Shown here: in pieces, positions 1 through 49,557 of the stretch
Position numbering within the stretch: the stretch's first letter is position 1
How the letters are laid out: each line of letters begins with the position of its first letter
Assembly (NCBI RefSeq): GCF_026130045.1
Contig: NZ_JAIBNX010000037.1
Location: forward strand, 1 to 49,557
DNA length: 49,557 nt
Direction: 5' to 3'
DNA from: Micromonospora sp. CPCC 205371
Lineage (GTDB): Bacteria > Actinomycetota > Actinomycetes > Mycobacteriales > Micromonosporaceae
Notes under the pieces: generated by a model
Told to the model about the DNA's origin: nothing
What the model saw: only the letters and a program-made list of their open reading frames with translations
The model's database searches: none
Program-made: the position numbers and the translations under genes

Positions 1-233
1 GGGGGCGGGCCGCGGGCGGCCGGGGGGGGGGGGGCGCGGCCCCCCGCCCGCGCGACCCCGCCCCCGGCGGCCCGGCGGCGCACCGCGAGCCGCCGCACCC
101 GCAGGACTAGGACGCGGTCGCCGTGGTGGTACGTGGGCTCCATGCTGCTGCCGACCACCGTCACCACGAGCAGGAGCGCCCGGGCCAGCAGGCCGGCCGC
201 GACAACGGCGGCGACCACGACGGCGTAGGTCAT
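1..233 (-). CDS. Signal peptidase I-like (S26) protease, 3' part missing
   Basis: Predicted membrane-anchored serine protease of the S26 (signal peptidase I) family. The N-terminus is one hydrophobic segment (about residues 4-28) followed at once by GSSMEPT and then HGDRVLV, the S26 box with catalytic Ser30 just before Met31. The Lys general-base region lies beyond the window edge. The ATG overlaps the stop of the ABC exporter gene as ATGA, so the two are translationally coupled. In this operon it most likely cleaves the exported cysteine-rich peptide rather than being the housekeeping enzyme (inference). The last 60 bases of visible sequence are G/C homopolymer runs typical of a contig end, so the translation after about residue 55 should not be trusted. 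Confidence 0.8.
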   Translation of the reverse strand, partial: MTYAVVVAAVVAAGLLARALLLVVTVVGSSMEPTYHHGDRVLVLRVRRLAVRRRAAGGGVARAGGRAPPPPAARGPP

Positions 234-2059
234 GGCTTCCCCTTCCCGACGAGTTCGCCGGCCAGGTAGCCGGCCGATTGCAAGCGGAACAGCCCGGCGT
301 ACTGGCCACCCGCGTCCATCAGCGCCGCGTGCGTACCCTGCTCTGCCACCCGCCCGTCACTGAGCACCACGATCTGATCGGTGTCCCGCACCGTGTTCAG
401 CCGGTGCGAGATGAGCAGGCTCGTCGCACCGGCCCGGTGGCGCCGCAGCTGGAGCTGTGCCTCGTGTTCGGCCTCCGGGTCCAGTCCGGACGACGGCTCG
501 TCCATGATCAGCAGGTCGGCGTCGGCGCGCAGGGCGGCGCGGGCTAGCGCGACACGCTGCCACTGGCCGCCGGACAGCGGCACGCCAGCCCCGCCGTCGC
601 CGTCGGCGAACGCACGGGTCAGCAGCGTGTCGTAGCCGGCCGGAAGCGCGGCGAGGGTGGCGTCCACGCCGGCGTAGCTGGCAGCGGCGCGGATACGGTC
701 CCGGCCGGCGGGACGGCTCACGTCGCCCAGCGCGATGTTGTCCGCGGCGCTCAACTCGTACGCCATATGGTCCTGGAAGACCGCGGCGATCCGGCGCCGC
801 AGCTCGGCGACAGGCAGCTCCCGCAGGTCGACCCCGTCCCAGGTGACCGCGCCGCGGACCGGGTCGTACAGCCGGCAGAGCAGCTTGACGACCGTCGACT
901 TTCCGGCGCCATTGAGACCGACCAGCGCGGTGCTGGCACCGGCCGGAATCGCCATGCTGAGCCCGCGCAGCACCCAGGGGTGGCCACGGTCGTACCGGAA
1001 CCACACGTCATGCAGCTCGATGCCGCGCCGCAGGCGCGGCACCGGCGCCGCCGCGGTGGTGCGGCCGGCACTCCCGCCGGACGGCTTTACCGGCAGGTCG
1101 GCCGGGGCGGTGACTACCTGGCGATAGCTGTCGAACAGGCGGATCGCCTCGTGCCACGAGGCGATCTGGGTCGTCACCGCGGTCAGCCCGCCCTGCAACC
1201 CGACCAGCGCCGCGGTGAGCACCGCGAGGCTGCCGAGCCCGGCGCTCCCAGAGGCGATCCGGTGCACGCCGGTCGCCAGGGCAACGCCGGACACGAGCGC
1301 GGTGATCAGCGACAGTCCCGCCGCCCCGCGCATGGTGTATCGGTCGACCGCCCGCTCCTCATGGTGCGCGGCGGCCATCTCGCCGTCCATCCGGGCGCGG
1401 AGGAATTCGCCGGTGCCGAAGAGGCGGATCTCCTTGGCCGCGCGCGGGTCGGTCAGCAGCGTCCCGTAGAACACTTGCCGCCGCCACCTCGGTGCCGTAC
1501 GCGCGATCATGGCGGTACGCCGGCGGGCGACCGCTAGCTGGGTGAGCAGGTTGGGCACCGCCGAGGCGGCCACCACCGCGGCGAGCAGCGGGCCGATGGT
1601 CAGCAGCGCGGCGAGGAACCCGCCGACCAGCAGCGCGTTCTGCACCAGGCCCTGGACGGCGGAGAGCGCCTGGTACGGGACGCTCAGCGCCGCCTGCGAA
1701 GCGATGTGGACCTGGTCGCGCATCGCGGGGTCCTCCAACGCCTTCAGCCCCTGCATGCGGTTGAGCCCCGCGAAGAGTCCGTCGTGCATCCGCCGGCGCA
1801 GCCGCCTGGCGATCTCCGCGTCCAGGTACTGCCCGATCGGCGGGACGAAGCCCAGCACCGCGCCGGTCACCGCGACCAGCACGACCGTCGTCCGCACCGG
1901 CGGCGCCGGCTGGCCGGCGAGCCCGTCGAGCAGCAGCTTCGTCGTCCACGCGGCGGTCACCGGGCCGAGCCCGGTGGCCGCCGCGAGCGCGAAACGAACC
2001 GCGACGAGCGGGCCCGCCGACCGCGCCACGAGCGCGGCGAGCAGGCGCACGCTGGCCAT
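230..2059 (-). CDS. Fused ABC exporter (TMD-NBD), likely peptide exporter
   Basis: 609-residue half-transporter with an N-terminal membrane domain of about six segments (residues 1-310) and a C-terminal ATPase. Walker A GLNGAGKST is near residue 380, the signature LSGGQWQR near 495, Walker B LLIMDEPSSGLD near 515 and the switch histidine in LLISHR. The order and length match homodimeric exporters of the lipid/peptide type. There is no N-terminal C39 peptidase domain, so any leader peptide must be cut by another protease; the adjoining S26 gene is the obvious candidate. The start codon directly follows the stop of the thioredoxin-like gene (TGAATG) and the stop overlaps the S26 start, so it belongs to the same operon. 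The substrate is inferred from context to be the 64-residue cysteine-rich peptide. Confidence 0.9.
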   Translation of the reverse strand: MASVRLLAALVARSAGPLVAVRFALAAATGLGPVTAAWTTKLLLDGLAGQPAPPVRTTVVLVAVTGAVLGFVPPIGQYLDAEIARRLRRRMHDGLFAGLNRMQGLKALEDPAMRDQVHIASQAALSVPYQALSAVQGLVQNALLVGGFLAALLTIGPLLAAVVAASAVPNLLTQLAVARRRTAMIARTAPRWRRQVFYGTLLTDPRAAKEIRLFGTGEFLRARMDGEMAAAHHEERAVDRYTMRGAAGLSLITALVSGVALATGVHRIASGSAGLGSLAVLTAALVGLQGGLTAVTTQIASWHEAIRLFDSYRQVVTAPADLPVKPSGGSAGRTTAAAPVPRLRRGIELHDVWFRYDRGHPWVLRGLSMAIPAGASTALVGLNGAGKSTVVKLLCRLYDPVRGAVTWDGVDLRELPVAELRRRIAAVFQDHMAYELSAADNIALGDVSRPAGRDRIRAAASYAGVDATLAALPAGYDTLLTRAFADGDGGAGVPLSGGQWQRVALARAALRADADLLIMDEPSSGLDPEAEHEAQLQLRRHRAGATSLLISHRLNTVRDTDQIVVLSDGRVAEQGTHAALMDAGGQYAGLFRLQSAGYLAGELVGKGKP

Positions 2060-2617
2060 TCAGGCTCCGCCGGTGCGCGCCAGCTCCGCCTGCTGCGGCA
2101 ACTCGCGGGAGGACACCGTGCCCGCCGCGTCGACGACGAAGAAGGTGGGGAACGTCTTGACCCCGAACGCCCGGGTCATCGGTCCGGACCGGTCCACCGG
2201 CTCGTACACGACGGTGGCGGGGCCGACCGCGGCGGTGAGCGCGTCGACCGGCTCGGCGCCCTCGATGATCACGGCGACCGCACGTCCGCCGCCGGCCAGC
2301 GCGGTCCGTGCGGCGGCGGCGAAGTCCGGCGCTCGCTCCAGGCAACCCGGGCAGTCGCTGGACAGGAACGCCACCGCGGCGGCGCGTCCGCGCACGTCGC
2401 GGTCGGTCACCGTGCCGCCGCCGGCCACCGCGCCGGTGAAGCGGGGCAGGGCCGAGCCCGGCGGCAGCCCACCCAGCACGTCGTACGGTATGCGGCCCGG
2501 CGCGGCCGTCCGGTCCTGCTCGTACACCCGCATCCGGCGGACGACCGCCGTGATGAGGATCAGGTTCAGCACGCTGACGGCGCCGACCAGCACCACCGCG
2601 GCAACGACGTACGGCAT
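2060..2617 (-). CDS. Membrane-anchored thioredoxin-like (TlpA/MauD-type) protein
   Basis: 185 residues. One N-terminal membrane anchor (about residues 3-27) precedes an extracytoplasmic thioredoxin-like domain. The redox motif is CPGC (Cys89, Cys92) in the context LSSDCPGC, and a cis-proline loop TFPTFF comes later. The order resembles MauD/TlpA proteins that make, reduce or isomerise disulfides outside the membrane. The chosen ATG has AAGGAG seven bases upstream. It lies 19 bases after the stop of the MauE-like gene and abuts the ABC exporter gene. With a MauE partner and an eight-cysteine peptide in the same operon, its job is probably disulfide formation or proofreading in that peptide (inference). 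Confidence 0.85.
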   Translation of the reverse strand: MPYVVAAVVLVGAVSVLNLILITAVVRRMRVYEQDRTAAPGRIPYDVLGGLPPGSALPRFTGAVAGGGTVTDRDVRGRAAAVAFLSSDCPGCLERAPDFAAAARTALAGGGRAVAVIIEGAEPVDALTAAVGPATVVYEPVDRSGPMTRAFGVKTFPTFFVVDAAGTVSSRELPQQAELARTGGA

Positions 2618-2636
2618 CGGTTGCTCTCCTTCACAT

Positions 2637-3253
2637 CTACTGGTTGCTGGCGGGGCGGCGGAACAGCGCCGCCAGGTCGTCGAGCATGACGACCATGAGT
2701 ACCGCGACCAGCGCACCCGCCACGCTGAGCGCGGCGCCGGCCGGGTTCGGCGCGGCGGGCTCGCCGGCCCGCGGGGGGGCCGCGCCCGTCGCCGGGGCGG
2801 TGCGGGGGGCCGCGAAGGGGGGCTGGCCGCGGCCGCCCGCCGGCGCCGGGCGCCCGCCCCCCCGATGGCGGCGGCGGCGAGGAGCACGCCATTGCGGGCG
2901 ACGTGCCGCCCCGCCACCGGATCGCCGGTACGACCGAAGCAGTTGCACGGCACCGCGAGCCGCCGCCGCACGGAACGGACGAGCACCGCGGTGAATGGCA
3001 GCAGCAGCACCGCCGCCGCCAGGAAGGCCATCGCTGGGGCGAGGCCCGACAACAGCGCGCCGCCGACACCGAGTTCGGCCGCCACCACACCGGCTGCGGC
3101 GGGCCCGGCGAGCCGGCGCGGCACGCCCACGTGGCGTCGGACCGAGACGGCGAACGCGGCGAACGCGGCCCGGTGCCGCAGCTTGCCGGCCGCGGCGCAG
3201 ATCAGCACGGCGCCCAGCAGGATGCGGCAGACCAGGACGGTGTAGGGCAGCAA
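2637..3253 (-). CDS. MauE/DoxX-type redox membrane protein, reading frame broken in the assembly
   Basis: Polytopic membrane protein of the MauE type, which passes electrons to or from a thioredoxin-like partner. About the first 140 residues read well: hydrophobic segments near residues 5-22, 50-70 and 74-93, then PCNCFG with Cys103 and Cys105, the CxC typical of the family. From about 2865 the frame runs into Pro/Arg-rich nonsense. A membrane-like ending (GALVAVLMVVMLDDL) and stop are found in another frame down to 2637. The span is not a multiple of three, and the break falls in long G and C runs (2773-2779, 2866-2873), so a sequencing indel is likelier than a true pseudogene. No ATG exists at the proper place; TTG at 3253 has GGAGGT upstream and is the best start. 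Confidence 0.7.
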
Positions 3254-3326
3254 CGTGACCTCCGCGGAAATGTCATCTGTGGCCGGAGCGGCTATGCGGG
3301 CAGCGCCCGCATAGCCGCCGCTGCGC

Positions 3327-3521
3327 CTAGTTGCAGCTGTTGACCCACTCCGAGCAGCCGCAGTACGGGCCACCGCTGTAGTTGCAGCCCTGACAGCCGG
3401 TCTGGCAGTTGACCCAGCACTGCGAGCCGACGCGCCGGCAGATGTGGTCCGCCTTGGCTTCCGCTCCCGGCAGCAGTGCCTGGAGCATCCGGTCGCCGAC
3501 CGCGCGCAACGATCGAGTCAT
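3327..3521 (-). CDS. Small eight-cysteine secreted peptide precursor
   Basis: 64 residues with cysteines at 28, 35, 39, 43, 46, 54, 56 and 63, all in the second half. The N-terminal 24 residues have no cysteine and no long hydrophobic stretch but end in PGAEAKA, which offers AEA or AKA as sites for a signal peptidase I-type protease. Cutting there would leave a 40-42 residue mature peptide that can hold four disulfides. GGAAAGGAAG lies just upstream of the ATG. It is the first gene of an operon encoding redox proteins, an exporter and an S26 protease. It may be a bacteriocin-like or defensin-like peptide, or a small partner subunit as MauA is for MauD/MauE. No family was recognised. Fulvocin C, a 45-residue myxobacterial bacteriocin also with eight cysteines, is only a loose analogy. 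Confidence 0.7.
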   Translation of the reverse strand: MTRSLRAVGDRMLQALLPGAEAKADHICRRVGSQCWVNCQTGCQGCNYSGGPYCGCSEWVNSCN

Positions 3522-3546
3522 ACCCCACTTCCTTTCCTGTGGCGGC

Positions 3547-3563
3547 GGGACGGGGCCCGTCCC
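3547..3563. promoter_or_regulatory. Palindrome in the divergent peptide/SARP promoter region
   Basis: GGGACGGG and CCCGTCCC form a perfect 8-bp inverted repeat around a single G. It lies 26 bases upstream of the peptide start codon, in the 150-bp gap shared with the divergent AfsR-type gene. It may be an operator or a hairpin in the peptide mRNA leader. Both readings are inference. Confidence 0.4.
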
Positions 3564-3593
3564 GACTCATCGACGATCGTTCCTGGGATGGCA

Positions 3594-3621
3594 CTTACAC
3601 CGGCTACTCGTCGGCTATACA
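3594..3621 (+). promoter_or_regulatory. Candidate promoter of the first AfsR-type gene
   Basis: CTTACA, a 16-base spacer and TATACA resemble a housekeeping -35/-10 pair. Transcription would begin near 3628, about 45 bases before the ATG at 3672. The match is only fair. Confidence 0.3.
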
Positions 3622-3671
3622 TTCGCGATGCGCGCGGGCCCGACGGCCCGAAAGAATCCACGGGGGATGCG

Positions 3672-6506
3672 ATGCGCTATACGATCCTGGGCCCGATAGA
3701 GGTGATCTCCAACGGGCGGCCGGTGCCGGTGGCCCGCCCGCAACGCCGGGCCCTGCTGGCCCTCCTGCTGCTCAACGCCAACCGACCGATCAGCCCGCCC
3801 GCCGCCATCGAGGCGCTGTGGGGGCCCACCGCACCGAAGACGGCGCAGGCGCAGATCCACTCGGCCGTACACGCTTTGCGGGCGCAGCTGCGCGACGCCG
3901 GATGTCCCGGCACGATCGACTGGCGGGCCGGAGGCTATGCGATCCGAGTCGAGCCGGACCAGCTCGACGCCGACCGCCTCGGCCGTCACCTGGCGGAGGC
4001 GAAGAACCGCATCGCCAAGCGACGGTTCGCCGAGGCGGCCGACGCCGCGCGGGCCGGGCTGGCGCTGTGGCGTGGCGAGCCGCTCGCCAACGCCCAGGGC
4101 GCGTTCGTCGCCGCCACTCGCGAGCACCTGCACGAACGCCGCCGCGCCACGCTGGAGGCGCTGGCCGAAGCCGAGCTGGCTGTGGGTCGCCACGCGGAGG
4201 TCATCGGTGAGCTGGCCCCGCTGATGGACGAGTACCCGCTGCACGAGAAGTTCTGCGAGCAACTCATGCGGGCGCTGCACCGGGCCGGCCGCACCGTGGA
4301 GGCACTGGAGCGGTTCCGGCGCCTGCGTGCCGCGCTGGCTGACCTGCACGGCTTGGATCCGAGCCCGGCGCTGCGCGACGTGGAGGGCGCGATCCTGCGG
4401 GGCGAGCTGGAGCCGGCACTGCAGCACGACGAGCCGCGGGCATCGGGGCCAGGCGTGGCGGGGGGCCGGCGCGGCGCGCCCGCCGCCACGGGCCCGGCCC
4501 AACTCCCCCCCCCCCGGTACGGCTTCAGCGGCCGCGGCGGGGAGGGGGGCCCCCTGGACCGGCTGCTCGCCGGCGCGGCGCGGCACCCGACCGCCGTGGT
4601 GATCTCCGCCGTGTCCGGCGTCGCGGGGATCGGCAAGACCGCGCTCGCCGTGCACTGGGCCCACCGGATGGCCGGCGCGTTCCCCGACGGCCAGCTCTAC
4701 GTCAACCTGCGCGGCTTCGACCCGGACGGCGCCGCGATGGATCCGCACGAGGCGCTGCGCGGGTTCCTGGACGCCCTGGGGGTTCCGGCCCACCGCATGC
4801 CGATCGGTCAGACGGCCCGCACCGGACTGTTCCGCAGCCTGCTCGCCGGCCGCCGGATGCTCGTGCTGCTCGACAACGCGCGCGACGCCGCGCAGGTGCG
4901 TCCGCTGCTGCCCGGGGCGCCTGGCTGCGCGGTCCTGGTGACCAGCCGCAACCAGCTGCCCAGCCTGGTCGCGTCCGAGGGAGCCCAGCCGCTCATCCTC
5001 GACGTGCTGACCGCCGCGGAGGCCCGCGAGCTGCTCACCCGGCGGCTCGGCGAGGATCGGACGGCCGGCCAGCTGCAGCCGCTCGAATCGATCATCGCCG
5101 GATGCGGCCGGCTGCCGCTCGCTCTCGCCATCGTGGCCGCTCGCGCCGCGACCAGCACCAGCCTGCCCCTGGCGAGCCTCGCGGCGGAACTGCACACCGG
5201 AGACTCCCGGGACCGGCTCGACGCGCTCACCGGCGCCGATCGCACGGTCGACGTACGGGAGGTGTTCTCCTGGTCGTACCACCGGCTCGGCGCGGAGGCG
5301 GGCCTGCTGTTCCGGTTGTTCGGGCTGCATCCGGGCCCGCACCTGCGACCGAACGCCGCGGCCAGCCTCGCCGGCACGTCGGCCGCCCGGATCCGCCCGC
5401 TGCTGGCCGAGCTGACCACCGCCAACCTGGTCGCCCGGCACAGCCATGACCGGCACGTCCTGCACGACCTGCTACGCGCCTACGCCACCGAGCTGACCCA
5501 CCGGAAGGAGTCCGACGAGGAGCGACGGCTGGCGTTACGGCGGCTGCTCGACCACTACCTGCACACGTCCCGGGCGGCCGCCCTGCTACTCAACCCCATA
5601 CGTGACCAGATCCCCCTCGACGAGCCCGAGCCGCATACCGCACTCGACGATCTCGCCGACGATGAGGAGGCGCTCGCCTGGCTCACGACCGAGCGCCCTG
5701 CGCTGATCGCCATGATCCGGCTGGCCGCACAGACCGGATTCCACACGCACGCGTGGCAGCTCGCGTGGACCCTCGACGACTTCTTCGACCGGCGTGGCCA
5801 CTGGGCCGACCAGGCCGCGAGCCAGGAGACCGCGCTGGCCGCCGCCCGCCGGCTGGCCGAGCGATCCGCCCAGGCCCAGGCGCACAGCAGCCTCGGCCGC
5901 GTATACAACCGCCTCGCCCGCTACGACGAGGCCGAGGCCCACCTCCGGCAGGCGCTGCGCGTCTTCGGCGAGCTGGGCGACGACGTCGGTCGCGCCCGCA
6001 GCTATCACAACCTGTCTGAAGTGGCCGAACGCCGGGGCCGCTACGACGAGGCGCTGATCAGCACGAAAGCGGCCCTGAACCTGTGCCGGGCCAACGGCCA
6101 CCGCCTCGGCCAGGCCAACACGCTCACCACGATCGGCTGGTACCACATGCTGCTCGGGCGGCACCGGTACGGACTCGCGTACTGCCGGAAAGCACTCCCG
6201 CTGCACCAGGAGCTGGGCGATCGGCACGGCGAGGCGGCGTGCTGGGACAGCTTGGGCTACGCCCACCACCACCTCGGCCAGCACGAGGAGGCCCTCGCCT
6301 GCTACCGGCGCGCCCTCAAGATGTGCCGGGAGTTCGGCGACCGTTACAACGAAGCGGGTGTTCTCGCCAACCTCGGCGACGCCTACGCGGTCCGCGGTGA
6401 CGGCGGCAACGCCCGGGCGGCGTGGCGGCAGGCGCTGGACATCCTCGACGATCTCGACCACCCCGACGCCGACCAGGTTCGCCAGAAACTCGCTACGGCC
6501 AGCTAG
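3672..6506 (+). CDS. AfsR-type SARP transcriptional regulator (first of two)
   Basis: 944 residues. The N-terminal winged-helix DNA-binding domain (about 1-92, beginning MRYTILGPIEV) is followed by the bacterial transcriptional activation domain (about 95-245), an NB-ARC ATPase (about 270-560; P-loop GVAGIGKTALAV near 316, kinase-2 strand MLVLLDNARD) and C-terminal TPR repeats (about 690-930). This is the AfsR plan: activators that bind direct repeats and recruit RNA polymerase. The ATG at 3672 was chosen because the family's first strand starts there; the frame is open further upstream. It is divergent from the eight-cysteine peptide operon and likely controls it. Residues about 255-300 are coded by G/C runs (4440-4560), where the paralogue at 13502 reads more normally, so some residues there are probably wrong. 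Confidence 0.92.
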   Translation: MRYTILGPIEVISNGRPVPVARPQRRALLALLLLNANRPISPPAAIEALWGPTAPKTAQAQIHSAVHALRAQLRDAGCPGTIDWRAGGYAIRVEPDQLDADRLGRHLAEAKNRIAKRRFAEAADAARAGLALWRGEPLANAQGAFVAATREHLHERRRATLEALAEAELAVGRHAEVIGELAPLMDEYPLHEKFCEQLMRALHRAGRTVEALERFRRLRAALADLHGLDPSPALRDVEGAILRGELEPALQHDEPRASGPGVAGGRRGAPAATGPAQLPPPRYGFSGRGGEGGPLDRLLAGAARHPTAVVISAVSGVAGIGKTALAVHWAHRMAGAFPDGQLYVNLRGFDPDGAAMDPHEALRGFLDALGVPAHRMPIGQTARTGLFRSLLAGRRMLVLLDNARDAAQVRPLLPGAPGCAVLVTSRNQLPSLVASEGAQPLILDVLTAAEARELLTRRLGEDRTAGQLQPLESIIAGCGRLPLALAIVAARAATSTSLPLASLAAELHTGDSRDRLDALTGADRTVDVREVFSWSYHRLGAEAGLLFRLFGLHPGPHLRPNAAASLAGTSAARIRPLLAELTTANLVARHSHDRHVLHDLLRAYATELTHRKESDEERRLALRRLLDHYLHTSRAAALLLNPIRDQIPLDEPEPHTALDDLADDEEALAWLTTERPALIAMIRLAAQTGFHTHAWQLAWTLDDFFDRRGHWADQAASQETALAAARRLAERSAQAQAHSSLGRVYNRLARYDEAEAHLRQALRVFGELGDDVGRARSYHNLSEVAERRGRYDEALISTKAALNLCRANGHRLGQANTLTTIGWYHMLLGRHRYGLAYCRKALPLHQELGDRHGEAACWDSLGYAHHHLGQHEEALACYRRALKMCREFGDRYNEAGVLANLGDAYAVRGDGGNARAAWRQALDILDDLDHPDADQVRQKLATAS

Positions 6507-6694
6507 GACTTGCCGCACTTGAATCGCGCCGCGAAGAGTTCGCCTTCCTGTCCGGCTTCAGCGTCGACTGGTATGTCCGTCTCCAACACGGCCGCCAGAT
6601 CACCCCGTCGGAGTCGGTACACGGTCGGCCCACGGCCTCGCACCCAAGCGTTGCAGGCTCTCCAGCGTCTCCGCCTCATCGAGAAACCACCTCG

Positions 6695-6766
6695 CGCAAG
6701 AGGTGCCGCTCCAAACCCGCAGATCGATCTCGCGTGATCGTCCAAGTTGGATTGGCACCTCTTGCG
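6695..6766. terminator. 20-bp inverted repeat between convergent genes
   Basis: Arms at 6695-6714 and 6747-6766 pair at 18 of 20 positions, with a perfect 13-bp outer part (CGCAAGAGGTGCC), around a 32-base loop. It lies between the end of the AfsR-type gene and the end of the NlpC/P60-like gene and would work as a two-way terminator. There is no T run. The rest of the 6507-6784 gap shows nothing recognisable except a weak 80-codon minus-strand frame. Confidence 0.5.
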
Positions 6767-6784
6767 ATCGGGCCTTCCCTCAAC

Positions 6785-7783
6785 TTAGCCCGTGAGGTTG
6801 GTGCCGCCACGGTCATGCCAGGATGACCAGCCCCCGGGACGCCACCACATCTCGTACATGTGGCCGTTGGCGCCAATGGCGTAGACCTCCAAGGTTTCGC
6901 CAGCCGGGTTGTAGACGGCCGCTGGCGAGCCCGTGAGGGTGCCGCCGTGGTCAAGCCAGGCGGACCAGCCGGCGCCTTCACGCCACCACATCTCGTACAT
7001 GTGGCCGTTGGTGCCGATGGCGTAGATCTCCAGGGTGCCGCCGATCGGGTTGTAGATGGCGGCTGGCGAACCAACCAAGCCGGTTCCGCCGCGGTCGTGC
7101 CAGGCGGACCAGCCGGCGCCTTCACGCCACCACATCTCGTACATGTGGCCGTTGGTGCCGATGGCGTAGACCTCCAGGGTCTCGCCGATCGGGTTGTAGA
7201 TGGCGGCTGGCGAACCAACCAAGCCGGTTCCGCCGCGGTCGTGCCAGGCGGACCAGCCGGCGCCTTCACGCCACCACATCTCGTACATGTGGCCGTTGGT
7301 GCCGATGGCGTAGACCTCCAGGGTGCCGCCGGCCGGGTTGTAGACGGTGGCTGGCGAACCAACCAAGCCGATTCCGCCGCGGTCGTGCCAGGCGGACCAA
7401 CCCGAGCCCTCGCGCCACCACATCTCGTACATGTGGCCGTTGCTACCAATCGCGTACACGCCGAGTGTGCCGCCGACCGGGTTGTAGATGGCGGCCGGCG
7501 AACCGACGAAGTTCGTGCCGCCGCGGTCGTGCCAGGATGACCAGCCGGCGCCGTCGCGCCACCATTTCTCGTACATGTGGCCGTTGGTGCCGATGGCGTA
7601 GACCTCCAGGGTCTCGCCGGCCGGATTGTAGATGGCGGCAGGGGATCCGGCGAGGTTGGTGCCGCCGTGGTCGAGCCAGGATGACCAGCCGGCGCCCTCG
7701 CGCCACCACGTCTCATACGTGTGACCGTTGCTACCGTTGGCGTACACCTCCAACGAGCCGCCAGCGGGGTTGTACACCACCGG
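6785..7783 (-). repeat. Seven tandem 144-bp coding repeats (propeller blades)
   Basis: Seven in-frame units of about 144 bp. Central units are almost identical at the DNA level; for example CCACCACATCTCGTACATGT recurs at about 6841, 6985 and 7129. The two end units are more divergent and the last is shortened by two residues. Such similarity shows recent unit duplication or conversion within the gene. Confidence 0.9.
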
Positions 7784-8488
7784 CTCCGACTGCACCGCCG
7801 GGGCGGCGGGCTCCGGGGCGCTGTCGGCCATGTTGTTGTAGCGGACCGGCGTATAGAGGCTCGCGTTGGCGGCTGTCCAATTCCGTTCGATCGTGTCCTG
7901 GCTGCCGGTCTGCTCGATGACCCTCGGCTGGGTGTGTGCGGCGTCCGCCCAACTGACGAACAGCGCCACGTGATTCTCGTCCGGGTCGCCGCTGTACCGC
8001 AGCAGCGCGTCGCCCGGCTTCAGGTCGCTACGCGGAATGACGTGCGACCGGAGGTCCAGGTTGCCGGTCCAGAACGCGCTGCCTGACCCGCCGAGACCCC
8101 ACGCCATCGAGACGAACCCCGAACAGTCGGTGCGGTAGTCGCCGTACTGATTGCGGTAGCACCGCTCCTGGCTGTAGGGGATGCCGCCGACGTCAGTCCA
8201 ACTGCGCGCGCGGACCAGCGCCTGGTCGCGTGTCATAGCCTTGTCGGCGCCGTTGTTGTCACACGGTATGGGGGTGGTCGTGACGGCGAGCGTCGTTGCC
8301 CGGCCCGGGCCCGGCGGGAGACCCGGGTACTCGGGCAGTGGCGGGTCACCGGGAACGGACGGTGTCGCTGCCGGCGCGGCCACAGCGTCCACCGGTGTCG
8401 CAATCACGGCGCCCGCAAGCAGAATCAGCAACAGGAACTGACTGCCGGCCAGTCTTCGACGCTGTCTCCAGCGTGCGGACAGGTGCAT
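6785..8488 (-). CDS. Secreted NlpC/P60-like protein with seven-bladed lectin-like propeller
   Basis: 567 residues. A signal peptide (about 1-38) is followed by a Pro-rich linker, a catalytic domain (about 80-220) and a C-terminal repeat domain (about 236-567). The catalytic domain has DCSGFVSMAW (Cys122) and ENHVALFV (His173), the Cys/His layout of NlpC/P60-type cysteine peptidases or amidases that act on peptidoglycan or surface peptides. The repeat domain is seven units of about 48 residues built on YNPxGxTLEVYAIG, NGHMYEMWWR and GWSxWHDRGG, like PLL-type fucose-binding propellers. AAAGGAAA precedes the chosen ATG. Known-family reading: an enzyme brought to glycan surfaces by a propeller lectin. 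The target is unknown. It is the last of three minus-strand genes for secreted proteins. Confidence 0.8.
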   Translation of the reverse strand: MHLSARWRQRRRLAGSQFLLLILLAGAVIATPVDAVAAPAATPSVPGDPPLPEYPGLPPGPGRATTLAVTTTPIPCDNNGADKAMTRDQALVRARSWTDVGGIPYSQERCYRNQYGDYRTDCSGFVSMAWGLGGSGSAFWTGNLDLRSHVIPRSDLKPGDALLRYSGDPDENHVALFVSWADAAHTQPRVIEQTGSQDTIERNWTAANASLYTPVRYNNMADSAPEPAAPAVQSEPVVYNPAGGSLEVYANGSNGHTYETWWREGAGWSSWLDHGGTNLAGSPAAIYNPAGETLEVYAIGTNGHMYEKWWRDGAGWSSWHDRGGTNFVGSPAAIYNPVGGTLGVYAIGSNGHMYEMWWREGSGWSAWHDRGGIGLVGSPATVYNPAGGTLEVYAIGTNGHMYEMWWREGAGWSAWHDRGGTGLVGSPAAIYNPIGETLEVYAIGTNGHMYEMWWREGAGWSAWHDRGGTGLVGSPAAIYNPIGGTLEIYAIGTNGHMYEMWWREGAGWSAWLDHGGTLTGSPAAVYNPAGETLEVYAIGANGHMYEMWWRPGGWSSWHDRGGTNLTG

Positions 8489-8553
8489 GATGATTTCCTT
8501 TCGGTCGCTCGTGGGTCGGGTCCGCCTGGGTCGATGTGATTCGAAGGGTGGGT

Positions 8554-11500
8554 TCAGGCGCTCGCCGGGGCGGGCACCTGTGTCGCCGTGTGCCAGGTCT
8601 GTCCGTCGTTGGAGACGTCCACGCGGTAGTGGGACGCGTATGCCGCTTCCCAGCTGACCACCACTCGGTCCAGTGGCCGTGTCGAGCCCAGGTCCACCGT
8701 GAGCCACCCGGGTTGTGTGCGATGGTCCACCGCGACGGCCCATCGGGTGCCTGAGTCGCCGTCGACGGCTTGCGTTGCCGGGAAGTTCGGGTCCGCCGAC
8801 GAGGCGGAGACCGGCCGACCGGCAGCCAGGTTCCCGCCTGAACCACTGTGGACGGACAGTTCCCATAGCGAGAACCCGTACTGGGTGGCCGCCCGCACCC
8901 CGTACACGCGCACATATCGGCCCGACACCGCCGGGAACCGCAGCTCGTCCACCCCACCATTGCCTGGCGGCAGCACGACGAGGTCGGTGACGCCGGCACC
9001 GGCCTGCCAGGTGGTCGCGACAAGCGCGACGTAGCGGGCCGTCGCGGTGGTGTTGGCCGAGTACGGCTGGAACGTCAGGCCGTCCGTGGAGACCTCGATG
9101 CTGGTGACTGGCGCGGTCCCCGAGGACCAGGTCGGGAACACGCCGCCGACCGCGATGGCCGCACCGAGGTCGACGACCATCCGCCGGCCGGCGGCGCCAG
9201 GTACCCACGACGTGGCCGGGTCACCATCGACCGCGAGCGCCGGATCGGTCATTCCCGGCGGTAGCGGCGAACTCGGGAATGCGGTCCGGGCTCGGGCCAG
9301 GTCGGGCGTCGGTGTGCGGAGACCGCCGAACCCGGCGCGGACGGTCTGGCCCGCGCCTGCCGTGACCGTGACGGTCTCGCTCGTCGCCAGCGACCGCAAA
9401 CGGACCGCGACCGCCGCTCCGGCGGGGCCTGTGACGTCGACGGTACGCGAGTCGCGGACGTAGATGACGGTGCCGGCTGGCAGCGCGGCGCCTGACGGGT
9501 CGGTGGCGGCGAACCGCGCCGGCGTCACCCGCGCGTCGGCCGCCGCGATGCTCACCGTGTACCGCGTGGTGTCGCCGGCCGCGACCTGCTGCACCCCCTG
9601 GTACAGGACGGTTTCCGCGGTGGGTTGGGGCACGGTGAACTGGGCACCGTTGGCGACGGCGGTGGTGAGGTTGAAGATGCTCAGGTGCCCACCAGCGAGG
9701 CTGGTGGCGAGGCCCGCGGGCACGTCGCGCGGGGCCGGAAGCGCGGCGCGCTGCGCCGTTTGGGTGGGCGTCTCGGCCGGGTACGCCTCGACGAGCATGC
9801 CCGCGCTGCCAGCGGCGGGACCGTCTGAGAGCACGAATCCGGTCGAGGAGACGGTGATCGGGTTGCTGCCGCCGCGCACCAGGAAGCCGGCACGACCGTC
9901 CACATTGAGCCAGTCACCGGCGGCCGTCGTCTCATCGGAGACGGTCGCCGCTGTCTGCCAGGTCTGTCCGTCGTTGGAGACGTCCACGCGGTAGTGGGAC
10001 GCGTATGCCGCTTCCCAGCTGACCACCACTCGGTCCAGTGGCCGTGTCGAGCCCAGGTCCACCGTGAGCCACCCGGGTTGTGTGCGATGGTCCACCGCGA
10101 CGGCCCATCGGGTGCCTGAGTCGCCGTCGACGGCTTGCGTTGCCGGGAAGTTCGGGTCCGCCGACGAGGCGGAGACCGGCCGACCGGCAGCCAGGTTCCC
10201 GCCTGAACCACTGTGGACGGACAGTTCCCATAGCGAGAACCCGTACTGGGTGGCCGCCCGCACCCCGTACACGCGCACATATCGGCCCGACACCGCCGGG
10301 AACCGCAGCTCGTCCACCCCACCATTGGCGGCCCCGGCGAGGTCCGTCGAGCCGCCGGACCAGGTGAAGGTGCGGGTCCCGTCCAGCCCGGGCACGCCGG
10401 GCATGGACAGGTTGTAGACGTTCAGTCGGCCTTCGCCCGCGGCCAGTCCGCTGGTGGCGTAGACGGCCGTGCCGTCCGGCAGCGTGGTGAAACCCGCGAC
10501 ACCGGTCGCTGTCCGTACCGCGGTGGCGGACGCGTCGACACCGTCGCGCCGCCGCGTGTACGCGTGTGCGCTACGCGCCAACACCTCAGTGTCGACGGAC
10601 GGCAGCAGGGCGGGACTCTTGCCGGCGACGTCGAACAGCCAGTCGTCGTGCTGCGGCAGGTAGGCGTACTTGACGAAGCCGGGCTTGGTGACGGCGGCGG
10701 CGAGTGCCTGGGGGGTGGCGTGCGCGAGCAGTCCCGGGCCGGCACCGTAGTCGACACTGCCGGCAAAGCGCGTGAAGTACTCGGATTGGCTGACCGGCGC
10801 CACGTCACCGGCCAGCCGGTCGCGCCACACATGCAGCAGGTAGGCCATCGCCAGCTCGGCCCGCGCCTCGGGCTCGTACTTCGGCTCGCCGCTGAACTTG
10901 GTCAGCCGGCCCGCCGGGGCGTACCGCACGTACGGCAGGAGCCGGTCGGCCAGCATCTGCTCGGCGCGCGCCGCATACCGGTCACCAGTCAACATCGCCC
11001 GAGCGGTGATCGGAAGCAGCGTCCGGCCGTACAGATGGTGCCGGTCCGCGACCGTGAAGCTCTCCGGCACGCCGGAGTCCGTGCCCAGCTGGGCCATGGT
11101 CTCCCACAGCTCGTCGCCGTTGGGCACCTGCCGCAGTTCCTCGGGCAGCGGCCGGTCGGCGAGCAGGAAATGTACCGCGTTGCGGCCCGAGTAGCCGCCG
11201 ACTGACTGCTGGTAGATCGGCGCCCAGGACCCGTGGTTCTCCACGATGAACGTGTCCCACGCGTTGTGCGCGGTGTTCCATGTGGACACCGGCCGGCCGT
11301 TGAGGACCGTGGGGTTGGCCCGGTCCGCGACCGGCAGACCGCCCATGTTGGACAGCCAGCGAGTGTGCCACTCTCGCCATCGCCCAGCCTGGCTGTCACC
11401 GGGCAACCAGGCCAGGCCGACCGCGAGCGGCATGCTACGCATGCCCATCTCCTCGATCTTCGAGTCGCCGGCATAGCCACCCGCGAGCCCGTTCGTCGAC

Positions 11501-12024
11501 CACCCGTCGACGTCACCCGAGCCGACGTTCACGATGTTGTTCGCTGAGGAGCGGACGATGGTGTCGACGCGGTTCTGCGTTGTGGCGTCCAAATCGGACC
11601 AGAGCAGCCGTGCAGCCGCCACGAAGTAGCTTTCGAAGGTGGAGTCCCAGTAAACCCGGCCACCCCAGGTGCCGCTCGATGCAACCCACCGGTTCTGCGC
11701 TGCCGCCACTCGGATGGTCCGCACCGTGTGGTCGCGCAAGGTCGCGGCGCTGACGCCGGCGAGCTGTTCGTCGTACCCGCCGGACGTCAGCAGGACGGCG
11801 TTGCCCAGTACACCGGCGAAGTAGAAGTCCTGGATGCGGTATGTGCCCGCGGCGGCGTCCCAGGTGCTCTCCATGAACGGCGTGTTCAACAGCAACGCTT
11901 GCCGGTAGACCGCCGCGGCGGCATCCTCCGGCGCCGCGGCCCGCGCGGCACGCGGCGTCGTGGGCGCCCCCCCAGGGCCCGCACCGACCCCGGCCAGCAA
12001 TGCGGCCACGAGCCGGGATCTCAT
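8554..12024 (-). CDS. Large secreted protein: predicted helical-toroid catalytic region plus discoidin (F5/8C) domains
   Basis: 1156 residues. The start has a weak signal peptide (MRSRLVAALLAGVGAG). Residues about 35-430 look like an (alpha/alpha) toroid as in polysaccharide lyases and related enzymes, with aromatic-rich motifs such as VENHGSWAPIYQQ and WNTAHNAWDTF. I could not place it in a named family. Two identical discoidin-like domains lie at about 566-690 and 1021-1144, with a third, diverged one (about 870-1000) before the second copy. Such domains usually bind sugars. With the lyase at 19428 and the propeller protein next door it is probably a polysaccharide-active enzyme (inference). 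A GTG start five codons upstream is possible; neither start has a strong ribosome site. Confidence 0.65.
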   Translation of the reverse strand: MRSRLVAALLAGVGAGPGGAPTTPRAARAAAPEDAAAAVYRQALLLNTPFMESTWDAAAGTYRIQDFYFAGVLGNAVLLTSGGYDEQLAGVSAATLRDHTVRTIRVAAAQNRWVASSGTWGGRVYWDSTFESYFVAAARLLWSDLDATTQNRVDTIVRSSANNIVNVGSGDVDGWSTNGLAGGYAGDSKIEEMGMRSMPLAVGLAWLPGDSQAGRWREWHTRWLSNMGGLPVADRANPTVLNGRPVSTWNTAHNAWDTFIVENHGSWAPIYQQSVGGYSGRNAVHFLLADRPLPEELRQVPNGDELWETMAQLGTDSGVPESFTVADRHHLYGRTLLPITARAMLTGDRYAARAEQMLADRLLPYVRYAPAGRLTKFSGEPKYEPEARAELAMAYLLHVWRDRLAGDVAPVSQSEYFTRFAGSVDYGAGPGLLAHATPQALAAAVTKPGFVKYAYLPQHDDWLFDVAGKSPALLPSVDTEVLARSAHAYTRRRDGVDASATAVRTATGVAGFTTLPDGTAVYATSGLAAGEGRLNVYNLSMPGVPGLDGTRTFTWSGGSTDLAGAANGGVDELRFPAVSGRYVRVYGVRAATQYGFSLWELSVHSGSGGNLAAGRPVSASSADPNFPATQAVDGDSGTRWAVAVDHRTQPGWLTVDLGSTRPLDRVVVSWEAAYASHYRVDVSNDGQTWQTAATVSDETTAAGDWLNVDGRAGFLVRGGSNPITVSSTGFVLSDGPAAGSAGMLVEAYPAETPTQTAQRAALPAPRDVPAGLATSLAGGHLSIFNLTTAVANGAQFTVPQPTAETVLYQGVQQVAAGDTTRYTVSIAAADARVTPARFAATDPSGAALPAGTVIYVRDSRTVDVTGPAGAAVAVRLRSLATSETVTVTAGAGQTVRAGFGGLRTPTPDLARARTAFPSSPLPPGMTDPALAVDGDPATSWVPGAAGRRMVVDLGAAIAVGGVFPTWSSGTAPVTSIEVSTDGLTFQPYSANTTATARYVALVATTWQAGAGVTDLVVLPPGNGGVDELRFPAVSGRYVRVYGVRAATQYGFSLWELSVHSGSGGNLAAGRPVSASSADPNFPATQAVDGDSGTRWAVAVDHRTQPGWLTVDLGSTRPLDRVVVSWEAAYASHYRVDVSNDGQTWHTATQVPAPASA
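8591..8962 (-). repeat. Exact 372-bp direct repeat, copy near the gene 3' end
   Basis: Identical base for base to 9956-10327, offset 1365 bp (455 codons, in frame). It encodes one discoidin domain of the toroid/discoidin protein. Identity stops abruptly at both ends. Confidence 0.95.
9956..10327 (-). repeat. Exact 372-bp direct repeat, central copy
   Basis: Partner of 8591-8962, with no base difference found by eye. It encodes the first discoidin domain. Such a block is also a classic site of short-read misassembly, so the copy number needs care. Confidence 0.95.
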
Positions 12025-12108
12025 CAAAGCCGCCACCACCTACTCAGTCGCACGGCGGTGGGACGCCCATATCGAGGCCACGGACACCCCACCCCCGTTA
12101 GCCGTCCA

Positions 12109-13386
12109 CTATGGGGCGTACGCCTGCCGCAGATCGATGTCGTGGTTGAGCCATGCCTCGGTGTACACGTCCGCGAAGTACACGTGTGAACTGCAACCCG
12201 TCCTGTTCGTCGGCTCGCCGGTGCACGCCGCCGGGAATTGCTCCGAGGGTCCTCCGCTGATCATGCCGATCGCTGTGACGTTGTCGCCGTTGGGCACGAA
12301 CACCGGCCCGCCGCTGTCACCGGGCCCACCCATCGACTGACCTGCGACGTTGCTCTCGACGGTCCACAGCCAGGCCTCGTACGGGCCCATGGTGTCCCCG
12401 GCCGAGTCCAGCCAGTGCGGGCCGCCGTCCGTGACGCTCCCGTAGCAGCGCACGCCGCTAAACGATCCCGACGTGCACACCCGATTCATGCTGCGGGTGG
12501 GTTGCGCCATCGCCGTGACCGATTTGGGGAACTGGTTGATCTTGGGAAGGATCGGACCGTCCCAGGTGCTCGGCACGGTAGACGCCGCCGTCTTGATGTA
12601 GGCGATGTCGTGCCGGGGATCGACCACGGTCACCTGCCCGATGTACGACCCGTACGGGGATCCCGCCACGTCCGTCGTCCAGAAGCGCGGATCGGCGGTA
12701 CGGACGCAGTGATAGGCGGTGATCATGTACCCCGCCCCGTTGCCGGTGCTCCGGCCGGTGAAGCCGCTGGTACATTCACCGAAACCTGCCGTGCTCTGGA
12801 TGTGTGCGCCCGCGATGAACGGCGCGGTGTCGTTGTCTCTGTTGAACGTCCGCATCGGAGCGCCTCGTTCGACCACCACCGTGCCCGGCCCGTAGGCGTC
12901 GAACTCACTGGCCAGGCCGCGCGCCGCGCCGGTGAGGTCCTTGACCCGGATGGTCACCGGACCGGTCCATCGGCTGGTGACGCTCGTGATCTCGATGCCG
13001 CGTTTCGCCACCGTGTCCCGCTGCGCGGCGATCCTCTCGATGAGGTCGTAGGTCTCCTTCTCGGTCAGTGGCGCTGCGCGGAACTCGACATCGACGCCGG
13101 TCTCCTTCCGTGCCGCGGCGTAACGCGGCGACGCGCCGCCGCCCTTGCGGTACACGAGCACCTTCTGGGTCTTGGAGTCGATCTCGATGGTGGCGAATGC
13201 CGCGTCGCCGTCGCCCTGCTTCCGTAGACCTTCGGCGGTCGCTTCGGCGCTCAGCAGCCAGGCCTCGCTGGCTGGGTCGATGTCTTTGGGCGTCTCCGCG
13301 CGGGCCGGCGAGCCGGCGACCACGAGCATGATGCTCGCCGCCGCCGCACCGCCGACCGCCAGTCGACGCATTCCCCGTTGGCTCAT
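12109..13386 (-). CDS. Secreted trypsin-like serine protease with propeptide
   Basis: 425 residues. A signal peptide (about 1-30, ending PARA) is followed by a propeptide-like segment (about 31-190) and a chymotrypsin-fold domain. The triad is visible as His226 (ITAYHC), Asp260 (RHDIAYIKT) and Ser358 (GPGDSGGPVF), and the cysteines are placed to form disulfides. The layout resembles alpha-lytic/streptogrisin-like secreted proteases, although the propeptide is not clearly of that family. GGAGGAGG precedes the ATG. The gene is divergent from the second AfsR-type regulator, with a 115-bp shared gap, and is likely its target (inference). Confidence 0.85.
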   Translation of the reverse strand: MSQRGMRRLAVGGAAAASIMLVVAGSPARAETPKDIDPASEAWLLSAEATAEGLRKQGDGDAAFATIEIDSKTQKVLVYRKGGGASPRYAAARKETGVDVEFRAAPLTEKETYDLIERIAAQRDTVAKRGIEITSVTSRWTGPVTIRVKDLTGAARGLASEFDAYGPGTVVVERGAPMRTFNRDNDTAPFIAGAHIQSTAGFGECTSGFTGRSTGNGAGYMITAYHCVRTADPRFWTTDVAGSPYGSYIGQVTVVDPRHDIAYIKTAASTVPSTWDGPILPKINQFPKSVTAMAQPTRSMNRVCTSGSFSGVRCYGSVTDGGPHWLDSAGDTMGPYEAWLWTVESNVAGQSMGGPGDSGGPVFVPNGDNVTAIGMISGGPSEQFPAACTGEPTNRTGCSSHVYFADVYTEAWLNHDIDLRQAYAP

Positions 13387-13501
13387 GGGCAGCCTCCTCC
13401 TTGTTGGGTGAATGGCGTATCCCAGGCCAGCGCAATCTATCGATGCAACCTTGCGCTTTCCTTGCCGCTACACTGTGCGGTCGGCACAGGGGAGACGGGG
13501 C

Positions 13502-16297
13502 ATGCTGGAATTCCGCTTGCTCGGGCCGGTCGAGGTCGTGGTCGATGGCCAGCCGGTCCGCGTCGGGCCGCCGAAGCGGCTGGCGGTGTTGGCCGCGCTG
13601 GCCATGGACGCGGGGCGGCCGGTAACCGTGGAGACGCTGGTCGACCGGGTGTGGGGCGCCGAGGCGGCGCCGGCTAACCGCGCCACCCTCTACAGCCACA
13701 TCACCCGCATCCGCCAGCTGGTCGCCGACGCGGCGGCCGCGAGCCGGTCGCCCGCCGCTGTGCAGCGCGTTCCCAACGGGTATGTCCTACGTGCCGAGCC
13801 GGACGCGATCGACCTGTTCCGGTGCCGGCGCCTTGCTGACCTCGCCCGGGACGCGCCCGCGGGTCCGGCAAGGGCCGCGCTGCTGCGGGAGTCGCTTGAG
13901 CTATGGCGCGGTGAGCCGCTGTCGGGTGTGACCGGCGCCTGGGCCGACCGGGTGCGGCACGCGCTGACCGACCAACGGATCGCGCTGCTCGCCGCTTGGG
14001 CCGCGGACGAGATCGACGTCGGCCGCCACGACGTGGTACACGAGGAAATGTCGGCGGTCCTCGCCGACCATCCGCTGGCCGAGCCGCTGGTCGCCGTGCA
14101 GATGCGTGCGCTGTTCCGCGGTGGGCGCGCCGCCGAGGCGCTGGCCCAGTACGCCACCGTCCGCCAGCGCCTCGCCGACGAGCTGGGCACCGAACCGGGT
14201 CCGGAGCTGCAACGACTGCACGAGGCGATCCTGCGCGGCGGCCTGGAGTGGCGTCCGGCTGCCGCGCCGCCGCCCGCGCCGCACCCGGCGGGAGTCGTGC
14301 CGGCCCAACTGCCGCTGGACGTTTTCGGCTTCACCGGCCGCCTGGACGAGCTGGACCGGCTGGACCAGATCGGACGGGACAGCAGCGCACAACCCACGAC
14401 CGTGGTGATCTCTGCGGTGTCCGGCACCGCCGGGGTCGGCAAGACGGCCCTGGCCGTGCATTGGGCACAGCGCGCCGCCGGCCGGTTCCCCGACGGACAG
14501 CTCTACGTGAACCTGCGCGGGTTCGACCCCAGCGGCGCGGTGATGTCGCCGGCCGAGGCCATCCGGGGATTCCTGGACGCCTTCCAGGTGCCGCGTGACC
14601 GGATACCGGCGGGCCTACAGGCACAGGTAAACCTTTACCGGAGCCTGTTGGCCCACAAGCGGGCGCTCGTGGTGCTCGACAACGCGCGCGACGCCGAACA
14701 GGTCCGCCCGCTGCTGCCCGGCGCCCCCGGCTGCATGGTCCTGGTGACGAGCCGCAACCGGCTCGCGGGCCTGATCGCGGCCGAGGGCGCGCAGCCACTC
14801 CACGTCGACGTGCTCACCGTGGCCGAGGCACGGCAGCTACTCGCCCGCCGCCTCGGCGCCAGCCGGCTAGACGCCGAACCGGACGCCGTCGCGGATCTGA
14901 TCGTCTACTGTGCCCGGCTGCCCCTCGCCCTTGCCATCGTGGCGGCGCGTGCCGCCACCCATCCGGAGCTTCCCCTCAGCATGCTGGCGGCCGAGCTGCG
15001 GCAGGCCCGCGGCGACCTCGCGCCGTTCACCGGTGACGACCCGGCCACCGATGTGCGGGCCGTCTTCTCGTGTTCGTACGACATGCTCAGCCCCGCCGCC
15101 GCGCGCCTGTTCCGGCTGCTGGGCCTGCACCCCGGTCCCGACATCAGCGGGCCCGCTGCCGCCAGCCTCGCCGGGGCCGCGCCGGCCGCGGTCACGCCGC
15201 TGCTGTTCGAGCTGACCGAGGCGCACCTGCTCACCACCCCGGCACCGGACCGATACAACTTTCACGACCTGCTGTGCGCCTATGCCGGCGAGCTTGTCCG
15301 CCAGCGGGATTCGGACGACGAGCGGCGCGCCGCGACGCACCGAATGTTCGACCACTACCTGCACACCGCGTACGCCTGTGACCGGTGGATCTCTCCACTG
15401 CGCGGCCCGATCATCCTTCCACCGCCCACCGCGGATACAACACCGGAGGGCGTCACCACGTACGAGGCCGCGCTGGACTGGCTCACCACCGAGCACGCCG
15501 TGCTGCTGGCCACCATCAGGCTGGCCGCCGCGCAGGGATACGACAGGCGGGCCGCGCACCTCGCCTGGGTACTGGTGACCTTCTTCGATCGGCGCGGGCT
15601 CTGGCATGACTGGGTCACCACCCAGCACACCGCGCTGACCTGCGCACAACGCGTGAACGACGTGACCGCGCAGGCCAACGCCCACCGCGCGCTCGGCCGC
15701 GCCTACATCTACCTGAACCGTCCCGCCGACGCCGAGGTGCACCTCAAGAGTGCGCTGAGCAAGTACAGCGAGGTGGCCGACCACCCGGGCAAGGCGTACG
15801 CCCACCTGAACGTCGCCATCCTGCTGGGCCAGCAGGAGCGCCACCGCGAGGCTCTCGACCACGCGACGCAGGCGCTGCGCCTGTTCCGCCGCACACAGCA
15901 CCGGGTCGGCGAGGCGCTGGCGCTCAACGCGGTCGGCTGGAGCCACGCGCAGCTCGGCGACCACCACCAGGCCCTGCGGCACTGCCGTCGGGCCGTGGCC
16001 CTGCTCCGGCAGGTCGGCGATCGCAACAACGAGGCCATGACCCTGGACAGCCTGGGCTACGCGTACCACCAACTTGGTCGGCACGAGGAAGCCATCGCGT
16101 CCTACCGGCGCGCGCTCGCCATCTATCGGCAGTTCCACGCCAGCTTCTTCGCCGCCGAGACCCTCCAGCGGCTCGGCGACTCCTACGATGCCACAGCGAA
16201 CGCCGCCGGCGCTCGGCACGCCCGGGGGGAGGCGCGTGCCATCCTCGACGATCTGGGCCATCCCGACGCCGAGCAACTGCGCGCCCGGCTCGGTTAG
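13502..16297 (+). CDS. AfsR-type SARP transcriptional regulator (second of two)
   Basis: 931 residues with the same plan as the protein at 3672: DNA-binding domain (1-92, MLEFRLLGPVEV), activation domain (about 95-245), NB-ARC (P-loop GTAGVGKTALAV near 309, ALVVLDNARD) and C-terminal TPRs (about 680-925). Long blocks match the first regulator almost word for word (PDGQLYVNLRGFDP, VRPLLPGAPGC), so the two are close paralogues. GGGGAGACGGGGC precedes the ATG. It is divergent from the trypsin-like protease gene and probably controls secreted hydrolase genes in response to a small-molecule or nucleotide signal sensed by the NB-ARC/TPR part (family knowledge plus inference). Confidence 0.92.
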   Translation: MLEFRLLGPVEVVVDGQPVRVGPPKRLAVLAALAMDAGRPVTVETLVDRVWGAEAAPANRATLYSHITRIRQLVADAAAASRSPAAVQRVPNGYVLRAEPDAIDLFRCRRLADLARDAPAGPARAALLRESLELWRGEPLSGVTGAWADRVRHALTDQRIALLAAWAADEIDVGRHDVVHEEMSAVLADHPLAEPLVAVQMRALFRGGRAAEALAQYATVRQRLADELGTEPGPELQRLHEAILRGGLEWRPAAAPPPAPHPAGVVPAQLPLDVFGFTGRLDELDRLDQIGRDSSAQPTTVVISAVSGTAGVGKTALAVHWAQRAAGRFPDGQLYVNLRGFDPSGAVMSPAEAIRGFLDAFQVPRDRIPAGLQAQVNLYRSLLAHKRALVVLDNARDAEQVRPLLPGAPGCMVLVTSRNRLAGLIAAEGAQPLHVDVLTVAEARQLLARRLGASRLDAEPDAVADLIVYCARLPLALAIVAARAATHPELPLSMLAAELRQARGDLAPFTGDDPATDVRAVFSCSYDMLSPAAARLFRLLGLHPGPDISGPAAASLAGAAPAAVTPLLFELTEAHLLTTPAPDRYNFHDLLCAYAGELVRQRDSDDERRAATHRMFDHYLHTAYACDRWISPLRGPIILPPPTADTTPEGVTTYEAALDWLTTEHAVLLATIRLAAAQGYDRRAAHLAWVLVTFFDRRGLWHDWVTTQHTALTCAQRVNDVTAQANAHRALGRAYIYLNRPADAEVHLKSALSKYSEVADHPGKAYAHLNVAILLGQQERHREALDHATQALRLFRRTQHRVGEALALNAVGWSHAQLGDHHQALRHCRRAVALLRQVGDRNNEAMTLDSLGYAYHQLGRHEEAIASYRRALAIYRQFHASFFAAETLQRLGDSYDATANAAGARHARGEARAILDDLGHPDAEQLRARLG

Positions 16298-16341
16298 CGA
16301 GTCGGGCCGCTGGGTCCCGCCGTGGATGGGGGATTTGCCCC

Positions 16342-16362
16342 GCTCCGCGCCAGCCGCGGAGC
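16342..16362. terminator. GC-rich hairpin after the second AfsR-type gene
   Basis: GCTCCGCG and CGCGGAGC form a perfect 8-bp stem with a five-base loop, 45 bases after the stop. It is a likely terminator between convergent genes. The rest of the 16298-16513 gap has no recognisable gene. Confidence 0.55.
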
Positions 16363-16513
16363 CCACTAGTGTGGGGTGGAATGATCGAGAACGTTCACAG
16401 CGACCAGGTGGCGTCCCTGCCGGACGGTCGGCTGTGGCGCCCGGCGGCGTCCTTGACGAAAATCGTAGGTGGGCGGGACGAGGCCAAGCGGACGCTGGTC
16501 GGGCCGAGTGCGG

Positions 16514-17398
16514 TCAACGGTATCGCAGCCGGGCCTGGCGGGGGATCGCGCCGAACTTGCCTGTGTGGAAATCGCGGAAGGCTTGCTCGATCTCGGCCCG
16601 CGTGTTCATCACCATCGGCCCGCCGAACGCGACGGGTTGCCGGATGGGTGGCCCGCTGAAGGTCATTACCACGCTGGCGGTGTCGCCGTCCCCGGTCCGC
16701 AGGTCGATGACAGAACGGTCCGTACCTTGTACGGGGTCGGACCAGGCGGTCTGACCGGCGGTCACGGTCCGCCCGGCGATGCTCAGCGCGCCGGTCAGCA
16801 CGGTGAAGAAGGCCCGGTCGGGGCCGGGCAGGGCGTGTTCGATGCTGCGGTTGGGTTCCAGGGTGATGATCGATCCGGAGATCGGCCAGTGGGTGCGTGC
16901 CGGGCCGGTCAGATCGCCGGCGGCGCCGGCGATGAGGTCGATGCGGGCGCCGTCGTGGTCGATGGCCGGGCGGTCGCCGGCCAGCAGGTCCTGGTAGCGG
17001 GAGTCGACCAGTTTCTTGTCGCCTGGCAGGTTGACCCACAGCTGCAGCAGGTGGGCGCGCTCGTCGCGGAAGGCGAGTTCGCGGTGGATGATCCCGCGGC
17101 CGGCGGTCATCCACTGCACGTCACCGGCGGTCAGCGTGCCGGTGTGCCCGAGGTTGTCGCCGTGTTCGAGGACCCCGTCTAGCACCAGCGTGACCGTCTC
17201 CAGGCCCCGGTGCGGGTGCCATTCGAACCCGGGGGCAGAGAACAGGTCCTCGGCCATGACGAGGAAAGGGTCGGTCAGCGCCGGGTCCTGCGGCGTGAAC
17301 ATCAGGCTCTTGTCGTCGACCTGCGCGTCCGGGCCGAGGTGCAGTTTGTCGTGCACGCGGGCGACGGTCCGGCGCGCGGCGTGCTCCTGGGTCTGCAT
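16514..17398 (-). CDS. Pirin-family cupin protein
   Basis: 294 residues with the two-cupin pirin fold. The N-terminal cupin carries the metal ligands in HPHRGLETVT and in GRGIIHRE, the three His and one Glu that bind iron in pirins. Some members are quercetin dioxygenases and others are redox-linked transcription cofactors; the sequence alone does not decide which. GGAGG is six bases before the ATG. It appears to be a single-gene unit with its own promoter (see 17422-17467), which carries two near-identical palindromes, so tight repressor control is likely. The repressor gene is not evident in the window. Confidence 0.9.
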   Translation of the reverse strand: MQTQEHAARRTVARVHDKLHLGPDAQVDDKSLMFTPQDPALTDPFLVMAEDLFSAPGFEWHPHRGLETVTLVLDGVLEHGDNLGHTGTLTAGDVQWMTAGRGIIHRELAFRDERAHLLQLWVNLPGDKKLVDSRYQDLLAGDRPAIDHDGARIDLIAGAAGDLTGPARTHWPISGSIITLEPNRSIEHALPGPDRAFFTVLTGALSIAGRTVTAGQTAWSDPVQGTDRSVIDLRTGDGDTASVVMTFSGPPIRQPVAFGGPMVMNTRAEIEQAFRDFHTGKFGAIPRQARLRYR

Positions 17399-17421
17399 GT
17401 GTGCCTCCGACCCGACTGAGT

Positions 17422-17467
17422 TGATGCGTCAGTTCAGATCGTAGCTCGATTTTAGATGACGCGTCAA
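17422..17467 (-). promoter_or_regulatory. Pirin promoter with twin 10-bp palindromic operators
   Basis: On the minus strand TTGACG (plus 17462-17467), 18 bases, and TACGAT (plus 17438-17443) form a good -35/-10 pair about 40 bases before the pirin start. A perfect palindrome TGACGCGTCA (17457-17466) overlaps the -35, and TGATGCGTCA (17422-17431), one base off, lies just after the -10 near the transcription start. The centres are 35 bp apart. This is the arrangement of a repressor bound at two sites. Confidence 0.65.
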
Positions 17468-17594
17468 CCAGGTGTCTGCTCAGCCATCCCGGGTGAGGAG
17501 GCGTCGGTCGGCCGGGACGGCGCGCGCCACAGACCAGCCGTCTGCTGTGGGTTGGGCGGTCGGAGCCAGGTGCCTCATGATCCAATGCTCGACA

Positions 17595-18524
17595 TCACGG
17601 AACGAGCGTTGCCGGCATTCTGAAGGCGGTGACATGGTGGGCTCCGACGAAGGCGTTGATCTCGACGATTCGCCGGTCGACAATGCGGAGCACGTCGACG
17701 ACAAGCCCGTCGTAGTACGGGCTGCCGGGTCGGCGGAGGTAGTTGACCAGCGCAGGTCGCCCGTTGGCGCTGGATGGGAAGGTGCGCCAGTCCAGCGGTC
17801 GGGCGAGGAATTCGGTCACCGCGTCGATTCCCACTACCGCCGGCTCGGGCGGCATCGTGATCCGCACGTCATCGGCGAGAAGTATCCGGATGCTCTCGGG
17901 ATCGGTCGCCTCCGCGTATCGGCGCAGGATCGCCCGATCCTCGGCCGTCAGCGTCGGGCGACGCCAGTCCTGCGGGTCGGCGGGGGCGTGGCGGCGTATT
18001 GTGCCGCGCGCCCTCTGGATCAGACTGTTGGCGGCCGAGACGGCTACGCCGAGGGCATCGGCGATCTCCGCCGGCGTCCACCCGTTCACGTCGCGCAGCA
18101 CGAACGCTGCCCGCTGCCGTGGGGGCAGGTACATGAGCGCGGCGATCAGCGCTAGCTCCACGATCTCCTGCGCCCCGAGGTCGGACTCGATGTCTTCGGT
18201 GAGCAGCTCGTCGGGATACGGCCCGATCGGCGTGCTCCACTCGAGGATGTGGCCGACTGGCAACGTCCGTCGCTCGGCTGCCTTACGGCCGTCGAGAAAT
18301 AGGTTGGTGGCGATTCGGTACAGCCAGGTCCGCGCCGAGGCGCGGCCCTGGAAACGGTCGCGAGCGCGCCAGGCGCGCAGGAAGGTCTCCTGCATGAGGT
18401 CGTTTGCGTCCGCGACGTTGCCGGCGAGTCGGTAGCAGTGTGCGTGCAGGTCGCGCCGGTGAACGTCGTACGCGTCCTGCAGCCAGGCGTCCTGCTCACT
18501 GGGCGCTTTGCGTCTCACGGTCAT
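17595..18524 (-). CDS. ECF RNA polymerase sigma factor with C-terminal SnoaL-like domain
   Basis: 309 residues. Region 2 (about 25-90, with DANDLMQETFLRAWR) and region 4 (about 130-185, LPPRQRAAFVLRDV and the EIADALGV helix) are followed by about 110 residues of SnoaL/NTF2-like fold. This is the SigG/ECF56-like plan, in which the fused C-terminal domain replaces an anti-sigma factor and tunes activity. AGGAGC precedes the ATG. The gene is divergent from a DUF899 gene across 140 bp, and the pair is probably co-regulated (inference). Confidence 0.9.
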   Translation of the reverse strand: MTVRRKAPSEQDAWLQDAYDVHRRDLHAHCYRLAGNVADANDLMQETFLRAWRARDRFQGRASARTWLYRIATNLFLDGRKAAERRTLPVGHILEWSTPIGPYPDELLTEDIESDLGAQEIVELALIAALMYLPPRQRAAFVLRDVNGWTPAEIADALGVAVSAANSLIQRARGTIRRHAPADPQDWRRPTLTAEDRAILRRYAEATDPESIRILLADDVRITMPPEPAVVGIDAVTEFLARPLDWRTFPSSANGRPALVNYLRRPGSPYYDGLVVDVLRIVDRRIVEINAFVGAHHVTAFRMPATLVP

Positions 18525-18664
18525 CGTGGTCGCTCCTGATGAGGCGGTGTGGGCAGCACCCTAACAACGGACGCCGCCGCGGACGGCTCGAACTCGACCG
18601 ATGACGGTCCACGGGCTGGCTCGTCGGTAACTGTGACCGGCCACTGCATCACGAAGGAGTCAAC

Positions 18665-19354
18665 ATGACCGCAACGCCCGAGATCGTCGACCGCGAGAGC
18701 TGGCTGCGCGAGCGGGCCGTCCTCCTCGCCCGCGAGAAGGCCCACACCCGTGAGGGCGACGCCATCGCCGCCGCACGGCGCCGGCTGCCGATGGTCGAGG
18801 TAGACGCCACCGTCGAGCTCGTTGGCCCGCACGGCGCGACCCCACTGCGTGACATCTTCCAAGGCCGCGGCCAGCTGCTCGCCTGCAAACACATGTGGCA
18901 CCTCGGCAAGAGGTTCGAGGACCAGTGCCCTGGCTGCACCGCGACCGTGTGGAACTTCCAGGACGCTACCTACCTCGAGGCCCGCGGCGTGACGTTTGCG
19001 ATCTGGTGCGAGGGGCCTTACGAGGAGTTCGCGCCCTACCGCGAGTTCATGGGCTACCAGGCACCGTGGTACTCCCTGCATGGCGTAGACGAGCCCGGCA
19101 TCTCCGACGGCTGGATCACCACCTACCTGCGCGTCGGCGACCGGGTCTTCCAGACCTACGAGACAGACGGCCGCGGCTGCGAGGCGATGATGCCGGCACT
19201 TCAACTCCTCGACATGACCATCTACGGCCGCCAGGAGGAATGGGAGGACTCGCCCGATGGCTGGCCGCAGGACCCGACACAGAGCTGGTTCCACCGCGAT
19301 GGACGCCCAATCCCACAGTGGACCCGCCCAGGGGTCGATCCAACGGAGGCATGA
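18665..19354 (+). CDS. DUF899 thioredoxin-like family protein
   Basis: 229 residues matching the DUF899 family: an N-terminal helical part, then ACKHMWHLG, CPGCTATVW and FQDATYLEARGVTFA in a thioredoxin-like core. The family's function is not settled and a redox role is assumed from the fold. AAGGAG sits six bases before the ATG. It is divergent from the ECF sigma factor gene and convergent with the PL8 lyase gene. The 73 bases after its stop contain a short CTCGCC/GGCGAG hairpin. Confidence 0.85.
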   Translation: MTATPEIVDRESWLRERAVLLAREKAHTREGDAIAAARRRLPMVEVDATVELVGPHGATPLRDIFQGRGQLLACKHMWHLGKRFEDQCPGCTATVWNFQDATYLEARGVTFAIWCEGPYEEFAPYREFMGYQAPWYSLHGVDEPGISDGWITTYLRVGDRVFQTYETDGRGCEAMMPALQLLDMTIYGRQEEWEDSPDGWPQDPTQSWFHRDGRPIPQWTRPGVDPTEA

Positions 19355-19427
19355 CCCTCGCGGTTTCCGAAATACTCCAGGCCTTTGGCTCGCCTACGGC
19401 GGGGGCGTGGCGAGGCTCCTGCCTGTG

Positions 19428-21791
19428 TCAGCGGGTGAAGGTGGCTGTCATGGTGCGTCCGAACGTGCTGGTCCGCACGTCGAGCGCGATTGTGTCGCCG
19501 GTGGATAAGACGGTGACCGTGCTGTCCTTGTGGAGCAGGCGGTAGTCGCTGTTGCCCGCCGCCACACTGACGCGAATGGTGGCGCCGGAGCGGTTCGGGT
19601 CGGCGACGGCGATAGTGAGCCTGTTGTCCTTCTCCTGCACGATGACGCTGCAGGCCCGCTTCACCGTGATGCTCCCGGTCGTGCCACCGGCCGAATCCCA
19701 GATGTTGGCCATCGTGATACCGGTGGCTCCCTGACGCACCGATTGGACCTTCTCGTTGTTGTTGAGGATTGTCACGTTGCGGTTCGTGTAGAGCTGCGCG
19801 GTGCGTTCGACCGTCGCTTTTGGAGCAACGAGGTAGATGTACGAAGCCTTGGTGGGGTTGATCCCGTGGTCCTGTGAAAGCGTCAGATACCGCCGCGTGA
19901 TCGGCGTGGTCGACCCGCTGGAATCGATGTCGCGGTAGCTGCCGGTGCGTTCGTAGCGGTGGGCTCGCAGGGTCCGCGGGTTCGGGAAGATGTAGCCGCC
20001 CACGCCCTCCAGATGCGCCCACTGCGCGTCGGTCCACGTCTGGGAGGTGTTCTGCGCATACGGCCACTCCTGGCCGTTGACGATCAGCCGGTTCTCGCCG
20101 CTGGCGTGCAGGTTGCGGGTTTCCAGGAACGTCTCGACGCGGTATCCCGACGTGGAGGTGATGCCGTGGCCCGCGGCCACCACGTACTCGTCGAAGCAGA
20201 ACCACGACTTCTTGGCTGTGAGGTCGGTCGTGGCCGCCTGTAGGGTCATGCCGACGGCCGCGTACCTGCCGTCGAGCACCGCACCGCCGGCCCACCTCGT
20301 CGTGGGAAGGCCCCGGCCGCCGCGGTCTTCGACCGGCTTGCGATCGACGGTGGTGCCCGCCAGCCGGTACGGGTCGACCGTTGGCCAGAACGCGTCGCTG
20401 TACTGGGTGGGGTCGTCGTCGTAGATGTAGGTCATGCCCGCGCCGGTGTGGAAACCCTTGAGGTTCTCCCCGTTTATGGACTCATAACGGGCGATCCGTT
20501 CGCATGTCATGGAGATGGCGAAGGCCCAGCCGTTGCGGCGGTGGACCGCGCGGGCCATATTGCGGAAGATCCAGCTGGCATCCGGCTCAGGGGTCGGCGT
20601 GATGCTCGTGTCGTGCAGCAACGCGGAAACCAGGGCCGTGCGCGCTACGCTCGCACCGTTGTAGGGGCCACGCGCGCCACTGCGGTCGTACCAGCCACGT
20701 ACCGCCGAGCGCCACCGGAGCGCCATCGTGGCGTCGACGCCGTGGGCGAGTCGCAGGATCGCCGCCGCCGCGTTGTGGCCGGAAGCGAGCTCGCTGTAGC
20801 CCGTGCGCGCGATCGCCCGGCCGTTGACCATGCTCATCATGCGGCCGTTGTGCACCAGCCGGCCCCACCCCGTTTCCACGGCGCCCAGCAGGTTGGCGAG
20901 GGCGGGATCGGTGAGTTCCCACGCCGATCCGCGCAGCAGCGCCAGCAGGTGCGCCATCCCGGAGAGCTGGACCAGACCATACGCGCCGGAGTACGCGACG
21001 TTGTTGTGCTGGATGAACGAGCCGTCGGCGTAGAGGCCGTCGCCGGTGGCGACGTATTCGCAGACGACCGGAAGGCCGTCGACGGCACGCTGGATGCGCG
21101 CGGACGATCGGCTCGCGATGCCTTCCACCAGGGCGGCCTGGCACAGGTCGACCCGGTTGGCACCGGTGGACAGCTTGCGCCGCTCGTCGATGTAGTTGTG
21201 GCAGGGGTCCGGTACGAAATGCCGGATCGCTGCCACGTAGCGGTCTTTGGCGGCGCTGGGAATCTGGCCGTCGAGCAGCACCAGGCAGTTGGCCAGCGGG
21301 CGGGATGTGCCGATCTCCCAGTCCCACCAGTTGCCGAACTCGGCGCGGCCGGCGAAGTAGACGACGCGATTGGCCGTGTCCAGGCCCGCGAGGATGTCCG
21401 CCAGCAGGGCGGCGCTGTGGTGGTGCTTCGACCCCGGGGTGTACCAGGCGGTCGCCATTGCCTGCAGCCGGGCATACGAGGTGGTGATCGGACTGGAATC
21501 GACCGTCTGCGCCAGAGCCAGGTCGCTGAACACCTTCGTCCGGTTGGAGCTCCGATCGATCAGCGCGACATTGGCGTCGACGCTGCTGTCCATCCGCTGC
21601 AGCGCGGCGACGAATTCCGGCTTGTCCAGATCCACCGCGCCTGCTCCGGTGAGGAGCTCACACCACCGGTTCCTGAGGTCGGCGTAGGCGTCAAGCACGG
21701 TGACGTCCGCACGCGCGGCGTACGCCCCGAGCACCACCGCTCCGGCGCCCAGTGCGGGCGCCACGATGACACCCCGGCGGGAAACGCCCAT
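19428..21791 (-). CDS. Secreted polysaccharide lyase family 8 (hyaluronate/chondroitin/xanthan lyase type)
   Basis: 787 residues. A twin-arginine-type signal peptide (SRRGVIVAPALGAG) precedes an alpha/alpha toroid and beta-sandwich domains. NWWDWEIGT (154-162), Asn212 in TGANRVDLC, His262 and Tyr271 in QHNNVAYSGAYG fit the PL8 catalytic set; the Asn-His-Tyr spacings of 50 and 9 equal those I recall for pneumococcal hyaluronate lyase. It cleaves an acidic polysaccharide by beta-elimination outside the cell. The exact substrate cannot be told. ATG 21791 has GAGG upstream; ATG 21824 is an alternative. A palindrome lies 132 bases upstream. It is a single gene, convergent with the DUF899 gene. Confidence 0.92.
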   Translation of the reverse strand: MGVSRRGVIVAPALGAGAVVLGAYAARADVTVLDAYADLRNRWCELLTGAGAVDLDKPEFVAALQRMDSSVDANVALIDRSSNRTKVFSDLALAQTVDSSPITTSYARLQAMATAWYTPGSKHHHSAALLADILAGLDTANRVVYFAGRAEFGNWWDWEIGTSRPLANCLVLLDGQIPSAAKDRYVAAIRHFVPDPCHNYIDERRKLSTGANRVDLCQAALVEGIASRSSARIQRAVDGLPVVCEYVATGDGLYADGSFIQHNNVAYSGAYGLVQLSGMAHLLALLRGSAWELTDPALANLLGAVETGWGRLVHNGRMMSMVNGRAIARTGYSELASGHNAAAAILRLAHGVDATMALRWRSAVRGWYDRSGARGPYNGASVARTALVSALLHDTSITPTPEPDASWIFRNMARAVHRRNGWAFAISMTCERIARYESINGENLKGFHTGAGMTYIYDDDPTQYSDAFWPTVDPYRLAGTTVDRKPVEDRGGRGLPTTRWAGGAVLDGRYAAVGMTLQAATTDLTAKKSWFCFDEYVVAAGHGITSTSGYRVETFLETRNLHASGENRLIVNGQEWPYAQNTSQTWTDAQWAHLEGVGGYIFPNPRTLRAHRYERTGSYRDIDSSGSTTPITRRYLTLSQDHGINPTKASYIYLVAPKATVERTAQLYTNRNVTILNNNEKVQSVRQGATGITMANIWDSAGGTTGSITVKRACSVIVQEKDNRLTIAVADPNRSGATIRVSVAAGNSDYRLLHKDSTVTVLSTGDTIALDVRTSTFGRTMTATFTR

Positions 21792-21922
21792 GATCGCCTC
21801 ATTCGTGAAGTAGGTGTGGGTCATCCCGCCGGAGCGGCCAACGGCGGCGGTGTAGCCACTCACCGTCGCCGCTTCGAGAACAGGAGATCACCTTCGCGAA
21901 CAACTGTGAAGACCACGTCATG

Positions 21923-21944
21923 CGCTTGCAGGTTCCTGCAAGCG
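21923..21944 (-). promoter_or_regulatory. Palindromic operator upstream of the PL8 lyase gene
   Basis: CGCTTGCAGG and CCTGCAAGCG form a perfect 10-bp inverted repeat around TT; the core is TTGCAG-N4-CTGCAA. The same core stands upstream of the LamG gene at 47290-47305. The remaining part of the 21792-22185 gap has no recognisable gene. Confidence 0.6.
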
Positions 21945-22185
21945 TGCCGTCGCATCACGACGCAACAAATCCACGACAGTTGCGGCACGTTGGAACACGG
22001 TCACCCGGCACGCGACAGCCCGTTGCCGCGGCGAGGCCGCCGATCCCGTCACCGATCACGATCGTGCTCTTCGGTCGGCGACGGCCCGGCGCTACGGTCA
22101 CCGCTGCCCTTCGGCCATCCTGAGCGCGCGCGGGGCGCCATGGTCCATATTGAGCGGACCCGAAGGCGGCAGAGATCGTCGCTGA

Positions 22186-22782
22186 TCAGGGCTCGCGGGC
22201 GCCGTACAGGCGCAGGATGCTTTGGCGCAGAGCCGCCGCCGCCTGCGCGGTGGTCATGCGGCCGGCGGCGACCTCGCCACCGGCGGCATGACCGAGCGTG
22301 ATGGTCGCAGAGACCAACCAGGCCGGACTCAGGGTGCCGTCGAATTCGCCGCTGGCCTGGCCCCGCCTGATTAGGCGCTCCAGGCGCTCGGTGACCGGGG
22401 CATGCTGACGGTCGGAGTCCGCCTGGCCAACGGCGGTCACCGAGGGGTGTAGAAGCAGCGGGTAATGGTCGAACAGCCGCCAGGTGACGTCCAGCCAGCG
22501 CAGCAGCGCCTCGGTGACGGTGCGGTTGTCAACGTGGGCGGCGTCGAGGGCGGCGACGGATTCGGCGGTGATGCGGTCGATGACCGCAGTCACCAGCAGC
22601 GGCCGGGACGGGTAGTGGGCGTACACGGTCTGGCGGGTGACGCCAGCCGCGGCGGCGACCTGTTCCACCTTCGCGTCCGGATGCCGACCGAGCACCTCGA
22701 CGGCGGCGTCGAGGACAGCGGCGGCGCTGCGCTCGGCGTCCGAACGCCGCCGTCGGCGCCGACCATCCGTTATCTCTGACAC
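22186..22782 (-). CDS. TetR-family transcriptional regulator
   Basis: 198 residues. The N-terminal HTH (about 18-65) contains VEQVAAAAGVTRQTVYAHYPSR, of which the VTRQTVYAHY recognition helix is typical of TetR proteins. The helical C-terminal ligand domain (about 70-195) is not informative. The start is GTG. The left arm of a large inverted repeat covers this start, so the protein very likely represses both itself and the divergent NTF2-like gene at 22853. Confidence 0.9.
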   Translation of the reverse strand: MSEITDGRRRRRRSDAERSAAAVLDAAVEVLGRHPDAKVEQVAAAAGVTRQTVYAHYPSRPLLVTAVIDRITAESVAALDAAHVDNRTVTEALLRWLDVTWRLFDHYPLLLHPSVTAVGQADSDRQHAPVTERLERLIRRGQASGEFDGTLSPAWLVSATITLGHAAGGEVAAGRMTTAQAAAALRQSILRLYGAREP

Positions 22783-22833
22783 GTTGTCTAACCTACCGCC
22801 TGGGCATTACCGTAGACACGGTGTCAAAGATAA
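22770..22833. promoter_or_regulatory. Large paired operator between TetR and NTF2-like genes
   Basis: Arms at 22770-22790 and 22813-22833 are inverted copies, 18 of 21 bases matching. Each holds a smaller palindrome: GACA-CGT-TGTC on the left and GACAC-G-GTGTC on the right. Two dimers of the divergent TetR protein could bind here. The left arm covers the TetR start codon. Confidence 0.7.
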
Positions 22834-22852
22834 GTCGATTCAGGGAGCTCAC

Positions 22853-23227
22853 ATGACGCCCCGTACCGATTTGCGCGGCTATCTGGTCCGCTATCCGCAG
22901 GAGGCAGGGCTGGGTGACGAAGATCCGGCGATGGTGCTGGACCGCTACCACGCGCCGGACTACGAACTGGTCAACGACGGCGTGCTGCTGGACCGGAAGC
23001 GGCTGCTGGATCACATCCATCCGGCCCGCAAACGGGCCGTTGGTCTGCGTGTCGAGGTGGAGCAGGCGTTGGTGGACGGCGACCAGGTCGCCGCCCGGTA
23101 CCGGCTCATCGCGAAGCTGCGTAAGGGCGGCACCATCACCACGGAGATCTACATGTTCGGGGAGCTGGCTGCCGACGGGCGGCTACGCCGCACCGTCCAA
23201 GCCACGCGGACGATCCCATCCGATTAG
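22853..23227 (+). CDS. SnoaL/NTF2-like small protein
   Basis: 124 residues of predicted cone-shaped alpha+beta-barrel type (helix-rich N-terminus, then strands VEVEQALVDGDQVAARYR and EIYMFGELA). Such proteins are isomerases, hydrolases or ligand binders; no catalytic residue can be assigned here. GGGAG precedes the ATG. It is divergent from the TetR gene under a shared operator, so expression is probably ligand-induced. Confidence 0.7.
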   Translation: MTPRTDLRGYLVRYPQEAGLGDEDPAMVLDRYHAPDYELVNDGVLLDRKRLLDHIHPARKRAVGLRVEVEQALVDGDQVAARYRLIAKLRKGGTITTEIYMFGELAADGRLRRTVQATRTIPSD

Positions 23228-23296
23228 TTCCGCAGGTACGCCCAGCGGCGCCCCAGACGGCAATGACCACAGGGCGGGTTCGTTACGGCCGGACAA

Positions 23297-23346
23297 CGGC
23301 ACGGGTGCCCCACCCCGATCCGAATGGGCGTGGGGCACCCGTGCCG
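23297..23346. terminator. Strong bidirectional terminator
   Basis: A perfect 17-bp stem (CGGCACGGGTGCCCCAC at 23297-23313, complement at 23330-23346) with a 16-base loop lies between the convergent NTF2-like and DUF305 genes. Confidence 0.75.
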
Positions 23347-23354
23347 CGTGGGTG

Positions 23355-23969
23355 CTACAGCCGATTCAGGATCGCGTTGAGTGTGGCGACCTCCTCGGTC
23401 TGGGTCTTTTCGATGGTGGCCGCCAGGGCTTTGGCCTCGGCATTGGCGCCGTCGGTCTGCTCGTCACGTGCCATCTGGATGGCGCCTTCGTGGTGCTCGA
23501 TCATCATCTGGGTGAACATGCGGTCGAATTCGGCGCCGGTAGCGGATTCGAGCTTGGTCATGTCGGCGTCGGACATCATGCCGTGGGCGTCGTGCCCGGC
23601 GTCCGGGGCGGCGGTGGATTGACCCCAGCCGGTCAGCCAACCGGTCATGGCGGTGATCTCCGGAGCTTGGGCTGCCTTTATCTGGCCGGCGAGCTGCTTC
23701 AGTTCGGGGTCCTTGGCGCGGGTCTCCGCCGAGGCGGCCATGTCGACGGCCTGCTGGTGGTGCGGGATCATCATCTGCGCGAACCGCACATCGGCGTCGT
23801 TGAACGCCGCGCCCGAGCTGGTCGCTGCGGTCGGGGACGCGGCGCCATGGTTCATGCCGTCGCCGCTGGCGTCGTCGTTGTTGTTGTCGCCGCAGCCGGC
23901 GGCGAGGGCGAGAACGGCCAGCGCCGCGCCGGACAGCAGTGCGCGGCGCAGCGTGAACACGCGTGTCAT
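23355..23969 (-). CDS. DUF305 lipoprotein
   Basis: 204 residues. The lipobox LAAGC (Cys26) marks an exported lipoprotein. Two ferritin-like helical repeats carry MMIPHHQQAVDMA and MMIEHHEGAIQMA, the paired-histidine signature of DUF305 proteins, which are often found near copper-handling genes. A run of Asn/Asp and Met/His-rich segments (DAGHDAHGMM) fits metal binding. The DUF6153 gene lies 89 bp upstream on the same strand and is probably co-transcribed. Role inferred: periplasmic-side metal binding or tolerance. Confidence 0.9.
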   Translation of the reverse strand: MTRVFTLRRALLSGAALAVLALAAGCGDNNNDDASGDGMNHGAASPTAATSSGAAFNDADVRFAQMMIPHHQQAVDMAASAETRAKDPELKQLAGQIKAAQAPEITAMTGWLTGWGQSTAAPDAGHDAHGMMSDADMTKLESATGAEFDRMFTQMMIEHHEGAIQMARDEQTDGANAEAKALAATIEKTQTEEVATLNAILNRL

Positions 23970-24058
23970 GAAGGTGATGCCTTTCGGTCGGTACTTGGCT
24001 TAACGGACACGTGCGTATTGCCGGCGTCGACCGGATGGTCGGACCGGGCGCGGGTGTC

Positions 24059-24478
24059 CTATGTGCGCAGTACCGAAAGGTTGGCTAGTCGTAGCCCGTA
24101 CCCAGGTGGGGGCGGGCCGCGGTTGAGGGCGGTGAGGATCGCGGTGGCTGGCGTGACCTCCGGGTGGCCGCGCTGGAGTGCGGTGGCCGCCCACGCGATG
24201 AGAACCGCGAGTCCGACGCTGGTGAGGATCGCCAGGCACACCTCGAATGGGTGGAGGCCGTCGGGCGTGCCGCAGCTTGGCGCCGCGCGCACATCGTCAC
24301 GGTCGGCGTTCTCGGCCATCGGGGATACACCGTGGGACAGGGCCCCGGCGCAGTGGGTGTCGGTGGGGTGGCCGGTGGTGTGCATGCCGGCGACGCCGAA
24401 CGCGACGAGTGCGAGCAGCAGCATCCGCAGCCCCGCGTATCGTCGCGGCGGCGCACCCGACGCAGTCACCACACCCAT
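24059..24478 (-). CDS. DUF6153-type small membrane protein
   Basis: 139 residues starting MGVVTASG. Two hydrophobic segments (about 17-34 and 80-100) flank a His/Cys-containing exported loop. This resembles DUF6153 proteins, which commonly neighbour DUF305 genes in actinobacteria. Function unknown; a metal-related role is suggested by context only. The frame stays open upstream to 24784, but that stretch has gene-remnant sequence on both strands, so the ATG at 24478 is preferred. Confidence 0.65.
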   Translation of the reverse strand: MGVVTASGAPPRRYAGLRMLLLALVAFGVAGMHTTGHPTDTHCAGALSHGVSPMAENADRDDVRAAPSCGTPDGLHPFEVCLAILTSVGLAVLIAWAATALQRGHPEVTPATAILTALNRGPPPPGYGLRLANLSVLRT

Positions 24479-24510
24479 GACCGGGTTAACGGTAGCCGCC
24501 CTCGGATGGT

Positions 24511-24627
24511 TCACGACGGTTCGGGGTCTATAGGGCGTAGCCCGGCGAGCGTGACCTCGACCAGCCGGTGCACCGCCGCCTCGGAGGGCAGGCTTCCGGA
24601 AGCTGCCATAGCGTGCAGGCAGTAGCC
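24511..24627 (-). pseudogene. Remnant of a TetR-family regulator C-terminus (tentative)
   Basis: A short frame ending AVHRLVEVTLAGLRP plus a few residues and a stop resembles the last helix of many TetR regulators, but no HTH or rest of the protein is found upstream. It lies just before the DUF6153 gene. It could also be chance; the match rests on the last 25 residues. Confidence 0.35.
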
Positions 24628-24655
24628 TGATCCCGGCGGCACGCATGTCGGGTGA

Positions 24656-25045
24656 CCTGGCGGCGTCCACGCTTACGCGTCGGAACGGCGCGGAGGAGGT
24701 AGCGCTCCGTCCGGCACAGCGTCCCCGAGCACCGTCGCAACGCCGGCCACGGGCGCCGCGACGACCACGGCCGTACCGAGCCAATCTCCGTCGTCAACCT
24801 CCACGGACGCGGCTGGCCAACAGATGTGTGACTCGTTGAAGGCGATTGAGGCTGCCGGAGGGGCGACCCCATCGGACCTGGCCGCCGCGGGAGATGTCGG
24901 CGCGAAGTCATCCAACCTCGACATCAGTCGGCAGGCGCAGCTGTTGGCCGCGTACGCGGCGGCTGTGGCTGGGAATCAGGCGGGCGACCTGAGCGGAATG
25001 GTCCAGGACCTGCTGGCGGCATGCCGAGGGAACGGCTACATATAG
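24656..25045 (+). CDS. Ser/Thr-linker and helical domain protein, N-terminus missing
   Basis: 130 codons open from a TGA at 24653. The first 55 residues are Ser/Thr/Ala/Pro-rich, like the linker of an exported lipoprotein. The last 73 (from ATG 24824, MCDSLKAIEAAGG) are a compact helical domain with two cysteines. No start codon precedes the linker and no signal peptide is seen, so the gene looks truncated or frameshifted; the alternative is a short cytosolic protein from 24824. Its stop is nine bases before the GH16-like gene. Unrecognised family. Confidence 0.45.
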   Translation, partial: PGGVHAYASERRGGGSAPSGTASPSTVATPATGAATTTAVPSQSPSSTSTDAAGQQMCDSLKAIEAAGGATPSDLAAAGDVGAKSSNLDISRQAQLLAAYAAAVAGNQAGDLSGMVQDLLAACRGNGYI

Positions 25046-25054
25046 GCACTGAGG

Positions 25055-25867
25055 ATGCCGCTGGTGATGAGTCCGGCGGCATTCACCGACCCTGCCAACT
25101 GGGCGAGATACGATCGCGCCGTGGGCTTCCGGGACGACTTCGACGGCTACGCCCTCGATCGTTCGGTGTGGATACCGCACTACCTGCCGCAATGGAGTTC
25201 GCGTGCCGAGAGCGCGGCGACGTTCGAGGTCGCTGACTCGCAGTTGCGGCTGTGGATTCCGCCGGAGCAGGGGCTGTGGTGTGCCGATGAGCACGAGGAG
25301 CCGCTGCGCGTGTCCGGCGTGCAATCCGGCGTGTTTTCCGGCGAGGTCGGCAGCACCGTGGGCCAGCAGCCGTTTCGCGACGGGCTCCGGGTACGCGAGG
25401 CCCAACCGGCGCAGTGGGGTTGGACGCCGCGCTACGGCGTTGTCGAGGCCCGCGCACGGATGGAGCTGACCGAGCGTTCGATGGCCTCGGTGTGGCTGGT
25501 GGGCGTTGAGGACGAGCCACGTCGCTCCGGTGAGATCTGCGTCTTCGAGGTGTTCGGCGACGCGATCGACTCGACTGGGCCGGCGGTTGGCATGGGTGTC
25601 CATCCGTTCCGCGATCCGGCCCTGCGCGACGAGTTCGGCGCGCCGCGGCTGCCGATCGATGTGACCGACTTCCATGTCTATGCCGTCGACTGGCGGCCCG
25701 GCCGCGTGGACTTCTTCGTCGACGCCAAGCACGTGCACACTGTCCAGCAGGCGCCCGACTACCCGATGCAGATGATGATCGGTGTCTTCGACTTTCCCGC
25801 GAAGCCGGCGGACGTGCACGCGGACCATGTGCCTCGGCTGGTGCTCGACTACGTTCGCGAGGATTGA
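25055..25867 (+). CDS. GH16-like concanavalin-fold protein with altered catalytic motif
   Basis: 270 residues, no signal peptide. The beta-jelly-roll pattern of glycoside hydrolase family 16 is clear (FRDDFDGYALDRSVW at the start; YGVVEARARM; FHVYAVDWRPGRVDFFVD). The active-site strand reads Glu160-Ile-Cys162-Val-Phe-Glu165, whereas the family motif is E-x-D-x-x-E. Both glutamates are present but the helper Asp is Cys. It may have lost or changed activity and serve as a binding or intracellular protein. GAGG abuts the ATG; ATG 25067 is an alternative. The 233-base gap after it shows no gene. Confidence 0.7.
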   Translation: MPLVMSPAAFTDPANWARYDRAVGFRDDFDGYALDRSVWIPHYLPQWSSRAESAATFEVADSQLRLWIPPEQGLWCADEHEEPLRVSGVQSGVFSGEVGSTVGQQPFRDGLRVREAQPAQWGWTPRYGVVEARARMELTERSMASVWLVGVEDEPRRSGEICVFEVFGDAIDSTGPAVGMGVHPFRDPALRDEFGAPRLPIDVTDFHVYAVDWRPGRVDFFVDAKHVHTVQQAPDYPMQMMIGVFDFPAKPADVHADHVPRLVLDYVRED

Positions 25868-26100
25868 GCGCACGCCACCGCACGGTGCTTTGATCTGGCA
25901 CCTATTGACGCCAAGCGCCGGACAGGACCGCGCCCCAGAAGCCGATCAAGAGGATGAAGCCGGATTGAAAGCGCCGGCTGGTTTACTTCGACCGTGCTTC
26001 GGTGTGGTCCGTGGCGTGGCAGTCGCCTACCTCGCGGACGGCGATTCCATGATCCAGGGTGCTGGCACCTTGAGGGGATCTTTTTCAAGGGAGAGGAGGC

Positions 26101-27537
26101 ATGAGGATGCGTCGAGGATTACGTGGCCTGGCCATAGCCGGGCTGCTGATTGCGTTGCTGGTCAGCGGGTCGCCGGCCAACGCGGTGGCACCAGGCGTGG
26201 CGGTCGCTACGGGGCGTCACACCTACACCGGCACAATCGACGGGGCTGACTTCAGGGTCGAGACGCCGCAGCGGTGGAACGGCACCTTGGTGCTGTTCAG
26301 CCATGGCAACTGGCCGGTCGGCTTCCCGCCACCGGGCGGGATCTGGCTTGCGAACCGGCCGCCGGACCGGTCCGGGACCGAGGCGTGGCTGCTGGACAAC
26401 GGCTACGCGCTTGCGGCTTCGAACTTCAAGGGCGTCACCGGCTTCGCGATGAAGGACGCGCTGCAGGACCAGATCGCGTTGCTGGACTGGTTCGAGGTGA
26501 ACATCGGGCGGCCGCGCCGCACGGTTGCCACTGGGCATTCGAATGGGGCGGCGATTTCGGCGCTACTCGCCGAGCGGAACCCGCACCGGTTTGCCGGAGT
26601 GGCGACCGCGTGCGGTGAGTTCGACCCGCCCGGGACCCTCAACACGGCGCTGGACATGCTGTTCGCCGTCAAGGCCCTGCTGGTACCGGCTGATCAGCAG
26701 GACATCGAACTGGTCCGGGCCCGTGAGCCGGATCGCGGCAACGAGGTCCTCAGCAACGCGATCCGCGATGCTGTGACCACACCGCAGGGCCGCGCCCGCA
26801 TCGCCCTGATCGCCGCGCTGGGCAACATCCCGGGCGCGTTCTCCGCGCACGAGCCGGCGCCGCGGCCTGGCACGGAGGACTGGGTCCGCAGGCAGGCGGA
26901 CTGGATCATGGCCTACATCTTCTTCGGCGGACCGAAGGAGCGGGCCGATCTGGAACGTCGCGCCGGCGGCAATTCCTCGTTCAACACCGGCATCGACTAC
27001 CGCCGGCTGCTGAGCCGGTCCAGCCAGACCGAGCTGGTACGCCGCGCGTACAAAGCCACGCCGGGTGTGGACCTCAACGCCGACCTGCACCGGCTCAACG
27101 CCACGCCGCGGATCGCCGCCGACCCGGCCGCCCTCGCCTACATGTACCAATTCGCACTGCCGACCGGGCGGATCTCGATGCCCTTCATTACCCTTCACAC
27201 CGAGCAGGATGGCGGTGCCGTCGCCGAACACGAGCGGTGGTACGCCGGCCAGGTCCGCCAGCACGGAGACCCGGCAAACCTGCGACAGCTCTATGTGGAC
27301 CGCGGCATGCACTGCGCGTTCAGTGACGCGGAAGAGCTGGTGACCCTCCGTGCCCTGTTTGACCGGCTCGACACCGGTCGTTGGCCAAACCTGAGCCCAC
27401 ACCGGCTCAACGCGGCTGCCGGCGAGTTCACCGACCCGTACCACCAGGTCCTGGACTTCGGCACGTTCCAGGACAAGCTTATGCGTCCGGCATTCACGAA
27501 CTTCACCCCAGCGCGGTTCCTGCGCCCGTCACGCTAG
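26101..27537 (+). CDS. Secreted alpha/beta-hydrolase
   Basis: 478 residues. A signal peptide (about 1-28, ending ANA) precedes an alpha/beta-hydrolase domain with nucleophile Ser147 in GHSNGA, an acid near Asp370 (TEQDGG) and His near 402 (GMHCAF). A long helical cap lies between about 170 and 330. It resembles secreted esterase/lipase-like or peptidase-like hydrolases of actinobacteria; the substrate cannot be named. GGGAGAGGAGGC precedes the ATG. It is a single gene ending 17 bases before the convergent transporter operon. Confidence 0.8.
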   Translation: MRMRRGLRGLAIAGLLIALLVSGSPANAVAPGVAVATGRHTYTGTIDGADFRVETPQRWNGTLVLFSHGNWPVGFPPPGGIWLANRPPDRSGTEAWLLDNGYALAASNFKGVTGFAMKDALQDQIALLDWFEVNIGRPRRTVATGHSNGAAISALLAERNPHRFAGVATACGEFDPPGTLNTALDMLFAVKALLVPADQQDIELVRAREPDRGNEVLSNAIRDAVTTPQGRARIALIAALGNIPGAFSAHEPAPRPGTEDWVRRQADWIMAYIFFGGPKERADLERRAGGNSSFNTGIDYRRLLSRSSQTELVRRAYKATPGVDLNADLHRLNATPRIAADPAALAYMYQFALPTGRISMPFITLHTEQDGGAVAEHERWYAGQVRQHGDPANLRQLYVDRGMHCAFSDAEELVTLRALFDRLDTGRWPNLSPHRLNAAAGEFTDPYHQVLDFGTFQDKLMRPAFTNFTPARFLRPSR

Positions 27538-27554
27538 GAGTGCCAGGTCCGCTT

Positions 27555-28502
27555 CTATGGTTGGCCCCGCCGGAAGGCGACACCCAGGGCGGTCGGCGTG
27601 TAGAGGCGGCGCCCGAACACCGCCATCGTCACCACCGTCAGGACGTACGGGATCATGAGTAGGAAGTCGTACGGCACGCCGACGCCGGACAGTTGCGCGC
27701 GGAGCTGGAACGCGTCGCCCAGTCCGAACAGGAGCGACGCGACCAGGACGCCGAACGGGGTCCGGTGACCGAGGATCAGGATGGCTAGCGCGATGTACCC
27801 GCGCCCAGCGGCCATGTTCTCCACGAACTGGTTGGATGACACCAGGCTGAGGAAGGAGCCACCGAGACCGGCGAACGCGCCACTGATGACCAGACAGATG
27901 AAGCGGGTGCGGTTCACGTTCAACCCCACGCTGTCGGCGGCCGCCGGATGTTCGCCACTGGCCCGGACCAGCAGCCCCCAGTGGGTCCGCCGCAGGATCA
28001 GCGCCGTCACGAGCACGGCGAGCAGGGCGACATACACCAGATAGGTCTGGTTGAACAGCAGCGGGCCGAGCAGGGGGATGTCGCGCAGGCCAGGGATGGG
28101 GGAGTTGGCGATGGTAGGCGCGGCGCGGGTGGTGCCTCCGGTGCCCACCACGATCCGGAAGACGAAACTCGTGCCGCCCAAGGCGAGCAGATTCAGGCAG
28201 ATGCCGGCGACGACCGGATCGCCGGGCAGCACGACGATGAACAGTCCGAGCAGCGCGGCAACGGCCATCCCGACGAGAACGCCGCTGGCGAGCCCGACGG
28301 TGGTGCTCTCCGTCGACGTGCTGACGAGGGAGGCGGCCAGCGCACCGGAGAGCATCATTCCCTCCAGACCGACGTTGACCACTCCGGACCGTTCACAGTA
28401 GACGGCGCCCAGGGCCGCGAGCAGCAGCGGCACCGCCAGTCGCATCGTCGCCGAGAAGAATCCCTCGCCGGCGTCGGAGACGATCCAATGCCAGACCTGC
28501 AC
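27555..28502 (-). CDS. Nucleoside/purine-type ABC importer, second permease
   Basis: 315 residues, about eight to ten membrane segments, matching the branched-chain-like permeases paired with BMP-family binding proteins. Signature stretches include VVNVGLEGMML near the N-terminus and GRGYIALAILILG near the C-terminus. The start is GTG, four bases after the first permease gene. It is the last gene of the operon binding protein, ATPase, permease, permease. The family imports nucleosides or purine bases; the neighbouring deaminase supports that. Confidence 0.9.
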   Translation of the reverse strand: MQVWHWIVSDAGEGFFSATMRLAVPLLLAALGAVYCERSGVVNVGLEGMMLSGALAASLVSTSTESTTVGLASGVLVGMAVAALLGLFIVVLPGDPVVAGICLNLLALGGTSFVFRIVVGTGGTTRAAPTIANSPIPGLRDIPLLGPLLFNQTYLVYVALLAVLVTALILRRTHWGLLVRASGEHPAAADSVGLNVNRTRFICLVISGAFAGLGGSFLSLVSSNQFVENMAAGRGYIALAILILGHRTPFGVLVASLLFGLGDAFQLRAQLSGVGVPYDFLLMIPYVLTVVTMAVFGRRLYTPTALGVAFRRGQP

Positions 28503-28505
28503 CCG

Positions 28506-29597
28506 TCACACCTCCTGTGCACGCGGGGCGGCGCCCCGAACCAACCGCAGGGCGCTGTGCGCGACCAGCAGGAGGACGACGAGGTACTGGATGATGGTGA
28601 CCACCGAGGCCGGCACGCCCACTCCGGTTTCCATCGCGGCTCCGCCCACCGTGAGCGCGCCGAAGAACAGCGCCGCCACCAGGGTTCCCGCCGGAGAGCT
28701 GCGCCCCAGCAGGGCGACCACGATGGCGGTGTAGCCGTAGCCGGGGGAGAGGTTGGTGATCATCCGCCCCTGGACGCCGGATACCTGGCACATTCCGGCC
28801 AGGCCGGCGAGGGCACCGCTGACGGCGAGCGTCGACAGCAGGATCCGGCGCACAGGCAGGCCGGCGTTGCGCGCCGCCGCCGGGTTGAGGCCCGTTGCCG
28901 CCAGGCGCAGCCCCCAGACGTGCCGGGACAGGTATAGCTGCCCGATGGCCGCTGCCGCGACGGCGACCAGGATTCCCGCGTGCAGCGTCGTGTGTGGCAC
29001 CAGGACGGGCAGGATCGCCGAGGGCGGCAGCGCGGCGGTCCGTGCCAGCGGCGAGGCCGGATCGCGGGCCGGCCCGTTCAGCAGGTAGTCCACCAGGAAC
29101 ACGGCGATGTAGTTCAACATGATGGTGCTCAGCACCTCGTTGGTGCCGAGATGGACCCGCAGCAGGGCCGCGACGCTCGCCCACGCGGCGCCGGCCAGGA
29201 TGCCGGCGGCCATCATGGCCGGCAGGACCACCGGCATGGGTGCGCCGCCCAGCGCGAGTCCGGCCAGCGCGGCGGCCACGCCGCCCAGCAGCAACTGCCC
29301 CTCCGCCCCGATGTTGAACAGGCCGGCCCGGAAGGACAGTGCGACGCCCACCCCGACCAAGGCCAGGGGTACGGTCTCGACCAGCGTGTTCGCCACGTTC
29401 TGCGGGGAGCCGAACGCGCCTGTCCACAGTGTCCGGTACGCGGTGACGACGTCCGCACCGGCGGCCAGGATGAGCACCGCGCCCACGAGAAGCGCGATGA
29501 CGATCGCGCCGAAGCTGCTCGCCAGGTCCGATCGGGTCAGCAGCCGAACGGCGTAGCGCCGCCAGCCACCGTCCAATGGGGACGTGAGCGCCGTCAT
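28506..29597 (-). CDS. Nucleoside/purine-type ABC importer, first permease
   Basis: 363 residues with about nine membrane segments. FNIGAEGQLLLGG and GYGYTAIVVALLG are the conserved permease signatures of BMP-type importers. The ATG overlaps the ATPase stop as ATGA, giving translational coupling. It partners with the permease at 27555 to form the channel in the cytoplasmic membrane. Confidence 0.9.
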   Translation of the reverse strand: MTALTSPLDGGWRRYAVRLLTRSDLASSFGAIVIALLVGAVLILAAGADVVTAYRTLWTGAFGSPQNVANTLVETVPLALVGVGVALSFRAGLFNIGAEGQLLLGGVAAALAGLALGGAPMPVVLPAMMAAGILAGAAWASVAALLRVHLGTNEVLSTIMLNYIAVFLVDYLLNGPARDPASPLARTAALPPSAILPVLVPHTTLHAGILVAVAAAAIGQLYLSRHVWGLRLAATGLNPAAARNAGLPVRRILLSTLAVSGALAGLAGMCQVSGVQGRMITNLSPGYGYTAIVVALLGRSSPAGTLVAALFFGALTVGGAAMETGVGVPASVVTIIQYLVVLLLVAHSALRLVRGAAPRAQEV

Positions 29598-31108
29598 CGT
29601 CCCGCCATCCGCAGCCCGAGTTCCTCGACGCGGACGTCTGCCCGGTCGGTGAGGGCGGTTATCCGGCCCCCGTACAGCACCGCGACCCGGTCGGCCAGCG
29701 CCAGGATCTCGTCGAGCTCGGTCGAGATCAGCAGGATCCCGCAGCCCCTCTCGCGCAGCCCCCGGAGCTGGCCGTGCACGTACTCGATCGCCCCGATGTC
29801 CAAGCCGCGGGTCGGCTGGGAGACCAGCAGGGCGGCCGGCTCGCGGGCGATCTCGCGCGCCAGGAGCAGCTTCTGCTGGTTTCCGCCGGACAGCTCGCGC
29901 ACCTTCTGGTCCGGGCCGGAGCAGCGGATGTCGTACCGGTCGATCAGCTCCTGGGTGGCCGCGCGCATCGCCGCGCGGTTGAGCCAGCCGCGCCTGGAGT
30001 GCGGTGGGTGGGCGGCGACCTCGAGCACCGCGTTGTCGGTAATGCTCAGGTCCAGTACCAGGCCGGTGCCCTGCCGGTCCTCCGGCACGTGGGCGAGCCC
30101 GTGCGCGATCCGGGTGGCTGGCGAGGCGTGCGACACGTCCCGCCCGCGCAGGTGGATCGAGCCACCGGTGAGCGGCTCGGTACCGGCGATCACCATGGCG
30201 AGCTCGCGCTGGCCGTTGCCGTCGACGCCGGCGATTCCGAGGATCTCGCCCGCCCGCAGGCGCAGTGTGACGTCGTCGAGGCGCGGGACGCCGCGGCGGT
30301 CGGTGACGCGCGCACCCCGCAGCTCCAGGACGGTGTCGCCACCGGTGCGTGGCCGTACCGGGCCGGTGCTGACCGGGACCTCGCGGCCGACCATGAGCGA
30401 GGCCAGCTCCGGGGCCGAGACGTCAGCCGTCCGATACGTGCCGACCGTGCGGCCGCGGCGCATGACCGTGACCCGGTCGGCGGTCGCCATCACCTCGCGC
30501 AGCTTGTGCGAGATGAGCACCATGCTGGTGCCCTGCGCCACCATCGACCGCAGCACGTCCAGCAGCGAGTCCGCCTCCTGCGGTGTGAGGACGGCCGTCG
30601 GCTCGTCCAGGATCAGCACCCTGGCCCCCCGGTACACCGCCTTGAGGATCTCCACGCGCTGTTGCTGGCCGACCGAGAGCTGGCCGACCTTCGCGGTCGG
30701 GTCGACGGCCAGCCCGTACCGGTGCGATAGCTCGGCCAGGTCGCGAGCGGCTCGGCGGACGTCGACGAGCATTCGGTGGCCGGCCGGCCGGCCGAGGCAC
30801 GCGTTCTCGGCGACCGTCATGGACGGCACCAGCATGAAGTGCTGGTGCACCATGCCGATGCCGGCTGCCGTCGCGTCCGCCACCGAGCGCAACCGCATCG
30901 GCCTGGAGCCGATCGCCAGCGTGCCGCTGACGGGCCGGATGAGTCCGGCGAGCACCCGCATGAGCGTGGTCTTGCCCGCCCCGTTCTCACCCAGCAGCGC
31001 GTGCACCTCACCGGCCCGCAGGTCGAAGCTGACGGCGTCGTTGGCGACGACGGATCCAAACCGGACGGTGATATCTCGCATGTGGACGATCGCGGCTGCG
31101 GACTCCAT
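29594..31108 (-). CDS. Nucleoside/purine-type ABC importer, double ATPase
   Basis: 504 residues with two ATP-binding domains. The first has Walker A GENGAGKTT, signature SVGQQQRVEILKA and Walker B VLILDEPTAVL. The second has the usual altered P-loop (GVDGNGQRE), signature LSGGNQQKLLLARE and SQPTRGLDIGA. This unequal pair is normal in sugar and nucleoside importers. The binding-protein gene lies nine bases upstream and the permease overlaps downstream. Confidence 0.92.
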   Translation of the reverse strand: MESAAAIVHMRDITVRFGSVVANDAVSFDLRAGEVHALLGENGAGKTTLMRVLAGLIRPVSGTLAIGSRPMRLRSVADATAAGIGMVHQHFMLVPSMTVAENACLGRPAGHRMLVDVRRAARDLAELSHRYGLAVDPTAKVGQLSVGQQQRVEILKAVYRGARVLILDEPTAVLTPQEADSLLDVLRSMVAQGTSMVLISHKLREVMATADRVTVMRRGRTVGTYRTADVSAPELASLMVGREVPVSTGPVRPRTGGDTVLELRGARVTDRRGVPRLDDVTLRLRAGEILGIAGVDGNGQRELAMVIAGTEPLTGGSIHLRGRDVSHASPATRIAHGLAHVPEDRQGTGLVLDLSITDNAVLEVAAHPPHSRRGWLNRAAMRAATQELIDRYDIRCSGPDQKVRELSGGNQQKLLLAREIAREPAALLVSQPTRGLDIGAIEYVHGQLRGLRERGCGILLISTELDEILALADRVAVLYGGRITALTDRADVRVEELGLRMAGR

Positions 31109-31117
31109 CCGGGCGCC

Positions 31118-32140
31118 CTAGGAGACGGTGGACGTGTCGTGTGGGACGGTGAAGGCGCCGGACTTGATGTCGGCCATCTTCTGGTCGACCTTGGCCCTTA
31201 CCTCCGCCGGTACCCGGCTGTCCAGGCCGTGGTATGGCGCCAGGCCGATCGAGCCCTGCGGAATGCCGTAGCTGTACGCCTTGTTCGTCCACGTGCCGCC
31301 CTGTACCGCTTTGGCGACGTCCCGGATCAGCGGCGTCAGGTCCCAGGTCACGCTGGTCAGGACGTTTTGCGGGCCGAGGAAGTTCTGGTCGGTGAGCGCG
31401 CCGATGACCAGCGCCTTGCCGGCGATCGCGGCGTCGATGGTGCCGACGGTCTGCGCGCTGAGCACCTGGGCGCCCTGTTGGATCTGCGCGAGGGCGGCTT
31501 CCTTGCCCTTGGGTGGGTCGTAGAAGCTGCCGATGAACGAGTGCAGCACCTTGACGTTCGGGTTGATTTCCTTGGCCCCGGCCTCGTACGCGTGCAGGTT
31601 CGCCAGCAGGTTCGGCACCTGCATGCCGCTGACCCAGCCGATCGTGCCGGAGGTGGTGGTGCCGGCCGCGAGCATGCCGGCCAGGTAGGCCCCCTGGTAA
31701 TCGGGGTTGTCGTAGGTGCCGACGTTGGCCGCGGTTCCGGTCGCCGTGCCGGCCATGAAGACGGTCTTCGGGAATTCCTTCGCGACGGCGAGGGTCGCGT
31801 CGCCGAACGAGAAACTGTGGGCGAAGACCAGGTTGTAGCCTTGCTGGGCGAAGTTGCGGATGGTCCGCTGGGCGTTGGCGTCGCTGACGTTCTCGGCGTA
31901 GGCGAACTCCGCGCCGACCTCCGCGGCGGCCGCCTTCGCGCCGTCGTAGCCCACCTGGTTGAAGTCGTGGTCCGTGATCGGACCGGGTAACACGATGGCG
32001 ATTTTCAGGTCGTCGACCGCTTCGACGGCCGCCGACGAGGCCGATGGTGTGTTGGCGGTGGAGGCGGCCTCGTTGGTACACGCGGTGGTTATCGACAGTG
32101 CGGCGATCCCCGCCGCGGCGAGCACGCTACGACGCTTCAT
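31118..32140 (-). CDS. BMP-family substrate-binding lipoprotein
   Basis: 340 residues. The lipobox ITTAC places the lipidated Cys at 21. The BMP/PnrA-like fold shows in LKIAIVLPGPITDHDFNQVGYDG and in NLVFAHSFSFGDA, each typical of basic membrane protein binding proteins for purine nucleosides. It captures substrate outside the membrane for the importer encoded downstream. ATG 32140 has GGAGC six bases upstream and begins the signal sequence. The 334-bp gap to the divergent deaminase holds repeated TGGACGA-type sites. Confidence 0.92.
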   Translation of the reverse strand: MKRRSVLAAAGIAALSITTACTNEAASTANTPSASSAAVEAVDDLKIAIVLPGPITDHDFNQVGYDGAKAAAAEVGAEFAYAENVSDANAQRTIRNFAQQGYNLVFAHSFSFGDATLAVAKEFPKTVFMAGTATGTAANVGTYDNPDYQGAYLAGMLAAGTTTSGTIGWVSGMQVPNLLANLHAYEAGAKEINPNVKVLHSFIGSFYDPPKGKEAALAQIQQGAQVLSAQTVGTIDAAIAGKALVIGALTDQNFLGPQNVLTSVTWDLTPLIRDVAKAVQGGTWTNKAYSYGIPQGSIGLAPYHGLDSRVPAEVRAKVDQKMADIKSGAFTVPHDTSTVS

Positions 32141-32275
32141 GCGAAGCTCCAGTTCGGGGTGGCCACGGCATCCGGCCTGCGGCGGTTGAAGCATGAGTCA
32201 AGCAGCCGCGTACCCGGGGCGCATTGGCCGGACCGACGAAAGCTCGCCACCCCACCGCGGGCCGCGGCTGGAGGA

Positions 32276-32371
32276 TCGTCCAGGCAGATGACCGGCACGT
32301 TTCCGCAGTTCAAGCCCGCGAAACCGGCTCGTAGGTTCGTCCAGGCACGGCCGGAAAAGCTTGGACGATCC
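32276..32371. promoter_or_regulatory. Repeated TGGACGA/TCGTCCA sites in the divergent purine promoter region
   Basis: TCGTCCAGGCA occurs at 32276-32286 and 32337-32347, and TGGACGATCC at 32362-32371 is the inverse of GGATCGTCCA at 32273-32282. The set lies between the importer operon and the deaminase gene. It may bind the PucR protein encoded at 34686 (inference). Confidence 0.45.
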
Positions 32372-32474
32372 GCCGAAGCGCTCCGCTTTCGGCGTCGGAT
32401 TTCCTTAGGCGTGTCAGGCCCAAGTGACGAGCGGCTCTGCTCTGCCCAGAAGCCGATTCCGCCGCGGAAGAAGG

Positions 32475-33482
32475 ATGGAATTGCTGCCCACCGCCGAGCT
32501 CCACATCCACATCGAAGGCACGCTGGAACCGGAGATGCTGGTCCAGTTGGCCGCGCGCAACGGGATCGAGTTGCCGACGACGGACCCCGAGGCGATCCGG
32601 GCCCGCTACCGCTTCGAGGACCTGCAGTCCTTTCTGGACCTGCACTATGGCAACCTGCGGGTCCTGCGTACCGCCGAGGACTTCTACGACCTGGCCGCGG
32701 CGTACCTCCGCCGCGCCGCCGGCGATGGGGTGCGCCGGGCGGAGATCTTCTTCGATCCGCAGACTCACGTCGGCAATGGCATACCCTTGGCCGCGGTCTT
32801 CGACGGGTTGGGCGCCGCGCTCGCCGAGAGCGCGTCGCTGGGCGTGTCCGCCGACCTGATCCTGTGTTTCCTGCGCGACCGCGGGCCGCAAGCCGCGCAC
32901 GAGATTCTCCGCGCGGCGCTGCCGTTCCGGGACCGTTTCATCGGTGTCGGCCTGGACTCCACCGAGGTCGGTTACCCGCCGTCGCTGTTCCGCGACGTGT
33001 ACGCGATGGCCGCGGCGGAAGGGCTGCACCGCGTCGCCCATGCGGGTGAGGAGGGCGGGCCGGACTACGTCTGGGAGGCGCTGGACGTGCTCGGCGTCGA
33101 GCGGGTCGACCACGGCATCCGGGCGATGGAGGACGCCAGCCTGGTCCGCCGGCTGCGCGAGGAGCGGATTCCACTGACCGTCTGTCCACTGTCGAATGTG
33201 TGCCTGCGTACCGTGGACACCCTGGCCGACCACGTCCTGCCGGCCATGCTCGACGAGGGCCTGGCCGCCACGGTGAACAGTGACGATCCGGCGTACTTCG
33301 GCGGCTACGTCGGGGCCAACTACGAGGCGTTGCGCACCGAGTTGGGCCTCGACCAGACGCAGCTCGCCACGCTGGCGATGAACTCGTTCGACGCCTGTTT
33401 CGTCGATGAGGCGCAGAAGGAAGTGTGGAAGGCCGAGGCGCGTGCCGCGGTCCTGGCGCCCGGACCGGACGTGGCCGCGTGA
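32475..33482 (+). CDS. Adenine deaminase-like (adenosine deaminase superfamily) enzyme
   Basis: 335 residues, amidohydrolase-fold zinc enzyme. Zinc ligands are seen in HIHIEGTLEPE (His10, His12), a His in VAHAGEEGG, VDHGI and VNSDDPAYFGGY. The HIEGTLEPE and NSDDPAYFGG forms are those of adenine-acting members rather than classical adenosine deaminases (HLDG, NTDDP). Predicted reaction: adenine plus water to hypoxanthine plus ammonia. AAGAAGG abuts the ATG. Its stop overlaps the next gene as GTGA. With the importer it would feed purine salvage or use as a nitrogen source. Confidence 0.8.
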   Translation: MELLPTAELHIHIEGTLEPEMLVQLAARNGIELPTTDPEAIRARYRFEDLQSFLDLHYGNLRVLRTAEDFYDLAAAYLRRAAGDGVRRAEIFFDPQTHVGNGIPLAAVFDGLGAALAESASLGVSADLILCFLRDRGPQAAHEILRAALPFRDRFIGVGLDSTEVGYPPSLFRDVYAMAAAEGLHRVAHAGEEGGPDYVWEALDVLGVERVDHGIRAMEDASLVRRLREERIPLTVCPLSNVCLRTVDTLADHVLPAMLDEGLAATVNSDDPAYFGGYVGANYEALRTELGLDQTQLATLAMNSFDACFVDEAQKEVWKAEARAAVLAPGPDVAA

Positions 33483-34696
33483 CGGGCCTTCGGCGGCTGA
33501 CCGGCATCCGGGTCTGGGACGGCATCGGGGACGTCGGTCCGTCCGATGTGGCCTTTGTGCCGGACCGGATCGAGGCGGTGACACCGGCGGCGGACGAGCG
33601 CTGGCCCGAGCTCTGCGTCATACCGGGTCTGGTCGACGCGCACGTCCATCTGCTCGGCCACGCCCACGCCTCCGACGGCGACCGCACCCACGACACCCTC
33701 ACCTGGCCGCTGCTCACCACCCGCGAGGAGCAGGTCCTGCACGCGGCCGCGAACGCGCAGCGGGCCATGCGGCACGGCGTGACGACCATGCGGGATCTGG
33801 CTGCCGAGGAGGCGCAGGCAGCCCTGCGCCGGGCCTTCGACGACGGCGTCCTGCCCGGCCCACGCGTGCTGCCCAGCGGGCCGGTGAGCATGACCGCCGG
33901 CCACGGCGACCTGTTCGTGCCGCCCGCCCATCCGTTGCGCAAGCCGGTGGCCGACGGCGAGGACGAGTGCCGCAAGCTGGTACGGACCTGGGCCCGCGCC
34001 GGCATGACCGGTATCAAAATCATGGTCAGCGGTGGGGTGCTCTCGACCGGCGACAAGGCCGCCTGGCGCAACTACACGCGCGACGAGGTCCGCGCGACGG
34101 TGGACGAGGCGCACGCGCTCGGCATGCTGGTCGCCGCGCACGCGCACACCGAGGCCGGCATCCAGATGGCCCTCGACGAGGGCGTGGACTCGATCGAACA
34201 CGCCACCCAACTGACCCCGGCCCAGGCCGACGCGCTCGCGACGGCCGGTACCCCGGTCAGCCCCACCTTGATCATCATGGACATGCTGGTGAGTGGCGCG
34301 GGAACCGGGTCCACCGAGGCCCGGGACAAGGCGGCCGAGCTGATCACGGGCCGCGATGAGCGCTTCCGCGCCGCCGCGCGAGCCGGCGTCCGATTCGTGC
34401 TCGGCACCGACGCGAGCGGCTACTTCCTCCCGTTCGGCGGGCAGCTGTCGGAGGTACAGCGAATGACCGAAGTGCTGGGAATCGATGCGCAGGCCGCCCT
34501 GCGGGCCTCGACCTCCGACTCGGCCGCGGCGGTCGGGCTCGGTGACCGGGTCGGGCGAGTCAAGCCCGGCTTCGGCGCCGATCTCGTGGTGCTGCGTGGC
34601 CGCCCCTGGGAGCGGATCGCGGATCTGTCGGCGGACAACATCGTGGCGGTCGTGTGCCGGGGAAGGGTGGTTGCCGGCGTGCTGCCTACCGGGTGA
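33479..34696 (+). CDS. Amidohydrolase of the imidazolonepropionase/prolidase-like type
   Basis: 405 residues. Metal-site motifs are PGLVDAHVHLLGH near the N-terminus, the lysine in TGIKIMVSGG, AAHAHTEAG, IEHATQL and the aspartate in LGTDASGYF. The order fits the binuclear amidohydrolases that act on cyclic amides or peptides. The GTG start overlaps the deaminase stop, so the two are coupled. The substrate is probably a purine-derived ring or another imported N-compound (inference). Its 3' end overlaps the convergent PucR gene by 11 bases. Confidence 0.8.
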   Translation: MTGLRRLTGIRVWDGIGDVGPSDVAFVPDRIEAVTPAADERWPELCVIPGLVDAHVHLLGHAHASDGDRTHDTLTWPLLTTREEQVLHAAANAQRAMRHGVTTMRDLAAEEAQAALRRAFDDGVLPGPRVLPSGPVSMTAGHGDLFVPPAHPLRKPVADGEDECRKLVRTWARAGMTGIKIMVSGGVLSTGDKAAWRNYTRDEVRATVDEAHALGMLVAAHAHTEAGIQMALDEGVDSIEHATQLTPAQADALATAGTPVSPTLIIMDMLVSGAGTGSTEARDKAAELITGRDERFRAAARAGVRFVLGTDASGYFLPFGGQLSEVQRMTEVLGIDAQAALRASTSDSAAAVGLGDRVGRVKPGFGADLVVLRGRPWERIADLSADNIVAVVCRGRVVAGVLPTG

Positions 34697-36248
34697 TCTC
34701 GGGTACCGGCTCGCTGAGGCAGTTCAGCGCGAGGTAGAGGTCCACGCGATCGTGCATGGAGGACATGCTGCGACCGGTGAGTTCCTCGATCCGCTGGACC
34801 CGGTAGCGCAGGGTGTTGACGTGGATGTGCAACTCCTCCGCCGAGCGCTGCCATGACCCGCAGGCATCCAAGAACGAGCCCAAGGTCTTCAGCAGGTCCG
34901 AGCCGTGCAGCGCGTCGTAGTCGATCAGTGGCTTGAGCAGTTGGTCGCGGAACGAACCGCGCAGCCGGGCGGGCAGAGCGGACAACAGGGAGCCGTGCGA
35001 CTCGATCTTCGAGCCGTGCACGGCCACCACCGTGCCCGGGCGACCCTCCGCTGAGCGCAGCCGCTCCCGCGCCATGGCGAACGACAGCGACAGCTGGCTG
35101 ACCATGGTCGCCGGCTCGCTGAGACCGAGCAGGAGACGGCCGCGTCGCAGCAGGGGAGCGTACCGAACGGCCGCGGCCTGCGCGGCGGCGGCGAGCCGCC
35201 CCGGGTGGGCGTCCTCGCCGTTCACCAGCACGAACACCTCGGAACCGTGGACACACGCCAGCAGCAACCGGTCCGGCCCGGTCAACAGGCTGCCGATGAC
35301 TGCGAGGCTGACCTGCTCCGGAATGGCCGGCGACGACATCCGGGCGGCCACGACAACCGTCGGCAGGCGCGGGTCCGCGCCGAGCATCCGCAGATGAGCC
35401 GAGATCTCGCCCGGTGCCGCGGCGTCGCTGCCCAGCGCCGCCACCAGACCCCGGACCCGCTCCTGCTCGGCGCCGCGGCGCCGCTCGGTGCGGTCCAGCT
35501 CCAGGCCGATCACGCCGAGCAGGGCGTGGACGGCCTCCGGCGCGCCGGCCCGCCAATCACCCGAGTCGGTGCGGCACACCAGCTGGCCACGCAGCCGGCC
35601 GTCGGCGCACGGGACGGCCCACACGCGATGGATGCCGTGGTCGGCCGCCGGCAGCCGGTCGTACTCCCACACGCTGGCCACCTCGCTGGCGCTCGGCGGC
35701 AGGCCCACCGCGGCGGCCACCTCGCCGGTCGGGGTCAGCACCCAGCAGTTGACCGCGAACTCCTCGTGGAACACCGTCAGGGCGCCCAGAATGGAGCTGC
35801 CTTGGGTGACCGCCTCCACCAACCGCCGGTGGAAGTCCGCCGCCCGCCGTACGCTGGCCATCTCGTCGGCCAGCCGCGGCGCGAGCACGGCCTCGCAGAT
35901 GGGACCGAACGACGTGTCGGCGCCCAGCGTGAGCAGCGGTAGGCCGGCGCGCCGGCACGCTTCGAGCAGCCCGCCGGGCAGCTGGCCCGGCACCGGCACC
36001 GCGGCCAGGCCGGCCACCACACCGACCGCACCGTAATCGGTCAATATTCGGACGAACCGCTCACTGTCCGCGGGCTCGCGATGCCACAGGCAGCTGGTCA
36101 GCACCAGATCACCGGGGGAGAGGTAGCGGCTCGGATCAGGCAGATCGGTGACGTAGGCGCGCGTGGCCACCCGGTCCAGGTCTTCCTCGTCGGCGGCCAC
36201 GACGCGTAACCCCAATTCGCCGCGCCGCACGAGCTCCCGTAGCCGCAT
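34686..36248 (-). CDS. PucR-family transcriptional regulator
   Basis: 520 residues. An N-terminal PucR/purine-catabolism domain (about 1-120), a GAF-like middle and a C-terminal HTH with HVNTLRYRVQRIEELTG (about 475-495) are visible. PucR in Bacillus controls purine use, and this gene sits among purine genes. ATG 36248 is preferred because GGAGG lies seven bases before it; ATG 36269 is also in frame. It probably controls the importer, deaminase and creatininase-like units. Confidence 0.9.
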   Translation of the reverse strand: MRLRELVRRGELGLRVVAADEEDLDRVATRAYVTDLPDPSRYLSPGDLVLTSCLWHREPADSERFVRILTDYGAVGVVAGLAAVPVPGQLPGGLLEACRRAGLPLLTLGADTSFGPICEAVLAPRLADEMASVRRAADFHRRLVEAVTQGSSILGALTVFHEEFAVNCWVLTPTGEVAAAVGLPPSASEVASVWEYDRLPAADHGIHRVWAVPCADGRLRGQLVCRTDSGDWRAGAPEAVHALLGVIGLELDRTERRRGAEQERVRGLVAALGSDAAAPGEISAHLRMLGADPRLPTVVVAARMSSPAIPEQVSLAVIGSLLTGPDRLLLACVHGSEVFVLVNGEDAHPGRLAAAAQAAAVRYAPLLRRGRLLLGLSEPATMVSQLSLSFAMARERLRSAEGRPGTVVAVHGSKIESHGSLLSALPARLRGSFRDQLLKPLIDYDALHGSDLLKTLGSFLDACGSWQRSAEELHIHVNTLRYRVQRIEELTGRSMSSMHDRVDLYLALNCLSEPVPEITR

Positions 36249-36390
36249 CCGCCCGCCTCCGTCGATCATCTCCCGACGGCGGCGGCGGGGGGATTTGCTA
36301 CCCGGAGCCTATGCCACCTGCGATGATGCGCCCCTGTGAGCAGGACAACAATCGGGTGCCGAGGCCGTACCCGGCTGCTTGACTCCTCCC

Positions 36391-37152
36391 ATGGACGGGT
36401 TTCTCGATGGTGCGTCGGCTAGCTGGACCGACGTACGGGAACACCTGGCCCAGCGCCGCCCGGTCGTGCTGCCGTTCGGCGCGTACGAGCAGCATGGCCC
36501 GCACCTGCCGCTCGCGACCGACACCGCGATGGCCACCGCCGTGGCCCAACGGGTGGCGCGACGCACCGGTGCCCTGCTGCTGCCGGCCGTCGCCTACGGC
36601 GAGACGTCCGGCAACGCGGGCTTCCCCGGCACCGTATCCCTCTCGTTCGACACGGTGCGCGCGATCACCCTGGACATCTGCGCGGCGCTGGTCCGGCACG
36701 GCGCCAGCAGCCTCGTCATCGTCAACGGCGACTTCGGAAACCGCGCCCCGCTCGCCCAGGCCGCACGTGAGGCCGGCGTACGCCTGGGTCTCCCGGTGCT
36801 CGTCGTCGACTACCCCGACCTGCCACGGATCGCCGCGGAGATCTGCCAGACGCCGCCGGCCGGGGACGGCTTCTACCACGCCGACGAGGTCGAGACCTCG
36901 ATCATGCTCGCCGTGGCCGCGGACAGCGTCCGCATGGAGCGTGCGGTGGCCGAGTATCCGCGGTTCCCGCCGGCCTTTCCGGCCGCCTTCACCGGACTGG
37001 AGAAGATCTCCGCATCGGGTGTGTTCGGTGATCCGCGGCCGGCCACCGCGGAAAAGGGGGCGGACCTCCTGGAACGGCTAGCAGAAGCGGCGACGACGTT
37101 GGTCGAGGCGTATCTCGACCAGGGAGGCGATGGGCCATCCGGCACCAGCTGA
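36391..37152 (+). CDS. Creatininase-family protein with a substituted metal-site residue
   Basis: 253 residues of the creatininase/MftE fold. The first metal site is present as FGAYEQHGPHLPLATDT (Glu33, His35, Asp44). The usual NGHGGN or NGHYEN motif reads NGDFGN, with Asp114 where His is expected, and the later HAGExETS reads HADEVETS. Members hydrolyse cyclic amides such as creatinine or cut peptides in cofactor synthesis. The change may alter metal choice or abolish activity. ATG 36391 was chosen over an upstream TTG. It is divergent from the PucR gene and probably its target. Confidence 0.75.
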   Translation: MDGFLDGASASWTDVREHLAQRRPVVLPFGAYEQHGPHLPLATDTAMATAVAQRVARRTGALLLPAVAYGETSGNAGFPGTVSLSFDTVRAITLDICAALVRHGASSLVIVNGDFGNRAPLAQAAREAGVRLGLPVLVVDYPDLPRIAAEICQTPPAGDGFYHADEVETSIMLAVAADSVRMERAVAEYPRFPPAFPAAFTGLEKISASGVFGDPRPATAEKGADLLERLAEAATTLVEAYLDQGGDGPSGTS

Positions 37153-37215
37153 CCACGCGGGGCCCCCCCACCCCCCGGGGCGCCCCGCGCGTCCCCGGCG
37201 CCCCGGCTGAGGGCC
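37153..37215. other. G/C homopolymer patch, likely consensus errors
   Basis: Long C and G runs (for example about 37165-37180 and 37210-37220) lie where the RHS gene should end. The frame then runs on antisense to the creatininase gene, so the true RHS stop is probably lost here. Confidence 0.5.
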
Positions 37216-40200
37216 CCCCAATCCCATATCTGGTCCAGGCCACCGACATCCATCCACGTCTCGAACCCGGCCTGGACGTCGTCGAAGGTCACCGCCGTGG
37301 CGTGCTCTTCGTAGAAGGTGAAATTGCAGGCCCCACCGGCGGCGCAGACACCGACTCCCACCCCGCCGTGCGGGTTCACCGTCCAGTCGCCGGTCTCGGA
37401 GATGCTGCCGCCGACGCCGGCCTGGAAGATCTCGCCGGCCTCGTAATCGGCGCCCCAGCCTTTGCCGCCGAGCGCTTCGGCGTTCGATGACGAGGTGAGC
37501 ATTGGACCGGTGTTGACCGAGGCGCCTGCTCCGAGGCTCCCGCCGGCCTGATGAGCGGCCGTGAACACCAGGCCGTCCTCTCTGGTGATGACCGCACAGG
37601 CGCTCGCGCCATATGAGACGCGCGCGTTGGCCCCGGCGCTCAGGCACCATCCGGCCCCACCGGGTGGCTTCGAGTCGACCCAGGTGCATGCCGCGGCGGC
37701 GGCTATGTTCATGCCCCGAGGGCACATCTCGCCGAGGCCGGCCCAGGTCACGTCCCACGAGTTCCAGTACATATTCTCGTACTCGTCCCAGAGATTGCCC
37801 GGCCCGGTGGGAACACCAACGCCTCCGGGATGCTGGCGCCCGGGTTGCCGCTTCTTCTGCTCGCCACGGCGTCCGGCGCCGTCATTGCCCCGGCCCGCGG
37901 CCCCATCCTTGCGCTGCACGCCGGCGGAGCGTCCGGTCCCAGCCGACTTCTGCTTTTTGGGAATCTTCTTCTTCCCGGGCGTGCCGGCGCGGCTGCCGGC
38001 CTTGCGCACCGATTTCAACCCCGACGCGTCGGACGCGGACACCGGCGTGTTGTTCGCGTACGCGTACCCGTTGATCTGTTGCGGGTCCGCGAAGTCGGCG
38101 ATGGGATCGCGGGACAGGAACCGCCCGGTTGCCGGGTCGTACTCCCGGGCGCCGACGGACGTCAACTCCACGTCCCGATTGTCGATCCCGCCGACGAACG
38201 CCCGCTGGTCCGGCCAGATCGCCGGCGCGGCTCCGCGTACGTTGCCGAACGGGTCGAAGCGCCGTGCCTGGGCGGTGAGGGTGTCGCCGTTGACGATCCA
38301 CTGGTTGGTGCCGTGGTGGTCCGAGGCGAACCACTGGATGTCGCTGCGCCCGACCCGTACGCCGACCGTGTCGTCGCCGTGCCTGTAGTACCGGCTGGCC
38401 TGCACCGTGCGGGTCGCGGCGTGGTAGTTCAGCTCGTATCCGGCGACCCAGGCGGTCATGTCCCCGTCAGGGTCGATCCGCAGTAGCCGCTTGCCGTCGG
38501 CGTCGTCGATGAAGGTGGTGGTCTCCTCCCCGGAGGTGACGGTCGAAAGGCGCCCGGTGGGGGCCCAGTCCAGTGTGTCGACCGCGCCGTTCCGGTCGAT
38601 GGCGGTGGTGAAGCCGGCCTGGTCGTAGGTGAACGCGGTCCGGGCGCCACCGTCCACAGTGGTCTTCACCTCGGTGACGGTGTGCGGGCGTTGCTGCCCG
38701 GCCGCCGGGTAGGCGTAGGTGTGCTTCACCCTGCCGGTGGGCCGCCAGCGGGTCTCCGCGGTCCGGTTGCCGACGGTGTCGTATTCGTACGACGACCAGT
38801 AGGCGCCCGGGCCGCCGACGACGGTGTCGGTGGGTGTGGCCGCGCAGATGCCGGCGCCCGCCTGCGCCCAGGCCTCGGTCAGGCGTTGCAGGTGGTCGTA
38901 CCGGAAGCACTGGGTCTCCGGGTCCATCGACGCCGACGTGTGCACCGGATCGTCGCTGATGCTCAGCACATTCCCGGCTTGGTCGTAGCGGTAGGAGAGC
39001 GCGGCGACGCCATGGTTCTCGCCGTCGAACTCCCCGGCGGTGTCCTTGTCGAAGTAGAAGTCGGCGAGCCGGCCGGTGCCCTCCTCGTAGACCCAGGTCT
39101 GCCACGCCTGGCCCGACGAGCCGCCCACCTTCCACGGGTCACCGAGTTTGCGTTGCAGCAGTTGGCCGTACGGCGAGTAGGTCGCTTTGTCGACGTAGAT
39201 GTGCCCGTCGCCGAAGTCGTCACCGGAGGAGGTGACCCGGTCGGGCTGGCCCATCGCGTTGTAGTGGTATGTCATCGGCTCCCGAGTCAGCCCGCCGGCC
39301 TCGATCGCGCCGGAGGTGAGTAGCGAGCCGTCTGGGTGGTAGGTGTACGACTCCCAGTACGAGCCGGCGAGCGCTCCCGCGGCCGCGGGCAGGTGGGTGT
39401 AGACCTGCTGCGGCCGCCCTTCCGGCGTGTACTTGCGGATCTCCGTCTTCCACGCCTGGCCGTCGACCCAGCGGGTGGCGGTGTGCGGCAGCCCGACGCC
39501 GTTGGTGGCGGTGTCGTAGGTGCGTTCGATCAGCAGCGCGCCGCCGCCGGCCTCGCCCTCCCACACCTTCGTGGTACGGCCCAGCACGTCGTAGGCGTAG
39601 GACAGCTTGGTGCCGCGCCCGTCGGTGGTGGCGGCCACCTGCCCGGCGGCGTCGTACGCGGTGGTCGTGGTGCCGGTGTCGGGGTCGCGGCTGACGGTCT
39701 GCCGTCCACGCAGGTCGTACTCGTAACGCCAGAGGTTGCCGACCGGGTCGGTCACGGTCGCCCGTTGCCCGCCCGGCGTGTACGTGAAGCGGGTGGCGTC
39801 GAAGGCACCGGTGGCGTCCCGGTTGCGGTACTGGCGCAGTTCGACGGTGCGGCCCCGCGCGTCATCGAGGGTCGCCTCGGTCGTGCCGCCCTGCGGGGCG
39901 ATGGTGGTGGTCATCCAGTGCGTGTCGTGGCCGCCGTAACGGTAGCTGGTGCGCCACTTCTCCTTGTCCTTGACGACGAAGACCTCGTCGGTGACCCGGC
40001 CGGCGCCGTCGTACGCGTACTCGGTGCGGGACACGTCGTTGGTCCGGCTGATCCACACCAGCGTCCCCGTCGGCCCGGAGGCGTTGTTGAACACCGGACC
40101 GGAGCTGTGCCGGGTGCGCCCGTATGAGTCGTAGACGGTCTGCGAGACGAGCCGCCCGCCGTACGTCTGCGCCTGGGTCTGCCGGGGCCGCAGGAGGGAG

Positions 40201-43037
40201 TCGTAAAGCGCGATCGACTTCAGGTACGACCCGTTCTGGATCATGCTCTCGGTGGTGACGGTGGTCGGCGCCGTCGCGGAGACGTTGTAGGCGAAGCGCG
40301 AGTTCGCGCCCTGGGTGGCCGGGTCGCGGCCGGGCAGCCACACCCCGGTCCGGCGCCCCAACGCGTCGTGGGCGACGACGGTACGCCGGCTGCCCGGCGC
40401 GATCGTCTCCACGGTTGCGCCCCACGCCGGTGCGAGCAGCGTCTTCGTGGCATGCCCTGCGGGGTTGGTGGTCACCGTCTGGGTCAGCGGCCCACCGCCG
40501 GCCGGGGTGTACGCCGTGGTCGTGGTCCGCCCGAGGGCGTCCTTGGCGGTCAGCTGCCGGCCGAGGGCGTCGTACGTCGACTCACCCGTCGTCTTGTACT
40601 CCGCCGTGCTGTCCCAGGAGTCCAAGGCTTCCGTCCGGGTCATCAGCCCCCGCGACGGTGCGGCGGTGTACGAGGCGTGCCCGTCGTAGTAGGCACGGAC
40701 CGCTCCGATGATCTGCGCGGGGCGTTGCGGTGTCGTCGTACAGCCGACGGAGACGGCCTCCACGGTGGCTACCGATTCCAGCAGCCAGGCACTGGTGTTG
40801 TCCGCGTACGTGGTCCGAACGCACCGCTCGTCGCCGCTGCCGGCGACGTCACCGTGCTCGTGGACGCTCATCACCCGGCCGTGGCCGTCGTAGCTTGTCT
40901 CCGTGCGGGTGGTGCGCCACGCCGAGCCCGACAGCTTCGTCCGGGTGTCGATCCGGCTCTCCCCGGTCAGCCAGGCTTCGAGCGTCCCGCCGTCGTAGCC
41001 GCGTCGGGCGGTCCGCGACGTCCAGTACCAGGTGGTAGCCGACTCGATCAGGGTGGTGTCGTCGAAGGACGCCGACTCCCACTCCATCCCGGCGAGCGCC
41101 CGGTGATCGGCGACGGTGTTACCCGCCGAGTCGCTGAGCGTGACCTCGCGGGTGCCGCCGTTGGGCAGCTTGTCGCCGTGCATGCCCCGGTAGTAGCGGG
41201 TACGGGTCCGCAGCTGCGGGCCCGGGTCGGCCGGGTCGCCGACCCGGGTGACAACCTCCGGGTAGCCGCGCCACTGGCTCCAGGTGCGGTCGTCGTCGGC
41301 GACGTACTCCGCGTCGTCCCACGCCCACAGCACGTTCGTGCCGCCGCCGTTGGTGGAGTAGTCGTAGAACGTCCACATCGTCTCGCCGCCACCGGTGCCG
41401 TCCGACTCGGCGACCGACCGGACGACGTACTTGTGGAAGTACGCGTCGACCGGCTCCGACAGCCCTTCCGGGGTGTAGCGGACGGGGTAGCACAGCCGGC
41501 CGTTCTGGTGCTTGCTCGCGGGCAGGTCCCCGGTGCCGCAGTCCGGCTCGGAGTAGTTGACGGTGGTGACCCCACCCGTCTCGTTCTTGATCGAGGTCAG
41601 GCGCGGGCGCCAGACGTTGGGGAACGCCTCGCCGGCGTCGACCCGGTTGGGCAGGAACGTGCCGCCGAACTCCATCGCCGGTGTCGACGCGGTGCCCCCG
41701 ACGTGCCCGGTGTGCCGGACCGAAGCGAGCCAGAGCACGACCTGTTCCTCGTCGCCGTAATCCTTGAACTCGTGGGTCAGCACCCACGAGTCGACCGGGG
41801 TGAACCCGCTGCCGGTGGCGACCTGGGTGGTCACCTTCGTCAGCCGTTTCGTGCTGAAGAACACCGGCGAGTACTGCTCGCAGGTCTGCCCGGCGGCACA
41901 GTTCAGGTCCCAGGGGGTGTCCGGCCACTTGTCCTCGACCGGATTCCCACTGGAATCGCGGCACGAGGACAGGCAGCGGTCGGCGACGGTGAACTCGACC
42001 CGGCCGGTGGTGACGGCGGCGGAGTCCGTACGCAGGCCGTAGTCGATGCGTTCCAGCCAGCCCTCGCGGACGTATGTCGCTGTCTTCGCCGAGTCGACCG
42101 CCGGCGCGTACCGGCCGGTCGCGGTCCCGTACGTGTACCGGACCAGGTTCCCGTGCACGTCGACGCTCTTGTCGAGCATCCACCGGTACGCCTGGTCGCA
42201 CCGCGACCCGGCGAAGTCACCGGACTTGTGGCACGCCTCGCCGGAGTGGTTGCCGAACACCGGCATCGTCCACCGCGAACTCGCCTCGGCGGCGAAGTGG
42301 TGCGTGGTGCCGTCGGTGGTGGTGATCGTCCAGCGTTCCGTGCTTGCGGTGCCGGCGCTCGCCGGTGCGCCGGAGTAGGTGATCCGCCAGTCGGCGTCCT
42401 CCTCGGCCCGCCACTGGCCGCTGTCGTCGTCCCGGACGAGCGCGGTGGTCACCCCGTCCAGGGAAACCGTCACCGCCGGGGAGTCGCCGTCCCAGCAGAA
42501 GTCACCGGTGGGGTCGTCGCCCTGGTTGCCGTCCTCGTCGTCGGCGCAGGCGACGTAGGTGCGTTCGATGAAACCGGGCGTGTAGGTCCAGCCGTCACCG
42601 ATCCAGGACGCCTGGTTGTTCGTGCCCGAGGTCCGACCGTCATGCGTGGCGGACGAGTACGACAGCGCCAGTTCGGGCACCGGCCCGGCCGCGGGCGGGA
42701 CCCGCAGGCCGTACGAGTATGTGAACGCGCCCGACGAGCCGCCGTGGGACCACTCACCGGTCGGTGACAGGTCCGTGGCCGTCCAGTCGCCGCTGTCCGG
42801 GCCGCCTACGGAGTCGACGGCCTCCCCGTTCCAGTTCGCGGCGGCGTCCTTGAACGCCGACGGCGCACCGGACACCGGATCCACCGGGCTGGACACATAG
42901 GACTGCGGGTCACGGTCGACTCCGGCGGCGGCCACCGGCGTGGCGACCAAGACCACAGCCGCCGCCACGGCGAACGAGGTCGCGGCGGCCAGAGCCGAAC
43001 GGGCGCGCGGGCGCGCCCCGGGGTTCGGGGGAGGCAT
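37153..43037 (-). CDS. Giant secreted RHS/YD-repeat protein with C-terminal variable domain
   Basis: About 1960 residues. A signal peptide (1-38, MPPPNPGARP then a hydrophobic stretch) precedes a SpvB/TcaC-like N-terminal part, many YD repeats and the RHS core (AREYDPATGRFLSRDPI, about residues 1600-1672). The last 250 or so residues are unique: a Lys/Arg/Gly-rich linker, then a Cys- and Gly-rich domain with CTWVDSKPPGG and many short strands. RHS shells usually hold a C-terminal toxin or adhesin. GGGGAG precedes the ATG. The exact 3' end is unsure because of the homopolymer patch. No small immunity gene follows on the same strand. Confidence 0.8.
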
Positions 43038-46000
43038 GGTGGGACTCCCCATCCATGAGGTGACCACTGCGGCACCGGGGCGCCCGCGATCTGGGAGATG
43101 ACGTGCTCCGGAACGGCGCCCTGCCAGACGACGATGTCGTCGATGGCGCCGTCGAGGCGCGAGATGCGGGTTCCGGGGCTGGTGCTGGCGGCGCCGAGCA
43201 GCAGCGGTCCGGTCGCGTTCCATGGGCTGTCGGGTCCGGTGCCGGTGGCGGCCAGGGCCCCGCTGACGTACAGGCGCGTCTGCTTGGCGCGCAGGTCGTA
43301 GACGCCGGCGAGGTGGTACCAGGTGCCGACCGCCGGCGTGGGGCCGCCGGAGGCCGCCTTCCACCTTGGACTGGCGGCGGCGCCGCGGGTCATGACGGAG
43401 CCGGACCGTAGCCCGTCGGGGTTGGACTGCAACCGGAAGGCGCTGTTGTTCTGGCCGGCCGCCGTCACGATCTGGGCGTGCGCGGTCAAGGTGTCCAGGC
43501 GTACCCAGGCCGAGACGGTAAACGACTCGTCGGTGGCGATCACGGGCTTGGCGGTGACCGCCGACCCGGCACCACCGATCTCTAGCGCACCGTCCGGGTC
43601 ACACCACCAGCCGTCGTCGTACTGGGTGGCCCCCTCGAAGGTGAGGTTGTGGCCGCGGCCGGAGGTGTCGGTGCCGGCACCCTCCAGGCGCCAGCGGGCC
43701 CGGAGCTCGGCCGGTGGGCCGCTCATCATCGAGGTGACGTCGGCCGCCGTGAGCGCGCCCCGCCACAGCCGTACGTCGTGCAGCGCCCCGTCCAGGTGGA
43801 ACGCGGGCTGGTCCGCACCGGAGGAGTTCGGATAGTACGAGCAGCCGACCAGCACCCGGTTGTCGGTTGCCGTGAATCCGGTGACGTCGGACGCTGACCC
43901 GGTGGCGCTGCCGTCGACATACAACGTGAGGGTGGCCGCGTCGGCATCGGCGGTCAGGACGACGTGATGCCACTGCCCGAACCGGCCATAGCCAACAACG
44001 TTGGCGTAGCTGCGGTGGGTGAGGCCGCCCTGGCCAAGCAGGACACCGAACGAGTAGTCGAACCCGCTCTTCGTGGTCTTCGACGTCCACAGCTCCGGCC
44101 CGGTGTGGTCGTCCTTGGCAAAGGTGGACACGATCGCCCCGAGGCTGCTGATCGAGTCGACCCGCACCCAGGTGCTCACCGAGTACGAGCGATCCGTTCC
44201 CAGGATCGGCCCGGACGACTCCAGGCAGTTCTTGCCGTCGAGCTCCACGGCGCCGTTCGGCCGGTGGAACGGGTCCTCGCCGATGACGACGTCGTCCCCG
44301 ACGGTGAGGTTACGCCCGTACCGCGAGGAGTCCTCCCCGGCGCTGCGGAACTCCCAGCGGGCCACCTGCGCCGCGCCGGGCACGTCGCCCATCGCGGCCT
44401 TGAGCTGCGCGGTGGTGGCCAGCCCTTGCCACGCGGCGACGTTGTCGACCGCACCGGTCAGGAAGTGGCCGGCCGCACCCGACGGCAGGCCCAGGCAGCC
44501 GAGGCTGAACGTCGCGGTGGCGTTCCACGGGGTGAAGGAGACGGCCTGCTCGGCCGCGAGCACACCGTTGAAGTACAGCCGCTGCAACCCCGCGTCCGGG
44601 TCGTAGGTCCCGGCCACGTGCAGCCACTTGCCCAGCGCCACCGGGCTCACCGCACCCACGCTCTTCCAGGAGAACTCCGCTCCGGGGGCGGTGAGCAGCG
44701 AGAAGTTCCACTTGTTGGTGGCGGCGTCGTACTGGAGCTGGTAGGCCGAATGGTTCGTGTTGCCCTGGGTCAGCACCTTCGCGGACCCGTTGGCCGCGTC
44801 CAGCCGCACCCACAACCCGACGGTGAACGCGGCATCGGTGCGGACGGGCACCGTCGGGGAGGTGAGGCAGGTCTTTCCGTCAAGCGTCAGCGCCGCGCCC
44901 GCACGCCCGGCATGGTCCGGGCCGTACGTCGGACCGGTGCCAGCGGTACGGGTCAGGTCATGTCCGTGCCCGGTGTCGTCGAAGGCGTCACCGTCCAACC
45001 GCCACATCCCCATCGCCGTCGCCGGGATGTTCCGGCCTACGAAGAACGTGAACGTCCGCTGGTCCGACGCGTTCCCCGCGTTGTCGACCGAGCGCACATA
45101 CAGCACGTGCCGGCCCGCCGTCGCAGCCGCGCGGGTGATCGTGGTGGCCCCGTTCGGTGTGACCTTCTGGTTGAAGACCGGTGTGTTCCACGAGTACTCG
45201 TAGCGGTTCAGGCCCGAGCGGAATCCGCCGACCTCGGGATCCGAAGCCGACACCGAGAGGACCACGTCTTGCCCCTCGGTGAACGGCCCGGCGGGCGCGG
45301 TCACCGTCGGGACCGAAGGCTTCGTGGCGTCGACCTTGAAATAGCACAGGTCGGTGTATCCGGAGTTCACCGCATCGGTCTGCCGGGAGTCACTACGGGC
45401 CTGCCACTCGTACTGGCCATCCGGCAGGGAGGTGGTGACCCTGCGGTTGACCGTCGCGTTGGCTCCCACCGGATCCGGCGTGCGGTACCAGTAGTGGTTG
45501 GTGTCTGATCCGTACTTCTGGATGCGCATCCGCACATACACCGACTCCGACTCGCTCGACCGCGCCCGCGCCGACAAAGTCGGGTACCGCGAGGTGATCC
45601 ACGGTGAACCGGACATGTTCTTGACGCAGGAGGTGCCGTCGACGGTGAGCCGGTCCGGCAGCGGTGGATAGATGTAGTAGGTCACGTGCAGCTTGACCGA
45701 GTCAATCTTGATACGCCGCCAGGCATCCCGGGTGTCCTCATTGGAGGAACGCACACCGAACGAGATCGCGCTGTAGTTCTGGTCGGCCGCCGACTGGACC
45801 CGCTTCCTGACCTCCGCGCCATCGAATTTGACCCACTCGTTCGTCTTGCCCGAACAACCGGTCTGGTTCGACGATGGCACGGACTTGGACTGCAACGGAT
45901 CGCCGTACAGCCAACTGACACCGTTCCACGAGACGCTGTTGGAGATTTCCTTGGTGCGCCACAGTTGCAGGTTCTGGGCACCGCACCCGCCCATGTGGGT

Positions 46001-47188
46001 CTGGAGCATGTTCACGCTCGCCGAGGCGATGTACTTGCCCTTCAGCTTGCCGACGTCGAGGGTTATCACCGAACGCCACAGGCCGCAGCCACTGCCGCAG
46101 TTGCTCCAGGTGTCCAACCCAACCCGCATGCCCCCGGACCGGGGCCAACTGCTGTCGCCGGTCCAGCCCCGGCTCGCGGCCCCCTGGAACACGTTCGCCC
46201 ACGCCTTGCGCGTCGATGTGAACGGCGGATCGATGTAGAGCGGGAACGTCACGCGCGGGTCGGCCATCATCGCCGCGTCGGGCTCCAGCACCACACCGGT
46301 ACCGGTGAGGTCCACCTCGACGTCGCCGATCCGAGCAGGGTCGCCGGGCGATGCCGCGGTGGCTCGCGCCGCCCCGTTTCCGGATACCGACGAGTCCCAC
46401 ATGATGCCCTGGCCCGCCTCGAACACCACCGCCCCGGAATCGTCGACCACCCTGATCGTTCCCGACTCGGGGTCCTCGACCGTCTCGAGGCCGACGGTCT
46501 CGATCGTCAGCTTGATCGACGACAGCGCCGGGTTGGCCGCCGCCTGCGCCGACTTGACGACCAGCACCCAGGAGAAGCCGACCGACTCGGCCTGCACGGC
46601 GAGGTCGACATCCGGCAGGACGTTCGGGAACGTCGCCACCGCGCCACTGAGTACCGGTGCGGGCAGCGGCCCGTACGGCCAGCGCAACGAGAGGGAACCA
46701 CCGTCGGGGTCGGTCGCGGTGACGAACGGGCGGTCGCCACCAGGGCCTGTCTCGATCCGGATCACCGTCGCCGCGGCGGGCGCCCAACCGGCCCCGCGCG
46801 CGGCGGGGGGCGGGGCGGTGGGCCCCCCCCGGGCCGCCGCCGGCGGCACCCAGTACGGCTCGACCGCGATCTCCGCGTCGAGGGTCCCGGTCGGGGTGGC
46901 GTACACCTGCCGATCGACGTCGCGCAGGCCGAGCACCTCGACCCTGGTCTCACAGGCCCGCGCGAGCCGGTACGCCTCGAACTCGTCCTGAGCGGACGGT
47001 GCACCGTCGAACGACGGGCAGTCGGGGATCGGAAGCGGACTGTCAGGTGGCTCGTCTTCGGCCCGGGCCGGTGCGGCGAACACGCCGGTCGCCAGGAGAG
47101 CCGCGGCGACCACCGACGCAGTCCGCCGCCGGAAAGAACGAAACCGGAATCCCAGAAATGAACCGACATGGCGCTTCACACCAGTCAC
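42806..47188 (-). CDS. Giant secreted LamG-domain protein
   Basis: About 1460 codons. A signal peptide (1-43, ending APARA) is followed by a beta-rich N-terminal part, a DNRLRE-like cell-surface domain with a conserved Cys cluster, Ig-like repeats and three LamG/jellyroll domains at about residues 733-925, 940-1145 and 1160-1363. The GTG at 47188 has GGAGGGG upstream. Good coding ends near 43045; the frame then stays open to 42806 across the RHS signal-peptide region, adding about 80 odd Pro/Arg/Trp-rich residues. Either it has a long tail overlap or a frameshift links it to the RHS gene. It probably works on the cell surface with the RHS protein. Confidence 0.75.
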   Translation of the reverse strand: MTGVKRHVGSFLGFRFRSFRRRTASVVAAALLATGVFAAPARAEDEPPDSPLPIPDCPSFDGAPSAQDEFEAYRLARACETRVEVLGLRDVDRQVYATPTGTLDAEIAVEPYWVPPAAARGGPTAPPPAARGAGWAPAAATVIRIETGPGGDRPFVTATDPDGGSLSLRWPYGPLPAPVLSGAVATFPNVLPDVDLAVQAESVGFSWVLVVKSAQAAANPALSSIKLTIETVGLETVEDPESGTIRVVDDSGAVVFEAGQGIMWDSSVSGNGAARATAASPGDPARIGDVEVDLTGTGVVLEPDAAMMADPRVTFPLYIDPPFTSTRKAWANVFQGAASRGWTGDSSWPRSGGMRVGLDTWSNCGSGCGLWRSVITLDVGKLKGKYIASASVNMLQTHMGGCGAQNLQLWRTKEISNSVSWNGVSWLYGDPLQSKSVPSSNQTGCSGKTNEWVKFDGAEVRKRVQSAADQNYSAISFGVRSSNEDTRDAWRRIKIDSVKLHVTYYIYPPLPDRLTVDGTSCVKNMSGSPWITSRYPTLSARARSSESESVYVRMRIQKYGSDTNHYWYRTPDPVGANATVNRRVTTSLPDGQYEWQARSDSRQTDAVNSGYTDLCYFKVDATKPSVPTVTAPAGPFTEGQDVVLSVSASDPEVGGFRSGLNRYEYSWNTPVFNQKVTPNGATTITRAAATAGRHVLYVRSVDNAGNASDQRTFTFFVGRNIPATAMGMWRLDGDAFDDTGHGHDLTRTAGTGPTYGPDHAGRAGAALTLDGKTCLTSPTVPVRTDAAFTVGLWVRLDAANGSAKVLTQGNTNHSAYQLQYDAATNKWNFSLLTAPGAEFSWKSVGAVSPVALGKWLHVAGTYDPDAGLQRLYFNGVLAAEQAVSFTPWNATATFSLGCLGLPSGAAGHFLTGAVDNVAAWQGLATTAQLKAAMGDVPGAAQVARWEFRSAGEDSSRYGRNLTVGDDVVIGEDPFHRPNGAVELDGKNCLESSGPILGTDRSYSVSTWVRVDSISSLGAIVSTFAKDDHTGPELWTSKTTKSGFDYSFGVLLGQGGLTHRSYANVVGYGRFGQWHHVVLTADADAATLTLYVDGSATGSASDVTGFTATDNRVLVGCSYYPNSSGADQPAFHLDGALHDVRLWRGALTAADVTSMMSGPPAELRARWRLEGAGTDTSGRGHNLTFEGATQYDDGWWCDPDGALEIGGAGSAVTAKPVIATDESFTVSAWVRLDTLTAHAQIVTAAGQNNSAFRLQSNPDGLRSGSVMTRGAAASPRWKAASGGPTPAVGTWYHLAGVYDLRAKQTRLYVSGALAATGTGPDSPWNATGPLLLGAASTSPGTRISRLDGAIDDIVVWQGAVPEHVISQIAGAPVPQWSPHGWGVPPCLPRTPGRARAPVRLWPPRPRSPWRRLWSWSPRRWPPPESTVTRSPMCPARWIRCPVRRRRSRTPPRTGTGRPSTP

Positions 47189-47289
47189 GAGGCCCCTCCA
47201 CCGTGCATGAACGACGCGGAAGGTATAGCGGTCGATTTCTGGCCGCGACAATCCATCATGCGAGCGGCGCGGCAAACGTCCCGAATTTG

Positions 47290-47305
47290 TTGCAGGATGC
47301 TGCAA
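47290..47305 (-). promoter_or_regulatory. TTGCAG-N4-CTGCAA palindrome upstream of the LamG gene
   Basis: TTGCAG, GATG and CTGCAA match the core of the site upstream of the PL8 lyase gene; the palindrome extends one base each side (GTTGCAG, CTGCAAC). It lies 101 bases before the GTG start. A likely operator. The 47189-47392 gap holds no other feature. Confidence 0.55.
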
Positions 47306-47392
47306 CGGGCTCGGGGGGAGGCGCTCGCCACCCGACGAACGTCGTGCTGACGCCTTGACTCGGTGCGGCACCGAGGCCGGCTGGGCGACGCG

Positions 47393-48241
47393 TCAGAGTC
47401 GGGTGGCGGCCCGCACCAGGCCGGCGAGGGCCCGGGAGCGGCTGTGTGGCGGCCATGCGATCAGCGTCGTCACCGTCGGGGCGTCGAGCACAGGTACGGC
47501 GGTGACGTCGGGGCGCAGGACGGCGCGCGACGACTCCGGCAGCACCGCCACCGCGCGGCCGAGCGCGATCAGCTGGAGCAGCTGAGCATGGTCGCGCACC
47601 TCCGGGCCGGGCCCGTCCGGGTAGGCGCCGTCGCGGCAGGGCCAGCGCGGGAGCGGCAGGCCCGACACCGCGGCGACGTCGGCCATCCGCAGGTGGGCCC
47701 GGCCGGCGAGGGGGTGCCCGGCCGGCAGCACCGCGACCTGGCCCTCCGTGCACAGCTCCTCGGCGTCGAACCCCACGGTCGAGTCGAACGGCCGGTGCAG
47801 CAGCGCCACGTCGGCCCGGCCGTCGCGCAGCAGCCGCTCCTGCTCGCCGATCCCGCACAGGAGCACGTCGACGGCGACCGCGCCGGGCTCGGCGGCGTAC
47901 GCGTCGAGCAGCTTCGACAGCAACTCGGCGGAGGCTCCCGCCTTCGTGACGAGGACCAGGCCGGGGTGACCGGTCGCGGAGAGGGCGGCGCGGCGGGTGC
48001 GGCGGCTGGCGGCGTCGACCGCGTCGAGGGCTGCCCGGCCCTCACGCAGCAGCACCGAGCCGGCCTCGGTCAGCGTGACGGTGCGGCTCGTGCGCTCCAG
48101 CAGCGTCACCCCGAGGCGCCGCTCGAGCTGCCGGATCGCCCGCGACAGCGGCGGCTGCGCGGTCCCCGGCCCCTGCGCGGCCCGGCCGTAATGCAACTCC
48201 CCGGCGTCGGCGGCGCAGTAGCGCAACTCCCGCGTCTCCAT
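47393..48241 (-). CDS. LysR-family transcriptional regulator
   Basis: 282 residues. An N-terminal winged HTH (AQPPLSRAIRQLERRLGVTLLERT, about 28-50) precedes a two-lobed periplasmic-binding-like effector domain. It is divergent from an SDR gene with a LysR box in the gap, so it most likely controls that gene and itself. The HTH entry reads AAQGPGTAQPP, slightly unusual. Confidence 0.9.
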   Translation of the reverse strand: METRELRYCAADAGELHYGRAAQGPGTAQPPLSRAIRQLERRLGVTLLERTSRTVTLTEAGSVLLREGRAALDAVDAASRRTRRAALSATGHPGLVLVTKAGASAELLSKLLDAYAAEPGAVAVDVLLCGIGEQERLLRDGRADVALLHRPFDSTVGFDAEELCTEGQVAVLPAGHPLAGRAHLRMADVAAVSGLPLPRWPCRDGAYPDGPGPEVRDHAQLLQLIALGRAVAVLPESSRAVLRPDVTAVPVLDAPTVTTLIAWPPHSRSRALAGLVRAATRL

Positions 48242-48262
48242 GCGGCCACGGTACCCCCGGAT

Positions 48263-48281
48263 CGATACCCCTGAGGTATCG
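48263..48281. promoter_or_regulatory. LysR box between divergent LysR and SDR genes
   Basis: CGATACC, five bases and GGTATCG form a perfect inverted repeat containing ATAC-N7-GTAT, the T-N11-A type LysR box. It is 22 bases from the LysR start and 54 bases before the SDR start. Confidence 0.75.
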
Positions 48282-48335
48282 CTGCGCACCCAATCGGTGT
48301 TGGAGGCCCGCCACGCCGCGAACAGGATCGGACAC

Positions 48336-49067
48336 ATGACCGAACAGACAATCGCGCTTGTCACCGGCGCCAACAAGGGAATCGGGTACGAGATCGCCGC
48401 CGGCCTGGGCGCGCTCGGCTGGAGCGTCGGGGTCGGTGCCCGCGACGACGAGCGCCGGGAAGCCGCCGTCGAGAAGCTGCGCGCGGCCGGCGTCGACGCG
48501 TTCGGCGTGCCGCTCGACGTGACCGACGACGCCAGCGTCGCCGCCGCGGCGCGCCTGCTGGAGGAGCGCGGCGGCCGCCTCGACGTGCTCGTCAACAACG
48601 CTGGCGTGACCGGCGGCATGCCGCAGCATCCCACGACGGTCGACCTCCGGTCCGTGCGGACGGCCGTGGAAACCAACGTGATCGGCGTCATCCGCGTCAC
48701 CAACGCGATGCTGCCGCTGCTACGCCGCTCGGCGTCGCCCCGGATCGTCAACATGTCGAGCTCCGTCGGCTCGCTCACCCGGCAGACCGCGTCACCCGAC
48801 GAGCGGGTGACCGGCCCGATCTCGGTCGCGTACTCGCCATCCAAGACCATGCTGAACGCGGTCACCGTGCAGTACGCCAAGGAGTTGCGTGACACGAACA
48901 TCCTGATCAACGCCGGCTGCCCCGGCTACTGCGCGACCGACCTCAACGGCTTTCGCGGCTTCCGTACCCCGGAGCAGGGAGCGGCGATCGGGATCCAACT
49001 CGCGACCCTGCCCGACGGCGGCCCGACCGGCGGCTTCTTCGAGGACGCCGGCGTGGTGCCCTGGTAG
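48336..49067 (+). CDS. Short-chain dehydrogenase/reductase
   Basis: 243 residues. The cofactor motif TGANKGIG (residues about 11-18), NNAG, the catalytic Ser in MSSSVG and YSPSK are all present, making a complete classical SDR that should use NAD(P)H. The form is close to carbonyl-reductase-like SDRs. The substrate is unknown. AGGA lies nine bases before the ATG. It is probably controlled by the divergent LysR protein. Confidence 0.92.
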   Translation: MTEQTIALVTGANKGIGYEIAAGLGALGWSVGVGARDDERREAAVEKLRAAGVDAFGVPLDVTDDASVAAAARLLEERGGRLDVLVNNAGVTGGMPQHPTTVDLRSVRTAVETNVIGVIRVTNAMLPLLRRSASPRIVNMSSSVGSLTRQTASPDERVTGPISVAYSPSKTMLNAVTVQYAKELRDTNILINAGCPGYCATDLNGFRGFRTPEQGAAIGIQLATLPDGGPTGGFFEDAGVVPW

Positions 49068-49153
49068 CTCACGAAGGTAGGAGCTGCCGGCGCGCCCGCG
49101 CGGAGTGGGTGCGCCGGACAGGTCCGTCGCTCACATGCGATTTGACCCACAGG

Positions 49154-49557
49154 TCAGGAGATGAGCTGCTGGTGTCCGATGACGGAGAGTAGTTGCAGCT
49201 TGGTGTGGCTCTCCGTGCCGGGCCGCGTGGTCAGCACGATGAGGGTTTGCGCGCGGTTCTCGGCGTACAGGAATTCGCAGTCGACGTCGATGCGGCCGAG
49301 TTCGGGATGGACGAAGGTCTTGTGGTCGTCGAAGCGCTGGGCGACTTCCTGCCGTTGCCAGAGGCTGACGAACTCGGGGCTGTGTTGCTGGAGTTCGGCG
49401 ACGATCCGGGCGGCTCTGTGGGTGTCGCTGCCGGTGGTCAGCGCGGCGCGCAGGCGGGCCGTGTGGGTGCGGCCGAGGTGCGGGTGGTCTTCCTCGGGAT
49501 AGAAACGGCGTTCGGCCGGGTCGGTGAACCAGCGGTAGTAGGCGCTGCGGGCCAGGC
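49154..49557 (-). CDS. MmyB-type HTH regulator, C-terminal part only
   Basis: 134 residues up to the window edge. YYRWFTDPAERRFYP and the following region up to HQQLIS match the MmyB/MLTR ligand-binding domain that follows an XRE-type HTH in many actinobacterial regulators. The HTH lies outside the window. Such genes often sit beside SDR genes and respond to small ligands; here it is convergent with one. Confidence 0.85.
   Translation of the reverse strand, partial: LARSAYYRWFTDPAERRFYPEEDHPHLGRTHTARLRAALTTGSDTHRAARIVAELQQHSPEFVSLWQRQEVAQRFDDHKTFVHPELGRIDVDCEFLYAENRAQTLIVLTTRPGTESHTKLQLLSVIGHQQLIS

Follow-up and report, generated by a model that had tools for sequence, protein, structure and literature searches.

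In the export of class I lanthipeptides a peptidase-free ABC exporter, NisT, is followed by extracellular removal of the leader by a subtilisin-type protease, NisP. A non-Sec leader is also the substrate of the S26-type maturation protease of nickel superoxide dismutase (NCBIfam TIGR02754). Other described systems involve disulfides. The substrate connected with MauE in methylamine dehydrogenase maturation is rich in disulfides, and decRiPPter (2020), the strict filter of which demands a transporter, a peptidase and a regulator, flagged three Streptomyces mauE families, one also with mauD, with precursors of at least eight Cys (available text of PMC7794033, the only account found in the literature searched in which MauE and RiPPs occur together). 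In the TMcin cluster, according to the available part of a preprint (PMC13252029), the cluster's own DsbA-like protein, TmcD, promotes disulfide formation.

We analysed a window of 49,557 nucleotides (the whole stretch of DNA), for which a sequence-only reading had proposed an undescribed export and oxidation pathway for an eight-cysteine peptide, encoded by five co-directional genes that touch or overlap and accompanied by a divergent AfsR-type activator. All six genes were found on the proposed strands by means of the window's ORFs and Pfam and NCBIfam searches. The five lie on the minus strand, with the thioredoxin and ABC genes abutting and the ABC and S26 genes overlapping by 4 nt, but they do not touch throughout, as about 73 nt separate the peptide and MauE genes and 19 nt the MauE and thioredoxin genes. 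Since the same gene set is repeated in many other genomes, the operon is confirmed as genuine and beyond chance. The divergent AfsR-type SARP/NB-ARC/TPR regulator (3672..6506, plus strand) was also found as proposed, with a BTAD match of 1.5e-34 and 540 bits against the NCBIfam AfsR model (cut-off 1430). It probably switches the operon on, and the intergenic sequence between them (3522..3671) is the presumed control region.

The precursor peptide of 64 residues (3327..3521, minus strand) has an RBS-like AAGGAAG motif upstream, recognised by eye, and relatives with the same leader layout both in its own genome and across the class Actinomycetes. It consists of a leader, residues 1–24 (MTRSLRAVGDRMLQALLPGAEAKA; coding region 3450..3521, minus strand), and a 40-residue core, residues 25–64, and the ORF bears out the eight Cys and the AEA/AKA sites directly ahead of the Cys-rich half. 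The alignment of leader hits predicts an S26 cut after AKA (A24), and the calculated monoisotopic mass of the resulting 40-residue peptide with four disulfides is 4364.63 Da. Among 146 distinct leader matches, A was present at −1 in 145, A or V at −3 in all 146, P at −7 in 131 and D at −15 in 128, counts that are partly circular because leaders aligned on A-x-A served to train the profile. The 12-residue hydropathy of the leaders had a median of 0.85 and a maximum of 1.6 (n=146), and most carry a charged D-R at −15/−14, a composition that does not correspond to the hydrophobic core of a Sec-type signal. Nor does the peptide resemble double-glycine, C39-type bacteriocins, as the leader ends in A-x-A and the exporter has no C39 domain by Pfam; the conserved leader and variable core correspond instead to a RiPP-like layout. 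The family lies outside Pfam and NCBIfam, in agreement with the sequence-only reading, which had not recognised it: in searches with 48 peptides no model covered the peptide, and only weak single-member matches were obtained, the best being a zinc-ribbon model (0.0012–0.0013, one member). A PDB profile search with the 48 peptides returned nothing at E 1. AlphaFold gave a poor model for the peptide by itself (pLDDT 53.5), which was not used. Fulvocin C, considered as a relative on a putative resemblance, was dropped as a candidate.

The MauE-type membrane redox protein (about 2637..3253, minus strand) belongs to its proposed family, its N-terminal frame matching Pfam PF07291 at 1.1e-24 (87.5 bits, gathering cut-off 27), but the gene is not one open frame, the N-terminal part and the C-terminal end lying in different frames with a break at about 2750–2880. 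This break, due either to faulty sequencing or to a genuine frameshift, sits in a stretch with several runs of G or C (of the 20 runs of at least six G or C in the window, 9 fall in the first 5 kb); the start, a TTG after GGAGG, was assigned by eye. A CxC pair was present in 53/53 MauE homologues. In the window's own genome, a search at E 0.001 placed MauE at two sites, both beside family peptides in peptide clusters. The second cluster of this genome, on contig C2, is complete, as is for example that of Streptomyces echinatus (L174). The next protein (2060..2617, minus strand) is indeed a CPGC thioredoxin-like protein, similar to TlpA and redoxins, with Redoxin (3.9e-12) and AhpC-TSA (5.9e-10) matches in Pfam, an N-terminal hydrophobic stretch and a cis-Pro. 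Its C89, C92 and P157 were invariant in 32 sequences and CxxC was found in 77/80 homologous ORFs, while the curated NCBIfam models StoA (18.5 of 210 bits) and ResA (15.7 of 170) scored far below cut-off. The fused ABC exporter (230..2059, minus strand; ABC_tran 2.5e-25) lacks a peptidase domain of its own, as had been read, with no C39 domain among its Pfam matches. The S26 signal-peptidase-like protease (3..233, minus strand) was recognised (Peptidase_S26 7.2e-5), but its gene is incomplete, being cut by the contig start; the readable end is low-complexity, SMEP is present and the Lys region is lost. Among homologues the SMxP serine motif was found in 71/71 and the aligned Lys in 65/71, as in signal peptidases, and TIGR02754 matched the window copy weakly (16 bits of 63).

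Used as bait, the exporter family retrieved the operon in named loci. At 80 loci chosen by the exporter alone, the thioredoxin was found in 75, S26 in 71, a leader-matching peptide in 60 and MauE in 53, so that the five-gene set recurs, but MauE is not a fixed part of it, having no match at the other 27 loci, some of which, such as L130 and L133, lie far from contig ends. The leader profile gave 68 matches of at least 10 bits at exporter-picked loci versus none in the same ORFs reversed, a test that is not fully independent because at least two of these loci, L148 and L168, have peptides identical to those of loci L081 and L080, which were used for training. Nine further loci carried divergent peptides, recognised by eye. 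Neither profile nor eye found a peptide at L134, L139, L177, L181, L193 and L205, which are not cut near the exporter; L134 has the exporter with none of the partners, and at L171 and L180 peptide and exporter occur with no thioredoxin. In a coarse clustering of called neighbouring genes, only S26, thioredoxin, MauE and AfsR-type genes occurred in more than 7 of the 80 loci. This clustering caught S26 and thioredoxin in 43 loci each, as compared with 71 and 75 by profiles, so genes that are short or evolve fast, for instance those for immunity, would be missed.

Searches seeded with the peptide gave 45 regions, mostly the best-scoring of longer lists of places. In the 35 outside genome G009, thioredoxin, exporter and S26 were each found in 33 and MauE in 30 (one a decayed remnant), while ten G009 regions and L027 had peptides with no partner nearby. 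The sequence-only reading had named homologues found mostly without MauE, thioredoxin and exporter genes as the observation that would speak against the pathway; these counts, with a peptide at 60/80 exporter loci, show the opposite. In the larger genome samples scoring covered at most 15 candidates in each genome, which makes the tallies lower bounds, and the weakest matches of the genome searches, some of them with internal stops, were partly chance.

The cores had an even Cys count in 145 of 146 distinct leader matches, a set that includes two low-scoring, likely chance entries (L126, 0 Cys; L087 4111-4422, 2 Cys) and from which L045 (4 residues) and L127 (120 residues) had been dropped for core length. 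The sole odd core has 7 Cys and is the same at L042 and L083. When only cores less than 50% identical were kept, 86/87 were even, versus a mean of 43.6 and a maximum of 56 in 1000 shuffles, and the peptides listed from exporter-picked loci were even in 64/64. Other short ORFs with at least four Cys in the last 40 residues, taken as a less refined control, were 70% even because the count of 4 dominates. Even counts would fit full disulfide pairing. The cores have 4 to 12 Cys, 86 different Cys spacings occur among the 87, and in 33 related pairs (50–97% core identity) Cys columns were identical in 237/241 and other core columns in 729/1040. The dN/dS of about 0.40 for the leader and 0.47 for the core indicates purifying selection, with no sign in this ratio of positive (arms-race) selection on cores.

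Taken together, the sequence comparisons show a leader family, a recurring gene set, an even Cys number and the catalytic motifs, and we consider it very probable that the gene set makes a secreted disulfide-rich peptide by leader-guided export, surface oxidation by thioredoxin and MauE, and leader removal by S26. As for the order of steps, the ribosome would make the precursor with its short non-Sec leader, which would be recognised by, and recruit, the dedicated peptidase-free ABC exporter. At the outer membrane face, the presumably anchored TlpA-like thioredoxin would pair the cysteines and be recharged by MauE, possibly linked to quinone, or, at loci lacking MauE, by a different oxidase, and a membrane-anchored S26, the putative leader protease, would cut after A-x-A to give the mature peptide (here 40 residues with four disulfides). 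The mature peptides most likely target other bacteria, with a putative bacteriocin-like activity. In one relative, genome G009, 19 scattered peptides accompany one machinery locus with no peptide nearby. The chances seem to us evenly balanced that a constant leader and a single machine at the cell surface, which exports, oxidises and trims, accept very different even-Cys cores, either in cis (each peptide with its own operon) or in trans (a shared machine serving 19 or more peptides scattered over a chromosome, as in G009). This would be a bacterial counterpart of animal toxin or defensin repertoires, and actinomycetes would then have a large and still unexploited supply of folded peptides with several disulfides.

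Many TlpA-like proteins act as reductants, so the electrons may also flow the other way. We tentatively keep, as the less probable reading, a thioredoxin and MauE that act as isomerase or reductant (DsbC/DsbD-like) and proofread disulfides made by a general oxidase, which would agree with the redoxin/AhpC-TSA-like character of the thioredoxin and its weak StoA and ResA matches, with the loci that have no MauE match, and with cores of such varied Cys number and almost no shared spacing, for which proofreading would be useful. However, no further redox gene appeared among the widely shared neighbours in the coarse clustering, and MauE is speculated to form disulfides in methylamine dehydrogenase maturation (available text of PMC7794033). 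The even numbers of Cys in Cys-rich cores would also suit secreted metal-binding peptides (metallothionein- or bufferin-like), the redox pair keeping thiols reduced for metal loading; at least one CxxC is present in 46/87 cores, and MauE matches the NCBIfam HvfX (copper-RiPP) model faintly (12 bits of an 80-bit cut-off). Two or more CxxC, however, occur in only 14/87, His makes up 2% of core residues, the spacings are nearly all different and the coarse clustering gave no metal gene among widely shared neighbours, so that we find metal binding very unlikely.

Thioether or other enzymatic cross-links in place of disulfides, as in lanthipeptides or sactipeptides, are suggested by the RiPP-like leader–core layout, but appear still more improbable, and only barely credible: Pfam and NCBIfam revealed no modifying enzyme beyond cleavage and disulfides in the window operon, nor did coarse clustering in more than 7 of the 80 loci, and a lanthionine synthetase was likewise missing from the operon and from the widely shared neighbours. 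As for what the product does, a signalling or developmental role instead of an antagonistic one would be consistent with the divergent AfsR-type regulator, with the purifying selection and with the lack of a shared immunity-like gene in the coarse clustering. It would be unusual, however, for a single signal to show such wide core diversity or to come as 19 different peptides within the same genome, and we regard this role as possible but rather unlikely.

Should our reading be right, common actinomycetes would harbour a whole class of genetically simple, disulfide-locked peptides that could be found by their leader, and the gene set would be portable and perhaps able to fold very diverse Cys-rich peptides. 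MauE and its thioredoxin would gain a second function that is easy to assay, and one could test directly how a Gram-positive cell reserves a pair of oxidative folding proteins for a single family of substrates. As compared with NisT/NisP, the operon shares a peptidase-free exporter followed by trimming outside, but uses an S26 protease and has no lanthionine synthetase; the nickel superoxide dismutase protease differs in its metalloenzyme substrate and in having no exporter or redox pair. TMcin, which we take as a precedent, is likewise a peptide cluster with a dedicated oxidoreductase, leader protease and ABC exporter, but with one disulfide, a transmembrane peptide, the DsbA-like TmcD and an S2P-clan protease, TmcP (available part of PMC13252029). 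The decRiPPter mauE families, which may be the same as ours, resemble it in mauE, transporter, peptidase, regulator and precursors with at least eight Cys, so that the idea is not wholly new and 'undescribed' was too strong a word, although the available text mentions neither a common leader nor an S26 site, an even Cys number, a wider spread or a trans arrangement (PMC7794033), and no paper found in the literature searched describes the leader as shared, the breadth of the family, the parity or the trans arrangement. Streptomyces viridosporus NRRL 2414 has clusters of our family, in one of which MauE and thioredoxin accompany a core with 10 Cys; the strain in the available decRiPPter text is S. 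viridosporus T7A, not NRRL 2414 (PMC7794033). No mau enzyme genes were found in the window operon, the left side of which is lost, or among widely shared neighbour clusters. The likeness to the MauE/MauD pair of methylamine dehydrogenase maturation lies in MauE, a thioredoxin-like partner and a disulfide-rich substrate (available text of PMC7794033), whereas here a short leader peptide is served by a dedicated ABC exporter.

The first part of the window (1–3521, minus strand) carries five genes, in the order 64-residue peptide, MauE, redoxin with CPGC, ABC exporter and S26 protease; on the plus strand, an AfsR-type gene begins at 3672. ORFs and domains on the minus strand confirmed the gene order and the 64-residue peptide put forward by the sequence-only reading, while its statement that the genes touch or overlap held for the last three (redoxin, ABC exporter and S26) and failed for the others. 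The window is the entire contig C301 of a 9.36 Mb genome in 481 contigs, the S26 gene is cut off at the contig start, and MauE is split across two frames within a zone of G/C runs. Of 20 G or C runs of at least 6 nt in the whole window, nine fall within 1–5000; this suggests that the consensus near the contig end is poor, which might also explain the MauE frameshift. Some 7 kb away from the first AfsR-type gene is another regulator of this type with BTAD, NB-ARC and TPR domains (13412–16297, plus). Of two adjoining minus-strand ORFs (6785–9208 and 8554–12039), one matches the DUF346 repeat, with an NlpC/P60-like stretch seen by eye, and the other has two F5/8 type C domains; an ORF of 1521 residues (42806–47371, minus) carries three Laminin_G_3 (concanavalin-like) stretches.

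To avoid selection by the peptide, we chose 80 named loci by their exporter only, from Streptomyces, Nonomuraea, Actinomadura, Lentzea, Microbispora, Nocardiopsis and other genera; at least two of them carry peptides already in the training set. A 24-position leader profile gave 68 matches of at least 10 bits, compared with none in the same ORFs reversed. At 11 bits and with a full leader end, 64 peptides matched in 60 of the 80 loci, all 64 with an even core Cys count, and thioredoxin, S26 and MauE were found in 75, 71 and 53 loci, respectively. Among the other 20 loci, nine held divergent peptides recognized by eye (L129, L131, L135, L152, L155, L189, L197, L203 and L208), in five the exporter was no more than about 1.4 kb from a contig end (L154, L159, L161, L196 and L206), and in six neither profile nor eye found a peptide (L134, L139, L177, L181, L193 and L205). 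Coarse clustering of neighbouring genes of at least 70 codons, exporter left out, returned only four clusters present in more than seven of the 80 loci: S26 (43 loci), thioredoxin (43), MauE (39) and a cluster from 33 loci with 38 members, 37 of which match the AfsR-type protein of the window. The profiles recovered more S26 and thioredoxin genes than this clustering did, so small or fast-changing genes could escape the latter.

The leader layout was almost invariant over 146 distinct matches. Counting back from the predicted cut after A-x-A, we found that position −15 was D in 128, position −14 R in 116, position −7 P in 131, position −3 A or V in all 146 and position −1 A in 145, although the training leaders were aligned on A-x-A and the cut-site statistics are therefore partly built in. 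In a first set of 46 peptides, the distance between the Asp (or Glu) and the final Ala of A-x-A was exactly 14 residues in 43 and 13 in one, and two had no A-x-A. Signal peptidase I prefers this −3/−1 pattern. Close to the leader peptides lies a gene for an S26 protease that has SMxP and, in most cases, the Lys, and residue hydropathy revealed no hydrophobic core in the leaders.

The 146 cores contained 6 (60 cores), 8 (61), 10 (12), 4 (8), 12 (2), 7 (1), 2 (1) or 0 (1) Cys, the last two looking like chance matches. When cores were restricted to less than 50% identity, 86 of 87 had even counts, as compared with a mean of 43.6 and a maximum of 56 in 1000 pooled shuffles; a coarser comparison with other short ORFs having four or more Cys near the end gave 70% even, because the count of 4 dominates. 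These 87 cores showed 86 distinct Cys spacings, CxxC in 46, a composition of 17% Cys, 8.3% Tyr and 3.5% Trp, and a mean net charge of +1.4. In 33 related pairs, identity was 237/241 at Cys columns and 729/1040 at other core columns, and dN/dS was about 0.40 for the leader and 0.47 for the core; both are under purifying selection, and diversifying selection was not seen over this range of divergence. Full disulfide pairing predicts such a pattern, an even Cys number maintained as the spacing changes.

The CxxC of the thioredoxin was retained in 77 of 80 ORFs and the CxC of MauE in 53 of 53. The hydrophobic N-termini of the thioredoxin and the protease, judged by eye, suggest that the peptide would be exported first and then oxidized. 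For 27 of the 80 exporter-picked loci the search returned no MauE; there another oxidase may act, or the redox pair may have another role.

The expectation that homologues of the peptide would lie beside the same gene set agreed with the 35 peptide-seeded regions fetched outside genome G009: thioredoxin, exporter and S26 were each present in 33 and MauE in 30, one as a remnant. All four were missing from ten peptide regions of G009, a genome with 18 peptide places (E <1e-5) and 19 peptides read altogether, all with even Cys counts. Its single machinery locus, L223, carries S26, ABC exporter (736.7 bits), thioredoxin and MauE, with no leader match within its 16 kb and the closest of those 18 peptide places about 190 kb away. 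By gene content, it looks as though scattered substrates are served by one machine. Tandem family peptides occur in G009 at L061 (6002–6651, three within 0.65 kb) and L065 (9092–9681, two within 0.6 kb), as if orphan peptide genes had duplicated locally. Two family peptides also lie close by in one cluster at L069, L070, L076, L095, L140 and L171, and three at L101. In another genome, L027 has a lone peptide adjoining an AfsR-type gene, and in L028 (genome G119) an AfsR-type gene 70% identical to the window's is accompanied by decayed remnants of the peptide and MauE; thioredoxin, family exporter and S26 were not found at this locus.

The window's genome holds an independent second cluster of the same gene kinds on contig C2 (L024), with a peptide (6610–6798), MauE (4905–5438) and ABC exporter (8797–10560), all on the minus strand, together with thioredoxin, an AfsR-type gene and an S26 gene on the strand opposite to the peptide. 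The core has six Cys, and BLAST aligns this peptide with that of the window over residues 1–24 only. A whole-genome search (E 0.001) located MauE in two places, both inside these peptide clusters. Peptide profiles, built initially from five and later from 48 peptides, matched 4 of 6 genomes of the genus (E 0.001), 71 of 397 in the order sample (E 0.05) and 35 of 394 in the class sample (48-peptide profile, E 0.01), the weak tails of the latter two being partly chance; every tally includes the window's own genome. In the phylum sample, 2 of 396 genomes matched (E 0.001), our own and one member of the class, and none outside Actinomycetes, which is not proof of absence since few candidates per genome were scored. 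No Pfam or NCBIfam family covers any of the 48 peptides, with weak single matches only, and no solved structure matched them at E 1.

Regarding known systems, a preprint on TMcin provides an experimental precedent for a peptide cluster with a dedicated oxidoreductase (PMC13252029). In the decRiPPter study, mauE occurs in three candidate families of Streptomyces, one of which also has mauD; every family has a precursor of at least eight Cys, and S. viridosporus T7A is among the named strains (PMC7794033). In S. viridosporus NRRL 2414 we found three family places (E <1e-4), all beside MauE and thioredoxin, with leader matches at two (6 and 10 core Cys). The mauE families of the decRiPPter study are probably members of this leader family. 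Our literature search, with most subscription papers outside its reach, returned no later work on them. As far as the literature searched extends, what is new is one leader family linking such clusters across the class Actinomycetes, the S26-type site, the even Cys number despite unconstrained spacing, the limited set of genes and the trans arrangement.
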